This document shows, piece by piece, positions 1 through 64,000 of a DNA stretch of 64,000 bases. Below the pieces are notes generated by a model. It saw nothing but the letters and a program-made list of their open reading frames with translations. It was not told where the DNA came from and searched no databases. Numbering within the stretch: position 1 is the first letter of the stretch; each line of letters starts with the position of its first letter. Where the stretch lies: contig JAJDUF010000004.1 of the NCBI GenBank assembly GCA_022826725.1, forward strand, positions 186,001 through 250,000. Reading direction: 5' to 3'. The translations under genes and the position numbers were made by a program. Source of the DNA: Chloroflexota bacterium (lineage in GTDB: Bacteria; Chloroflexota; UBA11872; UBA12225; JAJDUF01).

Positions 1-1
1 C

Positions 2-67
2 GACGGCCATCGCCTCATCGCCGGCCAGCCGCGCCCCTTCCTCGTCCCCGGCGTGGCGCAACTCTGA
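2..67 (+). CDS. 3' end of a CDS truncated by the window edge (...DGHRLIAGQPRPFLVPGVAQL*)
   Basis: Open frame from base 2 to a TGA at 65-67 with GC-rich codon usage; too short to identify. Confidence 0.45.
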   Translation, partial: DGHRLIAGQPRPFLVPGVAQL

Positions 68-91
68 CGGCGCTGGCGGACGCGGACCACC

Positions 92-565
92 TTACTGCAA
101 GTCCAGGCTCTCCAGCGTCGGACGCGGCTCATCAAAGTCCTGGCCGGCCGCGCGCGCCGCGTCTCGCCGAGCCAGCCACTCGTCTACTGCCTGCCCCAGC
201 CGCTCGCCGGCTTCCTGCCGGCCTTCTTGCCGGGCCTGTTCGAGCCGCTGCACGCGCCAATCTTCCAGCATCCCCGTCAGGCTCATGATTGCTCCTCCGA
301 CTTCCGCCACAAACACCGCGGCTACGGCGGACCCAACGCCCCAGGTGGCAAACTGCGGTACCAGGTCAGGGAACGGCTCCAGCGGCCATAGCCGCCAGAT
401 GCCTAATCCCATCAGGCCAATGAAGAGGATGCTATAGAGGTTCCGCACCCGGTACGGCACACTCCAGATCGGTACCCGTTCCCTGCGGGCCGGCGCACAC
501 CTGGCAGCCCACCAGCCCCACACCCGGTCGCTCGCGCGTAAGCGGGAATCCTGCCCCTCTCCCAC
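92..565 (-). CDS. Hypothetical membrane protein with a charged C-terminal tail
   Basis: 157-aa ORF with two hydrophobic segments; the annotated N-terminus runs into a dispersed repeat, so the true start may lie downstream. Confidence 0.5.
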   Translation of the reverse strand: MGEGQDSRLRASDRVWGWWAARCAPARRERVPIWSVPYRVRNLYSILFIGLMGLGIWRLWPLEPFPDLVPQFATWGVGSAVAAVFVAEVGGAIMSLTGMLEDWRVQRLEQARQEGRQEAGERLGQAVDEWLARRDAARAAGQDFDEPRPTLESLDLQ

Positions 566-603
566 GGCAAGAGGGCCGGGGTGAGGGCAACCTCGCCGCA
601 GCT

Positions 604-1620
604 CTAGCCGAGGTCAGCCAGGTCTACGATGCGGCGCTCGCGGATGGACGTGAACGCGCCGATAGCGAGCGCCGTGGCCAGCAGGCCGTCCTGCGCCGTT
701 GCGCCCGTCCTGATTGGCTGCCCTTCGCCGACGCTGGCCGCGAACTCCCGCATCAGCGCGCGGTAGCCGGTGTAGTCGTCTTGCTCCTCCGGCGAAAGCT
801 GCGCGACCGTCGTTGCCTCTCGGGTTTCTTTGCCGTCGCCCAGCGTCAGCCCGGCGAAATAGCCGTAAATCGTGGCGCTCTTTCCCTCACCGTCGAACAA
901 CTGGTAGAACGACTTCTTGACGTGGTGCGCTGGCCCGAAATCGCCGATCACGGCGGAGGCCGTGCTGCCGTTGGCGTAATAGATCGTGCAGACGGTGCTA
1001 TCAATGAGGGCGGAACCCGGGTGGGTGAACGCCCCGCCGCCGGCAGCGATGGCGACCGGCTCCGAGTCGTGGAAGTAGGAGAGCAGGTCGAAGGTATGCA
1101 CGCCTTGGGAGATGACGTTGGCCCCGCCCCGGTCCGGCGACTGCGCCCACGACGCCTCGCCCCAGCGCGGATCAATCATCTGCCCGGTCGAAACCAGCGA
1201 TTGCGGAAGAAAGACTTTCGCCCGCGTCACCAGCGGCGCAAAGCGAGCCTGAAAGCCGACCATCAGCTGCACGTCGTTGGCTACGACAGCCTCGACAATC
1301 CGCTGCGCCGCCGTCACCGTCAGCGCCAGCGGCTTCTCGATGAGGATGTGCTTGCCAGCGTTCGCCGCCATGACAGCGTAGTCGGGGTGCGAGTCGTGGT
1401 GGGTCGCAATGACGACGGCCTGGATGCTTGGGTCCTCAATGGCCCGGCGGATGTCGGTGCTCACCGTGCCGGTGCCCACCGCCGCTTGGAGCGCGGCGGC
1501 CTTCTCCGGCACCGCATCGGCAAATGTGACCACCTCACCCAGACCGAGCGCCGTCAAGTTGCGAGCGTGGATTGTTCCCATCCCGCCGCACCCCACCACC
1601 GCCACCCTCAGGTCGGTCAT
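604..1620 (-). CDS. Gfo/Idh/MocA family oxidoreductase
   Basis: N-terminal Rossmann motif VAVVGCGGMGTIHARN and EKPLALT motif; start chosen at MTDLRVAV. Confidence 0.9.
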   Translation of the reverse strand: MTDLRVAVVGCGGMGTIHARNLTALGLGEVVTFADAVPEKAAALQAAVGTGTVSTDIRRAIEDPSIQAVVIATHHDSHPDYAVMAANAGKHILIEKPLALTVTAAQRIVEAVVANDVQLMVGFQARFAPLVTRAKVFLPQSLVSTGQMIDPRWGEASWAQSPDRGGANVISQGVHTFDLLSYFHDSEPVAIAAGGGAFTHPGSALIDSTVCTIYYANGSTASAVIGDFGPAHHVKKSFYQLFDGEGKSATIYGYFAGLTLGDGKETREATTVAQLSPEEQDDYTGYRALMREFAASVGEGQPIRTGATAQDGLLATALAIGAFTSIRERRIVDLADLG

Positions 1621-1676
1621 CGCCGTTTGCCTCCTCAAACTCAGTGCGTTCCTAGGATATGTCGTGCCGGCCCTAT

Positions 1677-1741
1677 CTCGTCATTCCAGCTTTCGCCGGA
1701 ATCCACGTCCCCCGTCGGGACGGGGGGACCATAGGGGGGCC
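1677..1741. repeat. Dispersed intergenic palindromic repeat (families C and B)
   Basis: gtcattccagctttcgccggaatccac + gtcccccgtcgggacggggggaccataggggggcc. Confidence 0.7.
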
Positions 1742-1757
1742 ACCACCGACCACTCTC

Positions 1758-2648
1758 CTAGTTCGGCAAAATGCCGTTCTCCCCCAAGACCTGGCGTAGC
1801 TGCGCCATCGCGTCGTCGGAGAGCGGCTCGAACGGCGGATGTACCCATCGCTTGCAGATGCCCAGTAGCTCCAGTACCGCCTTCTCTTCGGCCGAGGTCT
1901 CCGTGTTGCGTCGCGGCGGGAACTGCTTGATGATCCTGATGAGCGCAAAGGCCTTCTCCCGCGCCTCCGCGATCTGCCCCTCCTGCCAAAGCGTGTGGAC
2001 CTCGCTGTGCTGCTTGGGGAAGCTGGAGGCTGTGCTCATCGTGCAGCACTGCACACCCAGCGCCAGGTACGCCAGGTGATTGCCGCCCCCGGCGCCGAGC
2101 ACCTGGAACGATTCGCTATTCAGCATCGCGATGCCGGTCATCTGGGTGAGGTCGTAGCCGCCGATCTTCATGCCCGCGATATTCGGATGCTGCGACAGTT
2201 CCGTGACGGCCTCTACCGTCGGCTCCAGCGCCCGCGCCGGGTTGCTGTAGAGCCATAGCGGCAGCGGCGACCGGTCCGCCATCGCCGACCAGTAGTCCAC
2301 GCTCATGCTCGTGCTCATCTTCCGGTCGGTCGGCAGCAGGTGGTAGCCCTGGATGGGTAGGTGCGCCGTCTCGTCGAAGAACCGGTACACCTCGGACATC
2401 ACCGGGTCGCTGCATCCTACGATCAGGGTGGTGCGCCCCTGCATGTGCTCGGCGATGATCTTGGTGGCCTCGACCCGGTGCGCGTGGGGCATCGTGAAGT
2501 TCTCGCTACCCGAACCGAGCACCCATAGACCGGCGAGCGGATTCTCGAAAAGATAGTCCAGCAGCCGCGCGTAGCCCTCTCGATCCGGGCTGCCGTCCTC
2601 GTGCATCGGGCTTACCAACACCGGCATCACACCATTCAACATAGTCAC
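1758..2648 (-). CDS. Dihydrodipicolinate synthase (DapA)/N-acetylneuraminate lyase family protein
   Basis: MLNGVMPVLVSPMHEDGSPDREGYARLLDYL start and TIM-barrel aldolase-like pattern. Confidence 0.85.
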   Translation of the reverse strand: MTMLNGVMPVLVSPMHEDGSPDREGYARLLDYLFENPLAGLWVLGSGSENFTMPHAHRVEATKIIAEHMQGRTTLIVGCSDPVMSEVYRFFDETAHLPIQGYHLLPTDRKMSTSMSVDYWSAMADRSPLPLWLYSNPARALEPTVEAVTELSQHPNIAGMKIGGYDLTQMTGIAMLNSESFQVLGAGGGNHLAYLALGVQCCTMSTASSFPKQHSEVHTLWQEGQIAEAREKAFALIRIIKQFPPRRNTETSAEEKAVLELLGICKRWVHPPFEPLSDDAMAQLRQVLGENGILPN

Positions 2649-2749
2649 GTCGTACTGCTCCTTTCTGTCTAGGGCCTACTGCGCCTCCACCGCACTCCCC
2701 CTCTCCACATGGTGGAGAGGGGGCCGGGGGCAGGCAGGAAACCACGGGG

Positions 2750-4252
2750 CTAACTCGCGGCTGCAAACGCAAAGCTGTAGAGCTTGGCCTGGCCGTAGAG
2801 GCGGAAGCGCAGCTGAATGCGCTCCACCTCCACGCCGGCGAGCGTGCGATGCTCCCGCCAGCGCACCGGCAGGCGCACGCCGTCGGTGAGCACCCGCTGG
2901 CAGTCGTCTGCGCCATAGCCGGGCAGGGGCTCTCCGGTAGCGGCGTCTACGATCTCGACTGTCACCCAACTCCGGTACGGCTCCGGATCACCGACGTTCA
3001 CGACCAACTCACGTTCGTGGGCGTCGCGCACGGCGATGGGCACCGTCGTAACGGTAGCCGGCACCAGCCGGTCAATCGAGCGCACGTCCACAAAGCCGTC
3101 CAACCGCAGCGTCGCCAGGCCGGCGCGCGACGGGTAGACGATCCCGCTGCTAGGCACGCCCAGGTCCTCGGTGAACTTGCGCGGTGTGTTCTGAGCCGGC
3201 CAGCCCTTCCACTCGCTACCGTTGCCGGAGTAGAAAATCCAAATCTTGTCATCGTGGACGATAGTTTGGCTGCTGGATGCAATCCAGCCGGCGTCCCACT
3301 CGTTGGCCTCGCCCCGCGCCACTATCGGCCGGTGCGGCTGCAACCGCCGAAACTGCTCGCCATTGCGGCTGACGGCCAGCCGCAGCTCGCCGGTGAGCGC
3401 GTGAAACCAGTCGTCGTAGCGCCCGAACTCGTAGAGCATCAGATAGTGCCCCTCGTAAGGCAGCACCGAGCAGAAGTGCAGCTCGTCCTCCGGGCCGGTG
3501 TCGGTGTCCAGCACCGGATTCAGCGCGCTCGGCGTCAGGTCTTCGAGCGTCGGCCCGCAGGCCAGCCCAATCTTGCGGACGTGCTCCCGGCCGTCGTGCG
3601 TCGGCTGAATCAGCTGGCCATACCACTTGTAGCGGCGGTTGGGGTCGGGGTCCTGGTCGTCACGGAGCGGCTGGCATGGGTCAATGCCGTGGCCACCGTA
3701 CAACCCGTGGTCGGGGTCCACGTCAACAGGATCGCTCCACCATTTCGCATCCGGCGAGTACATCACCTTGTACCGCATCGGTGGAGCGCCCTTGGTCGCC
3801 GCCTTGAAGCGCTTGGCCGGGTCCGTCTCGGCCAAGTCCAGCATCGGCCGCATCTTGGTGGAGTGGCTGTCTTTCTTGCCGCGTGTGTTGCCCAGGACGA
3901 TATTGTTGTCCGTGCTCCCCAGCCATTCGTAGCGGCCGACGCGCGGCTTGACCCAGTTGATGCCGTCGGCACTCTCGGCGTACCCCTCCTGCCAGTTGCG
4001 CTGGCGGATGTGGCCGATCCCGGAGTAGATCATCTTGAACAGCCCGTCCGCCGGGTCGTACATCACGCCGCCGGGCCACGGCCGCGCCTGCATGGAGTCC
4101 CACTCGTCGAGCTGTCCCAGTGCCAGGATCGGATTGTGCGGACACTTGGTCGCCGTGTTGACAACCTGTTCGGCGCCATCCAGCGCCGCAACCTCTTGAA
4201 GGTCTACGAAAAGCACCCGCCGCGAACTGGCTGTGTCTAGCGCAATCGTCAT
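2750..4252 (-). CDS. Beta-propeller/glycoside-hydrolase-like hypothetical protein; distant paralog of the genes at 60457 and 62315
   Basis: Shares VMYDPADGLFKMIYS..ESADGINWVKP..G..NNIV layout and C-terminal ADDCQRVLTDGVRLPVRW block with the two right-end paralogs. Confidence 0.75.
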   Translation of the reverse strand: MTIALDTASSRRVLFVDLQEVAALDGAEQVVNTATKCPHNPILALGQLDEWDSMQARPWPGGVMYDPADGLFKMIYSGIGHIRQRNWQEGYAESADGINWVKPRVGRYEWLGSTDNNIVLGNTRGKKDSHSTKMRPMLDLAETDPAKRFKAATKGAPPMRYKVMYSPDAKWWSDPVDVDPDHGLYGGHGIDPCQPLRDDQDPDPNRRYKWYGQLIQPTHDGREHVRKIGLACGPTLEDLTPSALNPVLDTDTGPEDELHFCSVLPYEGHYLMLYEFGRYDDWFHALTGELRLAVSRNGEQFRRLQPHRPIVARGEANEWDAGWIASSSQTIVHDDKIWIFYSGNGSEWKGWPAQNTPRKFTEDLGVPSSGIVYPSRAGLATLRLDGFVDVRSIDRLVPATVTTVPIAVRDAHERELVVNVGDPEPYRSWVTVEIVDAATGEPLPGYGADDCQRVLTDGVRLPVRWREHRTLAGVEVERIQLRFRLYGQAKLYSFAFAAAS

Positions 4253-4299
4253 CTACTTTCCTCTTCCTACGTGATGGTGTGTAGCCGAGGCGTCGTGAC

Positions 4300-4340
4300 G
4301 CCTCGCCCCCCCGCCGCAGCGGGGGGGCCATAGGGGGCCA
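4300..4340. repeat. Dispersed intergenic palindromic repeat (family B)
   Basis: gcccccccgccgcagcgggggggccatagggggcc. Confidence 0.7.
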
Positions 4341-4473
4341 GTGCTGATCGCCACGCAAAACCGTATGATGATACGCTTAACCCGCTCGCGCAAGCCACAA
4401 CTGCCGACAGAGACTGGACCCAAACGCAGCACGCCGCGCCAGCGCAGCAGTCCGACGCCCAACAGGAGGAGCT

Positions 4474-5448
4474 ATGGTTCGGATGGCCCTGATCGGTTGC
4501 GGTGCGAACGCCGCGCCCTACCTGGCGGCCGCGCAGCAACTCCCGGAGACAGCGATTACGGCCGTCGCCGACGCGGACCCCGCCCAGGTTGAACGCGCCG
4601 CCCGTACCGCCGGCGCCGCAACCCGCGCCGGCACCCTCGACGAACTGCTTGACGGCGCCGCCGAGGCGTTCGACGCGGTCATTATCACCACACCGGCCGC
4701 GACCCACGCCGCTCTCGTGAATCGCGCGGCGCAGGCTGGCAAGCACGCCCTGGTCGAGTCACCACTTGCCCCTACGGCCGCCGAGGCGCAGCAGATTGCC
4801 GCCGGCCGCGCGGCCGGGGTCCGGCTGATGCTGGCACACCCGGCCCGCTTTCAGGCCGATCACCGCGCCGTCAAGGAAAGCCTCGACGACGGCGAGCTAG
4901 GCCGGCCGGGGCTGCTCCGCATCCACCAGTGGTTCTCCGCTACCGACGGCAGCGAGCGGTCGGCCCACGCCGGCCTCGCGGCGCTCGACCTGGCGCTGTG
5001 GATGTTCGATGGCCTGCCGACTCACGTCTACGCCGTCGCACGACCCACTCGAACGACCGACCTCGCCGCTGCGGAGTACGCGCAAGTCCACCTCGGCTTT
5101 GCCGACGGCGGTATGGCGCTCATTGACCTGGCCCACACGCTGCCGACCGGCGATGGCTACGACTCGCTGACGCTGATCGGCTCGCTTGGCGCCGCCTACG
5201 CCGACACGCACCACAACATGCAGCTGCTGTACGGCGGCGGCCACGCCCAAGCGGTGCGGACGGAGCCGGACGAGTCGGTCATCGCGCTGGTGCTGGCGGA
5301 GTTCGCCGCGGCCATCGCAGAGGAGCGCGAGCCGGCAGTAGGCGGCGCAGACGGACACGCTGCGCTGCTGGTCGCCGCCGCCGTGGAATCGTCGTTGGCC
5401 GCGGCGACGGCCATGACGCTGACAGAGGGGTGCTATGAGCGCGCCTGA
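4474..5448 (+). CDS. Gfo/Idh/MocA family oxidoreductase
   Basis: VRMALIGCGANAAPYLAAAQ and ESPLAPTAAEAQQIA motifs; GGAGGAG RBS just upstream. Confidence 0.85.
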   Translation: MVRMALIGCGANAAPYLAAAQQLPETAITAVADADPAQVERAARTAGAATRAGTLDELLDGAAEAFDAVIITTPAATHAALVNRAAQAGKHALVESPLAPTAAEAQQIAAGRAAGVRLMLAHPARFQADHRAVKESLDDGELGRPGLLRIHQWFSATDGSERSAHAGLAALDLALWMFDGLPTHVYAVARPTRTTDLAAAEYAQVHLGFADGGMALIDLAHTLPTGDGYDSLTLIGSLGAAYADTHHNMQLLYGGGHAQAVRTEPDESVIALVLAEFAAAIAEEREPAVGGADGHAALLVAAAVESSLAAATAMTLTEGCYERA

Positions 5449-6511
5449 GCCGCTGCGCGTCCTCGTCATGGGGGCAGTGAAGCACGACTATATCCTGCAC
5501 GGCATGGCAGCGCATCCTCGCTATGAGTTGCTTGCCGTCACCGACGATGAAGCCGCGCCCGATTGGGCACACGCACGCAATGCGGCCACCGCCGCTGCCC
5601 TCGGCCTCTCGTATCTCCCTGGCGTATCGGCCGCGCTGGACCGCTTCCAACCGCAGGTCGCGTGCGTCACCCCGGAAGTGCCTCGCCACGCCGCCCTCAC
5701 CGTGCAGGCGGCCGAGGCTGGCCTGCACATCGTCCAGGACAAGCCGCTGGCGCTCGCGCTCGCCGACTGCGACCGGATTGTCGCAGCGGTCGAGCGCGCT
5801 GGCGTGGGGTTCCTGATGTGGAGCCGGAATACCTTTCCCGCCATCCGCCAGGCGAAGGCCATGCTCGCCACCGGCAACATCGGTCAGCCGTCTGCCATTC
5901 ACGTGGACTTCTATTTCGCCAAGGACGCCGGCGCCCTGCTCGGCTCCGGCGAGCCGGAGGAGATCGAGGTCAGTTGGGACGGCCTCGGAGAATTGACTCT
6001 CGAAGGCATTTACCCACTGGCCTACCTCCACGAGTTGCTCGGCGTCCCCGTCCGGCGCGTCTTTGCCCGCACCACCGCGCACTTCTTCCAGCGACACGCG
6101 GACCGCGGCGTGGAGGACTTAGGCTCGGTGACGCTGGAGATGGACAACGGGATGGTCGGCTCGCTGTGCATCGGACGCATCGGTGAGCCGAGCCATCCCA
6201 ATATTGGCGAGCTGCGGCTGCACATTCTGGGCACGAAAGGCGCGTTCGTCGTCGCCGAGCCGCGGCCGGAGGTATCGGTATACGCGCGCGGCCTCAAGCC
6301 GGGCGACTATCGCCAGCGGCGCGTGGGCTTGGACTACGAGCGGCGGCTCCTCGACAACTTTGCCGCGGCCGTTGACACCGGCGCGGACACAATGCTCACG
6401 GCCCGCGACAGCCGGGCCATCGCCGCCACCGTTCTCGCCGCCATCGAGTCCGGGCAGACCGGCCGCCCCGTCGAAGTACCGTCGTTAGGGGCATCTTGGG
6501 GGCGTGATTAA
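5435..6511 (+). CDS. Gfo/Idh/MocA family oxidoreductase
   Basis: LHIVQDKPLALALADCDRIV and family layout; overlaps the preceding gene by 14 bp. Confidence 0.85.
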   Translation: MSAPEPLRVLVMGAVKHDYILHGMAAHPRYELLAVTDDEAAPDWAHARNAATAAALGLSYLPGVSAALDRFQPQVACVTPEVPRHAALTVQAAEAGLHIVQDKPLALALADCDRIVAAVERAGVGFLMWSRNTFPAIRQAKAMLATGNIGQPSAIHVDFYFAKDAGALLGSGEPEEIEVSWDGLGELTLEGIYPLAYLHELLGVPVRRVFARTTAHFFQRHADRGVEDLGSVTLEMDNGMVGSLCIGRIGEPSHPNIGELRLHILGTKGAFVVAEPRPEVSVYARGLKPGDYRQRRVGLDYERRLLDNFAAAVDTGADTMLTARDSRAIAATVLAAIESGQTGRPVEVPSLGASWGRD

Positions 6512-6553
6512 TCGCGCCCAGGACCGCACGACAAGCATTTTGAGGAGGGCCAC

Positions 6554-8899
6554 ATGCCAGCACGGACCGTATTCCGCTGCACGGACGGCTACGCTTGCGA
6601 CCTCGCGGCGACGCCGGACGGCTGGGTCCTGGCAGCGGTAGGGCTGCCCGCCGTAGACGATCGGTTCGTCCGCAACATGGACCGCAGCCGGGAATGGGAG
6701 CACATTCGCGCTAGGTTGCACCCGGGCCGCAGCTATGCCGAGTGGGGTGCGGCCGTAGCGGGTACCGCGGCCACGTTGCAGCTGATTGTGCAGCGCGACG
6801 GCCGGACCACGACCGTAGCCACCGAGACGGCCGAGCAGTTCTCCGGTGCCGCAGTGGTCGGCGGCACCGCCCCGGTCTACCTCTGGACCGCCTATGACGG
6901 CGAGCAGTGGAGCGTCACCCTCCGACGGGGCGGCGAGCAACGAGTGCTCTATCGCGGCGCGGCCGTCACCCTCGGCCCGGCCCTCGTGCGCGACGAGTCC
7001 GGTGCCATCTGGTACGCCTGGACCAGCCGTGCCGGGACGACCGACACCGTCCACCTCACGAGCGAAGGATCATCCGACACCATCACCTTACCGGGGCGTT
7101 TGCCGAGCCTCACGCCGGTAGACGGCGGCGTCGCAATCTGTTTCGAGCGTCCCGACGGTGACGCCATCCACGTTTACGGCGCAATCTGCACCGACGGCGC
7201 GCTCTGCGATTCGGTCCGGCTATCGTCACGGCAGCCACTCAACTTCCAGCCGCGCTGCACGACCGCTGCGGACGGCCGCGTGGTGGTGGCCTGGGAAACC
7301 TCGCCGGCCTGGGGCTTCGACACGCGGGTCGAGCAGTTTCGCGAGATCGAGCTAAAGCAACTCGACCCGGCGAGTGGACAGGTTAGCGCCGGGCCGGGGG
7401 CGGATGACGGCATCCTCCCCATCCCTCCCCACGCCTACGACCGGCGCAAGGGACGTGCTGTTGGACGCGGCATGTTTCTCAATATGAACCCGTCGAACAT
7501 CTACCTCCTTCGCTCCGGCGACGACCTGCTCTGCACCTTCCGCATGTTCGCTCCGCTGCAGGAGGTACATTCGGGGGCAAAAGCACTGGGCACAAGAGAC
7601 GCTTGGGACTTGTGCGTCATGCGCTGCCACGACGATGTGTGGTCCGATCCGCAGCGCGTCACCGACGCTGCCGGCTTCTCCCACCATCCCTACGGCGCGG
7701 CTGTGTCGGGCGGCCACTTATTGGCCGCCGTCCATTGCCTCGAGCACACCAAGTTCCCGCCGCGCGACCATCGCATCGAGGTGCTCCAAGCCGCCGGCGC
7801 GTTGCCACCAATGCATGATCGACACCCGACCTTCGCTCCCGTGCCGATCCAGCCCACCACGCCGATCACCCATACGCCCGCCTTGCCGGGTGCGCCCGAC
7901 GGCCTCCGCCTCGTGTTTGGCGACCTCCACAACCACACCAACTACTCGTCCTGCTACCCGGCGCTTGATGGCATCCCCGACGACAACTTCCGCTGGCAGA
8001 AAGACATCCTCGGCCACGAAGTGCTCTGTATCACCGACCACATGCGCCTGTCGGACGCCGACTACCGGCAGCGCCTCGACGCGCTGGAGCGCGAGCACAC
8101 CGCCGAGCGCGTGCCGCTCTACAGCCTGGAGTGGGCACGGCCGCCGTGGCATCACTCCAACTTCTTCACCTACGACAAGCAGGTGATGAAGCGGCTCCGG
8201 CAGATCGTCCTCGCCTCCCTGGACTACAGCGAGATTTGCGAGACCGTCGCGACCGAGCTACCGCCCAATACGGTCGCAGCCATCCGCCACTGGCACGGCG
8301 ATAGGCACACCTTCTGCTACGACCAGCGCGTGGAGTGGGGCATGGAGGTGCTGCACGGCCGCGGCGATGAAATGGCTACGGAGCCGGATATGGCCGGTCA
8401 CACCTCAACCTTTCCCTTCCCGGCCAACTTCATCGAGACGGAGGGCGCCAAGCTCGCCCTCATCGGCGGCTCGGACCACCACATGTCGCTGCTGGGGTCC
8501 TGCGTCACCGGCTTCTGGGTCTCCGAGCTGACCGGCGAGGCCGTGTTCGATGCCCTACGGAACCGGCGGACCGTTGCCTGCGCCAACGGCAAGATCGCGC
8601 TATGGCTGCACAGCGACGGCGTAGCGATGGGCCAGGAAGGCACGGTGCAAGCTCCCTGCACGCTCACCGTCTCCGCGGCCGCGCCGCTGCCCATCGAGCG
8701 CCTGTCGCTCTGGCGCGACGGGCAGTGGGTCCAAGAGGTGCGCGGCTTGGAGCAGCAGGTTCGGCATACCTTTACCGACGCAGACGCGGGACCCGGCGAC
8801 CACTACTACATCGTGCGCGCCCAAACGGAGCAACCGGCAAGCTATCCCAAAGGCCCGATCATCGGCTACACGGCCCCCATCTGGCTCTCGGTGCATTAG
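6554..8899 (+). CDS. Large protein with sialidase-like N-terminal half and C-terminal PHP/DUF3604-like domain
   Basis: LVFGDLHNHTNYSSCYP...HEVLCITDHMRLSD metal-binding motifs; RBS GAGGAGGGCC upstream. Confidence 0.75.
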   Translation: MPARTVFRCTDGYACDLAATPDGWVLAAVGLPAVDDRFVRNMDRSREWEHIRARLHPGRSYAEWGAAVAGTAATLQLIVQRDGRTTTVATETAEQFSGAAVVGGTAPVYLWTAYDGEQWSVTLRRGGEQRVLYRGAAVTLGPALVRDESGAIWYAWTSRAGTTDTVHLTSEGSSDTITLPGRLPSLTPVDGGVAICFERPDGDAIHVYGAICTDGALCDSVRLSSRQPLNFQPRCTTAADGRVVVAWETSPAWGFDTRVEQFREIELKQLDPASGQVSAGPGADDGILPIPPHAYDRRKGRAVGRGMFLNMNPSNIYLLRSGDDLLCTFRMFAPLQEVHSGAKALGTRDAWDLCVMRCHDDVWSDPQRVTDAAGFSHHPYGAAVSGGHLLAAVHCLEHTKFPPRDHRIEVLQAAGALPPMHDRHPTFAPVPIQPTTPITHTPALPGAPDGLRLVFGDLHNHTNYSSCYPALDGIPDDNFRWQKDILGHEVLCITDHMRLSDADYRQRLDALEREHTAERVPLYSLEWARPPWHHSNFFTYDKQVMKRLRQIVLASLDYSEICETVATELPPNTVAAIRHWHGDRHTFCYDQRVEWGMEVLHGRGDEMATEPDMAGHTSTFPFPANFIETEGAKLALIGGSDHHMSLLGSCVTGFWVSELTGEAVFDALRNRRTVACANGKIALWLHSDGVAMGQEGTVQAPCTLTVSAAAPLPIERLSLWRDGQWVQEVRGLEQQVRHTFTDADAGPGDHYYIVRAQTEQPASYPKGPIIGYTAPIWLSVH

Positions 8900-8902
8900 G
8901 AG

Positions 8903-10045
8903 ATGGCCGGACAACGCCAATCGAGACGCGCAGAATGCGCGAGGGGTCGCGGCCCCGGGCGGCTGCGGACGTTCCTCTCATTCCTGCCGGCTGCAACAGC
9001 CATCATCTTTGCAGCCGTCCTCTTGGCCGCCTGCGCCGACGATGCCGCCCCGACCAGTCAACCCGCGCCGGCGCCGGCCACCACTCCCGCCACGACGCCC
9101 GCAGCAACAGAGGTGGTGGCTGACGCGCCCGACTCGGTGACAGCGGCACAGGCCTTCCTCGGTACACTCACCGCCGAGCAGCGCGCCGTGGCCCTGCTGG
9201 CGCTCGATGATCCGGCGCGGCCCAATTGGTCGAACCTGCCGGCCGGTGCCTTGCGGCGCAACGGTGTACGGATTGGCGACTTGAACGACGCCCAAGCCGC
9301 GGCCATGCATCAATTCCTGTCAATGGCCCTGAGCGCCGACGGCTACGCCACCATCGTCGGCATAGTCGGCGCGGAAGGCGCGCTGGCCCAGACGCCGGGC
9401 GCGGCCCGCCGTCAGTGGAGCGCCGACAACTATTGGCTCGCCTTCTTCGGAGAGCCGTCGGCGGGCAGCAAATGGGGCTGGCAGTTCGGCGGTCATCACC
9501 TCGCCGTGAACGTCACGGTCGTGGCCGGCCGCAGCTATCTCTCCCCCACGTTTCTCGGTATCGAACCGGCCTCCTTCACGTCCGGCGGCGCCACCGTCGC
9601 ACCCCTCGACGCCCACCTCCAAGCCGGCCTCGCCCTCATCAATGCCCTCGATGACCAGGCCCGCACAGCGGCAACGATCAGCAATCGCCCGCGTGAATTG
9701 CGGGCCGGCGCCGGCAAAGACGGCACGATCCCACCCCTCGAAGGCGCCAAAGTAGCCGATTGGAGCGCGGCGCAGCAGCAATTACTGCTCGACACGATCA
9801 TGCTTTGGGTCAGCCTGCTCGACGCACCGAGCAGCGAGGCCCGCATGACCGAAATCCGCGCCGACCTCGCCAGCACGTATTTCGCCTGGCATGGTCCCGT
9901 TGATGGCCGCGGCTCGATTTATTATCGTATCCAGGGACCTGACCTGATTCTCGAGTTCGGCATCCAGGGCAACCTGGGCAGCGACGCCGGCCACTATCAT
10001 TCCATCTACCGCAATCCCACCAACGAATACGGGACAGGGGTGTAG
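8903..10045 (+). CDS. DUF3500 domain-containing putative lipoprotein
   Basis: Signal peptide with LLAAC lipobox; YWLAFFGEPS..KWGWQFGGHHLAVNVTV..GRSYLSPTFLGIEPA typical of DUF3500. Confidence 0.8.
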   Translation: MAGQRQSRRAECARGRGPGRLRTFLSFLPAATAIIFAAVLLAACADDAAPTSQPAPAPATTPATTPAATEVVADAPDSVTAAQAFLGTLTAEQRAVALLALDDPARPNWSNLPAGALRRNGVRIGDLNDAQAAAMHQFLSMALSADGYATIVGIVGAEGALAQTPGAARRQWSADNYWLAFFGEPSAGSKWGWQFGGHHLAVNVTVVAGRSYLSPTFLGIEPASFTSGGATVAPLDAHLQAGLALINALDDQARTAATISNRPRELRAGAGKDGTIPPLEGAKVADWSAAQQQLLLDTIMLWVSLLDAPSSEARMTEIRADLASTYFAWHGPVDGRGSIYYRIQGPDLILEFGIQGNLGSDAGHYHSIYRNPTNEYGTGV

Positions 10046-10047
10046 GT

Positions 10048-11199
10048 ATGTCTACAGGTGACTACGATCTGCTCATCCGCGCCGGGCGCCTCTTCTGCGC
10101 CGCCACGGGCCTGGACGGACCGGGTGCGGTGGCGGTCCGCGGCGACCGGATCATGGCCGCCGGCCCCGACGTTGCCGGCACGGCGCGAGAAACCATCGAC
10201 TTCCCGGAGGACCTGCTGCTGCCGGGGCTGGTTGACCTCCACTCCCACCCGGGACCCGCCGACTGGAAGTACGGCATTGACGCCGACCACAACATGCTCG
10301 CGCGCGGCTCCACCACTGTCCTCTCGCAGGGCGATGCCGGCGCCGTCACGTGGCCGCAGTATGAGACGGAGATCATCGTGCCGGCGCAAACGCGCATCCG
10401 GCTGGCGATCAACCTCGCGCGCCTTGGCGAGTCCCGACCCGGCCCGTGCTTTCAGCGCGACGACGACGTGGACGTGGACGCCTGCGTAGCGGCGATAGAG
10501 ACCGGCGACGAGGCGATCTGGGGCATCTCCGTCAACCTCAGCACAGCCGGCTGCGTCGGCCTCGACCCGCGCGATGTGCTCCGCGCTGCGATCACGGCCG
10601 CCGAGCGCACCAACCGCCCCTTGCTCTACGGCCTGCGCCGCGAGACAACCGACTGGCCGCACTGGCCGCTGGCCGACCAACTAGAGCAACTGCGCCCCGG
10701 CGACGTGGTAACCTACTGCTTCCACCCTGGCATTGAAGGCGGCGCCGGCTGCATCGTGCGAAACGGCCGCGTGCTCCCTGAAGTCCGGGCAGCCCGCGAG
10801 CGCGGCATCCTGTTCGACGTGGGACACGGTATGGCCTCGCTCGACTTCGACACCGCCGAGGCCGCCCTGGCCGACGGCTTCCCGCCCGACACGATCTCCA
10901 CCGATGTCTACCAGCGCCATCTCGGCGCCGTGCCCCAGCACGACCTGCCGCGGACGATCTCCAAGCTGATCGCCGCCGGCATGTCCGAGACCGCCGCGTT
11001 CGAGGCAGCCACCGCGCGTCCCGCCGCCGTGCTCCGCCTCGCCGACGAAATCGGTACGCTGGTGCCCGGCGCCTGTGCCGACATCGCCGTCCTCCGCTTC
11101 AACGACACCGCGCTCCCCCTCGCCGATGTCGGCGGCGCCACCCGCCCCGGCGGCTGCTGGGAACCAATCCTCACCGTCCGCGCTGGCCAACTCGTCTAG
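10048..11199 (+). CDS. Amidohydrolase family protein (dihydroorotase-like)
   Basis: LLLPGLVDLHSHPGP metal site, C-terminal GTLVPGACADIAVLRF. Confidence 0.85.
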   Translation: MSTGDYDLLIRAGRLFCAATGLDGPGAVAVRGDRIMAAGPDVAGTARETIDFPEDLLLPGLVDLHSHPGPADWKYGIDADHNMLARGSTTVLSQGDAGAVTWPQYETEIIVPAQTRIRLAINLARLGESRPGPCFQRDDDVDVDACVAAIETGDEAIWGISVNLSTAGCVGLDPRDVLRAAITAAERTNRPLLYGLRRETTDWPHWPLADQLEQLRPGDVVTYCFHPGIEGGAGCIVRNGRVLPEVRAARERGILFDVGHGMASLDFDTAEAALADGFPPDTISTDVYQRHLGAVPQHDLPRTISKLIAAGMSETAAFEAATARPAAVLRLADEIGTLVPGACADIAVLRFNDTALPLADVGGATRPGGCWEPILTVRAGQLV

Positions 11200-11297
11200 C
11201 GACACTAGACCCGAGCTCCCTCTCCACCTCCGAGCGAATGCTATCCTGATGCCCGCAGCCGCCACGTGCGCGGCCACGTCTCACGCAGGGAGGAACC

Positions 11298-12461
11298 ATG
11301 AAGAGCTATCGTGTAGCGATGCTGGGCTGTCGGTCGCGCGGCACGTCGGCGGCGCGCGCCTACCACGCCCACCCCCGGATCCAAGTCGTCGGCCTCTGCG
11401 ACCTCGTCCAAGAGCGGCTCGACACGCTCGGTGACGAGTTGGGCGTCTCGACGCGGTTCGCCGATCTCGACGAGATGATCCGGCAAACGCAGCCGGACCT
11501 CGTCGCCATTCCCACCGGCACCGAGTTCCACTATCCGCTCGCCATGCGCGTGCTCGAGCACGGCGTCAATATCGAGGTCGAAAAACCGATGTGTACCGAC
11601 CTCGCCGAGGCCGACGAGGTGCTCGCCAAGGCCCAGGCGCAAGGTGTTCGCGTCGCCGTCCACCACCAGGGGCGCGTCGGCGGCTCAATGCGGACGATGG
11701 CGCGGGCCTACGCCGAGGGGCGTATCGGCAAGCTGCGCTATATCTACGCCAGTGACAAGGGCTACTACGGCGGCTACGGCCTGATGAACATCGGCGTCCA
11801 CCTGCTCAACTACGTCATCAAGTTCGCCGGGCACTGCCGCAGCCTGACCGCCACGGCCCTCACCGCCGGCCACCTCATCACGCCCGAGGACGTGATCCCC
11901 TCGGCGAACGGGATGGGCACCATCGCCGGCGAGAACATCACCGCCACACTCCAGCACGACGACAACGTGACGACCAACCTGCTCCTGCACCGGTTCCCGG
12001 TCGTGGACTCGACGGCCTCCGGCATCCAGCTCTTCGGTACCGAGGGCCGGATGATCTGGCGCAGCCCCGGGATTTGGTGGCTCCCCACGCCGCATTTCCT
12101 CCCCGACGAGGAGCATGGCAACTGGCAGGCGCTCGAAGAAGAAGCGCCCGACCACTACGACCCCAACGGACCGGCCAACCTGGACGACTACTGGTTTGCC
12201 GAGGAGTGGGTGCGGGCGCTGGACGAGGGCCGCGATCACGAAGCCAGTGGGATCGAAGGCCGGCACGTCATGGAGATCATGATGGGTGTGTTCGAGTCCG
12301 CCGCCTACGGCACGCGCATCCACCTACCGCAGACCCAGCGCGACCATCCGCTCGTCCGCTGGCGGCGCGAGCACGGCCTGGGCGACCCCGCCCCCATGCC
12401 CCGCCCCTACTACGACTGGCTCGCCGCCGAAGACCACCGCCTCGGCCGCACAACGTCCTGA
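11298..12461 (+). CDS. Gfo/Idh/MocA family oxidoreductase
   Basis: YRVAMLGCRSRGTSAARAYHAHP, VNIEVEKPMCTDLAEADE; GGGAGGAACC RBS. Confidence 0.88.
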   Translation: MKSYRVAMLGCRSRGTSAARAYHAHPRIQVVGLCDLVQERLDTLGDELGVSTRFADLDEMIRQTQPDLVAIPTGTEFHYPLAMRVLEHGVNIEVEKPMCTDLAEADEVLAKAQAQGVRVAVHHQGRVGGSMRTMARAYAEGRIGKLRYIYASDKGYYGGYGLMNIGVHLLNYVIKFAGHCRSLTATALTAGHLITPEDVIPSANGMGTIAGENITATLQHDDNVTTNLLLHRFPVVDSTASGIQLFGTEGRMIWRSPGIWWLPTPHFLPDEEHGNWQALEEEAPDHYDPNGPANLDDYWFAEEWVRALDEGRDHEASGIEGRHVMEIMMGVFESAAYGTRIHLPQTQRDHPLVRWRREHGLGDPAPMPRPYYDWLAAEDHRLGRTTS

Positions 12462-12521
12462 TCTTGGCGTTTGGCCTCCGTCGCGCAGACTCCCCCTTCC
12501 CTGGAGGGAAGGGGCCGGGGG

Positions 12522-13673
12522 TTAGGTCCACGCCTGCCGGAACTGTGCCGCCGTCGGCAAGCTCGTCCCCGAGACGTAGGGATACCGCTTGATCAGCGCC
12601 GCACTCAGCTCCACGCCCAGCCCCGGCGCCGTCGGTGGTAGTTGACGGCCGCCCTCCATTCGCCGCGGCTCAACCAGCACCTCGTCCCGCAGCGGATCGA
12701 GCAGCTCTGGGAACTCGGCAATCGTACACGTCGGATTGGCCAGGCAGGCGTGGAAGTTGGCCGCCAGCGACACGCCCGTCGCAAAGCCGTGCGCCGCCAC
12801 CGGCACCCGCCGACGCTCGCAGCGCCGCGCCACTTCCAGGAACGGCATGATCCCGCCCAGCCACGCCGTATCCGGCTGGGCGATGTCCAGCGCCCCGGCA
12901 TCCAGCGCCCGCTCGAACTCGGCCACGTTCGTAAACCGCTCGCCCATCGCTACCGGCACGCTCGTCGCCGCGCGGATGGCGCGATAGCCGGCCAGGTCCT
13001 CGAAGTAGGTCGGCTCCTCGAAAAACAGCGGATCGAACGGCTCCAGCGCCTGCAACATCCGCGCCGCATAGTCCGCCGACCAGGCGTGCTCCAGCAGCGG
13101 CGTGCGCCCGGCGTCGAACGCCACGTCCATGCGCCCGTCGAGCATCGTATGCACCGCCTCCGCGCGCGCCACGTCCTCCGCAAATGTCCCGAACCCCAGC
13201 CGCACCTTGATCGCGTCGTACCCCAGGTCCAGGCACCGCTCTATCTCGTCATGCACCGCGGGCAGCGGCCAGTAGCCGGGGCACGTGCTCGCGTACAGCC
13301 GCACCGATGGCTGCGCCAGCCCCCCCAGTAGCTCGTAGACCGGCACGCCGAGATGCTTGCCCTTCAAGTCCCAGAGCGCCATCTCGATCCCGCTGATGAC
13401 CCCCATGCCGATCCCGTTCTGCGTCCAATGCGTCGCGTCCACCAGCTTGCGCCACAGCCGCTGGATCGCCAGCGCCTCCTCGCCGATGATCGTCGGCGCC
13501 AGCACGTCAATGATCGCTTTCGCCACCAGCGGCGCCTTCACCCCGGCATAGGTCTCGCCAATCCCGACCGCGCCGCTATCGGTCGTAATCCGCACAAAGC
13601 TCGCGCTCCGCAGATAGTCCGCATGGCGATACGGCGCGCTCAACAGGATGCACTCGACACTCGCAATCTTCAT
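12522..13673 (-). CDS. Mandelate racemase/muconate lactonizing enzyme family protein (enolase superfamily)
   Basis: MKIASVECILLSAPYR start, FFEEPTYFEDLAGYRAI, DIAQPDTAWLGGI motifs. Confidence 0.88.
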   Translation of the reverse strand: MKIASVECILLSAPYRHADYLRSASFVRITTDSGAVGIGETYAGVKAPLVAKAIIDVLAPTIIGEEALAIQRLWRKLVDATHWTQNGIGMGVISGIEMALWDLKGKHLGVPVYELLGGLAQPSVRLYASTCPGYWPLPAVHDEIERCLDLGYDAIKVRLGFGTFAEDVARAEAVHTMLDGRMDVAFDAGRTPLLEHAWSADYAARMLQALEPFDPLFFEEPTYFEDLAGYRAIRAATSVPVAMGERFTNVAEFERALDAGALDIAQPDTAWLGGIMPFLEVARRCERRRVPVAAHGFATGVSLAANFHACLANPTCTIAEFPELLDPLRDEVLVEPRRMEGGRQLPPTAPGLGVELSAALIKRYPYVSGTSLPTAAQFRQAWT

Positions 13674-13919
13674 CAATCCCGACACCTCATCATCCCCACC
13701 CCATCCTACCACGCCACCCCCACCTAACTTCACACCCGGCCCCTGCTCTCTATCCCGCCCCTTTTATCTATCAGAACAACCAGCGCAGACAGAAATATGG
13801 CTCTCGGCGAAATCGCAACAGAGTCTCCTCACGCCGTTACCGCGCCGCGTGATATACTTACTGGTCGCAAGGCTCGTGCCAGGCGAAATGTGTTCCAGGG
13901 AGGCGGAGATGTCAACAGC

Positions 13920-16211
13920 ATGATAGACAAGATAAATCTGCTCAAGAACGTTGGAAAATTCGCATCAGTCAGTAGCGGTAACTCCCTCCCGCTTGAGCGG
14001 CTAACGTTAATCTACGCCGAGAACGGCAGGGGCAAAACTACTCTTGCTGCTATCCTGCGTTCGCTCGCTACGGGCGAGCCAACCCCCATCATAGAACGGA
14101 GGCGGTTTGGGGCACAGACTCCTCCACATGTTGTAATTCAACTCAGTAACGCCCGCAATCTGGTATTCCAGGCTGGTAAGTGGAACGCTCAGTTACCAGA
14201 CTTAGTTATATTCGATGATACGTTCGTAGACCGGAATGTCTGCTCTGGCCTAGCCGTAGACGTATCCCATAGGAAAAACCTGCACGAACTGGTGCTCGGT
14301 ATTCGTGGGGTTGAATTGAGCCAGAGACTTGGACTTCTCGTGGAGCGCATCCAAGAGCATAATAAATCCCTGAGATATAAGGGTGGTCTAATACCAGCCA
14401 CCGCGCGAGGCGGTTTAACCGTGGACAGCTTATGCGCCCTCCCCAATCGACCGCATATGGACGCTGAGATTCAAGAGAAAGAACGCATGCTTGCAGCGAT
14501 ACAAGAACAAGCAGCTGTCTTAACGAAGCCTCATTTCGATGGGATCAGTCTCCCCACTTTCGACGTTGCGACTATAGCAGGTATCCTCCAGAAGGGTTTG
14601 CCCGACCTTGATGCTGAGGCTGCCAACCGTGTCAGCAGGCACATAGCCGAATTAGGCAGGGGCGGGGAGAAATGGATTAGCGACGGAGTTGAGCTTCTGC
14701 CGCCGCCAGGCTCTGACGGCACTTGCCCCTTTTGTGCTCAGAATCTTGGTGGCTCTTCATTAATAACCCACTATCGCGCATACTTCAGTCAAGCCTATGA
14801 AAACTTGAAACGCAGGATCACTCGTCTTCTCTCTGAAGTCACTGCTATATGCGACGGCAGCACCCAAGCCAACTTCGAGCGTTCGGTAAGGGTCAGCGTT
14901 GAGCGGCGTTACTTTTGGTCCAAGTTCTGTGACATCTCTGAAATCGCTATTGATACGGCTTCTATAGTCTCCGACTGGATTGCTGCTGGACAAGCCATCA
15001 CAAACCTTCTCAACGCTAAACAAGCCGCTCCGTTGGAGCAAATTTTGCTTGATCGCAAAACTCGTAATGCTCTCGAAGTCTATGCAATGCATCGTAGGAG
15101 GGTATCTCTTATCAATGAAGAGATCATCGCTTCCAACCAGAAAATCCACCAAGTCAAGGAAAAAGTGAAAGCAGGTAATCTGGAGGTTATAGAGAATGAA
15201 CTCTCTTATCTGCGTGCTACAGAATCGCGTTTCTCGCCAGATATCGCGCCGCTTTGCGAAGGCTACCTAGCGGAGAAAAGTGCGAAGGCTGCCACTGAAG
15301 ATGAGCGTGACCAGGTAAAGATAGAATTAAGAAAGTACAGAAGAAGGGTATTTCCAAAATACCGGGACGGAGTCAACAAATACCTAGAGAAATTCAATAC
15401 CGGCTTTCGACTAGAAACTTTGACTTCCAGAGATAGCAGCGGTGGCCCCACCGGAAATTATGACCTGGAAATCAATAATGCACTCGTCCGTGTTGCGGGC
15501 GGCAGACCGCGTCCAGGAAAGCCCTCCTTTAGCAATACGTTGAGTGCTGGAGACCGCAGCACGATAGCTCTTGCTTTCTTCCTTGAGTCTCTCGATCAGC
15601 ATTATAGTATCGGTGATACGATTGTCGTGATTGATGACCCAATCTCAAGCCTGGATGAGCATCGTTCCTGGGCTACAGAGCGTGAAGTTCGGCGGCTCGT
15701 TGATAGCGCCGGGCAGGTAATCGTGCTCTCCCACAATAAGCAGTTCCTATGTCGTATGTGGGAAGCAGTTGACCGCGAGTCACGCGTAGCGTTGGAGATC
15801 GTTAGGGATAGTAACGGTTGAAGTCTGTGCAAGTGGAATGTGAATGATGATTTGATCACAGAGCATGATAGGCGTGATAAGCTCTTAAGAGACTATGTTT
15901 CCAGCGGCCTGCAGAATAAGAGGGAAGTGGCTCAGTCCATGCGACCTCACTTAGAGGGATTCCTGCGTGTTGCTTATCCAGAGCACTTCCCACCAGGAAC
16001 CCTGCTTGGAGCATTCCTCACGAAGTGTGAGCAACATCTCAACCAGAGGGATAAGATCCTTGAGAATCACAGAGTCCAGGATCTTGAAGAGATCAAGGAA
16101 TACGCTAACAGATTTCACCACGATACGAACCACGCATGGGAGAGTGAGGAGATCAACGACGGTGAACTCTTGGGATTTGTGAAACGCACCTTGCAATTTA
16201 CCAAACCGTGA
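13920..16211 (+). pseudogene. AAA_13/RloC-like AAA family ATPase, split by one in-frame TGA at 15819-15821 (intact N-terminal ORF to 15821; C-terminal part 15840..16211)
   Basis: Walker A ENGRGKTTLA, CPFC zinc-hook-like motif, ABC signature LSAGDRSTIALAFFLESLD and Walker B VVIDDPISSLD; the segment after the TGA is in the same frame and resembles the C-terminal tail I associate with this family (EGFLRVAYPEHFPPGTLLG...YANRFHHDTN). Confidence 0.75.
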
Positions 16212-16274
16212 TGTGTTTACCCACTGCCCACTCCCCTGCCGGGCAGGCCATCTCCTGCCGGCCGGATAGCGTCA

Positions 16275-17240
16275 TCAACTGACCACAGAGCCATCTGCAA
16301 GCGCACTATTGCCCGCCACCGCCCGCGCCGCCACGCTCCTCCCCGCCGAGTTCACCGGCCCCTCGGCGGCATCGGCCTCCTCGTCCAGCCCGGTAGGACA
16401 AGCGGTTGCCAGTACGCCCCGCGATACCTCGGCGACGAGCATTCCCTCGGTCGGCAGGCGCTCGGCAACTAGCTCGCCGTGCGGGTCGGTGACGAGCACC
16501 AGCCCTGGAAACCACGCCGGTCCACTCTTGCCCGCCTGGTTGGCGTAGAAGATGTACAGCCCGCTCTGCGCCGACCATTGCCGCATCAGCGTGACGTGCA
16601 GCGCCCGGTGGTGCTCGGCCTGCTTGGTCTGGTCCCCGTCCGACCCGACCAGCTCTGGCATCCCGCTCCCGGCCACGCAGAGCAGGAAGAACTCGGCGCC
16701 CGCCTCCGCCGCCAGCCGAAAGTAGTCGCCGCGCTGGAGGTCGGCACAGATACCGACGGCAAAGCGCCAGCCCTGCGAAGCGATCACCGGCAGCGTGTCT
16801 CCCGGCTGGAAGTACTCGCGCTCGCCGCCGGGCAGCCACATCTTGTCGTAGGTGGCGAGGTAGCCGTCCGGACCGACGATCAGCGCACTATTGAACCGCC
16901 GGTCGCCCCGCCGCTCGACCGTCCCCACGACGGCCGTCATCCCCAACTCCCGGCAGAGCGCCTCCAGCCGTGGCACGGCTAGCTCGGCGGCGGTGTCAAT
17001 GGCCGCCAGCACCGCGTCGTCGGGCAGCTCCGATTTGTTGACGGACCCGGTGATGCACTCTTCCGGGAACACCGCAAACGTCGCGCCGGCCCGGCTGGCA
17101 CGCCGCAGCCACGCCTCCACGCGGTCGAGGTTGACGGCCGGCTCCCCCATCGCGCTGTGCATCGTCACCGCCGCCACCCGCACCGTCTCCGCGTCCGCCG
17201 GTGGCCGTCGAGATGCAGCCGGCACTGCGGCCGTTCCCAT
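16275..17240 (-). CDS. Carbon-nitrogen hydrolase (nitrilase superfamily) protein
   Basis: FAVFPEECITGS, YDKMWLPGGEREYF, WRFAVGICADLQRGDYFR matching the Glu-Lys-Cys triad layout. Confidence 0.88.
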   Translation of the reverse strand: MGTAAVPAASRRPPADAETVRVAAVTMHSAMGEPAVNLDRVEAWLRRASRAGATFAVFPEECITGSVNKSELPDDAVLAAIDTAAELAVPRLEALCRELGMTAVVGTVERRGDRRFNSALIVGPDGYLATYDKMWLPGGEREYFQPGDTLPVIASQGWRFAVGICADLQRGDYFRLAAEAGAEFFLLCVAGSGMPELVGSDGDQTKQAEHHRALHVTLMRQWSAQSGLYIFYANQAGKSGPAWFPGLVLVTDPHGELVAERLPTEGMLVAEVSRGVLATACPTGLDEEADAAEGPVNSAGRSVAARAVAGNSALADGSVVS

Positions 17241-17286
17241 GACGCTGATCCTGCCCCCCTGGCCACTACCCACCGGCCACTGACTA

Positions 17287-18057
17287 CTAACCACCGATCG
17301 GCAGGCGCGTATAGTGCGCGTGGTAGTCGGGGGGCTGGTCCATCATCGGGCAATCGGCGTGCTTGTAGCAGAGCGTTAGCGCCCGGCGCCGGTGCGGCGT
17401 GGGGTTGGGGCCGGAGCGGTGCAGCACATAGTTGTTCAGCAGGTAGGCTTCGCCCGGCTTGGCCGGGAGCGGGACTTCCTGCCCCACGCGCTTGTCCGCC
17501 TCCGCCTCCAGTTGACTACCGCCGTCTTGGACGCGATGCTGCAGCAAGCCGAGCTCTTGCGTGCCGGGCAGAATCTCCAGCGCGCCATTCTCCACCTGCG
17601 CCTCGTCCATCGCCGTCCAGATGGTCACGAACTGACCCGGCTCGGCGGGGTGTCCGGGGCCGGCATCCTGATGCCACTTCAGCGGCGAGCCGTCAAAGGC
17701 CGGTTTGAGTAAGGCAAACGCCCGCGAGATCGTCACCTCCGGCCCGAGCAACTGCTCGAGCAGCGACAGAAACGTCGGGTGGCAGAAATACTCCAGGAAC
17801 ACCGGGTCCCGATCGAGCTTGGTGAGCTTGCGGTAGTGCGGCGACGGCCCGATGTAGTCGTACCCCGCGGCCGCGCCCAGCTTCTCCCGCAGCGCCGGCT
17901 CGATCTGGTACTGGATTTGCTCGCTGTACTTCGATCCCAGCGTCAGATCGTCCAAGTGCTGCCGTAGCGCTGCCACTTGCTCATCCGACGCCACTTGGCC
18001 CAACGGCAGGTACCCATCCGCCTCGAACCGCTGCACCTGCGCTTCCGTCAACATCAC
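17287..18057 (-). CDS. Phytanoyl-CoA dioxygenase (PhyH) family protein
   Basis: KWHQDAGPGHP iron-binding motif, ENGALEILPGTQELG, LLNNYVLHRSGPNPTPHRRRALTLCY. Confidence 0.9.
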   Translation of the reverse strand: MMLTEAQVQRFEADGYLPLGQVASDEQVAALRQHLDDLTLGSKYSEQIQYQIEPALREKLGAAAGYDYIGPSPHYRKLTKLDRDPVFLEYFCHPTFLSLLEQLLGPEVTISRAFALLKPAFDGSPLKWHQDAGPGHPAEPGQFVTIWTAMDEAQVENGALEILPGTQELGLLQHRVQDGGSQLEAEADKRVGQEVPLPAKPGEAYLLNNYVLHRSGPNPTPHRRRALTLCYKHADCPMMDQPPDYHAHYTRLPIGG

Positions 18058-18151
18058 ACCCTCCCGTCATATCCCACGACCGGGCTGGGAATCACCCACT
18101 CGCCGCTGTTGTGTCCGCCCGGTAGGGACACGGCAGCATCTCTCCGTGGAG

Positions 18152-18604
18152 CTAGCCCGAGACTCCCCGCAGTGGCGCGGCCTCCTGCACTCCGACCACC
18201 AGCTCGCGGCCCAAGACACGGAGCGCGCTATTGATCCGGCTGGTGTCGGTGCCGTGCCGGGGATCGAGCAGGCGACCCACCGCTTGCTCGTCTGTACCAA
18301 GCTGTTGGGCGAATGCAACGCGCGTCAGACCACGCTCACGGAAAACCAGGGCCAGGGCGGCCTTCGCTGCCATGTCAGGAGGCACCACGACGTAGTGCTC
18401 ACCGGCTTGCCGCGCGCTCGGGACCGGGATCGGCTCCCCATCGTCAATCCGTCCCGCAATCGCTTCTTCCAGCGCGTCCTGGGCTTCGGCGAGCGCTTCC
18501 GCCTCATCCACGCCGGAAGTAAGGCACTCCGGCAAGTCGCGGAACGAGACGACGATCTCGTCCTCCCCAGTGCGTTGCAAGAGCGCCGGATAGAGAAACC
18601 GCAT
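18152..18604 (-). CDS. hicB: HicB-like type II antitoxin with C-terminal HTH
   Basis: VVSFRDLPECLTSGVDEAEALAEAQDALEEAI HicB fold pattern; immediately downstream of a HicA-like gene. Confidence 0.88.
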   Translation of the reverse strand: MRFLYPALLQRTGEDEIVVSFRDLPECLTSGVDEAEALAEAQDALEEAIAGRIDDGEPIPVPSARQAGEHYVVVPPDMAAKAALALVFRERGLTRVAFAQQLGTDEQAVGRLLDPRHGTDTSRINSALRVLGRELVVGVQEAAPLRGVSG

Positions 18605-18625
18605 AGCTTCCTCACACGAAGATCA

Positions 18626-18841
18626 TCAGCGAAAATCGGCCCGTTCCAGCCCCAGTTGACGAATCATACTTGACAGCAAGCCAGCACCGATTTCCTTGCG
18701 GCGGTCCTTTACGATAGCCTTGCGTGTCCCGTAGTACAGCGTGATGTGACTCCCCTTCCCACGCTTGGCGTCGGTACGGACAGAGACTCCGCGCTGCCGC
18801 CCCAGCTCGAACACCCTGGCGATGAACTCCCTCCCCTTCAC
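18626..18841 (-). CDS. hicA: HicA-like type II toxin
   Basis: 71 aa, KRGKGSHITLYYGTRKAIVKDRRKEIGAGLLSSMIRQLGL with catalytic-His context GSH. Confidence 0.88.
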   Translation of the reverse strand: MKGREFIARVFELGRQRGVSVRTDAKRGKGSHITLYYGTRKAIVKDRRKEIGAGLLSSMIRQLGLERADFR

Positions 18842-18954
18842 ACCTTTAGTATGGGGCAGCAGTGCCTGAACATCAAGCGTTAGGCTGACAACACACCATA
18901 TCGGCGATAGCGTGCGAAGGCTGAACAGAACACGTATGCGATTAGCGTAGCCCT

Positions 18955-19581
18955 CGGTAGTGTCTTAGTTTGAAATAACGGATTTTCGTTGCTGGGAATT
19001 ACATCGAATGTTACTCCGGCAGGCCGCCGCGCTCGTGAGCAGGAGCAGGATTCCCTACCACGATATCCGCCCGTCAGGGTTTTCGGACAGCCTCATGTAG
19101 AATGCTGGCAAGTAAGGCCCGCTCCTAGACTCCCTCCGGTCGAGGGCGAAAACGGCCTCTAACAACTTCCGCGCAAAGAGAGGTGTAGCATGCAAAGCGT
19201 TCAGGGATTCGGCGGGTTCTTCTTTCGGGCAAAGAACCCGGATAGACTCGCGAAATGGTATCAGGATCACCTTGGCATCAATCCTGCTCCGACGAACATG
19301 GAGATGGAGCCCTGGGTGACCGAGTCCGGGGTCACGGTTTTCTCGCCCTTCGATGCTCACACGGACTATTTCGCAGCGGACAAGACTTTCATGCTGAATT
19401 TCCGCGTGGCCGATTTGGACGCGATGGTCGCACAACTGAAGTCTGCGGATATCGAGGTCAGCCACGAAAGCGAGATGGCGGGCATAGGCCGCTTCGCCCG
19501 CATCCACGACCCCGAAGGAAACGCGCTCGAACTTTGGGAACCCACGTCGTGAGATTCGACATTTCAAACCAAGACACTACC
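18955..19581. mobile_element. Putative non-autonomous cassette with terminal inverted repeats carrying a VOC gene
   Basis: GGTAGTGTCTTAGTTTGAAAT at 18956-18976 is inverted as ATTTCAAACCAAGACACTACC at 19561-19581 (20/21 match); TAGCCCT directly repeated at 18948-18954 and 19582-19588. Confidence 0.55.
19190..19552 (+). CDS. VOC (glyoxalase/bleomycin resistance) family protein
   Basis: FFFRAKNPDRLAKWYQDHLGI ... RFARIHDPEGNALELWEP. Confidence 0.9.
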   Translation: MQSVQGFGGFFFRAKNPDRLAKWYQDHLGINPAPTNMEMEPWVTESGVTVFSPFDAHTDYFAADKTFMLNFRVADLDAMVAQLKSADIEVSHESEMAGIGRFARIHDPEGNALELWEPTS

Positions 19582-19584
19582 TAG

Positions 19585-19662
19585 CCCTAGCCCTGCGCTG
19601 CCAGGTAGTCGTCCAGGCTGTAGTCCGGGCTGCGTAGCTCGGCGAACATCGCTGCTTCCTGT
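19585..19662 (-). pseudogene. 3' remnant of an RraA-family gene (...EAAMFAELRSPDYSLDDYLAAQG*)
   Basis: 66/68 bp match between 19585-19652 and 23702-23769 (3' end of the intact gene). Confidence 0.75.
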
Positions 19663-19713
19663 CGCCTGATGCGTCCACCAGCTTTACGGCTCGCCGCTTC
19701 TAGTCCTCGCGTA

Positions 19714-20949
19714 TCACCGGGACATTGGCTTCTTCCAAAGACGGACTGTAAAACGACTCTCTTCCTCGATCAAATCCGGCTCGGTGCCATTGTGTTTACG
19801 CATAGCACCGATGATTCGGTTTCGCACACCCATGCCGAGGTGGTCCACATAGCCATAGTCGCGCAGGACTTCCTTCAACAACTCGTTTCTGGCGGCTCGC
19901 AATCCCTCGGTCATCTTTTCGACAGTAACACCATTGGGGAGCCGACCGGGCGAGATCACTTCAAGGCGGTCCCGATACAAAGAGACTTCGATATCGGTGC
20001 CAATCAGAGTATAATCGCGATGTGCAACCGCGTTGACTATGGATTCCCGAACCGCATCCACCGGGAGTGCCCGTTTTCGGCGTCGGCGCCCTCCTTCGAG
20101 CCATGCGACCGTACCCATGTTGCGGACGACGAAATCCACTGCCCGGTCAATGACGCCCTTTTCCACCACGCGCTTTCGCGATGATAACATCGAAACCAGC
20201 GGCCCTCTTATCAGTTCCTCGTCAATGGTTTCATAGTCCTTTTCCTCTCGCGGAAAGGCAGCCGCCGTGATTCCGGCCTGTGGCAGACGGCGATTCGGGT
20301 TTTCACCGAAAAGGAGCAAGCCTGCTACGGTTGCGGCGGTGGTCCCCGCTGCTTCGGCGAGAATGTCTATATTTACTAATGTCCGGCGCCAAGACTCATA
20401 ATCCTCCCGACCAGGCGTACCGCGTTTCAGAACGACACGAAAATAATTCGCGATTCTGTCTAAATCGAGGCTCTCGAACCCAGTGTCGAGCACGGGCCTG
20501 ATGTCATAGCGCATCAGGTGTGCAGCCTGGTATAGCCGCCCCTCCTCTTCCCGGCGAGCTTCCCGCGATGTGCTGCCTACCCGAACGAACGTCACCCAGG
20601 CACTACCACGCTTGGCCTTGTATGGCTTGTCTGGGCTGTCCGCCTGCAATCTAATGACACCGACCATCACACTATTGTCCAAGACTACTGACGACCACAC
20701 AGGAATCACGTTTGGTTGGAGATTCTCTTGTGCAATATTCATCACCCAGCGCTCTACCTCCTCGCGGCTTCGCGCCAGGCCGGGAATCCTCCCGTCGTCG
20801 TCCACCCCGAGCAGGATGTGGCCACCCTCGAAGTTGAGAAGGGCGGCCATCTCTTTGGCAAGCTGCTCCGGCCTAATGTCGTCCCGCTTGAACTCGACGC
20901 CAGAGTTCTCGCCGTTTCGGATCAGTTCTAGCAGTTCGGCCCGGTTCAT
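19714..20949 (-). CDS. ATP-binding protein, AlbA_2/Schlafen-type domain with C-terminal GHKL-like region and winged helix
   Basis: NGENSGVEFKRDDIRPEQLAKEMAALLNFEGGHILLGVDDDGRIPGL; ESIVNAVAHRDY. Confidence 0.88.
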   Translation of the reverse strand: MNRAELLELIRNGENSGVEFKRDDIRPEQLAKEMAALLNFEGGHILLGVDDDGRIPGLARSREEVERWVMNIAQENLQPNVIPVWSSVVLDNSVMVGVIRLQADSPDKPYKAKRGSAWVTFVRVGSTSREARREEEGRLYQAAHLMRYDIRPVLDTGFESLDLDRIANYFRVVLKRGTPGREDYESWRRTLVNIDILAEAAGTTAATVAGLLLFGENPNRRLPQAGITAAAFPREEKDYETIDEELIRGPLVSMLSSRKRVVEKGVIDRAVDFVVRNMGTVAWLEGGRRRRKRALPVDAVRESIVNAVAHRDYTLIGTDIEVSLYRDRLEVISPGRLPNGVTVEKMTEGLRAARNELLKEVLRDYGYVDHLGMGVRNRIIGAMRKHNGTEPDLIEEESRFTVRLWKKPMSR

Positions 20950-20958
20950 CTTAAGCTC

Positions 20959-23670
20959 TCAAAAGCCGTACTTCAGCCGCCGGGTCTCGAAGGCAGTCCT
21001 CCCCCCTTCGAGTATCTCCTCGACCAACTCCCGCACCGGCTGTTCATCAATCGAGCCCCTGTGCTCGGGTGCGATGGCTGCCTTGCCACCTTCCGCTTCG
21101 CCCGAGGCATCAAGCCCGAGAATCAACTCGGCGTCACCAAGTACCGGGATGTTGGCGTTGTGCGTCGAGAAGATGAACTGCCGTCGCCGCTTCTCTTCTC
21201 GCATTCTGGGGACCACGCCCTCGGTGATGAACCGGTTATCGAGATCGTCTTCAGGCTGGTCTACGATCAGTGGCGCATCGGACTCCAGCAGCAGAAGCAG
21301 CAGCACAGCGGTAGCCTTCTGGCCCGTCGAGAGGTCATCAAGTGCCTGCCAATACGGCTGGGCACCAGCGGCAGCCGTATTGAGCCGCATGACCATCGTT
21401 GGTGGTAACTCAAGCTCCTCGATCCGCATCAGGACCTCGGCCGGCGCCTTGCCAAGGCGCTCTGCCTGGGCTGGCGGGATCGCGTAGGTTTTCTGAACCG
21501 CCTCCGCACCTGTCCTGCAGCATTCGACGAACTGTGGCAACGAGAGGTCCGGCACCTGTGCGAGCCGGTCGATTGCTTCAGAAAGGCGTCCCCCTATCTC
21601 GTCGCGGAGAACCCGGAAGAGCGGCTCCCGGTCGCTGGCGGCGGTCACTTCAACTTGGACACGGTCTCTAAGCTTCCTGCTCACGGTCCCTGCGGCACGG
21701 TCTAGCAGCCGGAACTCCTGCGCTTTAAGGTCCTCCCACTCTGCAAGTAATGCGTGTCGCTTGTCCGCATGCTCCTTCTCCAGCTGTTCGAGTAGGCGCT
21801 GGCGCTGGCGCAGCGGGCGCAGACTCTCGATCTCGCGCCGCAGGCGGATGAATTCCGCCCCATCCACAGCCGATTTCTTAAGCTCACGCAGTATCTGCTG
21901 GTAAGTGGTTTCAACCTCGCGCTTGCGCTCACCCCAAAGGCCGCGAATCTCGCCGATCCCTTCATCAGCTCGCTTGAGGACCACCTCAAGCTCCCGCGCC
22001 ACCCGCTCCAGGTCACAACTCAGGCCCTTCAGGATGTCGTTGGCGCCCGTGAGAATTTCCTTGCCCGGCAGTTCTGCGAGTGCCCGCGGCGACAAGAACA
22101 CTCGGTCAATGGGCAACTCTTGGCGGAGCATCGCTAGACACTCGCGGAATGGCTGCACACGCTCGAGGATCGACTGGAGCAACCGCTCTTCCCGAACGAG
22201 CAGGCTCTGCTCCCGCAGCCGATCTTCAAGTCCGGCCTCCTGGAAGCTCTTGAGTGTCCCCTCGAGGGCCGGCAACGCCGACAGGCGCTCCTCGATCTGT
22301 TGAAGCTCGGAGCGAACATCGAGGCTGGACCGTCGCGCCTGTTCGAGGTCCCGTCGCACATCGGTCTTGCGTTGGGTGAGAGACACATCGTACTCGGCGA
22401 AGCGATCAAGGAGCTGGGTGAGCTTTTCGGGACTCTTGGTAAGCTCCGAGATTTCGTGCTGTCCGTACACTTCGACACCGGGAAGAACTTCTCCGGGGAG
22501 TAGATTCGAGATTTGTCCGGCCTCGTCGCGCACCACAGGCGGATTCGGGATGGTCCGCTCAATCAGGTACTCCCGCTTCGTGGGACGATGGGTGCGTGCG
22601 CGGAGCGATATCTTCGTCCCGCTCCGAAGCACTTGACGCACAATACTCTGGTGCGCCTTGAGCGCCTCTTCGCCGATAGGATCTAAATCGAGAACGTACC
22701 GCAGACTCTCGATGACGGTCGACTTTCCAGTGCCACGTCCCCCGACGAGAACATTCAGATTAGGGTTGAAGTGAATAGACACGCAATCGAGAAATCCACC
22801 TTCCCATGCCAATTCGACTAGTTCTGCATGCACTTCCGGCTCGGGGTCGCTGTTCAAGCGGATCCTTGATTCTGGATCGAGGAAAGCTTGGCGCAGACCC
22901 TCAATAGAAATCTCGGACATCTTAATCCAGCACGAAGCGCCCGGTTTCCTTAGATCGTTCGGGTCGCTGACGTCCTTCGCGTTGATAATCGCCAGTGGAC
23001 GTTCACGCCGATGTTGTACGTTCTTGTTCTGAAGGATCGGCCGCAGGTTATCGGGAGCATCGTCAACCGACCCAGGCAGGGCACAGGCAAGCAAGTTAGG
23101 CAACTGCCAAGCGTTGACGCGCAGCTGTCCCGACAGCTTATGGAGAAGACCACCGCCGGAGGTGACATGAGCAGCGATGCAAACAGCCTCCCATTCCCGG
23201 GACTTGGCCACGAATTCGATTGCGTCGTACTTCCCCGTTGGTGACTCCTGGTGTTCTTGGTAGATCCCACAATCCCCTAAAATGCGTTCCAGATCGTCGA
23301 GGTTCCTGTCCGGGCCAAAGAGACAGAGGAGATGAACCCCATCCTTCGTCACTGCCTCGAAACCGGGAAACACCTCAATTCCGGCTGCCCGGGCACACTC
23401 GATCAGGCCCGCTGCAGAGCGAACTCGGTAGTGGTCCGTCACAGCAATCGCCTCAACCCCTTGCTTGCGGCAGGCTTTGATCATCGCTGCGTTGTAATCC
23501 CTCTCGTTTGTGAACGACGATGTTTTTCCATGCGCGGCGAGGTACGCGAATGGATTCACCTGCAGCGCGCACTTGAAGAAACGTGCCCCCAATGGAAGCC
23601 TTAGAGCACCTGCGATCACGTCCCTGTCGCTCATATTTCTCTCCATAACTAGGAAGAGGCGATGCCTCAT
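20959..23670 (-). CDS. TrlF-like protein: N-terminal PHP domain fused to an SMC/AAA-like ATPase
   Basis: AIAVTDHYRVRSAAGLIECARAAGIEVFPGFE (PHP), NVLVGGRGTGKSTVIE (Walker A), LSTGQKATAVLLLLLLESDAPLIVDQPEDDLDNRFI (signature and Walker B). Confidence 0.88.
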   Translation of the reverse strand: MRHRLFLVMERNMSDRDVIAGALRLPLGARFFKCALQVNPFAYLAAHGKTSSFTNERDYNAAMIKACRKQGVEAIAVTDHYRVRSAAGLIECARAAGIEVFPGFEAVTKDGVHLLCLFGPDRNLDDLERILGDCGIYQEHQESPTGKYDAIEFVAKSREWEAVCIAAHVTSGGGLLHKLSGQLRVNAWQLPNLLACALPGSVDDAPDNLRPILQNKNVQHRRERPLAIINAKDVSDPNDLRKPGASCWIKMSEISIEGLRQAFLDPESRIRLNSDPEPEVHAELVELAWEGGFLDCVSIHFNPNLNVLVGGRGTGKSTVIESLRYVLDLDPIGEEALKAHQSIVRQVLRSGTKISLRARTHRPTKREYLIERTIPNPPVVRDEAGQISNLLPGEVLPGVEVYGQHEISELTKSPEKLTQLLDRFAEYDVSLTQRKTDVRRDLEQARRSSLDVRSELQQIEERLSALPALEGTLKSFQEAGLEDRLREQSLLVREERLLQSILERVQPFRECLAMLRQELPIDRVFLSPRALAELPGKEILTGANDILKGLSCDLERVARELEVVLKRADEGIGEIRGLWGERKREVETTYQQILRELKKSAVDGAEFIRLRREIESLRPLRQRQRLLEQLEKEHADKRHALLAEWEDLKAQEFRLLDRAAGTVSRKLRDRVQVEVTAASDREPLFRVLRDEIGGRLSEAIDRLAQVPDLSLPQFVECCRTGAEAVQKTYAIPPAQAERLGKAPAEVLMRIEELELPPTMVMRLNTAAAGAQPYWQALDDLSTGQKATAVLLLLLLESDAPLIVDQPEDDLDNRFITEGVVPRMREEKRRRQFIFSTHNANIPVLGDAELILGLDASGEAEGGKAAIAPEHRGSIDEQPVRELVEEILEGGRTAFETRRLKYGF

Positions 23671-23703
23671 TAGATCGAGTATGCCCCGTCGGCTTCAGCC
23701 ACC

Positions 23704-24393
23704 CTACCCCTGCGTTGCCAGGTAGTCGTCCAGGCTGTAGTCCGGGCTGCGTAGCTCGGCGAACATCGCCGCCTCTTTCTCCTGCACTGCCAGCGCCTGA
23801 TCGTGTACCTGATCCGCGACGGCCGGCGGAATCACCAGCGCGCCGTTCTCGTCCGCGTGGATGAAGTCGCCCGGCCGCACCGTCATGCCGTCAATCACCA
23901 CCGGGCTATTGATGTCCAGCCAGCGCAGCCGACCGTGCATCGGCGACACGCCCGCGCCCCAGCAAGGCAGCGGCACGTCGCGCACGCCGGCCAGGTCCCG
24001 GATGCTTCCGTTCGTCAAGAACCCGACCGCGCCGGCCAGCATCATCCGCGTGCCCATCCCATCACCAATCGTGACGGTATACCGCGGCCTAGGGCCGACC
24101 GATTCCATCACCGCAAAGACCGGCAGCCCCTCCGCTCCCGCGCTCCGCGCCGCCTGTTGGATCGAGCGCAGCCAGTCGTTGAACAAGCTCCCCACTTTCT
24201 CGGTCCCCGCAGTCGTGCTATCCATCCGAGCGGTCACGGCGATGCCCACCCGTGGCCCCAGCTCCGGCATCAGGGCGCGGACGTCCGGTCCCGTGTACCC
24301 GACCGTCGGGTCTTGCACCTCCAGCAGCTCTAGGCCGTTGGCCACCGTCGGCGAATCGAACTCAGCCAACCGCTTGATCTTCTCGTAATCCAT
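23704..24393 (-). CDS. RraA family (dimethylmenaquinone methyltransferase/aldolase-like) protein
   Basis: GAVGFLTNGSIRDLAGVRDVPLPCWGAGVSP..., DFIHADENGALVIP. Confidence 0.9.
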   Translation of the reverse strand: MDYEKIKRLAEFDSPTVANGLELLEVQDPTVGYTGPDVRALMPELGPRVGIAVTARMDSTTAGTEKVGSLFNDWLRSIQQAARSAGAEGLPVFAVMESVGPRPRYTVTIGDGMGTRMMLAGAVGFLTNGSIRDLAGVRDVPLPCWGAGVSPMHGRLRWLDINSPVVIDGMTVRPGDFIHADENGALVIPPAVADQVHDQALAVQEKEAAMFAELRSPDYSLDDYLATQG

Positions 24394-24539
24394 GCCGCAT
24401 GCCTCCGCGTGTGGTGTCGGTCAGCGCCAATCCTACCACCCTTCCCGAGGGCACTGCCCGTCGGCGCCATGTGTACGCCAGACTACGGCCGTGCCGCTGC
24501 CCGGCGCGTAGAATGCCCTATGAGCGGAGTGCCAAGATC

Positions 24540-25655
24540 ATGATGAATCGGCGGCGGCTGGGCAGCAGACTGCTCCGGTTGGCGCCTTTGGCCGGCCTGA
24601 CGGCGCTGACCGCCTGCCAGCTCGGCGGCGATACGGCGGCGCCGGCGGTAAGTCCCGTGGTCCCCACGCCGACGCCGCGCCCGCTCCCCATCGAGTCGGT
24701 TGACCCGGAGGAGATCATCACTCTGCTGCCCCCGGACGGCATCCCGGCCATTGACAACCCTGAGTTCATGTCCATCGAGGAGACGATCAACCGCGGCGTC
24801 ATGGACGACAGCGAACCGGTGCTCTCGTTTGGTCACCAGGGCGTCTGGCACGCCTACTCCGTATTCCAGCTCGACCACCACGAGATCGTGAACGATGTGG
24901 TCGGCGGTCTGCCTGTCGCAGCGACATGGTGACCACTCTGTTTCACGGGTATCGTGTATGCCCGCGAGGTCAACGGGCGGGTGCTGGATTTCGGCGTCTC
25001 CGGCAAGCTGTACCGCAACGTCCTAGTCATGTTCGACCGCCAGACCGGCAGCCTGTGGAGCCAACTGCTCGGCCAGGCCATCGTCGGCCCGCTCACGGGC
25101 ACGCGCCTGATCATGCTCCCCGCCACGGTCATGACTTGGGGCGCGTGGCGACGGGAGCATCCCGACGGCCTGCTGCTCAGGAAGGAAGAGCCGAGCAAGG
25201 CCACCTACGCCTCCTACTGGAACTCCGGTACGGTCGGCGTTGCCGGCGAGACGCTCGAGGACCCGCGGCTGCTGGCCAAGCAGTACGTCGTCGGCGTGCG
25301 TATCGCCGATCAGCCCAAGGCCTATCCGTATGCGCGGTTGAGCACGCAGCCGGTGGTGAACGACACGCTCGGCGGCACGCCGTTAGTTGCCGTATTCGAC
25401 GAGGTACACGGCGGGGCGGGGATTGTCTTCTCGCGCCAGGTCCAAGACCGCACCCTGACCTTCGCGCTCCAGCAGACGACGGAGACGACCGTCCTGCTCA
25501 CGGACGAGGAAACCGGCACGCTCTGGCACGGCCTCACCGGCGACGCCTTGGAGGGACCGCTGGCCGGCCAACGCCTGCGGCAGCTACCCGCGACCGATTC
25601 GTTCTGGTTCGGCTGGAAGGATCACTTCCCCAACACGGCCGTCTGGGGAGAGTGA
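24540..25655 (+). CDS. DUF3179 domain-containing putative lipoprotein; candidate selenoprotein with in-frame TGA at 24930-24932 (ATW-U-PLCFTGIVY)
   Basis: The ORF track splits this into 24399..24932 and 24954..25655, but both are in the same frame and separated by one TGA; LTAC lipobox; HEIVNDVVGGLPVAATW[TGA]PLC...FGVSGKLYRNVLVMFDRQTGSLWSQ fits the DUF3179 signature. Confidence 0.75.
24941..24969 (+). promoter_or_regulatory. SECIS-like hairpin downstream of the in-frame TGA
   Basis: CGGGTAT (24946-24952) pairs with ATGCCCG (24958-24964) including one G-U; 5-nt loop CGTGT with G at 24954; the lower stem extends via C944-G966, T943-A967, T942-G968, T941-G969 past one A-C mismatch. Confidence 0.55.
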
Positions 25656-25665
25656 GGCGCCACCA

Positions 25666-26466
25666 TCACGCCCGGCCCGCGAACTCCTGGCCCCGGATCA
25701 GCATGAAGCGGAACGCCCCCGGCGGCTGCTCCGCCTCCAACCTGATGCGATGATCCTCGTCGCGGACGCCCAAGTACTTGGTCTCGGCAGGAATGTAGTG
25801 CAGGGCGAGACCGCGCCGGCGGTGCGGCGTCTGGTTGGCGCCGGTCCGGTGCATATTGTGTCCGTGGTGGAACATGCAGTGCCCGGCCGGCAGCTCCACC
25901 GGCACCGGATCGGCCAGCTCCGGCATGGCGAGGAACGCATCCTTCTGCTCACCGGTCACCGGCCCCCACTTGTGGCTGCCGGGGATAACCGTCATACAGC
26001 CGTTCTCGACGGTCGCGTCGTCCAAGGCCACCCAAGCACTCACCGCCATTTGCGGGATCAGCCAGGGCCAGGCCGGTGAGTCCTGGTGCCAGTCGGTCAC
26101 CGTGCCATGAAAGCGCGGCTTCATCATCAGCTGGTCGTGGTACAGCTTGATGTTCGGGCCGAGCAGCTCCTCGACCACGTCCACGATCTCGGGCTTGCGC
26201 GCCATGGACTCGAAGAGCTCGTCAAAGTAGGCCAAGTGGGTCATCTTGCGGGTCCGGTCGAGCACCGGCACGTCATCGGTGTCGTTTTCGCCACGGAACT
26301 GCCGCTCCCGCTGGATATAGCGCGCCGGCATATGATCCAGCCGGCCTTCCACGATGTCCGCGCTGCGCTGCCGCAGGGCCGCCAGCTCGTCATCGGTGAG
26401 CACCCGGCCATACCGCAAGTAGCCGTGCTCGGCGAAGAACTCCTTCTGCTCGGCAGTGAGAGCCAT
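25666..26466 (-). CDS. Phytanoyl-CoA dioxygenase family protein
   Basis: TDWHQDSPAWPWL, ENGCMTVIPGSHKWG, MFHHGHNMHRTGANQTPHRRRGLALHYI. Confidence 0.9.
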   Translation of the reverse strand: MALTAEQKEFFAEHGYLRYGRVLTDDELAALRQRSADIVEGRLDHMPARYIQRERQFRGENDTDDVPVLDRTRKMTHLAYFDELFESMARKPEIVDVVEELLGPNIKLYHDQLMMKPRFHGTVTDWHQDSPAWPWLIPQMAVSAWVALDDATVENGCMTVIPGSHKWGPVTGEQKDAFLAMPELADPVPVELPAGHCMFHHGHNMHRTGANQTPHRRRGLALHYIPAETKYLGVRDEDHRIRLEAEQPPGAFRFMLIRGQEFAGRA

Positions 26467-26634
26467 CGGATACCTCCTTGCTGCCTACGCGATCCCCAAC
26501 CGACGGCCCGGAGTCTATGCCAGCCACCCCGGCCCGTCAAGCAGCCACGCGCCCTGTGTACTGGTCAGTAGCTAGTGGCCTCGCCGCCCGTCAGTGGGCT
26601 GGTGGGGTCTCTCCGCAGTTATAGTGAAATTAGC

Positions 26635-26680
26635 CAGTTTATGATTTTCTTGTAAACTAGGGTAAACTTGCTATAAACTG
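26635..26680 (+). promoter_or_regulatory. Putative operator/promoter region of the AAA ATPase gene
   Basis: CAGTTTAT (26635-26642) inverted as ATAAACTG (26673-26680); TAAACT at 26653, 26663 and 26674, spaced 10 and 11 bp; AT-rich island ending 5 bp before the ATG. Confidence 0.5.
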
Positions 26681-26685
26681 ATCGC

Positions 26686-27882
26686 ATGGACCCCATCCGC
26701 AACCCCTATGCGCCTGGAGCGGGCACCCAGCCGCCGGAGCTGGCCGGCCGCGACGAGGTCCGTGAGACCGCGCGAATTACCTTGGCGCGGACCAAGATTG
26801 GGCGCCCGAGCAAGAGCATGCTCATGGTTGGCTTGCGGGGCGTGGGCAAAACCGTCCTCCTGGACCGCATTCGGGAGGATGCCGAGGCGAACGGCATCTA
26901 CACATTGCGGATCGAAGCGCCCGAAAATCGTTCGCTGCCCTCCCTTTTGGCACCGCAGTTGCATCTGGCCTTGTTAAGGCTCTCGAATAGATGGAATGCA
27001 AAACGACTGGCTCAACGCGCTCTGCGAAGGCTGGCGGGGTTTGTCAGTGCGCTGAAGGTGAAGTACGAGGACATCGAGGTCGGTTTGGACGTCGACCCCG
27101 AACCCGGGCTGGCGGACAACGGCGACCTGGAGACCGACTTACAGGACCTGTTCGAAGCCGTTGGCGACGCCGCCCAGGCCGGCGGCAGTTGCGTGGCGCT
27201 CTTCGTTGACGAACTCCAATATGTGCAAGAGGATGAGCTTGCGGCCTTAATCACGGCATTGCACCGGACGGCTCAACGGCGCCTCCCCGTGACCATGGTC
27301 GGGGCCGGCCTCCCCCAGGTGCGCGGTCACATGGGGAAAGCGAAGACCTACGCCGAGCGGCTGTTCGAGTTCTCCGAAATCGGATCGCTGTCAACCGAAG
27401 ACGCCAAGCTGGCGATTACCAAACCCGCGCAAGACGAAGGCGTAGAGATAGAAGCGTCCGCCCTTGATGCCATCGTTGCCCAAACGCGATGCTATCCTTA
27501 CTTTCTGCAGGAGTGGGGCAAGCACGTGTGGGATGTCGCCGAACGCTCTCCCATCACGGCTTCCAGTATTGAAATCGCCTCCGGTCAGGCCGTTGCCGCC
27601 CTCGATGTGAGTTTCTTCGGGGTCAGGTTTGACCGGCTTACGCCCTTAGAGAAACGCTACCTGCGAGCGATGGCCCATCTGGGCGTGGGACCGCATCGTT
27701 CCGGTGGCATTGCCCAGGTGCTTGGCCGTCCCGTGACCTCTTTAGGCACCACCCGCAGCCAGCTCATCGATAAAGGCATGATCTGGAGTCCCAGTCACGG
27801 CGATACCGCCTTTACCGTTCCGATGTTTGACGAGTTTATGCTACGTATCATGCCCGGCGACGAGTGGCGCCGGTCCCGATAA
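26686..27882 (+). CDS. AAA family ATPase (ATP-binding protein, ORC/STAND-like) with C-terminal winged-helix-like region
   Basis: LMVGLRGVGKTVLLDRI Walker A, VALFVDELQYVQEDEL Walker B. Confidence 0.85.
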   Translation: MDPIRNPYAPGAGTQPPELAGRDEVRETARITLARTKIGRPSKSMLMVGLRGVGKTVLLDRIREDAEANGIYTLRIEAPENRSLPSLLAPQLHLALLRLSNRWNAKRLAQRALRRLAGFVSALKVKYEDIEVGLDVDPEPGLADNGDLETDLQDLFEAVGDAAQAGGSCVALFVDELQYVQEDELAALITALHRTAQRRLPVTMVGAGLPQVRGHMGKAKTYAERLFEFSEIGSLSTEDAKLAITKPAQDEGVEIEASALDAIVAQTRCYPYFLQEWGKHVWDVAERSPITASSIEIASGQAVAALDVSFFGVRFDRLTPLEKRYLRAMAHLGVGPHRSGGIAQVLGRPVTSLGTTRSQLIDKGMIWSPSHGDTAFTVPMFDEFMLRIMPGDEWRRSR

Positions 27883-27953
27883 CACGTAAAGAGCTTCTGT
27901 CCCCAGTAGTCGTACACGGCTCGCCGCTCGCCACTCACCACCACCAAGGAGCG

Positions 27954-29030
27954 ATGCGTATGGCTATGCCCACCGCCACTTCGGAGGATGTCCATGTCGT
28001 CCCCATCGGAGCACTCCGGACCACCGCGCTCGCCTTACTCCGGCAGGTGCGCGTGCCGCCGGAGCACGCCGCGCAGATCGCGGAAGTCCTGATTGATACC
28101 GAGCTACGCGGCTACAGCGACCACGGTATCCTCAGCTTGGGCCGATTGATTGACCGCTGCCGGACCGGAGCCGTCAATCCGACCCCCAAGCCCCGGATCG
28201 TGCGCGAGGCGCCGGCGGCCATGCTCTTGGATGCCGACCAGGGCTGCGGCATCATCGCGTCCCGGCAGGCGATGGACTGGTGCATTGCGGCGGCGCGCAC
28301 CCAGGGCCTCGCCAGCGCCGGCGTGACCAACTCCAGCCACTTCATCGGGTGCGCCTTCTATGTCGAGATGGCGGCCCGGGCCGGCATGATCGGCTTTGCT
28401 TGCGGCTCTGCCGGCCAAGCGATGCCTCCACCCGGCGGGCTGACCGCCATCCTCGGCACCAATCCGCTCGGCTACGCCTATCCCGCCCGGCGCCACGACC
28501 CGGTCATCCTCGACATGGCCACCACTGCCAGCGCCGGTGCCAAGATCAGCCTCGCGGCGCAGCTTGGGCATCCGATCGAGCCGGGCCTGCTCACCGATGC
28601 CGCCGGCAACCCGACGACCGATCCGCGTGCCCTGGGCAACGGCGGGCTGATGCTGCCTACGGGCGGCTACAAGGGGTTCGGCTTGGCGATGGTCGTAGAC
28701 TGCCTGGCCGGCGTGTTGACCGGGGCCGGTTTCGCGCTCACCGGCGGTATCACGCACGGCCAGTCGGGACACTTCTTCTGGGCGCTCAATATCGAGGCCT
28801 ACCTGCCGCTGCACCAATTCCTATCCCGCGTTGACGAGCAGCTTGACCAGATCAAACAGGCCCGCCGAGCGCCCGGCGTCAGCGAGATTTTGGTGCCGGG
28901 CGAGCGCGGCCAGAGGCGGCGCCGCCAGCTCTACCGCAGCGGCAAGGTGCCACTGCCGACCGTCAGCTGGAACGAGCTAGGCCGCCTCTGCGCCGACTTA
29001 GATGTACCCGCCCCACCCCGCGAGCGTTAG
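27954..29030 (+). CDS. Ldh family (malate/L-lactate dehydrogenase-like) oxidoreductase
   Basis: TELRGYSDHGILSLGRLIDR, GMIGFACGSAGQAMPPPGG, LGTNPLGYAYPAR, GGYKGFGLAMVVDCLAGVLTGAGF; AAGGAG RBS. Confidence 0.88.
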   Translation: MRMAMPTATSEDVHVVPIGALRTTALALLRQVRVPPEHAAQIAEVLIDTELRGYSDHGILSLGRLIDRCRTGAVNPTPKPRIVREAPAAMLLDADQGCGIIASRQAMDWCIAAARTQGLASAGVTNSSHFIGCAFYVEMAARAGMIGFACGSAGQAMPPPGGLTAILGTNPLGYAYPARRHDPVILDMATTASAGAKISLAAQLGHPIEPGLLTDAAGNPTTDPRALGNGGLMLPTGGYKGFGLAMVVDCLAGVLTGAGFALTGGITHGQSGHFFWALNIEAYLPLHQFLSRVDEQLDQIKQARRAPGVSEILVPGERGQRRRRQLYRSGKVPLPTVSWNELGRLCADLDVPAPPRER

Positions 29031-29036
29031 CAGCCA

Positions 29037-29687
29037 CTAGCCCCCGGCCGGTTGCTTCACCGTCACGCGGATGATCCGCACACAGTAGTGGCCGTCGTGG
29101 CCGTTGCCGAGCATGATGTCGCGTTGGCCGATCTCCAGCTGGCTCCAGCCCATCACCGTCACTTTGCGGCAGGCCGGCAAATGAAACTCGGCGCTGCTGA
29201 GGCCCGCTTCTCGCCAGTCTTCCGTCACGCCGCGCCCCCACGGCAGGCCGTTGACGTGCTCGCCCCAGAGGTTGCTGGCCTTCATCTTCACGCCGGTCCG
29301 CGGATACTTCCACTCCAGCGGCTCGGCATGGATGAGCACCGTTCCCGGCGGTGAGCACGCGCTCCCGATGACCGTGACGCCGATGATCGGCTCTTCCTCC
29401 ACGAACGTGATTGCGCCGAACGGCGGTACGTCAATCTCCACTCCGTCCGGGTTGTACTCGGCGCCGCCCTCCTTCTTTCTGGCCTCCCGCCCCAGCTCGA
29501 CGTAGAAGTTCGGGTAGTTGAAGGGTGCCTCGTACTCGCGGTGCTCCACCGCATAGACCTCCACCGTCTGCGGTATGCCGGCGTGCGCCATCTGCGGCAC
29601 CCCTAACTCGTCGTCGGCAATCTGGCCGGGCTGCCGGCCCGGGCGAACGGCGACGGCGCGGGCAATCGGCTGCGCTGTCACTGCCAT
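29037..29687 (-). CDS. Conserved hypothetical protein
   Basis: 216-aa ORF with RBS-like GGAGGAATGACC upstream; no family recognised. Confidence 0.6.
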   Translation of the reverse strand: MAVTAQPIARAVAVRPGRQPGQIADDELGVPQMAHAGIPQTVEVYAVEHREYEAPFNYPNFYVELGREARKKEGGAEYNPDGVEIDVPPFGAITFVEEEPIIGVTVIGSACSPPGTVLIHAEPLEWKYPRTGVKMKASNLWGEHVNGLPWGRGVTEDWREAGLSSAEFHLPACRKVTVMGWSQLEIGQRDIMLGNGHDGHYCVRIIRVTVKQPAGG

Positions 29688-29888
29688 TGGTCATTCCTCC
29701 TCCACACGCTGCGGGTGCTCGCCCCGCCGCATGGCTGCACGAGCGAGGCCGCGTGCGCCTCCCGATGGCACCGAGGATGCCATACCGAAATCGTGACCTG
29801 ACGGCCGGGAGGTGTCACTTCCTTGTCCGGAAGGCGCCTTGTACCGTATCATCAGTAGGTAACTAGCAGCGGGGGGCTAGGAGGTAGT

Positions 29889-30140
29889 ATGGGCTTCGTT
29901 CCCAGCGGACCAGAGGTGTGGGTTATTCTCGTCATCATCCTCATCGTCTTTGGGGCCGGCAAGCTGCCGGAGATCGGCGGCGCGCTCGGTAAGGGCATCC
30001 GCGAGTTCCGGTCGTCGCAGAAGCAAGCCAGCGAAGAGGACGACGAAATGGAGGACATGCCGGCCACCGCCCAGGTCGAAGAGCAGGCGGAAGCTGCCCC
30101 GGAGCCGGCGGCGGCCACTGCCGAGAAGAAGACCGCTTGA
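29889..30140 (+). CDS. tatA: TatA/E family twin-arginine translocase subunit
   Basis: [42 protein letters not shown]. Confidence 0.92.
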
Positions 30141-30218
30141 AGCACACGTCAACGATTGCAGCCCGCTCGTGCTCATGCACGGCGGCACAGCACCAAGCAT
30201 TACCAATAAGGAGGTAGG

Positions 30219-30524
30219 ATGGGCTTTCTCCCAAGCGGACCGGAAGTCTGGGTCATTCTGATCATCATCTTGATCGTCTTTGGGGCCGGCAAACTGCCGC
30301 AGGTCGGCGGTGCGCTGGGCAAGGGGATTCGCGAGTTCAGAATTTCCCAGAAGCAGGCCATGGAAGAGGACGAAGAGGACGAGGGCGAACCCGAGGAGGC
30401 CCGCGCGGCCGCCGAGAAGAAGCCGGCCGCCACCAGCACTGCTGAAGCCGGCGCCACCAAGTCTCCGGCGAGCGCAGCCAAGCCGGCTGAGGAAGCCAAG
30501 CCTACCGAGAAGGAAACCGCCTAG
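30219..30524 (+). CDS. tatA: TatA/E family twin-arginine translocase subunit (second copy)
   Basis: [42 protein letters not shown]. Confidence 0.92.
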
Positions 30525-30661
30525 CCATCCACAGCCGTTGACGGTTGGCGGCTCAGAGCGACCCGGCAATACCCGGGAGCGCGCCGGCGGTACGGCGGCG
30601 ACCAGTTGGCGCCACACATGAGCCGGCCGGGCCTCGTACCGGCCGCGTGCGCGCTCCCCGG

Positions 30662-31138
30662 TCAGTCTTCAAGCACCCAGCGGTCCAGTTCGCGGGTGTA
30701 GGCGCATACCTCTGCGGGATCGAACCACAGCGCGATCTCTGCCGCCGCCGTCTCCGGCGCGTCGGAGGCGTGAATCAGATTACGCAGTCCGTGGAGCGCG
30801 AGGTCGCCGCGGATCGTCCCCGGGGCAGCCTCCCAGGGGCGCGTGCTGCCCACCATCGCCCGCACGATCCGGATGGCCTCCGGCCCCTCCAGCACGGCCG
30901 CGACGACCGGCGCGGCGGTCAGGTGGTCCACGAGGCCGGCGAAGAAGAACTTGCCCTGATGCTCGGCGTAGTGCCGCTCGGCCAGTGCTCGCGCCACGGC
31001 CACCATCTTGAGGCCGACAATCTTGAGGCCGCGGCGCTCGAACCGGCCCATAAGCTCTCCCACCAACGCACGCTGCACTCCGTCCGGCTTGATCAAGATT
31101 AGCGTGCGCTCGCGGTGCGGTGCTACTGCTGTCGTCAT
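30662..31138 (-). CDS. ndk: Nucleoside-diphosphate kinase
   Basis: TLILIKPDGVQRALVGELMGRFERRGLKIVGLKM; the usual NxxHGSDS block is NLIHASDAPETA here. Confidence 0.92.
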   Translation of the reverse strand: MTTAVAPHRERTLILIKPDGVQRALVGELMGRFERRGLKIVGLKMVAVARALAERHYAEHQGKFFFAGLVDHLTAAPVVAAVLEGPEAIRIVRAMVGSTRPWEAAPGTIRGDLALHGLRNLIHASDAPETAAAEIALWFDPAEVCAYTRELDRWVLED

Positions 31139-31182
31139 AGTGCTGTCTACCTCACAGTTGCTTGCTGAACCCGATTCTACTT

Positions 31183-32025
31183 CTACCGCCCTGCCGCCGG
31201 TGATAGCGCCTCATGGGGAGCGGCCGGTGGCGGTTGTGCGGGTACTGTCGGCGGTTCGGCCCGGCCGGGCGTCTCCAAGTCGGGGTCGAGCAGCGCCAGT
31301 TCGCTGGCATCGAGCACCCGGAACGCGCCGCGCAAAAGCGGGTCTACCCGTCGCGCCATTGCCAGGGGCTTAATACTATCGCCGCCGTTGATCTCGGCAT
31401 CCAGTGCCGCCAGCAGGTTTGCCGGGAAGCACAACGGCTGCCGACTCAGGAGCGCGGCCAATACCACCCGGGCCTCGGCGACCTGGTGCGAGCGCCACAG
31501 CGCCCGAATCAGCACCATCACGAGGTCGCTGCGTCCCGGCTCCAGGTCCAGACACGCCCGCGCCTCCTGCACGGCATGTTCCCAGAGACCCCCGCGCAGG
31601 AAGCGGTGCGCCAGCCCGGCCCGGCTCAACGGCTGCCGGGGCGGCGGGGCCGCCCCGCTGGCTGGAGAGTCGTCCGGCCCCCAGTATTCTCGCAGGTCGG
31701 CCGCTCGCTGCCAGTAGGAAGCAACTGCTGCCGTGCCCTCCAGGGTCGTCACGGCGCTTGCCACCCCCCGCGCGGCCGGCGCACAACCCGGCTCTAGGCG
31801 CAAGACCAACTCGAACTCGGCGCGCGCCTCCTCTGCTGCGCCAATGGCCGCGTGGCCCACGCCCGTCAGGAGATGGACTTCCCATCCCTCCTTCACGAGC
31901 GCCGCAGCACGGGCGCAAGTATGCAACGCATCCGCCGGACGACCACGCGCCAAGAGCCGGCGTGCCCGCTCGCAAGACGCCGTATATCGGTCGGCAACCC
32001 GGTCGGCTGCAATCTCAGATGCCAA
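31183..32025 (-). CDS. Tetratricopeptide-like repeat protein
   Basis: Ala/Leu-rich helical repeats (LTGVGHAAIGAAEEARAEFELVLRLEPG). Confidence 0.6.
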   Translation of the reverse strand: MASEIAADRVADRYTASCERARRLLARGRPADALHTCARAAALVKEGWEVHLLTGVGHAAIGAAEEARAEFELVLRLEPGCAPAARGVASAVTTLEGTAAVASYWQRAADLREYWGPDDSPASGAAPPPRQPLSRAGLAHRFLRGGLWEHAVQEARACLDLEPGRSDLVMVLIRALWRSHQVAEARVVLAALLSRQPLCFPANLLAALDAEINGGDSIKPLAMARRVDPLLRGAFRVLDASELALLDPDLETPGRAEPPTVPAQPPPAAPHEALSPAAGR

Positions 32026-32341
32026 ACTCTTCCCTACACGTGGCTACCCAGCGGCTGCCACCTCGACCATCTAGCCGGCAGCTTACTTAATCGGGGTGCA
32101 ATGCGAGGCCGGCCCTACGCTGCCGCCGTTTGCAGAAGTAGACGGTCCCGCCGGATTGCCGGCTCGGAGTCGCTGCATCTTACCCAACCCGCGGCGCGAG
32201 GAGCAATCCACCGGGCCGGTGTGTCGTCTCACCGCCGGTAGCTGCGACAATGGTAAGCAGCCGCCCCGGACCACTCTCGTAACGAGTGGAGCCGGGGTGT
32301 GGGGCTGACACCGCGGCGACATACGGCCGGTCGCTCCTCCT

Positions 32342-33523
32342 GTGGACACGACGATGATTATCGGCATCAACGCCCAAAAGCTCTACCACTCGCAGGACTA
32401 TCGCAACGCGGGCATTAGCCGGTACATCGGCCAGCTCTTGCAGCATCTTGCCCCCCGGATGAAGCACCGTTTCGTGGTCTTTGCCAACGAGCAGCTCCGC
32501 CACTGGGAGGGCTGGGGCGCAGCACACATGGCGCTGCACGCCTCCGTCTGGCCCACGAGCCAGCCGGCGGTGCGAGTGCTCTGGGAGCAGTTGGTGCTGC
32601 CCTGGTTAGCCTGGCATCACCGGCTCGACGTGCTGCACTGCCCGCTCAATATCCGGCCCCTCGCCACGACCGTGCCGTGCGTGCTGACCATCCACGACCT
32701 CTCGTTCGAGCGCTTCCCGGAGCGGTTCCATCCGGCCAAGCAGCGGTACCTGGCCGCCTTCACTCGCCTCTCGGCGCGGCGCGCCGCCCACATCCTGACC
32801 GACTCGGCCAGTACGCGGGACGACGTGACACGCTTCTACGGTATCCCGCCGGAGCGCATGACCGTTGTATACCCAGGAGTGGACGCGGACTTCACCCCGA
32901 TCCGCGATCCCCAGGTGCTCGCTGACTTCCGGCGCCGGCACGGTCTGGAAGCGCCGTATATTCTCTATCTCGGCACGTTGGAGCCACGGAAGAACGTTGA
33001 TCGCCTGGTGCGGGCCTTTGCCGCGCTCGTGCAGGCCGGCGGGCCGAACTTCCGGCACCGGCTGGTGCTGGCAGGTGGCAAGGGCTGGGACTATCAGGCC
33101 ATTTTTCGCGCTATCGAAAGGGAGGGCGTGGGGGATCGCGTGCTGACACCCGGCTATGTGCCCAGGGCGGAGCAGCCACTCTGGTACAATGCCGCCGACC
33201 TGTTTGTCTACCCGTCCGAGTACGAGGGGTTCGGCTTTCCGGTGCTGGAAGCGATGGCTTGCGGGGTGCCGGTCATCACGACGCAAGCCTCGTCTCTGCC
33301 GGAGGTGGTCGGCGCTGCCGGGTGTTTGGTGCCTCCCTCCGACGAGGCGGCCCTCACAGCGGCAATGGCCAGGCTCCTGTCGCGGCCGGAGGAGGCCGCG
33401 GCGTTGGGCACTGCCGGCACGGCCCAAGCAGCCCGGTTCACCTGGGGCCGGACCGCGGCGGCCTGCCTCGCCGTGTACGAGCACTTCGGATCGGGTAGGC
33501 AGCAACCATGGCTCGCCTCCTAA
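32342..33523 (+). CDS. Glycosyltransferase family 4 (GT-B) protein
   Basis: ILYLGTLEPRKNVDRLVRAF, YPSEYEGFGFPVLEAMACGVPVITT. Confidence 0.92.
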   Translation: MDTTMIIGINAQKLYHSQDYRNAGISRYIGQLLQHLAPRMKHRFVVFANEQLRHWEGWGAAHMALHASVWPTSQPAVRVLWEQLVLPWLAWHHRLDVLHCPLNIRPLATTVPCVLTIHDLSFERFPERFHPAKQRYLAAFTRLSARRAAHILTDSASTRDDVTRFYGIPPERMTVVYPGVDADFTPIRDPQVLADFRRRHGLEAPYILYLGTLEPRKNVDRLVRAFAALVQAGGPNFRHRLVLAGGKGWDYQAIFRAIEREGVGDRVLTPGYVPRAEQPLWYNAADLFVYPSEYEGFGFPVLEAMACGVPVITTQASSLPEVVGAAGCLVPPSDEAALTAAMARLLSRPEEAAALGTAGTAQAARFTWGRTAAACLAVYEHFGSGRQQPWLAS

Positions 33524-35019
33524 GCCCGGTGATGACGATGCCCCCGGCACCGCCCCGGCCACCACCAGCGCCGCCAGCGCCGCGCCGTATCTCGGCACGC
33601 CTGCTGCCCGTCCTCGGGCTGCTCGTCGGCGATATTGCCCTGGCCAACCTGGCCTTTGTGCTCTCCTATTGGGTGCGCTACGACTTGCGCTGGGCGCCAC
33701 CGGTCGGCAGCGAGTTCGTAGATGTGCCGCTTTCCAACTACACGGGACCGCAAATCCTCGTCACCGCCATCCTCATCGCCGTGTTCCTCTGGCGGGGGCT
33801 GTATCGCCAGCGGCGCAGCCGGCAGTGGCTCGATGAAGTGGCCAGCATCATGACGGGCAGTACCTTCGGCTTCTCCACGCTGATCGTGCTGTTCTTCATC
33901 CTCCGGCCGGAGATCGGCATTTACTCGCGCACGATGATCCTGTACCCCTGGCTGGGCGTCGTGGTGCTGCTCTCCGCCTTTCGACTGGTCGTGCGGACCG
34001 TCATCGCCTGGCGGCGGCGGCGCGGCCGCGATGTGCGGCGCGTGCTCGTCGTCGGCGCCGGCACTCGCGGCAAGATGGTAATGCAGCAGATCGAGCAACA
34101 TCCCGGCCTCGGGTACCGTCCCGTCGGCTTCCTCGACGACGTTTCCTGGGCACAACGCGCCGATTTCGGTCGCTTCCGGGTCCTGGGCGCGGTCGCAGAC
34201 TTGCCACAGGTCGCCGCAGCGCAGCAGATAGACGAGGTGATCGTGGCGCTGCCGGGCGAGTCCCACGAGACCATTCTGGGCACCCTCGACCATTGCGCGA
34301 AGAGCAACATCGGCTTCAAGCTCGTACCCGACCTCTTCGAGCTGACGTTGGGGGACGTGGAAGTTGACAACCTGGCCGGCATTCCCCTGATCGGCGTCCG
34401 CGATTCCCTGCTAACCGGCCTCAATCTCGGCGTCAAACGGGCGCTGGACATCGTCATCGCCGGCCTGGCCTTGCTCCTCACCCTCCCGCTCTCGCTAGTC
34501 CTGATTATTGCGATCCGCCTGGAGAGCGCCGGGCCGTTCCTGCTGCCGCAGCATCGTATCGGCCGGGACACGAAGCCCTTCCGTATGTTCAAGTTGCGCT
34601 CGATGTATCGGGACGCCGAGCGGCAGCGCGGCGCGCTAGAGCATCTCAACGAGGCAGAGGGGCCGCTCTTCAAGATACGTGACGACCCGCGGATCACGAA
34701 GGTTGGCAAGATCATGCGGCGGTTCAGTCTCGATGAGCTGCCGCAGCTCTGGAACGTGCTGCGGGGAGACATGAGCTTGGTCGGGCCACGTGCGCCGCTG
34801 GCCGGCGAGGTGGAGCAGTACGACGCCTGGCAGACCAGACGACTCGCCGTGACACCGGGACTGACGGGCCTCTGGCAGGTCAGTGGTCGCAGCGAGCTGA
34901 GTTTCGACGAGATGGTGATGCTGGACTTCTACTACATCGAGAACTGGTCCATCGGCCTTGACGTGAAGATCCTACTCCGCACCGTTCCCGCCGTGTTGAC
35001 CGGCCGCGGCGCATACTAG
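33508..35019 (+). CDS. Exopolysaccharide biosynthesis polyprenyl glycosylphosphotransferase (priming sugar transferase)
   Basis: Membrane helices, then KRALDIVIAGLALLLTLPL...FKLRSMY...DELPQLWNVLRGDMSLVGPRAPL. Confidence 0.92.
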   Translation: MARLLSPVMTMPPAPPRPPPAPPAPRRISARLLPVLGLLVGDIALANLAFVLSYWVRYDLRWAPPVGSEFVDVPLSNYTGPQILVTAILIAVFLWRGLYRQRRSRQWLDEVASIMTGSTFGFSTLIVLFFILRPEIGIYSRTMILYPWLGVVVLLSAFRLVVRTVIAWRRRRGRDVRRVLVVGAGTRGKMVMQQIEQHPGLGYRPVGFLDDVSWAQRADFGRFRVLGAVADLPQVAAAQQIDEVIVALPGESHETILGTLDHCAKSNIGFKLVPDLFELTLGDVEVDNLAGIPLIGVRDSLLTGLNLGVKRALDIVIAGLALLLTLPLSLVLIIAIRLESAGPFLLPQHRIGRDTKPFRMFKLRSMYRDAERQRGALEHLNEAEGPLFKIRDDPRITKVGKIMRRFSLDELPQLWNVLRGDMSLVGPRAPLAGEVEQYDAWQTRRLAVTPGLTGLWQVSGRSELSFDEMVMLDFYYIENWSIGLDVKILLRTVPAVLTGRGAY

Positions 35020-35023
35020 CCTT

Positions 35024-36286
35024 ATGTCAGTGGAGCAATCGTCAACGGACAGCGGTGCCGTCCCCCGCAGGGCGGCGCGTCGCCGGCGGCGCCAAGACCC
35101 GCTGGCCGGCGCCCGCATCGCCATCGTTCACGACTACCTCAACCAAATGGGCGGCGCCGAGCGGGTTCTGGAAGTGCTCCACGAGGTCTTTCCCGCAGCG
35201 CCCATCTATACCTCTATGTACGCGCCGACGCTGGTGTCGCCCGCGTTCCGGCGCATGGAGGTGCATACCTCCTTTATGCAGCGCCTGCCGTTCGCCACCC
35301 GCCGTCACCAGGCCTTTCTCCCGTTCTACCCGGCCGCGTTCGAGCAGTTCGATCTCTCCGGCTACGACGTGGTGCTCTCCATGAGTAGCGCCTGGTCCAA
35401 GGGGGTGGTCACGCCGCCGGAGACGTGTCACGTGTGCTACTGCCTCACGCCAATGCGCTTCGCCTGGCAGGCGCACACCTACGCCGCGCAGGAACGCATC
35501 CCCCGGTGGGCCGGCTGGCTACTGCCCCATGTCCTGACCTGGCTGCGGACGTGGGACGTGACCACCGCCCAGCGAGTAGATGCCTTTGGCGCCATCTCCC
35601 GCGTCGTAGCCCAGCGGATATACAAGTTTTACCGGCGGTCGGCCACCGTGATCCATCCGCCGGTGGATACCCAGCGCTACGCACCGGCCGACGGCCACGA
35701 CGACTACTTCCTCGTCGTCTCGCGCCTCGTCCCCTACAAGCGCATTGATCTGGCCGTGCGCGCCTGTACCGAGCTAGGCGTGCCGCTCAAGGTGGTGGGG
35801 GCTGGGCGCGACCGGGCGCGGCTCGAAGCGGTCGCCGGTCCGACGGTCGCGTTCCTCGGTCGGCTGCCGGATGCGACGATCCGCGAGCTGATGGCGCGGT
35901 GTCGCGCCTTCCTCTTTCCCGGTGAAGAAGACTTCGGCCTCACCCCGCTGGAGGCACAGGCCTCGGGCCGACCGGTGATTGCGCTGGAGCGCGGCGGCGC
36001 GCTCGAAACGGTCGTGGACGGCGTGACCGGGCGGCTCTTCCCGGAACCGACGGTGGCGGCGCTGGCTACCGCCCTTACCGGCTTGCGCGACACGGACTTC
36101 GACGCGCGCACCATCCGCCGTCACGCGGTCCGGTTCGATACGAGCCACTTCAAGCGGCGCCTGCGACAGTTCGTGGCCGAGCGTTGGGCGGCGCACCGCA
36201 CCGAATTCTCGGCTGCGCCGCGCGCGGCGCAGCATAAAACCCCGGCGGGGCCGGCCGGCGCACCCGGCCCGGAAGGAGGTCAGTAG
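35024..36286 (+). CDS. Glycosyltransferase family 4 protein
   Basis: IVHDYLNQMGGAERVLEVLHEVFP, FLFPGEEDFGLTPLEAQASGRPVIA. Confidence 0.9.
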   Translation: MSVEQSSTDSGAVPRRAARRRRRQDPLAGARIAIVHDYLNQMGGAERVLEVLHEVFPAAPIYTSMYAPTLVSPAFRRMEVHTSFMQRLPFATRRHQAFLPFYPAAFEQFDLSGYDVVLSMSSAWSKGVVTPPETCHVCYCLTPMRFAWQAHTYAAQERIPRWAGWLLPHVLTWLRTWDVTTAQRVDAFGAISRVVAQRIYKFYRRSATVIHPPVDTQRYAPADGHDDYFLVVSRLVPYKRIDLAVRACTELGVPLKVVGAGRDRARLEAVAGPTVAFLGRLPDATIRELMARCRAFLFPGEEDFGLTPLEAQASGRPVIALERGGALETVVDGVTGRLFPEPTVAALATALTGLRDTDFDARTIRRHAVRFDTSHFKRRLRQFVAERWAAHRTEFSAAPRAAQHKTPAGPAGAPGPEGGQ

Positions 36287-36391
36287 CCGCTGCCGTCCGT
36301 TTCAGCGAGTGAGTTCCTGGCCGGCCAGCATGGGAGACGCTACCCTTAGCGTGAGGGATTCGCGCCTGCCCACTTCCGGCGTACTCCACCA

Positions 36392-37198
36392 GTGGAGAGG
36401 CGGCCGGGAGGTGAGGACGGCGGCCCCAGCGGTACTCGTATGGAGCTGCGGGAATACTGGCACATTATCTGGTCGCGGCGGCTGATGATCGGCGCGCTGC
36501 TGTTGGTCACACTTGTCGCCAGCGTCGCGCTAACTTATGGCCGGCCGGCGACCTACGAGACCGAGCTACGCATTCTCGTCAAGCCGATCCTGTCCGATGC
36601 TACGGACACCGGCTACTATTCCCGCGAGTACTATCGGACCCTGTTTGCGGAGTACGTGCAGGACGACCTCTCCGAGGTCATCAAGAGTCGCCAGTTTGCC
36701 GAGGATGTCGCCGAGCAGATTCAGACGCGCTACGGAGCAGCGCCGGGGATCGGGGAGATCGTGGCGGCGTTCGAGACCCGCAAGGAGCATCGCGTCGTGC
36801 GGATCATGGTTGCCACGCTCAGCTCGCGTCATACCAAGCGGATCGGAGAGGCGGCGGCGGAGGTGCTCCAGACCGTCGGTTGGCAGTACGTATCGCCAGA
36901 GGACCGTCCCCAGGTGGAGGTGCAGGTCATTGATCCGCCGCAAGAGCCGGCAGCGCCGACCCTCCTGTTCCGGCTCCTGACGGTCGTGCTGCACGTCTCG
37001 GTGGCCTTGGCCGTCGGTGTCGCGTTGGCGTTCCTGCTGGACACGTTCGATGATCGGGTGCGGACAGCGGACGAAGTAGAGCGGGACTTGGGCTGGCCCG
37101 TCCTGGCCGCCGTTCCGCACGGCAAGCCGGGCGATCCGGTGGGTAACCGGGCGGCAGCAGAACGCGCGGCCGATGACGACGAGCAAACAACGCAGTAG
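36392..37198 (+). CDS. Wzz/chain-length-determinant-like polysaccharide co-polymerase
   Basis: N- and C-terminal transmembrane helices, MELREYWHIIWSRR (possible true start 36440). Confidence 0.8.
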   Translation: MERRPGGEDGGPSGTRMELREYWHIIWSRRLMIGALLLVTLVASVALTYGRPATYETELRILVKPILSDATDTGYYSREYYRTLFAEYVQDDLSEVIKSRQFAEDVAEQIQTRYGAAPGIGEIVAAFETRKEHRVVRIMVATLSSRHTKRIGEAAAEVLQTVGWQYVSPEDRPQVEVQVIDPPQEPAAPTLLFRLLTVVLHVSVALAVGVALAFLLDTFDDRVRTADEVERDLGWPVLAAVPHGKPGDPVGNRAAAERAADDDEQTTQ

Positions 37199-37958
37199 AG
37201 GCACGAGTGTGGAATTCCGGCGTTATATCGGCATCCTCCTTCGTAGCTGGCCGCTGATGGTGCTGTGCGGGCTGGTGGGGTTAGCCGGCGCATACACCTA
37301 CAGTGTCCAGACGCCCCGCACCTACCGCGCGACGGCCGCGCTATCGGTGACGCCGAGCGTGATCGAGTATTGGACCGGCCAGGCCGTCGAGCGCCTGCTC
37401 AACAACTACACCTTGCGCCTCAAGTCGGGCGCCTTTTTGGAGCGTGTCACCCAGGACCTCGCCGACCAGCAGCCGCCGATTGCACCGGGCGAAGTGGCCG
37501 GCAAGGTGCAGGCCATCGCCTCCGGCGGCGAGTTCCGCATCACCATCCAGGTGCATGACGCCGACGCGCAGCGTGCCCAAGCCATCGCCAACGCCGTCGC
37601 CGAGCGCTTTGTCTACGAAATGGAGTTCGAGAATTACGCCCGCGAGAAACGCGACATCGAGATCATGTTGCTTGACCGTGCTGGCGTTCCGGCGGCGCCG
37701 TTCAGCCCCCGCCCGCGCCGGAACGCCGCCGCCGGCCTCATCCTGGGGGCCATGGTGGGCCTCCTCGCCGGGGTGTTGCTGGAATACTGGCGCGACACCG
37801 TTCAGGGCGCCGAGGAGGTGCCGGACCTGCTCGGTCTCACCGTGATCGGCGTGCTGCCCACCGTAGAGCCGCCCCGAACCGGCTGGCGACGCTGGCTGCC
37901 CCGCCGCGCTGCCACCGCGCTCACACCGCAGACAGGAGTCGCCAGTGACCGACACTGA
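37173..37958 (+). CDS. Second Wzz-like chain-length determinant protein
   Basis: VEFRRYIGILLRSWPLMVLCGLVGLAGAYTYSV..., LILGAMVGLLAGVLLEYW; likely GTG start near 37209. Confidence 0.8.
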   Translation: MTTSKQRSRGTSVEFRRYIGILLRSWPLMVLCGLVGLAGAYTYSVQTPRTYRATAALSVTPSVIEYWTGQAVERLLNNYTLRLKSGAFLERVTQDLADQQPPIAPGEVAGKVQAIASGGEFRITIQVHDADAQRAQAIANAVAERFVYEMEFENYAREKRDIEIMLLDRAGVPAAPFSPRPRRNAAAGLILGAMVGLLAGVLLEYWRDTVQGAEEVPDLLGLTVIGVLPTVEPPRTGWRRWLPRRAATALTPQTGVASDRH

Positions 37959-38622
37959 TCCAACCCTGGTCACGCTCACACACCCGCGGTCGCCCGCAGC
38001 CGAGGCCTATAGGACCCTGCGGACCAACGTGCAGTTCGCCGGCGGCGAGCAGGCCGTGCGGACCATGCTGATTACGAGCGCCGGACCGGACGACGGCAAG
38101 TCCGCTGCCGCCGCCAACCTGGCTATTGCGCTGGCCCAGGCCGACCACTCGGTCATCCTGGTGGACAGCGATCTGCGCCGGCCGGTCCAGCACCGGCTCT
38201 TCGGCCTCCAAAGCCAACCGGGCTTGGCCGACATGCTCGCCGGCGCCGGACCGGACGCCGCGCCGCTCCAAGCGACGGCGGTACCCAAGCTCTCGCTGCT
38301 GGCCAGTGGGCCGCTGCCGCCGAATCCGGCCGAGCTGCTCGGTTCGGCGCGCATGAGCGCGGTGCTCGACACCCTCCGCGAACAGGCCGACTACATCGTG
38401 ATCGATTCGCCCCCGACCGTACTCGTGACCGATGCCGCCGTGCTCGCTACCCAGGTAGACGGCGTGCTGCTCGTGCTGTCGCTGGGGAAGGTGAAGCGCG
38501 AGATGGCCCGCAAGGCCAAAACCCTGCTGGAAAACGTGTCGGCACGCATCCTGGGCGTGGTCGTCAGCAATGCCCCTTACGACGCCCGCGACTTCCGCGA
38601 CTACTACGCTGCGTCCGGCTGA
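37945..38622 (+). CDS. CpsD/CapB family tyrosine-protein kinase
   Basis: AAEAYRTLRTNVQFAG, ITSAGPDDGKSAAAANLAIALAQ, VILVDSDLRRPVQHRLF. Confidence 0.92.
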   Translation: MTDTDPTLVTLTHPRSPAAEAYRTLRTNVQFAGGEQAVRTMLITSAGPDDGKSAAAANLAIALAQADHSVILVDSDLRRPVQHRLFGLQSQPGLADMLAGAGPDAAPLQATAVPKLSLLASGPLPPNPAELLGSARMSAVLDTLREQADYIVIDSPPTVLVTDAAVLATQVDGVLLVLSLGKVKREMARKAKTLLENVSARILGVVVSNAPYDARDFRDYYAASG

Positions 38623-38633
38623 TGCCCCGGCCT

Positions 38634-38716
38634 CCACCCTCGCCCTCTACCGTTGCGACGAGGGAGGAAACATGCCGTCCCCCGGCCACAGCGGGGGCAG
38701 GGGGGCCAGTCCAGCA
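38634..38716. repeat. Dispersed intergenic repeat between the cpsD-like gene and rfbB
   Basis: ccctcgccctctaccgttgcgacgagggaggaaacatgccgtcccccggccacagcgggggcaggggggcc; near copy at 47047-47132. Confidence 0.7.
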
Positions 38717-38728
38717 AGGAGCAAGAAC

Positions 38729-39748
38729 ATGCGCCTGCTCGTAACCGGCTGTGCCGGCTTTATCGGCAGCAATTTCGTGCGCTACTACCTGCGGCAGCAC
38801 CCCGACGACAGCATCATCGGCCTGGACAAGCTGACCTACGCCGGCAATCGCGCCAACCTGGCCCACGCCGACAGCGATCCGCGCTTCCGTTTCGTCCAAG
38901 CCGACATCGCGGATCGCGACGCGGTCGGGTCACTGACCAAAGAGGTGGATGCGGTCGTCAACTTTGCGGCCGAGTCGCACGTGGACCGCTCGCTGCTGGA
39001 TCCGGACGCCTTCATCCGCACCAACGTCGTCGGGCTACACGTACTCTTGGAGGCGGCGCGCCAAGCCGGCGTGCAGCGGTTCTTGCAGGTGAGCACCGAC
39101 GAGGTGTACGGCCACGTGCCGGCCGGGCTGGCGGACGAGCGCGCCCCGCTCGCGCCGCGCAATCCGTACTCGGCGAGCAAGGCCGGCGGCGACCTTTTGG
39201 TGCAGTCCTACTGGCACAGTCACGGGCTGCCAGTGGTGCTCACGCGCGGTGCCAACACGATTGGGCCGCACCAGTACCCGGAGAAGGTCACGCCTCTCTT
39301 CGTGACGAACGCCCTCGACGATCTGCCGCTGCCGATCTATGGCCAAGGGACGGCCGTGCGCGACTACCTCTACGTGGACGATCACTGTGCAGCGATTGCG
39401 CTCGCGCTCCATGCAGGAGCCGCCGGCGAGGTCTACAACGTCGGGGCGAACGAGGAAGTGAATACCGTCGAGCTGGCGCGACACATCCTCGACCTGCTCG
39501 GCAAGCCGCCGGCGCTGATGCAGCACGTCGGCGACCGCCCCGGCCACGACTACCGCTACAGCATGGACAGCAGCCGGCTGCACGCGCTGGGCTGGCAGCG
39601 GCGCTACGACCTCGACGCCACCGTTGAGGCGACCGTCCGCTGGTACGAGGAGCACGAGAGTTGGTGGCGCCCGATCAAGTCCGGCGCCTTCCGCGAATAC
39701 TACCGCCGCAACTACGGGCCCAAGATGGCAGCGACAGCGCCGGCGTAG
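38729..39748 (+). CDS. rfbB: dTDP-glucose 4,6-dehydratase
   Basis: MRLLVTGCAGFIGSNFVRYYL, FAAESHVDRS, STDEVYG, YSASKAGGDLL, RDYLYVDDH. Confidence 0.92.
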   Translation: MRLLVTGCAGFIGSNFVRYYLRQHPDDSIIGLDKLTYAGNRANLAHADSDPRFRFVQADIADRDAVGSLTKEVDAVVNFAAESHVDRSLLDPDAFIRTNVVGLHVLLEAARQAGVQRFLQVSTDEVYGHVPAGLADERAPLAPRNPYSASKAGGDLLVQSYWHSHGLPVVLTRGANTIGPHQYPEKVTPLFVTNALDDLPLPIYGQGTAVRDYLYVDDHCAAIALALHAGAAGEVYNVGANEEVNTVELARHILDLLGKPPALMQHVGDRPGHDYRYSMDSSRLHALGWQRRYDLDATVEATVRWYEEHESWWRPIKSGAFREYYRRNYGPKMAATAPA

Positions 39749-39914
39749 GCTACGAGCGCCGGGGCATTGCCTTTCGTGTATGCAGGTCATCTCCTCCGGG
39801 CGCGCAGAGCTTCACGAGCCAAGAGTCTCACTTGCAGGCCCGGCACACGCTCGAAGTCCCGCTTCATAGCTCAACCGGCGGGGTCGGCTCGCTCTCATGT
39901 CATTCTGAGGCTGG

Positions 39915-40700
39915 CTACGCGGACGCGCCGGTGTAGTGGCGTAGGCCAAAGCGCCAAAAGACCGCCGACACGACGAGCAGCGCCACCGCTACCCCCAGCG
40001 CGGTCAGCAGCGTGGCCAGCGACAGTCGGCCGGCCAGCGCCTCGGTCGGGACCGTCGTGGCGAAGGCGACCGGCACGATGAAGGTGAGGATGGCGCGTAG
40101 CCAGGTGGGATAGAGGCCGACGGGGTAGCGGCCCGCTTGGAACAGACTGGTGAAGATCACCATGATGTTCTCGGTCCGGATCACCCAGAACGTCAGCGTC
40201 GCCAAGATCAAATGCACACTGTAGATGATGGCGGCGCCGGCGATCAGCGCGACGGGAAAGGCCAGCAGCTGCACCGGTTCGACGAGCACGCCGAGCCGCG
40301 TGGCTCCGGCGACGAGCAGGCCGATCCCCAGGAGCAGGTCGGTCACACGCCAGATGTGCATCTCGCGGAAGCTAACCAGGAACTGCGATGATGCCGGCTT
40401 CGTCAGCCGGTAGTCCAGCGTGCCTTCGCGCACGTCGGCCATGAGCCGCTCCAGACTGGGCCTGACGGTCACGCGGATCAGTCCGACCATGATGAAGTAC
40501 ACGCCCAGCAGCATCACCAGCTCTGCGGGACGCCAGCCGCCCAGGTGGTCGGTGTGGCTGAAAATGACCAGCAGGCCGCCGGCGGCCGTCCCAAAGGAGA
40601 TCAGCGTCTCGAAAAGCTGCACCCAGAAGTTGGCGCGGTAGGCCAGCTCATTGAGCAAGCTCACCTTGAAGAAGACGTGCAACAGGCGCAGATAGAGCAC
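39915..40700 (-). CDS. ABC-2 type transporter permease
   Basis: Six-helix hydrophobic pattern, adjacent to second permease and ATPase genes. Confidence 0.85.
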   Translation of the reverse strand: MLYLRLLHVFFKVSLLNELAYRANFWVQLFETLISFGTAAGGLLVIFSHTDHLGGWRPAELVMLLGVYFIMVGLIRVTVRPSLERLMADVREGTLDYRLTKPASSQFLVSFREMHIWRVTDLLLGIGLLVAGATRLGVLVEPVQLLAFPVALIAGAAIIYSVHLILATLTFWVIRTENIMVIFTSLFQAGRYPVGLYPTWLRAILTFIVPVAFATTVPTEALAGRLSLATLLTALGVAVALLVVSAVFWRFGLRHYTGASA

Positions 40701-40709
40701 GACGCCTCC

Positions 40710-41687
40710 TCAGGCCCCCACGGCGCTATAGCGCCGCACGCCAATTGCCCAGACGAACCGGTGCAGTCCATAGGCCAAGCCGAGCCACAGGCATTGGATC
40801 AGTAGCCCCTGCACGATGGCGGCGGTTTCCAGCCGGCCGAGCAGGACTTCGAGGGGGAACGCCAGTAGCCAGCGAAACGGCAGCACCGCGGCAACGGCTT
40901 GCAGCCAGTCGGGGAGTAGCGCGTTCGGGGCAACCATGCCGGCCAAGAACCAGAACACAAGATGATAGACCGAGTTGCAGGCCGCGACGCGCGTCGTCCA
41001 GAAGGCGGCGAGCGCCAGCGTGTACTCCAGCAGCCAGCGCACGGCAAAGGCCAGCACCAGCGCCGGCACGAATAGCGCGATCTCCAGTCCGACGGGGTGA
41101 AACTCGGGACGGAAGTGCCAGGTCAGCAAGGCGGCGACCGGCAGCGTCACGGTCGTTGATAGCAGCTTCCAACTGATATTGTCGGCGAGATACATGTGCA
41201 TGGGAGTGAGCGGCTTCAACAGCTTGGCCGAGAGCCGTCCCTCCCGGATTTCGAATTCGTATTCGTAGATAATCCAGGTGAACGTCGCGTGATTCACGAC
41301 GAAGAGCGCGATATAGTAGGCGGCGAAATCGGCGGCTGCGTAGCCGGCCACGCGCCCGCTGCCCGCGACCGTAGTCCAGACCACCAGATGGATCAACGGC
41401 TCCGTGATGTGGGCCAGCATCCAGATCAGCAGCGCGATGCGGTATTGCAGCATCACCGCGATGCTGGCCCGGAAGATGGCACGGTAGACCCCGACCATGC
41501 CGGTCAGCCGCCAGCCACGATCCGTGCCGGCCAGCGGCTGCGGCCCGGCCGCCAACTCGCCACCCGGTGTGGGTGCCTCAAGGCCGGCGCCGTCTTCCGG
41601 CGCCGTCTGCGCTGTATCGTGCTGTACCACCGGCTCACTCACGCTCCGACGAGTGGTCGGTGAGGCCGCGCTGGAAGATTTGGTCAA
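40710..41687 (-). CDS. ABC-2 type transporter permease (second)
   Basis: Hydrophobic permease pattern from MVGVYRAIFRASIAVMLQYRIALLIWML; true start probably downstream of the ORF start. Confidence 0.82.
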   Translation of the reverse strand: MTKSSSAASPTTRRSVSEPVVQHDTAQTAPEDGAGLEAPTPGGELAAGPQPLAGTDRGWRLTGMVGVYRAIFRASIAVMLQYRIALLIWMLAHITEPLIHLVVWTTVAGSGRVAGYAAADFAAYYIALFVVNHATFTWIIYEYEFEIREGRLSAKLLKPLTPMHMYLADNISWKLLSTTVTLPVAALLTWHFRPEFHPVGLEIALFVPALVLAFAVRWLLEYTLALAAFWTTRVAACNSVYHLVFWFLAGMVAPNALLPDWLQAVAAVLPFRWLLAFPLEVLLGRLETAAIVQGLLIQCLWLGLAYGLHRFVWAIGVRRYSAVGA

Positions 41688-42651
41688 TGACGGCCTCGAT
41701 AGGTGGGTCTTCTACCGTGAGATCGGCGACGGCGTTCTCGGAGAGCAAGCGCCCCGTAATCCGCGCGGCCTCCTGCTTGGGCACGCGCAAATGCACCCGG
41801 CCGTCATCGCCGTTGGGGGCCGGTGCGCGCTCGCCGTAGCGTGCCCAGTCCGGCTCGGCGGCGCCCGCCTCCAGCGCGATACCGAGTATCTTGAACGGCG
41901 CCAGACGCTCCGCCAGGCCGCGTAGGTCGCCGTCGTACAGCAGCCGGCCCTCGTGAATCACGACGACCCGCCGGCACAGCGCCTCCACGTCGGCCATGTA
42001 GTGACTGGTCAGGAGCACCGTCGCGCCCGTGCGCGCGTTGTAGTCGCGGATGAACTGGCGAATGCGCGACTGCATCGTCACGTCCAGCCCCAGCGTCGGC
42101 TCGTCCAGGAACAGCACCGACGGCCGATGTACGAGCGCCGCCGCGATCTCGCATTTCATCCGCTCGCCGAGCGAGAGCTGGCGCACCTGCTTGGTCAACA
42201 GCGGCGCGAGGTCGAGCAGGTCGGTCAGCTCCCGCACGGTAGCCCGGAACTGGTCCTCGGGAATGCGATAGATCGCCTGGTTGACCAGCAGCGTATCCAT
42301 CGCCGGCAGGTCCCAGTAGAGCTGGTTGCGATTGCCGATCACCAGGGTCATCCGGCGCAGGTAATCGCGGTCACGCCGCCACGGCACGTAGCCCAGCACA
42401 CGGGCAGTGCCGGCCGTCGGGTGCAGCAGGCCGGACAGCATCTTGAGGGTGGTCGTCTTGCCGGCGCCGTTCGGTCCCAGGAAGCCGACCACCTCGCCGG
42501 GGGCAATCGCAAAGGACACCGCCTCGACGGCGCGGACCGTCCGCATCCGGCGGCGGAAGACACTCCCGGCAGCCGCCAGCAGCCCACCGGCCCGCTCGCC
42601 GACCTCGTAGTGCTTGGTCAGCCCCTCCAGCGCAATGATGCTGTCGTTCAT
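41635..42651 (-). CDS. ABC transporter ATP-binding protein
   Basis: GFLGPNGAGKTTTLKMLSGLLHPTAG, LSLGERMKCEIAAALVHRPSVLFLDEPTLGLD. Confidence 0.92.
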   Translation of the reverse strand: MNDSIIALEGLTKHYEVGERAGGLLAAAGSVFRRRMRTVRAVEAVSFAIAPGEVVGFLGPNGAGKTTTLKMLSGLLHPTAGTARVLGYVPWRRDRDYLRRMTLVIGNRNQLYWDLPAMDTLLVNQAIYRIPEDQFRATVRELTDLLDLAPLLTKQVRQLSLGERMKCEIAAALVHRPSVLFLDEPTLGLDVTMQSRIRQFIRDYNARTGATVLLTSHYMADVEALCRRVVVIHEGRLLYDGDLRGLAERLAPFKILGIALEAGAAEPDWARYGERAPAPNGDDGRVHLRVPKQEAARITGRLLSENAVADLTVEDPPIEAVIDQIFQRGLTDHSSERE

Positions 42652-42755
42652 AGGAGTAGGCAGGCGGAATGAGGTGCGGAGATTTCGCCCCACCAGGCGC
42701 GATCCGCCGGTCAGGCTAGGGCAGCCCGCCCGCCCGTCGGATGCGGTGATGGTGG

Positions 42756-43175
42756 TTACGTTGGTTCCCAGGGGTTGGTGACGGCAACTCCCAGATATGC
42801 GAAGTCCCCTACGTTCCGTGTCGCGACGGCCAAGTCATGGGCCTTAGCGGTCCCGGCGATGAGCGCATCGGCTAGGTGCATGACTCGACCGGACCGTTGG
42901 GCTTGCGCGCGCAGCCGGGCGGCCCACTCTGCCTCTCGACGCGCCAGCGGCAGGAGGCGGTCCTCGTACTGCACGATGAAAGCCGACAATATGGCGCTTA
43001 TTCGGTCGCGCCGTTGGCCAGGCGGCAGCAACTGCAAGCCGAATTCCAGTTCATGCAGCACGACCGGCGACAGCCACAGATTAGTCTGATCGGACACGAA
43101 GGCGATAACCCGTGGAGCCGGCGCGGCTTTGGCTATCTCCGAGACCACGTTGGTGTCCAGCAGAAAGCCGTTCAC
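42756..43175 (-). CDS. vapC: PIN-domain (VapC-like) toxin
   Basis: FLLDTNVVSEIAK..., HLADALIAGTAKAHDLAVATRNVGDFAYLGVAVTNPW. Confidence 0.9.
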   Translation of the reverse strand: MNGFLLDTNVVSEIAKAAPAPRVIAFVSDQTNLWLSPVVLHELEFGLQLLPPGQRRDRISAILSAFIVQYEDRLLPLARREAEWAARLRAQAQRSGRVMHLADALIAGTAKAHDLAVATRNVGDFAYLGVAVTNPWEPT

Positions 43176-43453
43176 TCGTCCTCCTGGGTGATGAATGGGA
43201 TCTCGCGACCAGGGTCGCGGCGACTGGGGATTTCGAGATCAATCCCCCGCGGCATGTTCTCGACCAGCCACTGGCCCATGGGTTTGCGCGGCGGTGCTGG
43301 CGCCGGCTGCCGCTCGGCCACGATAACGAAAGACTCTTCAGAGCCGATACGTTGCGGCCCTTCCTCTGCGGCTAGTCGCAGGACTTCGGGCAGCCGCGCC
43401 TGGGCCTCGGCTACGGTCCAAGTGCGCTGGGGCTTGGTTTGTTGGGTGGTCAT
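43172..43453 (-). CDS. Phd/YefM-like antitoxin
   Basis: WTVAEAQARLPEVLRLAAEEGPQRI...EESFVIV; stop/start overlap with the PIN gene. Confidence 0.85.
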   Translation of the reverse strand: MTTQQTKPQRTWTVAEAQARLPEVLRLAAEEGPQRIGSEESFVIVAERQPAPAPPRKPMGQWLVENMPRGIDLEIPSRRDPGREIPFITQEDE

Positions 43454-43564
43454 AGGTCCTCCAAACGAGTGGTAACAATCCACTATAGACCGGCTCACCA
43501 AGCGGAGCCAACCCTGACTTGGGCGCGAGATGGGGGCGCCACCGCTTACCCTCGCCCAAACCGT

Positions 43565-44065
43565 TCAGGTGGTGTTTGCTTCCTCGGCCTCGGCCTGCTG
43601 CTCTTGGCTGAGGCGGCGTGCCCACGGCGTCTCGGTGATGCCGCCTAACATCCCGCTGGGCAGGAAGAACCGGCTCGACGCCTGACCCCACGGCTCTGTC
43701 TTCGGTGCTTGGGCGATATCCCAGCCGCGCTCGCCGATGGCCTCTGCCGCCGGGCCGACCGATTCCACCTCGAACTCGACGGCAAAACCGAGCGGAATCC
43801 GGTCCACGGCGCTCTTGTCGCCAAAGGTCGCCTCCGCCGCGGCGGCGCGAGACCACAGACCGAAGTGGAGTACGCCCGGTACCTTGACCACCGAGTAGCC
43901 ACCGCCCGGCTGATGGTCCACGTCCAAGCCCAAGACCTCGCGGTAGAAGTGCGCGGCGGCATCAACGTCATCCACAATCTCGGCAATCCCGGAAACGTGT
44001 CTAATCACCTGTCTCTCCTCCTCGGCAAGCACCACCGCGCTCGCGGCGGCCGTTCCGCTCGTCAC
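43565..44065 (-). CDS. VOC family protein
   Basis: DDVDAAAHFYREVLGLDVDHQPGGGYSVVKVPGVLHFGLW. Confidence 0.82.
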   Translation of the reverse strand: MTSGTAAASAVVLAEEERQVIRHVSGIAEIVDDVDAAAHFYREVLGLDVDHQPGGGYSVVKVPGVLHFGLWSRAAAAEATFGDKSAVDRIPLGFAVEFEVESVGPAAEAIGERGWDIAQAPKTEPWGQASSRFFLPSGMLGGITETPWARRLSQEQQAEAEEANTT

Positions 44066-44507
44066 CTACAGTATAGAACGCCTGACCTAATCGTGCAGTT
44101 GCGCCCACCAGCCAACCGTCATTGCAACAGGGCACGCGCCAGGGGCGGGAAGCAATTGTCCCCCTGCGAAGGGGATTTACTTACCTTAGTGAACATTGTG
44201 GTTTTTGCATGTACGCTCCCCGCCCTTGACACAACTGGCCTCTGACGGCTATGGTGATACCGCTTCCTGCCAGAAGCCGACTGTCTGCATTGGCGCGATG
44301 GTGCTCGCGCCCCCTTGCGGTCAATCAAGTATACGTGACCGCTCCTACCTGTCCGTAGACGAACAAGACGCCGCCTTCGAGATTCGGAAAGTGGGAGAAG
44401 AGGCTCGTCAGTTAGTTCCTCAGTAGAGGGCAGTGCTGTCTTCGAGGTGGACATATTGCGCTCCGTTAGTGCGTTTCCTAAAGTATATCATGTAGAGGTG
44501 TGAAAGC

Positions 44508-44774
44508 ATGAAGCGTTGTTGGGGCAAAGTCCTAGAGGTGCTAGAAGAGGCAGAAGCACTGAAGGCAGGGCAGGTAGGCAACCTTATCAAGCTGCCTAAC
44601 CCCAAAGAGAGTCACGACCAGGAAAAAGGCTACGCTGCAAAGCTGCTGTGGGATGCAGACTTTATCTGTGCGGAGTCTGCGGGCGACGGTATCAACACTG
44701 GCTTGAAGCTCAAAGGATTGACTTGGGCAGGGCACGATCTACTTGATCGGCTTCGCGGGAACAGGACATCGTAA
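44508..44774 (+). CDS. DUF2513-like small protein
   Basis: 88-aa ORF, low GC, C-terminal LKLKGLTWAGHDLLDRLR typical of DUF2513. Confidence 0.6.
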   Translation: MKRCWGKVLEVLEEAEALKAGQVGNLIKLPNPKESHDQEKGYAAKLLWDADFICAESAGDGINTGLKLKGLTWAGHDLLDRLRGNRTS

Positions 44775-44823
44775 GGCTTGTCAGCGTGGCTAGCCCGCTC
44801 GACAATTCTTCTAAATTTAGACC

Positions 44824-45441
44824 ATGAGCTTTTGGGATACGATCCTAGCAGGTGCCGCCGCCGGTATAGTTGCCGGCCTTACAATACCAGTAGTTTCTCT
44901 GTTGGCGAGAAGACTACTATTTTCTTGGTTTGTAGTTCAGTGGACTAGGTTTCGTTTTGGGTTTGTGCCTATATTCTTTAGCAGACGCCATCACTTTATG
45001 CCCCCATCAGGAAGGATTAGATGGATAAAATTATTAGCCATGAAGATCAGATTTACACGAATATACGATAGAAAGATATACGACCTAAAAGCGGTAAGAC
45101 TAGGGCATATAGATTACAGGAGAAGACCAGTTTACATATCTTGGCGCACGGCTGGCAAAGTAGGTCCTGGTGTTGTAGACATTACGCAGAATTGTGATGG
45201 TGTACCTGGAGACTATTCATACAGACGGGCTAAAGACGAAGATGTTTACCATACCATAATTCCTCTTGCTGATATGTCTGTAGGATACTTACTTTTAGAA
45301 AACGTAACCACTAGACGCTTAGTGATCACTGTATTTGCTAGTGGCGAATCTCTGCCGCATCAAGTAGTATATCTTCCTTATGAGGAATTTGGCTCGAAAG
45401 TAGATGACCTTGCGGAAAGAGCTAACGAGCAGCAATATTAG
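44824..45441 (+). CDS. Hypothetical protein with N-terminal membrane anchor, low GC
   Basis: 205 aa, MSFWDTILAGAAAGIVAGLTIPVVSLLARRLLFSWFVV anchor; codon usage differs from neighbours. Confidence 0.65.
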   Translation: MSFWDTILAGAAAGIVAGLTIPVVSLLARRLLFSWFVVQWTRFRFGFVPIFFSRRHHFMPPSGRIRWIKLLAMKIRFTRIYDRKIYDLKAVRLGHIDYRRRPVYISWRTAGKVGPGVVDITQNCDGVPGDYSYRRAKDEDVYHTIIPLADMSVGYLLLENVTTRRLVITVFASGESLPHQVVYLPYEEFGSKVDDLAERANEQQY

Positions 45442-45540
45442 AATCACTGTTTTGGTGTAGTCACTTAGGGTGACGTTCCTCGCCGCCGCCCGTCCGTTTG
45501 GTAGAATCCTTCCAACACGCCGTTAGGAGGTAGCGCCTTC

Positions 45541-45565
45541 ATGCCTGAAATATCCAGGCATTTTT
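45541..45565 (+). terminator. Rho-independent-terminator-like hairpin
   Basis: ATGCCTG-aaatatc-CAGGCAT (7-bp perfect stem) followed by TTTT. Confidence 0.5.
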
Positions 45566-45736
45566 GTCGGTGGCCGTCCGCCTTGAAAATGCGCCGCCGA
45601 GGTAGCTGTCATGCCCAAACAGCCGAAGGCGTGCGGACGGCCACCTGTCCTTTGCACTCTCTGCCTGTTCACTCAGGTAAGTAAGTCCCCTGCGAAGCGG
45701 GGGGGCCATTAGGGGGCCAGTGGAGGCCCGCGCCTC

Positions 45737-46987
45737 TTACGTCCGCTCCGGCGCTGCGGTGAGGCGCCAAAACCAGACGGCCGAAATACAGGTCAGGACG
45801 AGGCAGCCGGCCGCGAACAGGAACGGCGCCCGCGGTGTCAGCTCGATCAGCTCGCCGGCAGCGATCATGCCACTGAGCATTCCCATGCTCCAGAGCGTGT
45901 GCATCAGCGCCACCACCCGGCCATCGTCCACTCCGCGACCGAGCTGGCGCATGAGCGGCGGGACCGTCGTGGAGAGGCCCCAGGCGGTCATGGACCAGAG
46001 CGTGCCGGTCACGAAGAGGCCCAGGGTCGCCGTGTGGAGCACCGCTGCCAGTATCGAGCACAGCAGGATAGCTACACACAGCGGGACGACCAGAACTCGC
46101 GCCCCCACGCGGTCTACGGCGCGGCCGGTGGCCAGTTGTGCTGCCGTCGCGGCGACCAGGCTGACCGTGCCGTACAGTCCCACGGTCGCCTCGCTCTGCG
46201 TCAGGCGGTAGACCAGCAAGGGGAACATCAGGCTGGCGGTGCCCCACGCCGTAGTCGGAAAGTATCGGATGGCGCCCAACGCCAGCACGTCGGCACGGCG
46301 CAGCAGCCGGCTGTACCCGGCGATGTCCCAGCGGCGCCATCCAGCTTGGGCCGGTGCTGGCGTGCGCTGTGTGGCCGGCTCCCGGGGGAGCCACCGCAGC
46401 GCGGCGAGTGCCACAACCAGCAGCAGTCCGCCCGACGTCCAGCCGACGGCATGAAAGCCGGCGAACGCCGCCGCCAGGCCGGCCGCATACGCTCCGAGCG
46501 CTTGACTGGCCGTGCGTCCCAGGAAATACGCCGCGGTGGCCGTGCCCAGCCGTTGCGCCGGACTGACCGCGAGTAGGTAGCTCTGGCCGCCCGTGGAGAC
46601 AAAGCCGGCGGACGTGCCGGCGATGACCGCCAGCGCCAACAGGTGCCACGGTGTCTCGGCAACGAGCAGGAACGCGCCGCTGATTGCCAGGATGAGGCCG
46701 ATCACGAGCGCCGCTCGGCGACCGACGCGGTCCGCCACCACCCCGCCAACCAGGGCGAAGATGGCACTACACGCCATCTTGATTGCGTTCACGGCAGCGG
46801 TGAGGCGTGGCGGCTGCCGGAGAAACCCGTCCACGTAGGCCGCGAGGAGTGCTTGCGTTGGCGACGCGGCGACGCCGGCGGCAAAGACGAGGCCGATGAA
46901 GACGATGGTGCGCGTCGTCCAGAGTGGCGGCGCCGCGGAGCCGCCCGGAGTGCGGGGCGCGTCTTTACCGCCGCTCCGGCTACTCAC
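45737..46987 (-). CDS. MFS transporter
   Basis: Twelve-helix hydrophobic pattern, GGVVADRVGRRAALVIG loop motif. Confidence 0.9.
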   Translation of the reverse strand: MSSRSGGKDAPRTPGGSAAPPLWTTRTIVFIGLVFAAGVAASPTQALLAAYVDGFLRQPPRLTAAVNAIKMACSAIFALVGGVVADRVGRRAALVIGLILAISGAFLLVAETPWHLLALAVIAGTSAGFVSTGGQSYLLAVSPAQRLGTATAAYFLGRTASQALGAYAAGLAAAFAGFHAVGWTSGGLLLVVALAALRWLPREPATQRTPAPAQAGWRRWDIAGYSRLLRRADVLALGAIRYFPTTAWGTASLMFPLLVYRLTQSEATVGLYGTVSLVAATAAQLATGRAVDRVGARVLVVPLCVAILLCSILAAVLHTATLGLFVTGTLWSMTAWGLSTTVPPLMRQLGRGVDDGRVVALMHTLWSMGMLSGMIAAGELIELTPRAPFLFAAGCLVLTCISAVWFWRLTAAPERT

Positions 46988-47046
46988 CGGTCAGACCAGT
47001 TCGTTTTGACTACGCCACGCAATGACCATAGCTCCTACCCCGGCGT

Positions 47047-47218
47047 GGCCCCCACCCTCACTCTCCCCCGTTGCGACAAGGGAGGGAACGTGCCGTCCCC
47101 CCGCCGCAGCGGGGGGGCCATAGGGGGGCCTGTCCATCCTGGTGCTGACCATCACTCGCCTCAGATAGACTCCCCCTCTCTATCGCTCTGCGATGGAGAG
47201 GGGGCCGGGGGGTGAGGA
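47047..47218. repeat. Composite dispersed palindromic repeat
   Basis: ccctcactctcccccgttgcgacaagggagggaacgtgccgtccccccgccgcagcgggggggccataggggggcc followed by ccccctctctatcgctctgcgatggagagggggccggggggtgag. Confidence 0.75.
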
Positions 47219-47293
47219 TATGATAGCATCCCTCGACGATGCCTCTCGGTGGGGCCAAGAGGCATCGTCGAAACGCACCGAGGTATTGTTGTG

Positions 47294-48496
47294 ATGCTAC
47301 TGCACGGGCGCGATGTCGTCACCGAGGAAGCGGTCGAAGTCGAAGTTGCCGATACCAAAATCCAGGCCGTTCGTCCGCTGATACCCTCAGAACCAGGCGC
47401 AGCCGGCGAGACCGGCCGGCCGGCCATCGGGGACGGCGACTGCTGGCTGGCGCCGGGCCTGTTCGATATGCAGGTCAACGGCTTCGCCGGGTACCACCTC
47501 TCTGCCGAGGACATGACCCCGGCGACCGTGCGGGGCATGATCGAGGCGCTCTGGGCCGTCGGCGTGACGCGCTGCTGCCCGACGGTCGTGACCGGTTCGT
47601 TCGGTAGCCTGCGTCGCTCCCTCGCCGCGATTGTCGCGGCCTGCGACGAGGACGCCGCCATCGCCGCCACCGTGGCCATGATCCATATCGAGGGACCGTA
47701 CATCTCGCCTGAGGACGGGCCGCGCGGGGCGCACAATCAGGCCTGGACCCGCCCACCGGACTGGGACGAGTTCTGCTACCTCCAAGAAGCGGCGCAGGGC
47801 AAGATCGGCCTGGTGACGCTGGCCCCGGAATGGCCCGGCACGCCCGACTTTATCGAGCGGCTGGTCGGGGCCGGGGTCAAAGTCTCGCTCGGCCACCACG
47901 CAGCGACCGCCGAGGACATCGAGGCCGCCATCGCCGCCGGGGCAACCTTGTGTACGCATCTCGGCAACGGTGCCCATGCCCAACTCCCCCGGCATCCGAA
48001 CTACATCTGGGAGCAACTGGCCCGCGACGAGCTGACGGCGGGCATCATCCCCGACGGGCATCACCTCCCGCCAGCAGTGCTCAAGTGCTTCGTGCGGATC
48101 AAGGGTATCGAGCAGATCATCCTGGTCAGCGACGCTGCACACCTGGCCGGCCTGGCACCGGGTGTGTACTCGCACTGGGGCGGCAATCAGCAGGTGGAGC
48201 TGACTCCCGAGGGGCGGCTGCAACTGGTCGGGACCCCCTACCTGGCCGGCGCGGCGCTGCCGCTCGTGCAGGGCTTGGCGAACATGGTCCGCTACACCGA
48301 TGCCTCCCTGAGCGAGGCCGTCCATATGGCTACCGCCATACCGGCTCGCGCGTTGGGCCTTACCGCCCCGGCCCCCTCACCAACGGTCGGGCAAACAGCA
48401 GACTTGGTGGTGCTACGCTGGGATGAACCGGCCGGCACGATGATCGTCGAAGCAACGGTGGCAGCCGGCAAGCTGGTGTATCAGCGGACGGGATAG
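47294..48496 (+). CDS. nagA: N-acetylglucosamine-6-phosphate deacetylase-like amidohydrolase
   Basis: LAPGLFDMQVNGFAGYHLS, HIEGPYISPEDGPRGAHN, CTHLGNGAHAQLPRHPN, LVSDAAHLAG. Confidence 0.85.
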   Translation: MLLHGRDVVTEEAVEVEVADTKIQAVRPLIPSEPGAAGETGRPAIGDGDCWLAPGLFDMQVNGFAGYHLSAEDMTPATVRGMIEALWAVGVTRCCPTVVTGSFGSLRRSLAAIVAACDEDAAIAATVAMIHIEGPYISPEDGPRGAHNQAWTRPPDWDEFCYLQEAAQGKIGLVTLAPEWPGTPDFIERLVGAGVKVSLGHHAATAEDIEAAIAAGATLCTHLGNGAHAQLPRHPNYIWEQLARDELTAGIIPDGHHLPPAVLKCFVRIKGIEQIILVSDAAHLAGLAPGVYSHWGGNQQVELTPEGRLQLVGTPYLAGAALPLVQGLANMVRYTDASLSEAVHMATAIPARALGLTAPAPSPTVGQTADLVVLRWDEPAGTMIVEATVAAGKLVYQRTG

Positions 48497-48506
48497 CTCG
48501 GCCCCA

Positions 48507-48650
48507 TGACGATCCAGGCGGCCCTCCTCGATCTCGACGAGACGCTGGTGGCGTTACAAAGAGGCTGATCGCCGCTACGGCTCAACTCGCCTCAACGGAA
48601 CACTGCGCGCGCGAATTGACGACCGGGCTATACTGTAAGTCGGAGGTATC
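48507..48650 (+). pseudogene. 5' fragment of a HAD-family hydrolase gene
   Basis: MTIQAALLDLDETLV is the HAD motif I start, then the frame ends; the +1 frame continues ...TKRLIAATAQLASTEHC-like sequence. Confidence 0.45.
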
Positions 48651-49125
48651 CCATTATGGCCGGTGCGGTATCCGAACAGGATCAAGCATGGCGCGAGCAC
48701 CTTACGACCTTCATAGCCGTGTTCTCCGGAAACTACGCCAACGCCTCCTACCCGCAGAGCTAGACCGTGTTGACGTTTCCTGTCATTCCCGCGAAAGGAG
48801 ACCTTTACATAACTCCCGGATGGAGTGCTTGGGTAGCCGTGCTCGCCTCCCGGGAACCCGGGAGGGCCGGTATTGGACCTAACTCCCTTCCGTTTCCCTT
48901 CAGGGCAGGGGAATCCGCACGGCGATCGTTAACCCCATTCCCCTATGAAGGTTGGTAACTTAAATCGGGCACTGGGATGTAGCCCCCCTATGGTCCCCCC
49001 GCAGTGCAGGGGGACGGGCGCAACATGCTGCGCCCCTACGGCTCCACCCGTACCGACACCAGTCAGGTAGGGGGGTGGGAGTAGGTGTCGCGGCCTCTTC
49101 ACTACGCGAAAGGAACACACGACGT

Positions 49126-50385
49126 ATGAGTCAACCGGTTATCCGCGCGGCGCTGTTGGGCTATGGGATGTTCGGCGCCGATGTTGTCGTCGGCTCGCTC
49201 TGGGACCTCCATCGCAACGGCATCGCGCCGTATCTCGACCGAGTTGGGCTGGACGACTTCAGCCGCGCCTACCAGGACGTGCGGTTCGAGCTGGTCGCCG
49301 TCGGCACGCGGAGCGAGGCGTCGGCACGGCGCGCCGAACGCGAGATGGCCGCGGCTACCGGCGGTACCGTGCGGGGCTACTGGGGCGAGACGCCGTGGGA
49401 GGACATCCTGCGCGACTATCCCGACCTCGACGTGGTGCTCGTTTCGACGCCGGATCACCTGCACACCGCGCCGGTGCTCGCGGCCCTGCGGCGCGGCGTC
49501 CACGTGATCGTCGAGAAGCCGATGTGCCTCGATGTGCATGAAGCGGACGAGATCATCCGGGAAGCCGAGACGCGGGGCCTGATTGTCGGCGCCGACATGC
49601 ACAAGCGGTATGACCCGGATCACCTACGCATTTTCGAGGACCTGGCTCCGCAGCTTGGCCAGCCGCTCTATGCCCGTGGCGTGCTTGAAGAGCCGCTCGA
49701 AGTCTCGACGGAGATCTTCAAGTGGGTTGAGGACAGCGATCCGTTCACCTACGTCGGCATCCACTGGCTCGACCTCTTCCTACACTTCCTTCGGCTGACA
49801 CCGGTGAGCGTCTATGCCGTCGGCCAGAAGGGGCGTCTCCGCAGCGAGTTCGGCAAAGACACCTTCGACGCCGTACAGGTGGTGGTGACCCACCAAGGCG
49901 GCACGGCCATCACCTACGAAAACAACTGGCTCACGCCCGCCGATTTCGAGGGGCCGGTGAACCAGGACAGTCAGCTTGTCGGCTACTACGGCAAGGTCGA
50001 ATCGGATAGTCAGTATCGCGGCCTGCGCTATTGGATCGAGAACAAGGGGTCGCGGACCTCCAACCTGCACTTCTTCCGCAAAGTGCGCCGGCCGGACGGC
50101 TCGCTCGGCTCGCTCGGCTACGGCAAGGACAGCCTGGTGGATTGCCTGGAAAGGGTCTTCCGCCACAAGGTCTTGGGCACGCCGGTAAGTGAGATGGCCG
50201 GCACGTACCCCGATGCGGCCTCGCAGCGTTGGCCGACTATCGTCGTCCATGCGGCCAGAGCGGTCTTGCAGCGCAACTGGGAGCACATCGAGGCCGGTGA
50301 ACCGGCCGTCGCAACGGCCTCGCTCGCCGCCGACTCGATCATCCTCCACGACCCCCTCCGCGGCGAGAACACCGAACTGCTGTAA
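49126..50385 (+). CDS. Gfo/Idh/MocA family oxidoreductase
   Basis: HVIVEKPMCLDVHEADEIIREAE, DVVLVSTPDHLHTAPVLAALRRG; start at MSQPVIRAALLGYG. Confidence 0.9.
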   Translation: MSQPVIRAALLGYGMFGADVVVGSLWDLHRNGIAPYLDRVGLDDFSRAYQDVRFELVAVGTRSEASARRAEREMAAATGGTVRGYWGETPWEDILRDYPDLDVVLVSTPDHLHTAPVLAALRRGVHVIVEKPMCLDVHEADEIIREAETRGLIVGADMHKRYDPDHLRIFEDLAPQLGQPLYARGVLEEPLEVSTEIFKWVEDSDPFTYVGIHWLDLFLHFLRLTPVSVYAVGQKGRLRSEFGKDTFDAVQVVVTHQGGTAITYENNWLTPADFEGPVNQDSQLVGYYGKVESDSQYRGLRYWIENKGSRTSNLHFFRKVRRPDGSLGSLGYGKDSLVDCLERVFRHKVLGTPVSEMAGTYPDAASQRWPTIVVHAARAVLQRNWEHIEAGEPAVATASLAADSIILHDPLRGENTELL

Positions 50386-50580
50386 TCTGGGACACGTGGG
50401 CCTGACGGGAGCAGCTTTTGCCACAGAGCACACAATGAGTTACCAAGAGAGTGCGCTGCATCACATCCAGGTACTCGTCATTGCGGCTTGCGCCGCAATC
50501 CAGGGCCATTCCTGGCTCCCCGGCCGGTCTGGTCCGGAAGACGAGTCAAGCCAGACTGCCAAGTGGTAAATTCGCATTCT

Positions 50581-51384
50581 ATGCAAAACCGCTACGTCGG
50601 CGACATCGGGGACTTTGGCAAATATGGGCTGTTGCGGTCTCTTTCCGGTCTAACGGAAACTCCAAACACTGACTGCCCGTTGCGCTTGGGTGTCGTCTGG
50701 TCCCTTCACCCGGATGAGTCGCATAACTCCGACGGGAAATTCACTCGCTACCTTTGTGACACTCCAGGCAATCGCTCCAAGTTCTGCGTCTGCGACCCTC
50801 CACTCTACAAGGCACTCCGCGCGTTGGTCACCGGCAACAGACGCCATGTCAACGCAATCTGCCACAGCGGAGTCCTGCCCGGCAATACGGTGTTTTACGA
50901 GCGAACCATCCCCTACACGCCTAGAGCATCGCGTCCTTCAAGACAGGTAACGCGAGAAAACTGGATCAAGGGTGCATTGGAGGCCACCGCCGCTGCGGAT
51001 TTAGTCTTCTTCGACCCTGACAATGGCATCTCCGAAACGGAGAAATACCGCTGGCGCAAGCAGGGCCGCAAGCATGTATTCTTCGAGGAGCTTCGCCCCT
51101 TCTGGGATCGGGGTCAGAGCCTCATCATCTATCATCACCTCGGACGCCGCCGCTCGGCGTGTCAGCAGATCAATCACTTAGGCGGAGTTTTGCGTTCGAA
51201 CCTCGGCCTACCCCGCCGCTTGTGGTCATTGCGGTACCGTAGAGGTACAGCACGGGCCTATTTCATTGCGGCACAACAGCGGCACGAGTCTATTCTTGAG
51301 AACCGGCTGGCGGATTTCCTCAAAGGTCCGTGGGGTACAACCCGCAGTGGCCTGCCGTTCGCCCATTTCAAGGCGGTCGGATGA
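50581..51384 (+). CDS. Conserved hypothetical protein (MQNRYVGDIGDFGKYGLLRSL... family, function unknown)
   Basis: 267-aa ORF with conserved-looking blocks DLVFFDPDNGI, KHVFFEEL, QSLIIYHHLGR, RRGTARAYFI. Confidence 0.7.
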   Translation: MQNRYVGDIGDFGKYGLLRSLSGLTETPNTDCPLRLGVVWSLHPDESHNSDGKFTRYLCDTPGNRSKFCVCDPPLYKALRALVTGNRRHVNAICHSGVLPGNTVFYERTIPYTPRASRPSRQVTRENWIKGALEATAAADLVFFDPDNGISETEKYRWRKQGRKHVFFEELRPFWDRGQSLIIYHHLGRRRSACQQINHLGGVLRSNLGLPRRLWSLRYRRGTARAYFIAAQQRHESILENRLADFLKGPWGTTRSGLPFAHFKAVG

Positions 51385-51487
51385 AGGCGGTAGCTGTATG
51401 CATGAGTTGGTTGAGGCAATTCGACAGCCCTGGATTCCGGCTTTCGTCGGAAAGCCGGGAGGGTGAGGCGGATCGGAGGTACCCCTG

Positions 51488-52969
51488 ATGGCAAGCAGCC
51501 GTCCCAACGTCGTCCTGTTCGTCAGTGACCGCCAGCACGCGGATACTATCCACGCTGGCGGCACCGCCGGCATCGCTACGCCACACCTCGACCGGCTGGC
51601 GAGCGACGGTGTGCTGTTCCAGCGGGCCTATACGACCTCGCCGATCTGCTCGCCGGCGCGGATGGCCCTCCTTTCCGGACGCTACCCGCACGACAACGGG
51701 ATGGTGGCCAACCACCAGCAGCGGCCCGGCTCCGACCGGCTGCGCTATCCCGCTGGCGGCACGAATCTGGCCGAGTATCTCGGCGCCCTCGGCTACATCA
51801 GCGCCTATTCCGGCAAGTGGCACTTGGGCAGCGGGATAACGCGGCCGGGCTTCGATGCCGTGCTGGGAGCCGGCAGCGACTACGACGTGGATACGCCGGC
51901 GCAGAATGACATCCTCCGCCTGACCGACCGCCTGGGCATCACGATTGGCGGCAAGCAGACCGGCTACGACGTTGACCGTGCCCGTTTCGACCGCGCGACC
52001 AACGCCGGCCCACAGCTACTCCCGTTGGCACATCATCCCTCCCACCTCTTCATGGATCGCGCCACCGCGTGGGTGCGTCAGCGGGCGAGTGATCCAGAGC
52101 CGTTCCTGCTGGTCTATTCGTGCCGCGAGCCGCACCCGCCGTTCGGCGCCCCGGAGCCGTTCCACGGCCGCCATAGGCCGGCGGATATGCCGCTCTCGCC
52201 CACGCGCCGCGACCCGGCCGGGGCGGCGTGGGCGGCCCAGCGCAGCGATCCGTTCCTGCAGCGCAACGTCTCCACACTGACCGACGAGCAACTCCAGGTT
52301 GTGCGCGCCGCCTACTGGGATGCCGTCTCCTACGTGGATCACCTGGTTGGCCGCCTGATGACCGCCCTGTTGGACACGGATCAATGGGAGAACACCCTCT
52401 TCATCTATACGTCCGACCACGGTGAGATGCTGGGCCACCACGGAATATTCGGGCAGTATGCCGTGCTGTATGACGACGTCATCCGCATCCCGCTGATCGC
52501 CCGGCCACCCGGCGGGCTAGGGCGGATGCATCACTGCGACCAAGTGGTCTCGCACGTTGATCTCGTGCCGACCATCGTCCGCTGGTGCGGGGGCGAGCCG
52601 CCGGCCGATGTGCAAGGCGCCGACGCCGGCGAGTTGCTGCGGGGCGGCGCTGCACCGATCCACGATGGCGTGGTCGGCTCCTATCATTCCGCCAACTGGA
52701 CCGACCCGATCACGCCAATGCGCGCGTGGGTGACGGAAGAGTGGAAGTACGTCGCGACCTTGGACGGTACCGACGAGTTGTATGACCTCGCCGCGGACCC
52801 ACTCGAAACGACCAATCTCGTCGCCGAGCCGGCTCACCGCGACACGCTGACCGCCATGCAGCGCGGCCTGCAAGCCTGGCAGCGCGATACCGGCGACACG
52901 TGGCCCGAGGTCGTCCGACCCTCGCCTGAGGACCAGGCGCGGCGGCAGCAGGAGGACCGGGTGCCGTAG
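51488..52969 (+). CDS. Sulfatase family protein
   Basis: RPNVVLFVSDRQHADTIHAGG, SPICSPARMALLSGRYP (C-x-P-x-R sulfatase signature), YTSDHGEMLGHHG. Confidence 0.93.
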   Translation: MASSRPNVVLFVSDRQHADTIHAGGTAGIATPHLDRLASDGVLFQRAYTTSPICSPARMALLSGRYPHDNGMVANHQQRPGSDRLRYPAGGTNLAEYLGALGYISAYSGKWHLGSGITRPGFDAVLGAGSDYDVDTPAQNDILRLTDRLGITIGGKQTGYDVDRARFDRATNAGPQLLPLAHHPSHLFMDRATAWVRQRASDPEPFLLVYSCREPHPPFGAPEPFHGRHRPADMPLSPTRRDPAGAAWAAQRSDPFLQRNVSTLTDEQLQVVRAAYWDAVSYVDHLVGRLMTALLDTDQWENTLFIYTSDHGEMLGHHGIFGQYAVLYDDVIRIPLIARPPGGLGRMHHCDQVVSHVDLVPTIVRWCGGEPPADVQGADAGELLRGGAAPIHDGVVGSYHSANWTDPITPMRAWVTEEWKYVATLDGTDELYDLAADPLETTNLVAEPAHRDTLTAMQRGLQAWQRDTGDTWPEVVRPSPEDQARRQQEDRVP

Positions 52970-53007
52970 CGCGATTGCCGACCACCCAGGTAGGAGAAGA
53001 CACCGCG

Positions 53008-54159
53008 ATGACCGAGGCGGTAGCAGCGGCAACAGACGCTCCGGCAATACCCGCCGGCTACGACGGGCCGCGGGGTTGCGCGTGGCACGAGCTGGCGAGC
53101 GCCGTGGACCTGGCCAACCTCGTGCTGCGGGTATTGGGTGCTCCCCCAGGAGCACCGCCACGTTGGCCGACCATCGGCGGCGACTACGGCCACATCTATC
53201 ACGGTGACAATCTGCCCAACGTTCGGGTCGTCACCTATCGCGGGCGGGTCGTGTCCTCGGTCGGTATCTATCCGACCGAAGTGCGGACCCCGCGCGGCAC
53301 GATCTCGGTCGGGGGTATCAACGCCTTTGTCACGCATCCGGACCACCGGCGTCGGGGCCTCGGCGCGGCCGTCTTACGCGACGCCCATGACCAGATGCGG
53401 GCCAGCGGCCAGCACGTTGGCCTCCTGAGCACGCGCATTCAAGACTACTACCGCAAGTTCGGCTGGGAGAGCGCCGGACGACAGCACACGTGGGTCTTTG
53501 ATCGCGGCAACGTCTCCCAGTTGCCCGATCCGGCTGATCTGACGGTGACGGAAGACTGGCGTTCGCACCTGGCGGCGCTTGTCGCGCTGCACGATAGCGA
53601 CGGCCTCGGAGCGCATCGGAGCGAGTCCACGTTCCGGCTGCTGGCCGAGCGCAAGCTCGGTCGCCTGTTTGTCGCGCGGCGCGCCGGCCGCCCCGTCGCC
53701 TACGCTGGCGTCAGCGGGACCGCCGTGCGGGAGTATGGTGGCGATCCGCGAGCGGTCGCCGCCCTGATCCGGGCCGTTTTCGACCAGCTTGACGACCCGG
53801 ACACTTCCACGTCCGAGCGTCCGCCGGGCCAGCGGGCGACCATCGAGCTGACCGTGACGACACCCGCGCTCCGGGCAGGCCTACCCGCGCTGCTGGGGCA
53901 AGCCGGTATCCCGCACACCCTGGGCTACCTGGGGATGCTCGCCATTCTCGACGCGCCGGGGCTGTTCGCGGCCCTGGGGCTGCATGACGTAGCGCTCACG
54001 CCCAGCAACCGGGGCTGGTTGGTGCGACACGACGGAAACACGCTGGAACTAACCCCGCAGCAGCTGGTCAAGCTCGTTTTCGGACCGGAGCGGTTCCCCG
54101 ACTTTGCGCCCGAGCTATTCCCCATTGACTTCTTCCAGTGGCCCCTGGACCGCGTCTAA
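53008..54159 (+). CDS. GNAT family N-acetyltransferase (Eis-like two-domain)
   Basis: INAFVTHPDHRRRGLGAAVLRDAHDQMRASGQHVGLLST; AGGAGAAG RBS. Confidence 0.87.
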   Translation: MTEAVAAATDAPAIPAGYDGPRGCAWHELASAVDLANLVLRVLGAPPGAPPRWPTIGGDYGHIYHGDNLPNVRVVTYRGRVVSSVGIYPTEVRTPRGTISVGGINAFVTHPDHRRRGLGAAVLRDAHDQMRASGQHVGLLSTRIQDYYRKFGWESAGRQHTWVFDRGNVSQLPDPADLTVTEDWRSHLAALVALHDSDGLGAHRSESTFRLLAERKLGRLFVARRAGRPVAYAGVSGTAVREYGGDPRAVAALIRAVFDQLDDPDTSTSERPPGQRATIELTVTTPALRAGLPALLGQAGIPHTLGYLGMLAILDAPGLFAALGLHDVALTPSNRGWLVRHDGNTLELTPQQLVKLVFGPERFPDFAPELFPIDFFQWPLDRV

Positions 54160-54170
54160 CCATCAGCCCG

Positions 54171-55541
54171 TCATCCGGCCGTCCTGCCGGCTTGGGCTGC
54201 CTGGACCAGGCGCTGCCGGAGGGCGCGTAGCTCCGGGCTGAAGCGGACGGGATAGGGGTGCTCGACGGTGAGGCGCTGCCACTGCTCCGGCAAGGCGCGG
54301 AGCTGCGCGGCCGCTGCGGCGGCGATTTCGGGCAGGGGCGGCTGGCTGTCCGGTAGCAGCGTGCCGCTGCGGAGGACCGGGCGCAGCAGCGGCACGGCAT
54401 TGGGAGGTGGGGATTCGGAGGCCAACTGGATCACGTCGTAGGCGTAGTGGCCGACGCGGTAGACCGCTTTGCACCCCGGCCAACTGCTCTTGATGCCGGC
54501 GAGCTTGAGGCTGGCCTTCATTGCTCCCGCTGAGTCTGCGTATTCGGCGAGCTTGTAGACGACGCCGAGGGTGCCGCCGGCAACCTGGTGTTGTAGGGAA
54601 CCGGCGCCGCTGCCCAATTTCGTGCCAATCCCAAAACCATCGAGCGGCGCGTCGGCAGCGACTAAATCGGCAATCGTGAACTCGTCGAGGTCGCCGGAGG
54701 CGACGATACGCACGGATTGCAGGCCAGCGGCGTCCAGCACGCGCCGGACGTAGCGACTGTCGGCTACCAGGTCGCCGCTGTCGAGGCGGACGGCAACCAA
54801 CTCGTGTCCGAACTGCTGCCGCGCTTGGCGGGCGACCGCGGCGGCAGTGTGGGTGGCTTGGCGGACATCGTAGGTATCGAGGAGCAAGGTGTACTGCGGC
54901 AGCGTGGCGGCGACCGCCTCGAACGCCTCCCGCTCGGTGTCGTACAACTGCACGAGCGCGTGGGGGATCGTGCCGGTGGGCTGGAGGTCGAATCGCTGGG
55001 CGGCCGCGACGAATGAGGTCGTGGCGCAGCCGCCGATGTAGGCGGCACGGGTGACCTCGTAGGGCGCATGGGCGCGGCGCAGCGCGAACTCTGCGACGGT
55101 GCGCCCGGCGGCGGCGGTGACGATGCGGGCGGCTTTGGTGGCGATCAGCGTGGCGAGATTGATCGTCCGGATGAGGCCCGCTTCCAGGAGCAGCGCCTCG
55201 ATGAACGGCGCCCGTACCCGCAGCAGCGGCTCGTGGGGGAACGCGATGGTACCTTCGGGGATGGCCGCGACTTCGCCGGTGAAGCGCAGGGTGCGGAGGA
55301 AGTCGAGGAATGCCGGGTCGTAGGCACGCACCTGGGCGAGGTAGCGGATGTCTTCAGCGGTGTAGTGGAAGCCGGTGGCGTGGGCGAGGGCTGCTGCGAG
55401 GCCGGCGGTGAGCACATAGGCGCCGCCGAACGGGGCGTGCCGGATATAGAGGTCGAAGGTCGCCGGGCCGGTGCGGCCGGTGCGCCAGGCGACGTAGGCG
55501 GCATCCTGGTGGTAGAGGTCAGTCGTGAGCGCCGAACTCAT
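54171..55541 (-). CDS. pncB: Nicotinate phosphoribosyltransferase
   Basis: LTTDLYHQDAAYVAWRTGRTGPATFDLYIR, VRLDSGDLVADSRYVR, DGFGIGTKLGSG. Confidence 0.88.
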   Translation of the reverse strand: MSSALTTDLYHQDAAYVAWRTGRTGPATFDLYIRHAPFGGAYVLTAGLAAALAHATGFHYTAEDIRYLAQVRAYDPAFLDFLRTLRFTGEVAAIPEGTIAFPHEPLLRVRAPFIEALLLEAGLIRTINLATLIATKAARIVTAAAGRTVAEFALRRAHAPYEVTRAAYIGGCATTSFVAAAQRFDLQPTGTIPHALVQLYDTEREAFEAVAATLPQYTLLLDTYDVRQATHTAAAVARQARQQFGHELVAVRLDSGDLVADSRYVRRVLDAAGLQSVRIVASGDLDEFTIADLVAADAPLDGFGIGTKLGSGAGSLQHQVAGGTLGVVYKLAEYADSAGAMKASLKLAGIKSSWPGCKAVYRVGHYAYDVIQLASESPPPNAVPLLRPVLRSGTLLPDSQPPLPEIAAAAAAQLRALPEQWQRLTVEHPYPVRFSPELRALRQRLVQAAQAGRTAG

Positions 55542-55891
55542 GGTTGTTTCCAGGGATTTGGGGCAGCACTCCTCACCCCCAGCCCTCTCCCTGTGGGAGA
55601 GGGGGTTGGATTCCCGCTTTCGTGGGAATGACGATTTTGCAAAGATCGCCAAGTGGTGAGGGGGAGGCTGCCGCAGGCGGGCGCGGGTGAGGCATAGTCC
55701 CTTTTACCACCTTTGCGGCTGGCAGCGCATCCCCGGCGCTCCTGGCGCCGTTCTTGTCTGCGGATGGGGCGGCGCGGTCGTGGTACACTGGACACGCGCG
55801 GCTCGATGACTGGATGAGGCGGCGCACACCGCCCGGTGCCTATGGATGGCCGAATGTCGGCTCCAACGACGCTCCGTGGGGAGAGCGGAAC

Positions 55892-57505
55892 GTGACCACT
55901 GAGCACTCCACCCGGTGCCAGCTTCAGAACCACTGCTCCGATCCTGGTGGCGGGGAGCGGCCGCCGCGCGAGGCGTGCGGGGTATTCGGCATCTACAGCA
56001 CCGGCGAGGACGTTGCGCGCACCACGTACTTTGGCCTCTATGCGCTGCAACATCGCGGTCAGGAGAGCGCGGGGATTGCAGTCTCCGACGGCGAGGAAAT
56101 CCGCTTCTACAAGAATATGGGGCTGGTCTCGCAGGTGTTCACGGAGGACATCCTGCGGCAGCTCGAAGGGCACATTGCCATCGGGCACACGCGCTATTCG
56201 ACGACGGGATCGAGCCGCTTGGAGAACGCCCAGCCAATCCTGTACGAGGGCCCGCTGGGCAAGGTGATGGTGGCGCATAACGGGAACATCACCAACACGG
56301 CCGCGATTCGCCAGGGCCTGGAAGCGCAGGGGCACACGTTCCTGACGACGACGGATAGCGAGCTGATCGCGGCGCTGGCGGCGCGGGGTGGGCAAGAGAG
56401 TGTCGTCGCCAATATCCAGGCCGCGATGCCGCACTTGGAAGGCTCGTACAGCCTGGTCTTCCTCACACCAGACGCGCTGATCGGGGTGCGCGACCCGCTG
56501 GGCAATCGTCCGCTGTGCTTAGGCCGAGTCAATGGGGCTTGGGTGCTGGCCAGCGAGTCGTGCGCGTTGGAGACGGTGGGCGCGGCGTTCGAGCGCGAGG
56601 TGGAGCCGGGGGAGATCGTCGTCATCACGGCCGAGGGGGTGCGGAGCATCCGTGGCCAGCAGGCGCGGCGACGGGCGCTCTGCCTGTTCGAGTACGTCTA
56701 CCTGGCTCGCGCGGATAGCATTATCGAGGACAAGCGGGTGTACGAGGCGCGCTGGGAGATGGGCCGGCAGCTGGCGCAGGAGCATCCGGCCGAGGCCGAC
56801 GTGGTGATCGGCGTGCCGCTCTGTGCGCTGACGGCGGCGCAAGGATACGCCGAGGCCAGCGGACTGCCGTATCGGGACGGCCTGATCCACAACCGCTATA
56901 TCCACCGCACGTTCATCCAGCCGGAGCTACGACAGCGGCAGACGACGGCCGATCTGAAGTACAACGCGATCCCGGAGATTGTCGGTGGCAAGCGGGTGGT
57001 GGTGGTGGACGACAGCTTGGTGCGGGGCAACTCGCAGGAGAAGTTCATCAAGCTGCTCCGGAGTGCCGGGGCGCGCGAGGTACACTTGCGGATCCACTGC
57101 CCGCCGCTGCGCCATCCCTGTGTGCTGGGCGTGGACATGGCCACGCATGGCGAGCTCCTGGCCCATCGGATTACGGCGGCGGCGTGGGAGGGGCGCAACG
57201 GCAACGGGCACAGTGACGACGCCAACGGCACGAGCTTGGGAACGCCAACCAGCGCGTCAAACGGCCATGGGAGTGTAGCGGCCGCGGAGGGGCTGCGGCT
57301 GGCACCGACCGACGTGGAAGCGATCCGGCGCGACGTCGGGGCGGACTCGCTGGGCTATCTGAGCCTCGACGGCCTCGTCAAGGCGGTGGAGCTGACGGAG
57401 GACCGCTTGTGTACCGCCTGCTGGACCGGCGACTACCCCGTGCCGGTGCAGCTGCCGTTCGAGGCGGTGAGCATCAAGTTCGCGCTGGAGACGGCCGGCG
57501 GCTGA
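55892..57505 (+). CDS. purF: Amidophosphoribosyltransferase
   Basis: EACGVFGIYSTGEDVARTTYFGLYALQHRGQESAGIAVSDG, VVVVDDSLVRGNSQEKFIKLLRSAGAREVH. Confidence 0.93.
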   Translation: MTTEHSTRCQLQNHCSDPGGGERPPREACGVFGIYSTGEDVARTTYFGLYALQHRGQESAGIAVSDGEEIRFYKNMGLVSQVFTEDILRQLEGHIAIGHTRYSTTGSSRLENAQPILYEGPLGKVMVAHNGNITNTAAIRQGLEAQGHTFLTTTDSELIAALAARGGQESVVANIQAAMPHLEGSYSLVFLTPDALIGVRDPLGNRPLCLGRVNGAWVLASESCALETVGAAFEREVEPGEIVVITAEGVRSIRGQQARRRALCLFEYVYLARADSIIEDKRVYEARWEMGRQLAQEHPAEADVVIGVPLCALTAAQGYAEASGLPYRDGLIHNRYIHRTFIQPELRQRQTTADLKYNAIPEIVGGKRVVVVDDSLVRGNSQEKFIKLLRSAGAREVHLRIHCPPLRHPCVLGVDMATHGELLAHRITAAAWEGRNGNGHSDDANGTSLGTPTSASNGHGSVAAAEGLRLAPTDVEAIRRDVGADSLGYLSLDGLVKAVELTEDRLCTACWTGDYPVPVQLPFEAVSIKFALETAGG

Positions 57506-57514
57506 AGGGCGAGC

Positions 57515-57640
57515 CTCACCCCCGGCCCCTCTCCAACATTTGGAGAAGGGGGGTAGGGTACTGGCCCCCTATGCCCCCCCGGTGCAGGGAGACGAGAGCA
57601 GGCCTCACCCCCCAACCGCCCCTTGAAGGCGGTACCTGCC
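57515..57640. repeat. Composite dispersed palindromic repeat (A, degenerate B)
   Basis: cctcacccccggcccctctccaacatttggagaaggggggtagggtactggccccctatgccccccc. Confidence 0.75.
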
Positions 57641-57755
57641 TACCGTCCACTTAGGCCAACTTCTTCCGGCCATAGTTGACTGTGACGGGACCCGAGGTCG
57701 TGGTGCCGCACCTCGCTTTGGTGAGCTACTCGTCATCCCGGAATAGAGGACTGTC

Positions 57756-58448
57756 ATGCTCGATTTCAGCCGTTTCGAATGGCTCAGCTTCGACTGTTAC
57801 GGGACTCTGGTTGATTGGGAGGATGGTATTTCCACAGCGGTCGCGGAGGTCTTGAAGGCCCACGGAATACGCAGATCCAGGGCCGAGATCCTGGCGCTCT
57901 ACGCGGACATGGAGCCCAGGGCACAGGACTCACAGACCTACTTAGAATATCGCCACGTCCTACACCGGGTAATGGCAGCGATTGGGAGTGAACTAGGTTT
58001 CGAATGCACCGAGTCAGACCTGGAATGTCTCGTGGACACCTTGCCCGATTGGCCGATCTTCCCTGATGTCACGGGCGCGCTGGACACATTGAAGAGACGC
58101 TACAAGCTCGCGGTGATCTCCAACGTGGACGATGACCTGTTCGCCAGGACGGCTCGTGCGCTGAACGTGGACTTTGATGCGGTAATCACCGCGGAGCAGG
58201 CCCGCAGCTACAAGCCCAACCGGCACAATTTTGAGGTCGCCGCGGCACGGATGGCGGTCGAAAAGGAAGCGTGGCTGCATGTTGCGGAGAGCCTGTACCA
58301 CGACATTGGTCCAGCAAACCAACTAGGTATCATGTGTGTATGGGTAAACCGTGCCAGTCGGGGCGGGGCGACGCGCCAGACCGATGCCGTTCCCGACCTT
58401 GTTGTGCCCGACCTCGCGACACTCGCGAAGCTGGCGGAGGATGGTTAG
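57756..58448 (+). CDS. HAD family hydrolase (haloacid dehalogenase-like)
   Basis: WLSFDCYGTLVDWEDG, KLAVISNVDDDLF, AEQARSYKPNRHNFEVA. Confidence 0.9.
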   Translation: MLDFSRFEWLSFDCYGTLVDWEDGISTAVAEVLKAHGIRRSRAEILALYADMEPRAQDSQTYLEYRHVLHRVMAAIGSELGFECTESDLECLVDTLPDWPIFPDVTGALDTLKRRYKLAVISNVDDDLFARTARALNVDFDAVITAEQARSYKPNRHNFEVAAARMAVEKEAWLHVAESLYHDIGPANQLGIMCVWVNRASRGGATRQTDAVPDLVVPDLATLAKLAEDG

Positions 58449-60061
58449 AGGAGCCAGCGGCGCCAGGCGGGGGGGACCAGTAGGTGCCAGTCCCACTGTT
58501 TTACGTCGTCAGTGAATAGCTCGGCGACCATGGTGTCTACGGGCGCGTAGTCGTCGGTCAGGAGCACGCTGGGGCCGGGGGCAAGGGGCTGCCCGGTGTC
58601 GCTGGAGGCCACTACCGAGGCCGTGGGGGCCTCGGTGCCGGTGCGATAGGAGCGGAATTGGGTGAAGTCAATGGGCTGACGCGCCGCAGCGACGATGACG
58701 GTGGTGCGATCGGCAACCGGCAGGGCACGGCCGCCGACGAGGGCCGCGGCTTGGTAATTGCCGGCTTCGCTCAAGACGTAGACGTGGGGGTAGAGCGTTT
58801 GGAGCGTGCGGACGAACGAGCGGAGGAAGCGCCCTTTGGAGACCTTGATAATGAGGTTGACCAGGTAGATGCCCTCGGGGTTGAGCAGGTGTTGGAGATG
58901 GGCGTTGAACTCGCGGGTGGTGAGGTGATAGGGCACGGCCATGTCGTTGAACACGTCGGAGACGATGAGGTCGTACTGCCCGGCGGGTAGCTCCCGCACG
59001 GCCATGCGGGCGTCCTCGTTATAGGTCACGATGCGGGAGGCCGGGTCCAAGCCTAGCTCCGTTTGGGCGATCGCGGTGACGGCCGGGTCAATCTCGACAA
59101 CCTCGATGGAGGCTTGGGGGTACTTGCGTTCGAGGTGGATGGGGACGGAGTAGCCACCGCCGCCGAGGAAGAGGGCGCGGAAGTCGGGCCGGTACTGGGC
59201 CTGGTACTGGGCCGCTTCGGCGAGGATCTGGGTGTAGCTGTAGACGAGGATATCGGGATCGCCGACGACCGTGAGGCCATGCACGAGATGGTCGAGCCTG
59301 ATGAACTTGACGGGACCGGCGGGAAACTCGACCTGCTCGACCTGGACGCAGTAGTACTGGGACTCCACGGTGCAGGAGCCGAGGCGGAGGTGGGGCTGGA
59401 GGGCATAGGCGAGTAGCCCGACGGTGGGGATGAGGGCCAGCGCCGCCCACCAGCGCGCTTGGTGGGCGTGGCCTAGGAGGAGGGCCAGCGCGAGGAGGAT
59501 GAGGCCGGCGAGCAAGACAACGTGGCGGCTGCCGAGGAGGGCGACCAGCACAAAGCCGGTGAGGTAGACGCCGAGGATGCTGCCGGCGGTGGAGACGGCA
59601 TAGAGGCGTCCAACGACACCGCCGGCGTTGCCGAGGGTGGTGAGGGCCTGCTTGCTGGCGAGCGGCGTGATCATGCCGAGGAGGCAACTGGGCAGGAAGA
59701 ACAGGCCGGCGTTCAGGGCGAGAGTTTGGGGAATGAGGGGGAGGTAGCCAAGCTCCTCGGAGAGCCAGGGAAGGAGGGCCAGGCTGGCAAAGCAGGAGCC
59801 GCTGGCGGCGAGGAGCACGACGCCGATGGTGCTAGGCGCCGGGAAGCGGTCGGCCAACTGGCCGCCGAGGAAGTTGCCGAAGCTGATGCCGGCGAGGACC
59901 ACGCCGATGATGCTGGTCCAGGAATAGATGTTGACGCCGAGTTGGGGCGCGAGCATGCGCCCGGCGACCAACTCCAGCGACAGGCTGGCGGCGCTGGCGA
60001 GGAAGACGATCAGGTAGAGGCGCCAGGTGCCATTAGGCCGGGCGGATTCGATACGTATCAC
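58445..60061 (-). CDS. Membrane protein fused to a spermidine synthase-like domain
   Basis: Multiple TM helices, then ALFLGGGGYSVPIHLERKYPQASIEVVEIDPAVTAIA. Confidence 0.88.
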   Translation of the reverse strand: MIRIESARPNGTWRLYLIVFLASAASLSLELVAGRMLAPQLGVNIYSWTSIIGVVLAGISFGNFLGGQLADRFPAPSTIGVVLLAASGSCFASLALLPWLSEELGYLPLIPQTLALNAGLFFLPSCLLGMITPLASKQALTTLGNAGGVVGRLYAVSTAGSILGVYLTGFVLVALLGSRHVVLLAGLILLALALLLGHAHQARWWAALALIPTVGLLAYALQPHLRLGSCTVESQYYCVQVEQVEFPAGPVKFIRLDHLVHGLTVVGDPDILVYSYTQILAEAAQYQAQYRPDFRALFLGGGGYSVPIHLERKYPQASIEVVEIDPAVTAIAQTELGLDPASRIVTYNEDARMAVRELPAGQYDLIVSDVFNDMAVPYHLTTREFNAHLQHLLNPEGIYLVNLIIKVSKGRFLRSFVRTLQTLYPHVYVLSEAGNYQAAALVGGRALPVADRTTVIVAAARQPIDFTQFRSYRTGTEAPTASVVASSDTGQPLAPGPSVLLTDDYAPVDTMVAELFTDDVKQWDWHLLVPPAWRRWLL

Positions 60062-60135
60062 GGGGCACCGGTAGGCGTGGTTGTTTCACGCTTACCATGC
60101 TACCACGTCTTGGTAGGGGCCGGGCGGAGATTTCG

Positions 60136-60440
60136 ACCTAACCCCCGGCCCCTCTCCAGCATTTGGAGAGGGGAAAGAGGGCTGGCCCCCCTATGGTCCC
60201 CCCGCAGTGCCGGGGGACGAGGACTGGCCTCACCCCCCGGCCCCCGCTCCAACATTTGGAGAGGGGGTGGATTGCGGCTTCCGCCGCAATGACGGGCTAG
60301 ACGGCGGTTTCGGGGGCGGGCAGTGGCATACTTCAGGGGCGGCGGCGCGGACAGACAGCGTCCGGTCCCCCTATAGTCCCTCCGCTCCGCAGGAGGACGA
60401 GGATTGGGGGTGCGCGGGAATGGCGATTTTGCAGGAGTTT
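60136..60440. repeat. Composite dispersed palindromic repeat array (A-B-A-C)
   Basis: cccctctccagcatttggagagggg; ggcccccctatggtccccccgcagtgccgggggac; gctccaacatttggagag; attgcggcttccgccgcaat. Confidence 0.8.
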
Positions 60441-60456
60441 CGAGGGGGAGACGATG

Positions 60457-62052
60457 ATGGAGCGACCGGTGCCGGTGGGGACGCGCGTGCAGTTGTTGGT
60501 GGACGACTACCTGATTGCGGCGAGTGAGGGCCTGGCGACGACGCTGCATCCGATGAGCAAGCTGCCGGAGCCGGTGCTGCAAGCGGCGCCGCCGTGGGAG
60601 CGGCCGGAGACGAGCGGGTTGTGGGGTATTCCCAACGCGATTTACGACCCGGAGGACGGCCTGTACAAGCTGTGGTACAACAGCCTGGGCACGTATCCGG
60701 CGCGCAACCAGCAGCGGGAGCCGGCCTACAGCTGTTACGCCACGTCCACTGATGGTCTGAACTGGGAGCGGCCGGAGCTGGGGCTGTTCGCGCATGAAGG
60801 CTCCAAGGCGAACAACATCGTGGGGGCGTTCGGCGCCGCGTCGCCGAACGGCGGGGTACTGGATTGCCTAGAGATGGCGGGGTTGGAGCCGCCGGAGCGG
60901 CGGTTCAAGACGTGTGGCTGGGTGGGACGCGACGACAGCGGGCAGGGTGGTCACGGGGTGAGCTTCTCGGCGGACGGCATCCACTGGGAGCGGTACGAGG
61001 GCAACCCGGTGATCCGGGGTTTCGACCGGGGCGACGTGATTACGGGCGCCAAGCTGCGGGAGGCGACGTTTCCGGAGGACATACCGGGGCTGCCGCGGGC
61101 CAAGTACGCGCTGTTCCCGAAGGTGCATCCGCAACTGGGGCGGTTCAAGCGGCGCTCGTTTGCGATGTGTACGTCGGAGGATGATCTGGGCGGCAATCCC
61201 TTCACGCAATGGACGGAGCCGCAGCTCGTGCTGGCGCCGGACCTGCGCGATGACGAGATGGCGGAGGAGCGGCTGGCCGCGGCCAAGCCAATTCTGTTGC
61301 TCGATCACCCGGAGGATCACCGGTGCGAGTTCTACGGGGTGGTGGTGTTCCGCAGCGGTGATACCTTCTTGGGGCTGATCTGGATTTACGATGCGTCCTA
61401 CGAGTTCTCGCGGTTTGGGAGCGGCAACCAGTACGCCATCGTGGATGTGCAGCTCGCTGTGAGCCGGGACCTGCTGCACTGGGAGCGGCTGGGGGGGCGG
61501 CAGCCGGTGATTGCGCGGGGCGACCCGGACGCCTTCGATAGCCATATGATCTTCTACCACTCCACGCCGCTGGCGGTCGGGGACGAGTGGTGGGTGTACT
61601 ACGTGGGATTCAACGAGGGGCACACGGCGCGCTCGTGCTACGACGAGGCGATGCGGCAGCAGTACCATGCCGACGTGAAGGCGGGGCGGCGCCACTTCCC
61701 GGCGATTGGGTTGGCGAAAGTGCGGCGCGAGGGGTACATCTCGCGGGATGCCGGGGCGGACGGCGGCACGCTGACGACGCGGCTGCTCCAGCCGGGCGGG
61801 AGCCGGCTGGAGGTGAACGCGGCGGTGGCGGCGGGGGGCACGCTGACGGTGGAGGTGCAGGACGAGCGGGGGACGGCGCTGCCGGGGTTTGGCGCGGCGG
61901 ACTGCACGCCGGTGACGGGCGATGCGCTGCGGCACGCGGTGGCGTGGGGGGAGCGGCGCGGCGACGACGGCTGGATGGAGCGGCCGGTGCGGTTGCGGTT
62001 CCAGCTGCGGGATGCAGCGCTGTATGGCTTCCGGTTCGACGAGGGGGAGTAG
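60457..62052 (+). CDS. Beta-propeller/glycoside-hydrolase-like hypothetical protein, tandem copy 1
   Basis: IYDPEDGLYKLWYNSLG...SCYATSTDGLNWERPELGL; the ORF-track start at 60454 adds one Met. Confidence 0.82.
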   Translation: MERPVPVGTRVQLLVDDYLIAASEGLATTLHPMSKLPEPVLQAAPPWERPETSGLWGIPNAIYDPEDGLYKLWYNSLGTYPARNQQREPAYSCYATSTDGLNWERPELGLFAHEGSKANNIVGAFGAASPNGGVLDCLEMAGLEPPERRFKTCGWVGRDDSGQGGHGVSFSADGIHWERYEGNPVIRGFDRGDVITGAKLREATFPEDIPGLPRAKYALFPKVHPQLGRFKRRSFAMCTSEDDLGGNPFTQWTEPQLVLAPDLRDDEMAEERLAAAKPILLLDHPEDHRCEFYGVVVFRSGDTFLGLIWIYDASYEFSRFGSGNQYAIVDVQLAVSRDLLHWERLGGRQPVIARGDPDAFDSHMIFYHSTPLAVGDEWWVYYVGFNEGHTARSCYDEAMRQQYHADVKAGRRHFPAIGLAKVRREGYISRDAGADGGTLTTRLLQPGGSRLEVNAAVAAGGTLTVEVQDERGTALPGFGAADCTPVTGDALRHAVAWGERRGDDGWMERPVRLRFQLRDAALYGFRFDEGE

Positions 62053-62057
62053 GGTTT

Positions 62058-62250
62058 GGCCCCCCTATGGTCCCCCCGCAGTGCGGGGGGACGAGGGTTT
62101 CGGATGGCGCGGGAATGACGGAGCGGTGGGGGGAGCGGCAAGGGCGCCCGCCCACAAGGGACGCCCCTGCCGGGTGGGGTCACGTTTACCCTCACCCCGG
62201 CCCTCTCCCAGGGGGAGAGGGGGTTGGATTGCGGCGCACGCGGGAATGAG
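62058..62250. repeat. Composite dispersed palindromic repeat between the tandem paralogs
   Basis: ggcccccctatggtccccccgcagtgcggggggacgagg; ctcaccccggccctctcccagggggagagggggttgg. Confidence 0.8.
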
Positions 62251-62314
62251 GGGAGGGACGGTGGCATACTTGGTGGGCGGCGGCGACTGAACTGAGGACA
62301 AGGGAGAGGGGACG

Positions 62315-63913
62315 ATGGAGCGACCGGTGCCGGTGGGGACGCGCGTTCAGTTGCTGGTGGACGACTACCTGATTGCGGCGAGTGAGGGCCTGGCGACGAC
62401 GCTGCATCCGATGAGCAAGCTGCCGGAGCCGGTGCTGCAAGCGGCGGCGCCGTGGGAGCGGCCGGAGACGGGGGGCCTGTGGGGTATTCCCAACGCCATC
62501 TACGACCCGGAGGATGGCCTGTACAAGCTCTGGTACAACAGCTTGGGCACGTATCCGGCCCGCAACCAGCAGGGAGAGCCGGTGTATAGCTGCTATGCCA
62601 CGTCCACCGACGGGGTGAACTGGGAGCGGCCGGAGCTGGGGCTGTTCGCGCATGAAGGCTCCAAGGCGAACAACATCGTGGGGGCGTTCGGGGCCGCGGC
62701 CCCGAACGGCGGGGTACTGGATTGCCTAGAGATGGCGGGGTTGGAGCCGCCGGAGCGGCGGTTCAAGACGTGTGGGGGGGCGGGGCGGGACGACAGCGGG
62801 CAGGGGTGCCACGGGGTGAGCTTCTCGGCGGACGGCATCCACTGGGAGCGGTACGAGGGGAACCCGGTAATCCGGGGTTTCGACCGGGGCGACGTGATTA
62901 CGGGCGCCAAGCTGCGGGAAGCGACGTTCCCAGAGGACATTCCGGGGCTGCCGCGGGCCAAGTATGCGCTGTTCCCGAAGGTGCTTCCCCAACTAGGGCG
63001 GTTCAAGCGGCGCTCGTTCGCGATGTGTACGTCGGAGGACGATCTGGGCGGCAATCCCTTCACGCAATGGACGGAGCCGCAGCTGGTGCTGGCACCGGAC
63101 CTGCGCGATGACGAGATGGCGGAGGCGCGGCTGGCGGCGGCCAAGTCCATCCTGCTCTTGGATCATCCGGACGATCACCGGTGCGAATTCTATGGGGTGG
63201 TGGTGTTCCGCAGTGGCGATGCTTTCCTAGGGCTGATCTGGATTTTCGACGCCTCCTACGAACTCGCGCGATTTGGCAGCAGCAATCAGTACGCCATCGT
63301 GGATGTGCAGCTCGCTGTGAGCCGCGACCTGCTGCACTGGGAGCGGCTGGGGGGCCGGCAGCCGGTGATTGCGCGGGGCGACCCGGACGCCTTCGACAGC
63401 CATATGATCTTCTACCATTCGTACCCGCTGGCGGTGGGCGATGAGTGGTGGGTGTACTACGTGGGGTTCAACGAGGGACACGCGGCGCGCTGGTGCTACG
63501 ACGAGGCGATGCGGCAGCAGTACCATGCCGACGTGAAGGCGGGGCGGAGGCACTTTCAGGCGATTGGCCTCGCCAAGGTGCGGCGCGAGGGGTTCATCTC
63601 GCGGGATGCCGGGGAGGCCGGTGGCACGCTGACGACACGGCTCGTGCAGCCGCGTGGGAGCCGGCTGGAGGTGAACGCGGCGGTGGCGGATGGGGGGTCA
63701 CTGACGGTGGAGGTGCAGGACGAGCGGGGGGCGGCGCTGCCGGGGTTCGCCGCGGCGGACTGCACGCCGGTGACGGGCGATGCGCTGCGGCACGCGGTGG
63801 CGTGGGGTGATCGACGGGGCGATGACGGGTGGACGGAGCGGCCAGTGCGGCTGCGGTTCCACCTGCGGGATGCCAGCCTCTATGCGTTCCGGTTCACGGA
63901 CGGAGCGGACTGA
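62315..63913 (+). CDS. Beta-propeller/glycoside-hydrolase-like hypothetical protein, tandem copy 2
   Basis: 532 aa; roughly nine in ten residues identical to copy 1 by eye. Confidence 0.82.
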   Translation: MERPVPVGTRVQLLVDDYLIAASEGLATTLHPMSKLPEPVLQAAAPWERPETGGLWGIPNAIYDPEDGLYKLWYNSLGTYPARNQQGEPVYSCYATSTDGVNWERPELGLFAHEGSKANNIVGAFGAAAPNGGVLDCLEMAGLEPPERRFKTCGGAGRDDSGQGCHGVSFSADGIHWERYEGNPVIRGFDRGDVITGAKLREATFPEDIPGLPRAKYALFPKVLPQLGRFKRRSFAMCTSEDDLGGNPFTQWTEPQLVLAPDLRDDEMAEARLAAAKSILLLDHPDDHRCEFYGVVVFRSGDAFLGLIWIFDASYELARFGSSNQYAIVDVQLAVSRDLLHWERLGGRQPVIARGDPDAFDSHMIFYHSYPLAVGDEWWVYYVGFNEGHAARWCYDEAMRQQYHADVKAGRRHFQAIGLAKVRREGFISRDAGEAGGTLTTRLVQPRGSRLEVNAAVADGGSLTVEVQDERGAALPGFAAADCTPVTGDALRHAVAWGDRRGDDGWTERPVRLRFHLRDASLYAFRFTDGAD

Positions 63914-64000
63914 CCTCACCCCCCGGCCCCCTCTCCAAATGTTGGAGAGGGGGCGTAGGGCTGGCCCCCGTATGGTCCCCCCGCAATGCGGGGGGACGGG
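63912..64000. repeat. Composite dispersed palindromic repeat running off the window
   Basis: cctcaccccccggccccctctccaaatgttggagagggggcgtagggctggcccccgtatggtccccccgcaatgcggggggacggg. Confidence 0.8.

Follow-up and report, generated by a model that had tools for sequence, protein, structure and literature searches.

The locus described here lies in the genome of a Chloroflexota bacterium, on a 64-kb stretch of DNA that was analyzed as a whole and is referred to below as the window. An intact rraA-like gene is followed there by a gene for a TrlF-family ATPase, an AlbA_2 gene and a second, isolated copy of the rraA 3' end, all read from the minus strand, with a small VOC/glyoxalase element adjoining on the far side. 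The features are:

18956..19581, plus strand: element with a VOC/glyoxalase gene, bounded by ~20-bp terminal inverted repeats (GTAGTGTCTTRGTTTGAAAT) and lying, on its right, directly against the left repeat
19585..19658, minus strand: left repeat copy, a 74-nt fragment of an rraA 3' end comprising the stop and the ~24 codons before it
19659..23701, minus strand: DNA between the repeats, apparently inserted; not present at the sister locus; G+C 58.6%, against 65-68% for most of the flanking DNA
19714..20949, minus strand: AlbA_2 gene, 411 aa, with an SLFN_AlbA_2 domain (14-131) and an HATPase_c_4/RecG-C-like domain (317-404); TrlG-like partner of TrlF
20959..23670, minus strand: TrlF-family ATPase gene, 903 aa, with a PHP-like N-terminus and an SMC/RecN-like ATPase; the start is likelier at 23634
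23702..23775, minus strand: right repeat copy, ending the intact rraA-like gene and apparently reconstituting its 3' end, with private differences at 23707 and 23715
23704..24393, minus strand: rraA-like gene (PF03737), 229 aa, intact, the putative insertion target

A repeat finder run on the window pairs 19585-19658 with 23702-23775 as a direct repeat of 74 nt, with 95% identity and a spacing of 4117. The initial annotation had described a 68-bp repeat (19585-19652 and 23702-23769) with this same spacing and had it bracket the AlbA_2 and TrlF genes (19714..23670). Both statements were borne out, as the open reading frames place the two genes between the copies. A BLAST self-comparison of the window stretches the repeat to 84 nt (92%, E = 3e-26), but homology to the repeat or to a diverged rraA beyond position ~19658 of the left copy scored no better than shuffled sequence, and the true repeat is thus ~74 nt long. 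It had also been claimed that both copies encode the RraA C-terminus. This is fully correct for the right copy, which ends the intact 229-aa reading frame, whereas the left copy is only a bare fragment of ~24 codons, reading in frame through EAAMFAELRSPDYSLDDYLAAQG to the stop. The outer edge of the repeat falls 2 bp beyond the rraA stop codon, where the VOC element next to it also sets the limit.

Differences between the copies are confined to 19590/23707 and 19598/23715, both within the first 68 nt, and to 19653 and 19656 of the left copy; the 54 nt separating the outer from the inner differing sites are the same in both. At the outer sites (19590 and 19598) the left copy has the bases of a genome of the same genus (G001, hereafter the sister genome), and at the inner sites (19653 and 19656) it is the right copy that carries the bases of the gene. 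Four positions within 19630-19638 are alike in both copies and unlike the sister genome.

The repeat sequence occurs in this genome at this locus only. A search for similar repeat pairs, covering contig C8 and half of C22 (729 kb of the 4.14-Mb genome), yielded among the candidates inspected no other unique pair made up of an intact gene end and a fragment of it. An insertion mechanism common to the whole genome was considered and, for these 729 kb, rejected, the best other candidate (C22, 309094/313383) lying near promoters and duplicating no gene end.

The two genes are the only ones between the repeats, and neither an integrase nor transfer genes accompany them. The larger product matches the TrlF family profile NF045780 with 496.8 bits (cut-off 350) over profile positions 2-944 of 944; PF13304 scores above its cut-off and PHP slightly below the Pfam cut-off. 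The Walker A motif GGRGTGKST, the LSTGQK signature and the LIVDQPEDD motif are all intact, and the best PADLOC match of the protein is the related Ppl. About 10 bp separate the TrlF gene from the AlbA_2 gene, so that the two are adjacent as in a TRL-type pair. In the Photorhabdus TRL operon (trlR-trlF-trlG), which confers a temperature restriction phenotype (PMC7554251), a TrlF-family ATPase likewise adjoins a two-domain protein of the type mistaken for RecG, TrlG having been misannotated in that way (PMC7554251). The likeness of the AlbA_2 protein to TrlG is one of domain anatomy rather than of direct sequence comparison, and, unlike the Photorhabdus operon, the segment between the repeats holds no trlR-like third gene.

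To see how the locus looks without the segment, the sister genome provides a direct comparison. Its rraA ortholog is 97% identical in amino acid sequence, and a single uninterrupted rraA occupies the syntenic place on a 42.7-kb contig, with the module missing; the initial annotation had named just such a relative as the check on its interpretation. Window positions 18084-19668 align to positions 1-1578 of the sister locus (98.2%) and 23703-25893 to positions 1497-3687 (91.3%). The two alignments overlap by a single copy of the repeat, and the left flank is joined there directly to the rraA end. The sister genome has no TrlF match and only a weak domain match to AlbA_2, and none of 39 further relatives has a close TrlF match. 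Within the phylum, TrlF matches at E<=1e-60 are found in 7 of 400 genomes, including that of the window. Codon composition also sets the two genes apart, their GC3 being 0.63 and 0.68 compared with 0.84-0.89 for rraA, both phyH genes and other neighbors. These observations support the view that the 4.1-kb segment was inserted where rraA ends, at its 3' side, and an insertion in the lineage of the window would be the simplest history. No tRNA or other RNA gene that could have served as a target is found in the 64-kb window, and a literature search returned no report of integration at rraA.

A scan of genome contigs for TrlF found 80 loci in many phyla. An AlbA_2 gene lies next to TrlF, 6-76 bp after it, at 65 of them, and several of the other 15 are interrupted by contig ends. 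Genes of the DUF1156 type adjoin the pair in many loci. On a Vibrio plasmid the pair sits in a BREX system between pglX and pglZ, and on a Citrobacter IncC plasmid it sits in a type I restriction-modification (RM) operon between hsdS and hsdR. Judging from this company, the pair is probably an antiphage module. In those loci it is embedded inside BREX, type I RM or DUF1156 systems, whereas here it stands alone behind a metabolic gene. DNA similarity among the modules ends at the ends of the reading frames and there are thus no conserved element termini. A transposon or IS element carrying the pair was rejected on this point, and no pair of inverted repeats bounds the island in the window.

Direct repeats closely bracketing the pair were sought at the other loci, using as thresholds a length of at least 60 nt, an identity of at least 75% and a distance of at most 250 bp from both module edges. 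Six of the 60 testable loci have them (the window, L090, L092, L116, L118 and L165), where 0.012 were expected from same-length displaced windows in the same loci, an imperfect control in that it matches position and not gene boundaries. The repeats are 72-178 nt long and correspond to the end of a neighboring gene (rraA, a methylase or DUF1156) in five of the six. At L116 (WOR-3) a site-specific methylase gene supplies the repeat with its 3' end, which runs up to the stop codon (178 nt, 85%). At L090 (Chloroflexi), L118 (Betaproteobacteria) and L165 (Planctomycetota) the repeat comes from a DUF1156 gene, from its 5' end. The exception, L092, is bracketed by an interspersed repeat. In five plasmid loci of the pair, no flanking repeats bracket TrlF. 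Of the bracketed loci, that of the window is the freshest and alone has a demonstrated empty site.

Several further arrangements were seen at these and other TrlF loci. Four copies of the last ~20 nt of the L116 methylase gene (TGCAGGTTGAGGACGATAT) are spread around TrlF-AlbA_2 and two small reading frames that are themselves duplicated (1964-6833), which resembles a point of repeated insertion or duplication. At L109 (1891-6637) and L118 (8226-14042), 5' ends of DUF1156 methylases recur before successive defense modules, as if each insertion of a module had duplicated the gene start; the L109 copies (116 nt, 95-97%) surround modules other than TrlF. At L149, a 10-kb segment holding the pair lies between 0.8-kb repeats that start with an apparent tRNA 3' end.

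Duplicated gene ends thus recur around what appear to be inserted defense genes, and not around TrlF alone. Because other modules, as at L109, also have duplicates of the DUF1156 5' end around them, the phenomenon may belong to the DUF1156 gene rather than to TrlF. It is the recurrence of bracketing repeats around the pair that is new here, the type of island itself being already known.

The explanation we favor, and consider moderately probable as a whole, is that this Chloroflexota lineage acquired a two-gene TrlF-AlbA_2 (TrlF-TrlG-like) antiphage module by a single crossover with a donor molecule, circular or end-joined, in which an rraA-like gene end lay beside the module. The crossover would have fallen within the 3' end of the rraA-like gene, whose last stretch would now derive from the donor; TrlF, AlbA_2 and, as a leftover, the 74-nt rraA end would follow in that order. 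The old gene end would thereby have stayed on the far side, and the intact gene would have received its tail from the incoming molecule. A single crossover fits the two copies because the left one is like the sister genome on its outer side, the right one is like the gene on its inner side, and no difference occurs in the intervening 54 nt. Among the genomes examined, none has a plain rraA-TrlF donor locus, and a circular intermediate was not seen either. As the recombinase is not encoded by the island, it would have been either RecA acting on the homology or an integrase supplied in trans. Of the two, we find homologous recombination at the common gene end slightly more likely, since elsewhere the pair is bracketed by unrelated gene ends, 5' ends among them. 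Against this explanation, a homology of 74 nt is short for RecA-type recombination, and a crossover made by an integrase is equally possible.

Two other histories were considered. The left copy could be what remains of a second rraA gene, a tandem paralog to which the island genes are unrelated, as the initial annotation had suggested as an alternative, and the fragment does read in frame to the stop. We regard this as scarcely credible: the sister genome, with its single rraA end at an empty site, has no room for a second gene and points to insertion rather than to a paralog remnant, the remaining RraA-like genes found in the genome are ~39% identical across the full domain, and the homology ends at ~19658. 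The island could instead be ancestral and have been lost from the sister genome by recombination between the repeats. Judged from one sister, loss and insertion are structurally the same, and other TrlF-AlbA_2 pairs do exist in the phylum, with AlbA_2 identities of 54-73%. As the comparison is with one same-genus genome, the choice between gain and loss rests on composition and on absence elsewhere. Both the foreign GC3 and the rarity of TrlF, which has no close match in 40 relatives and few in the phylum, favor gain, and loss is very unlikely.

If the segment is an insertion, the main competing account of how it entered is site-specific integration, in which the rraA 3' end serves as attB, with attL and attR as the two repeats; the island would then be a cis-mobilizable element (CIME) that either lost its integrase or was served by one in trans. 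Much of the anatomy agrees with this: a gene 3' end is targeted, the gene is restored, the empty site is precise, and an identical core is flanked by differing arms. The segment also has the properties of a CIME, namely att-like direct repeats at a gene end, an empty site in a relative and no integrase or transfer genes of its own, and its own phylum offers a precedent in the Dehalococcoides ssrA islands that are free of integration modules (PMC3146451). The initial annotation was therefore right to call the repeats attL/attR-like as far as anatomy goes, but a site-specific integrase as the mechanism is unproven, and its remark that no integrase is present is correct both in the island and beside it. 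With no cognate integrase next to either repeat, the segment does not qualify as an integrase-encoded genomic island. The two PF00589 proteins of the genome (contigs C6 and C21) are remote and look to be of the Xer type by length and sequence, the one large serine recombinase (a 566-aa frame) is on a different contig (C20), and the repeat is restricted to one locus. A search of 41 genomes with the repeat yielded neither a known integrase for the putative att sites nor an integrase-bearing relative at the site. Moreover, unrelated gene ends, including 5' ends, bracket the same pair elsewhere, and a single attachment site cannot explain that pattern. We consider site-specific integration possible, but clearly less probable than the favored account. 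Capture at a break, in which a long-overhang break was filled in and 74 bp were duplicated here and other lengths at other loci, would suit repeats of 72-178 nt at unrelated targets with no conserved termini. It seems improbable. Random breaks would not be expected to make the L116 repeat stop at the stop codon and the one here 2 bp past it, although the VOC element also helps to fix the latter edge, and the differences at the outer ends of the copies look like two separate sources. A bolder proposal, for which we see little likelihood, is that TrlF-AlbA_2 modules share a way of spreading that needs no integrase and can use nearly any gene boundary, the neighboring gene being kept whole and its end duplicated beyond the module; the SMC-like ATPase and PHP domain of the module itself would perhaps take part.

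The Dehalococcoides ssrA islands are among the closest known counterparts. Gene-end repeats of 20 bp form their bounds, and 15 are without an integration module (PMC3146451). They share with the island described here the phylum and a boundary made of an intact single-copy gene 3' end and a direct repeat. They differ in that their target encodes tmRNA, whereas rraA is protein-coding, in that their repeat is 20 nt rather than 74 nt long, and in that no integrase-bearing relative is known at the site studied here. Islands of the dusA family (PMC4482086) are similar in being inserted at the end of a protein-coding gene, but carry their cognate integrase beside the site, which the present island does not.

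Little is understood of the way in which small integrase-free defense modules move and come to lie inside BREX, RM and DUF1156 operons, and the present case brings together a recent insertion, its empty site and exact junctions. The same scar, a duplicated gene end, at unrelated insertions of the pair suggests a recurring integrase-free spread of defense genes. If this is true, the scar would serve as a sequence signature in systematic searches for recent insertions of such modules.

Other variable features surround the island. The VOC element has a 7-bp TAGCCCT match on each side and is found at the same place in the sister genome. Related element ends bound ~285-bp MITE-like copies at 94.68 kb of contig C8 and 286.11 kb of C22, which are 91.7% identical to each other. 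A ~2.3-kb tract (17300-19630) that starts in a phyH gene, contains part of it together with hicAB-like genes and the VOC element, and ends in the left repeat is ~98.5% identical to the sister genome, against ~91% for most other parts of the shared region. This suggests a recent exchange between species. The end of the tract in the left repeat would mean either two recombination events within the same ~30 bp or a tract and island that came from one donor resembling the sister genome.

A second variable defense slot lies nearby: an AAA_13 gene matching the candidate defense family PDC-S06 (13797-15821, E 2e-57) has a G+C content of 50% in a 66% region, and the sister genome has unrelated DNA there. 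On the other side, close to the island, an AAA_16 ATPase gene (26686-27882, within 26556-27935) is missing at the syntenic place in the sister genome. At 60443-63895, a ~1.6-kb gene is tandemly duplicated, the copies being 91% identical with a spacing of 1858.
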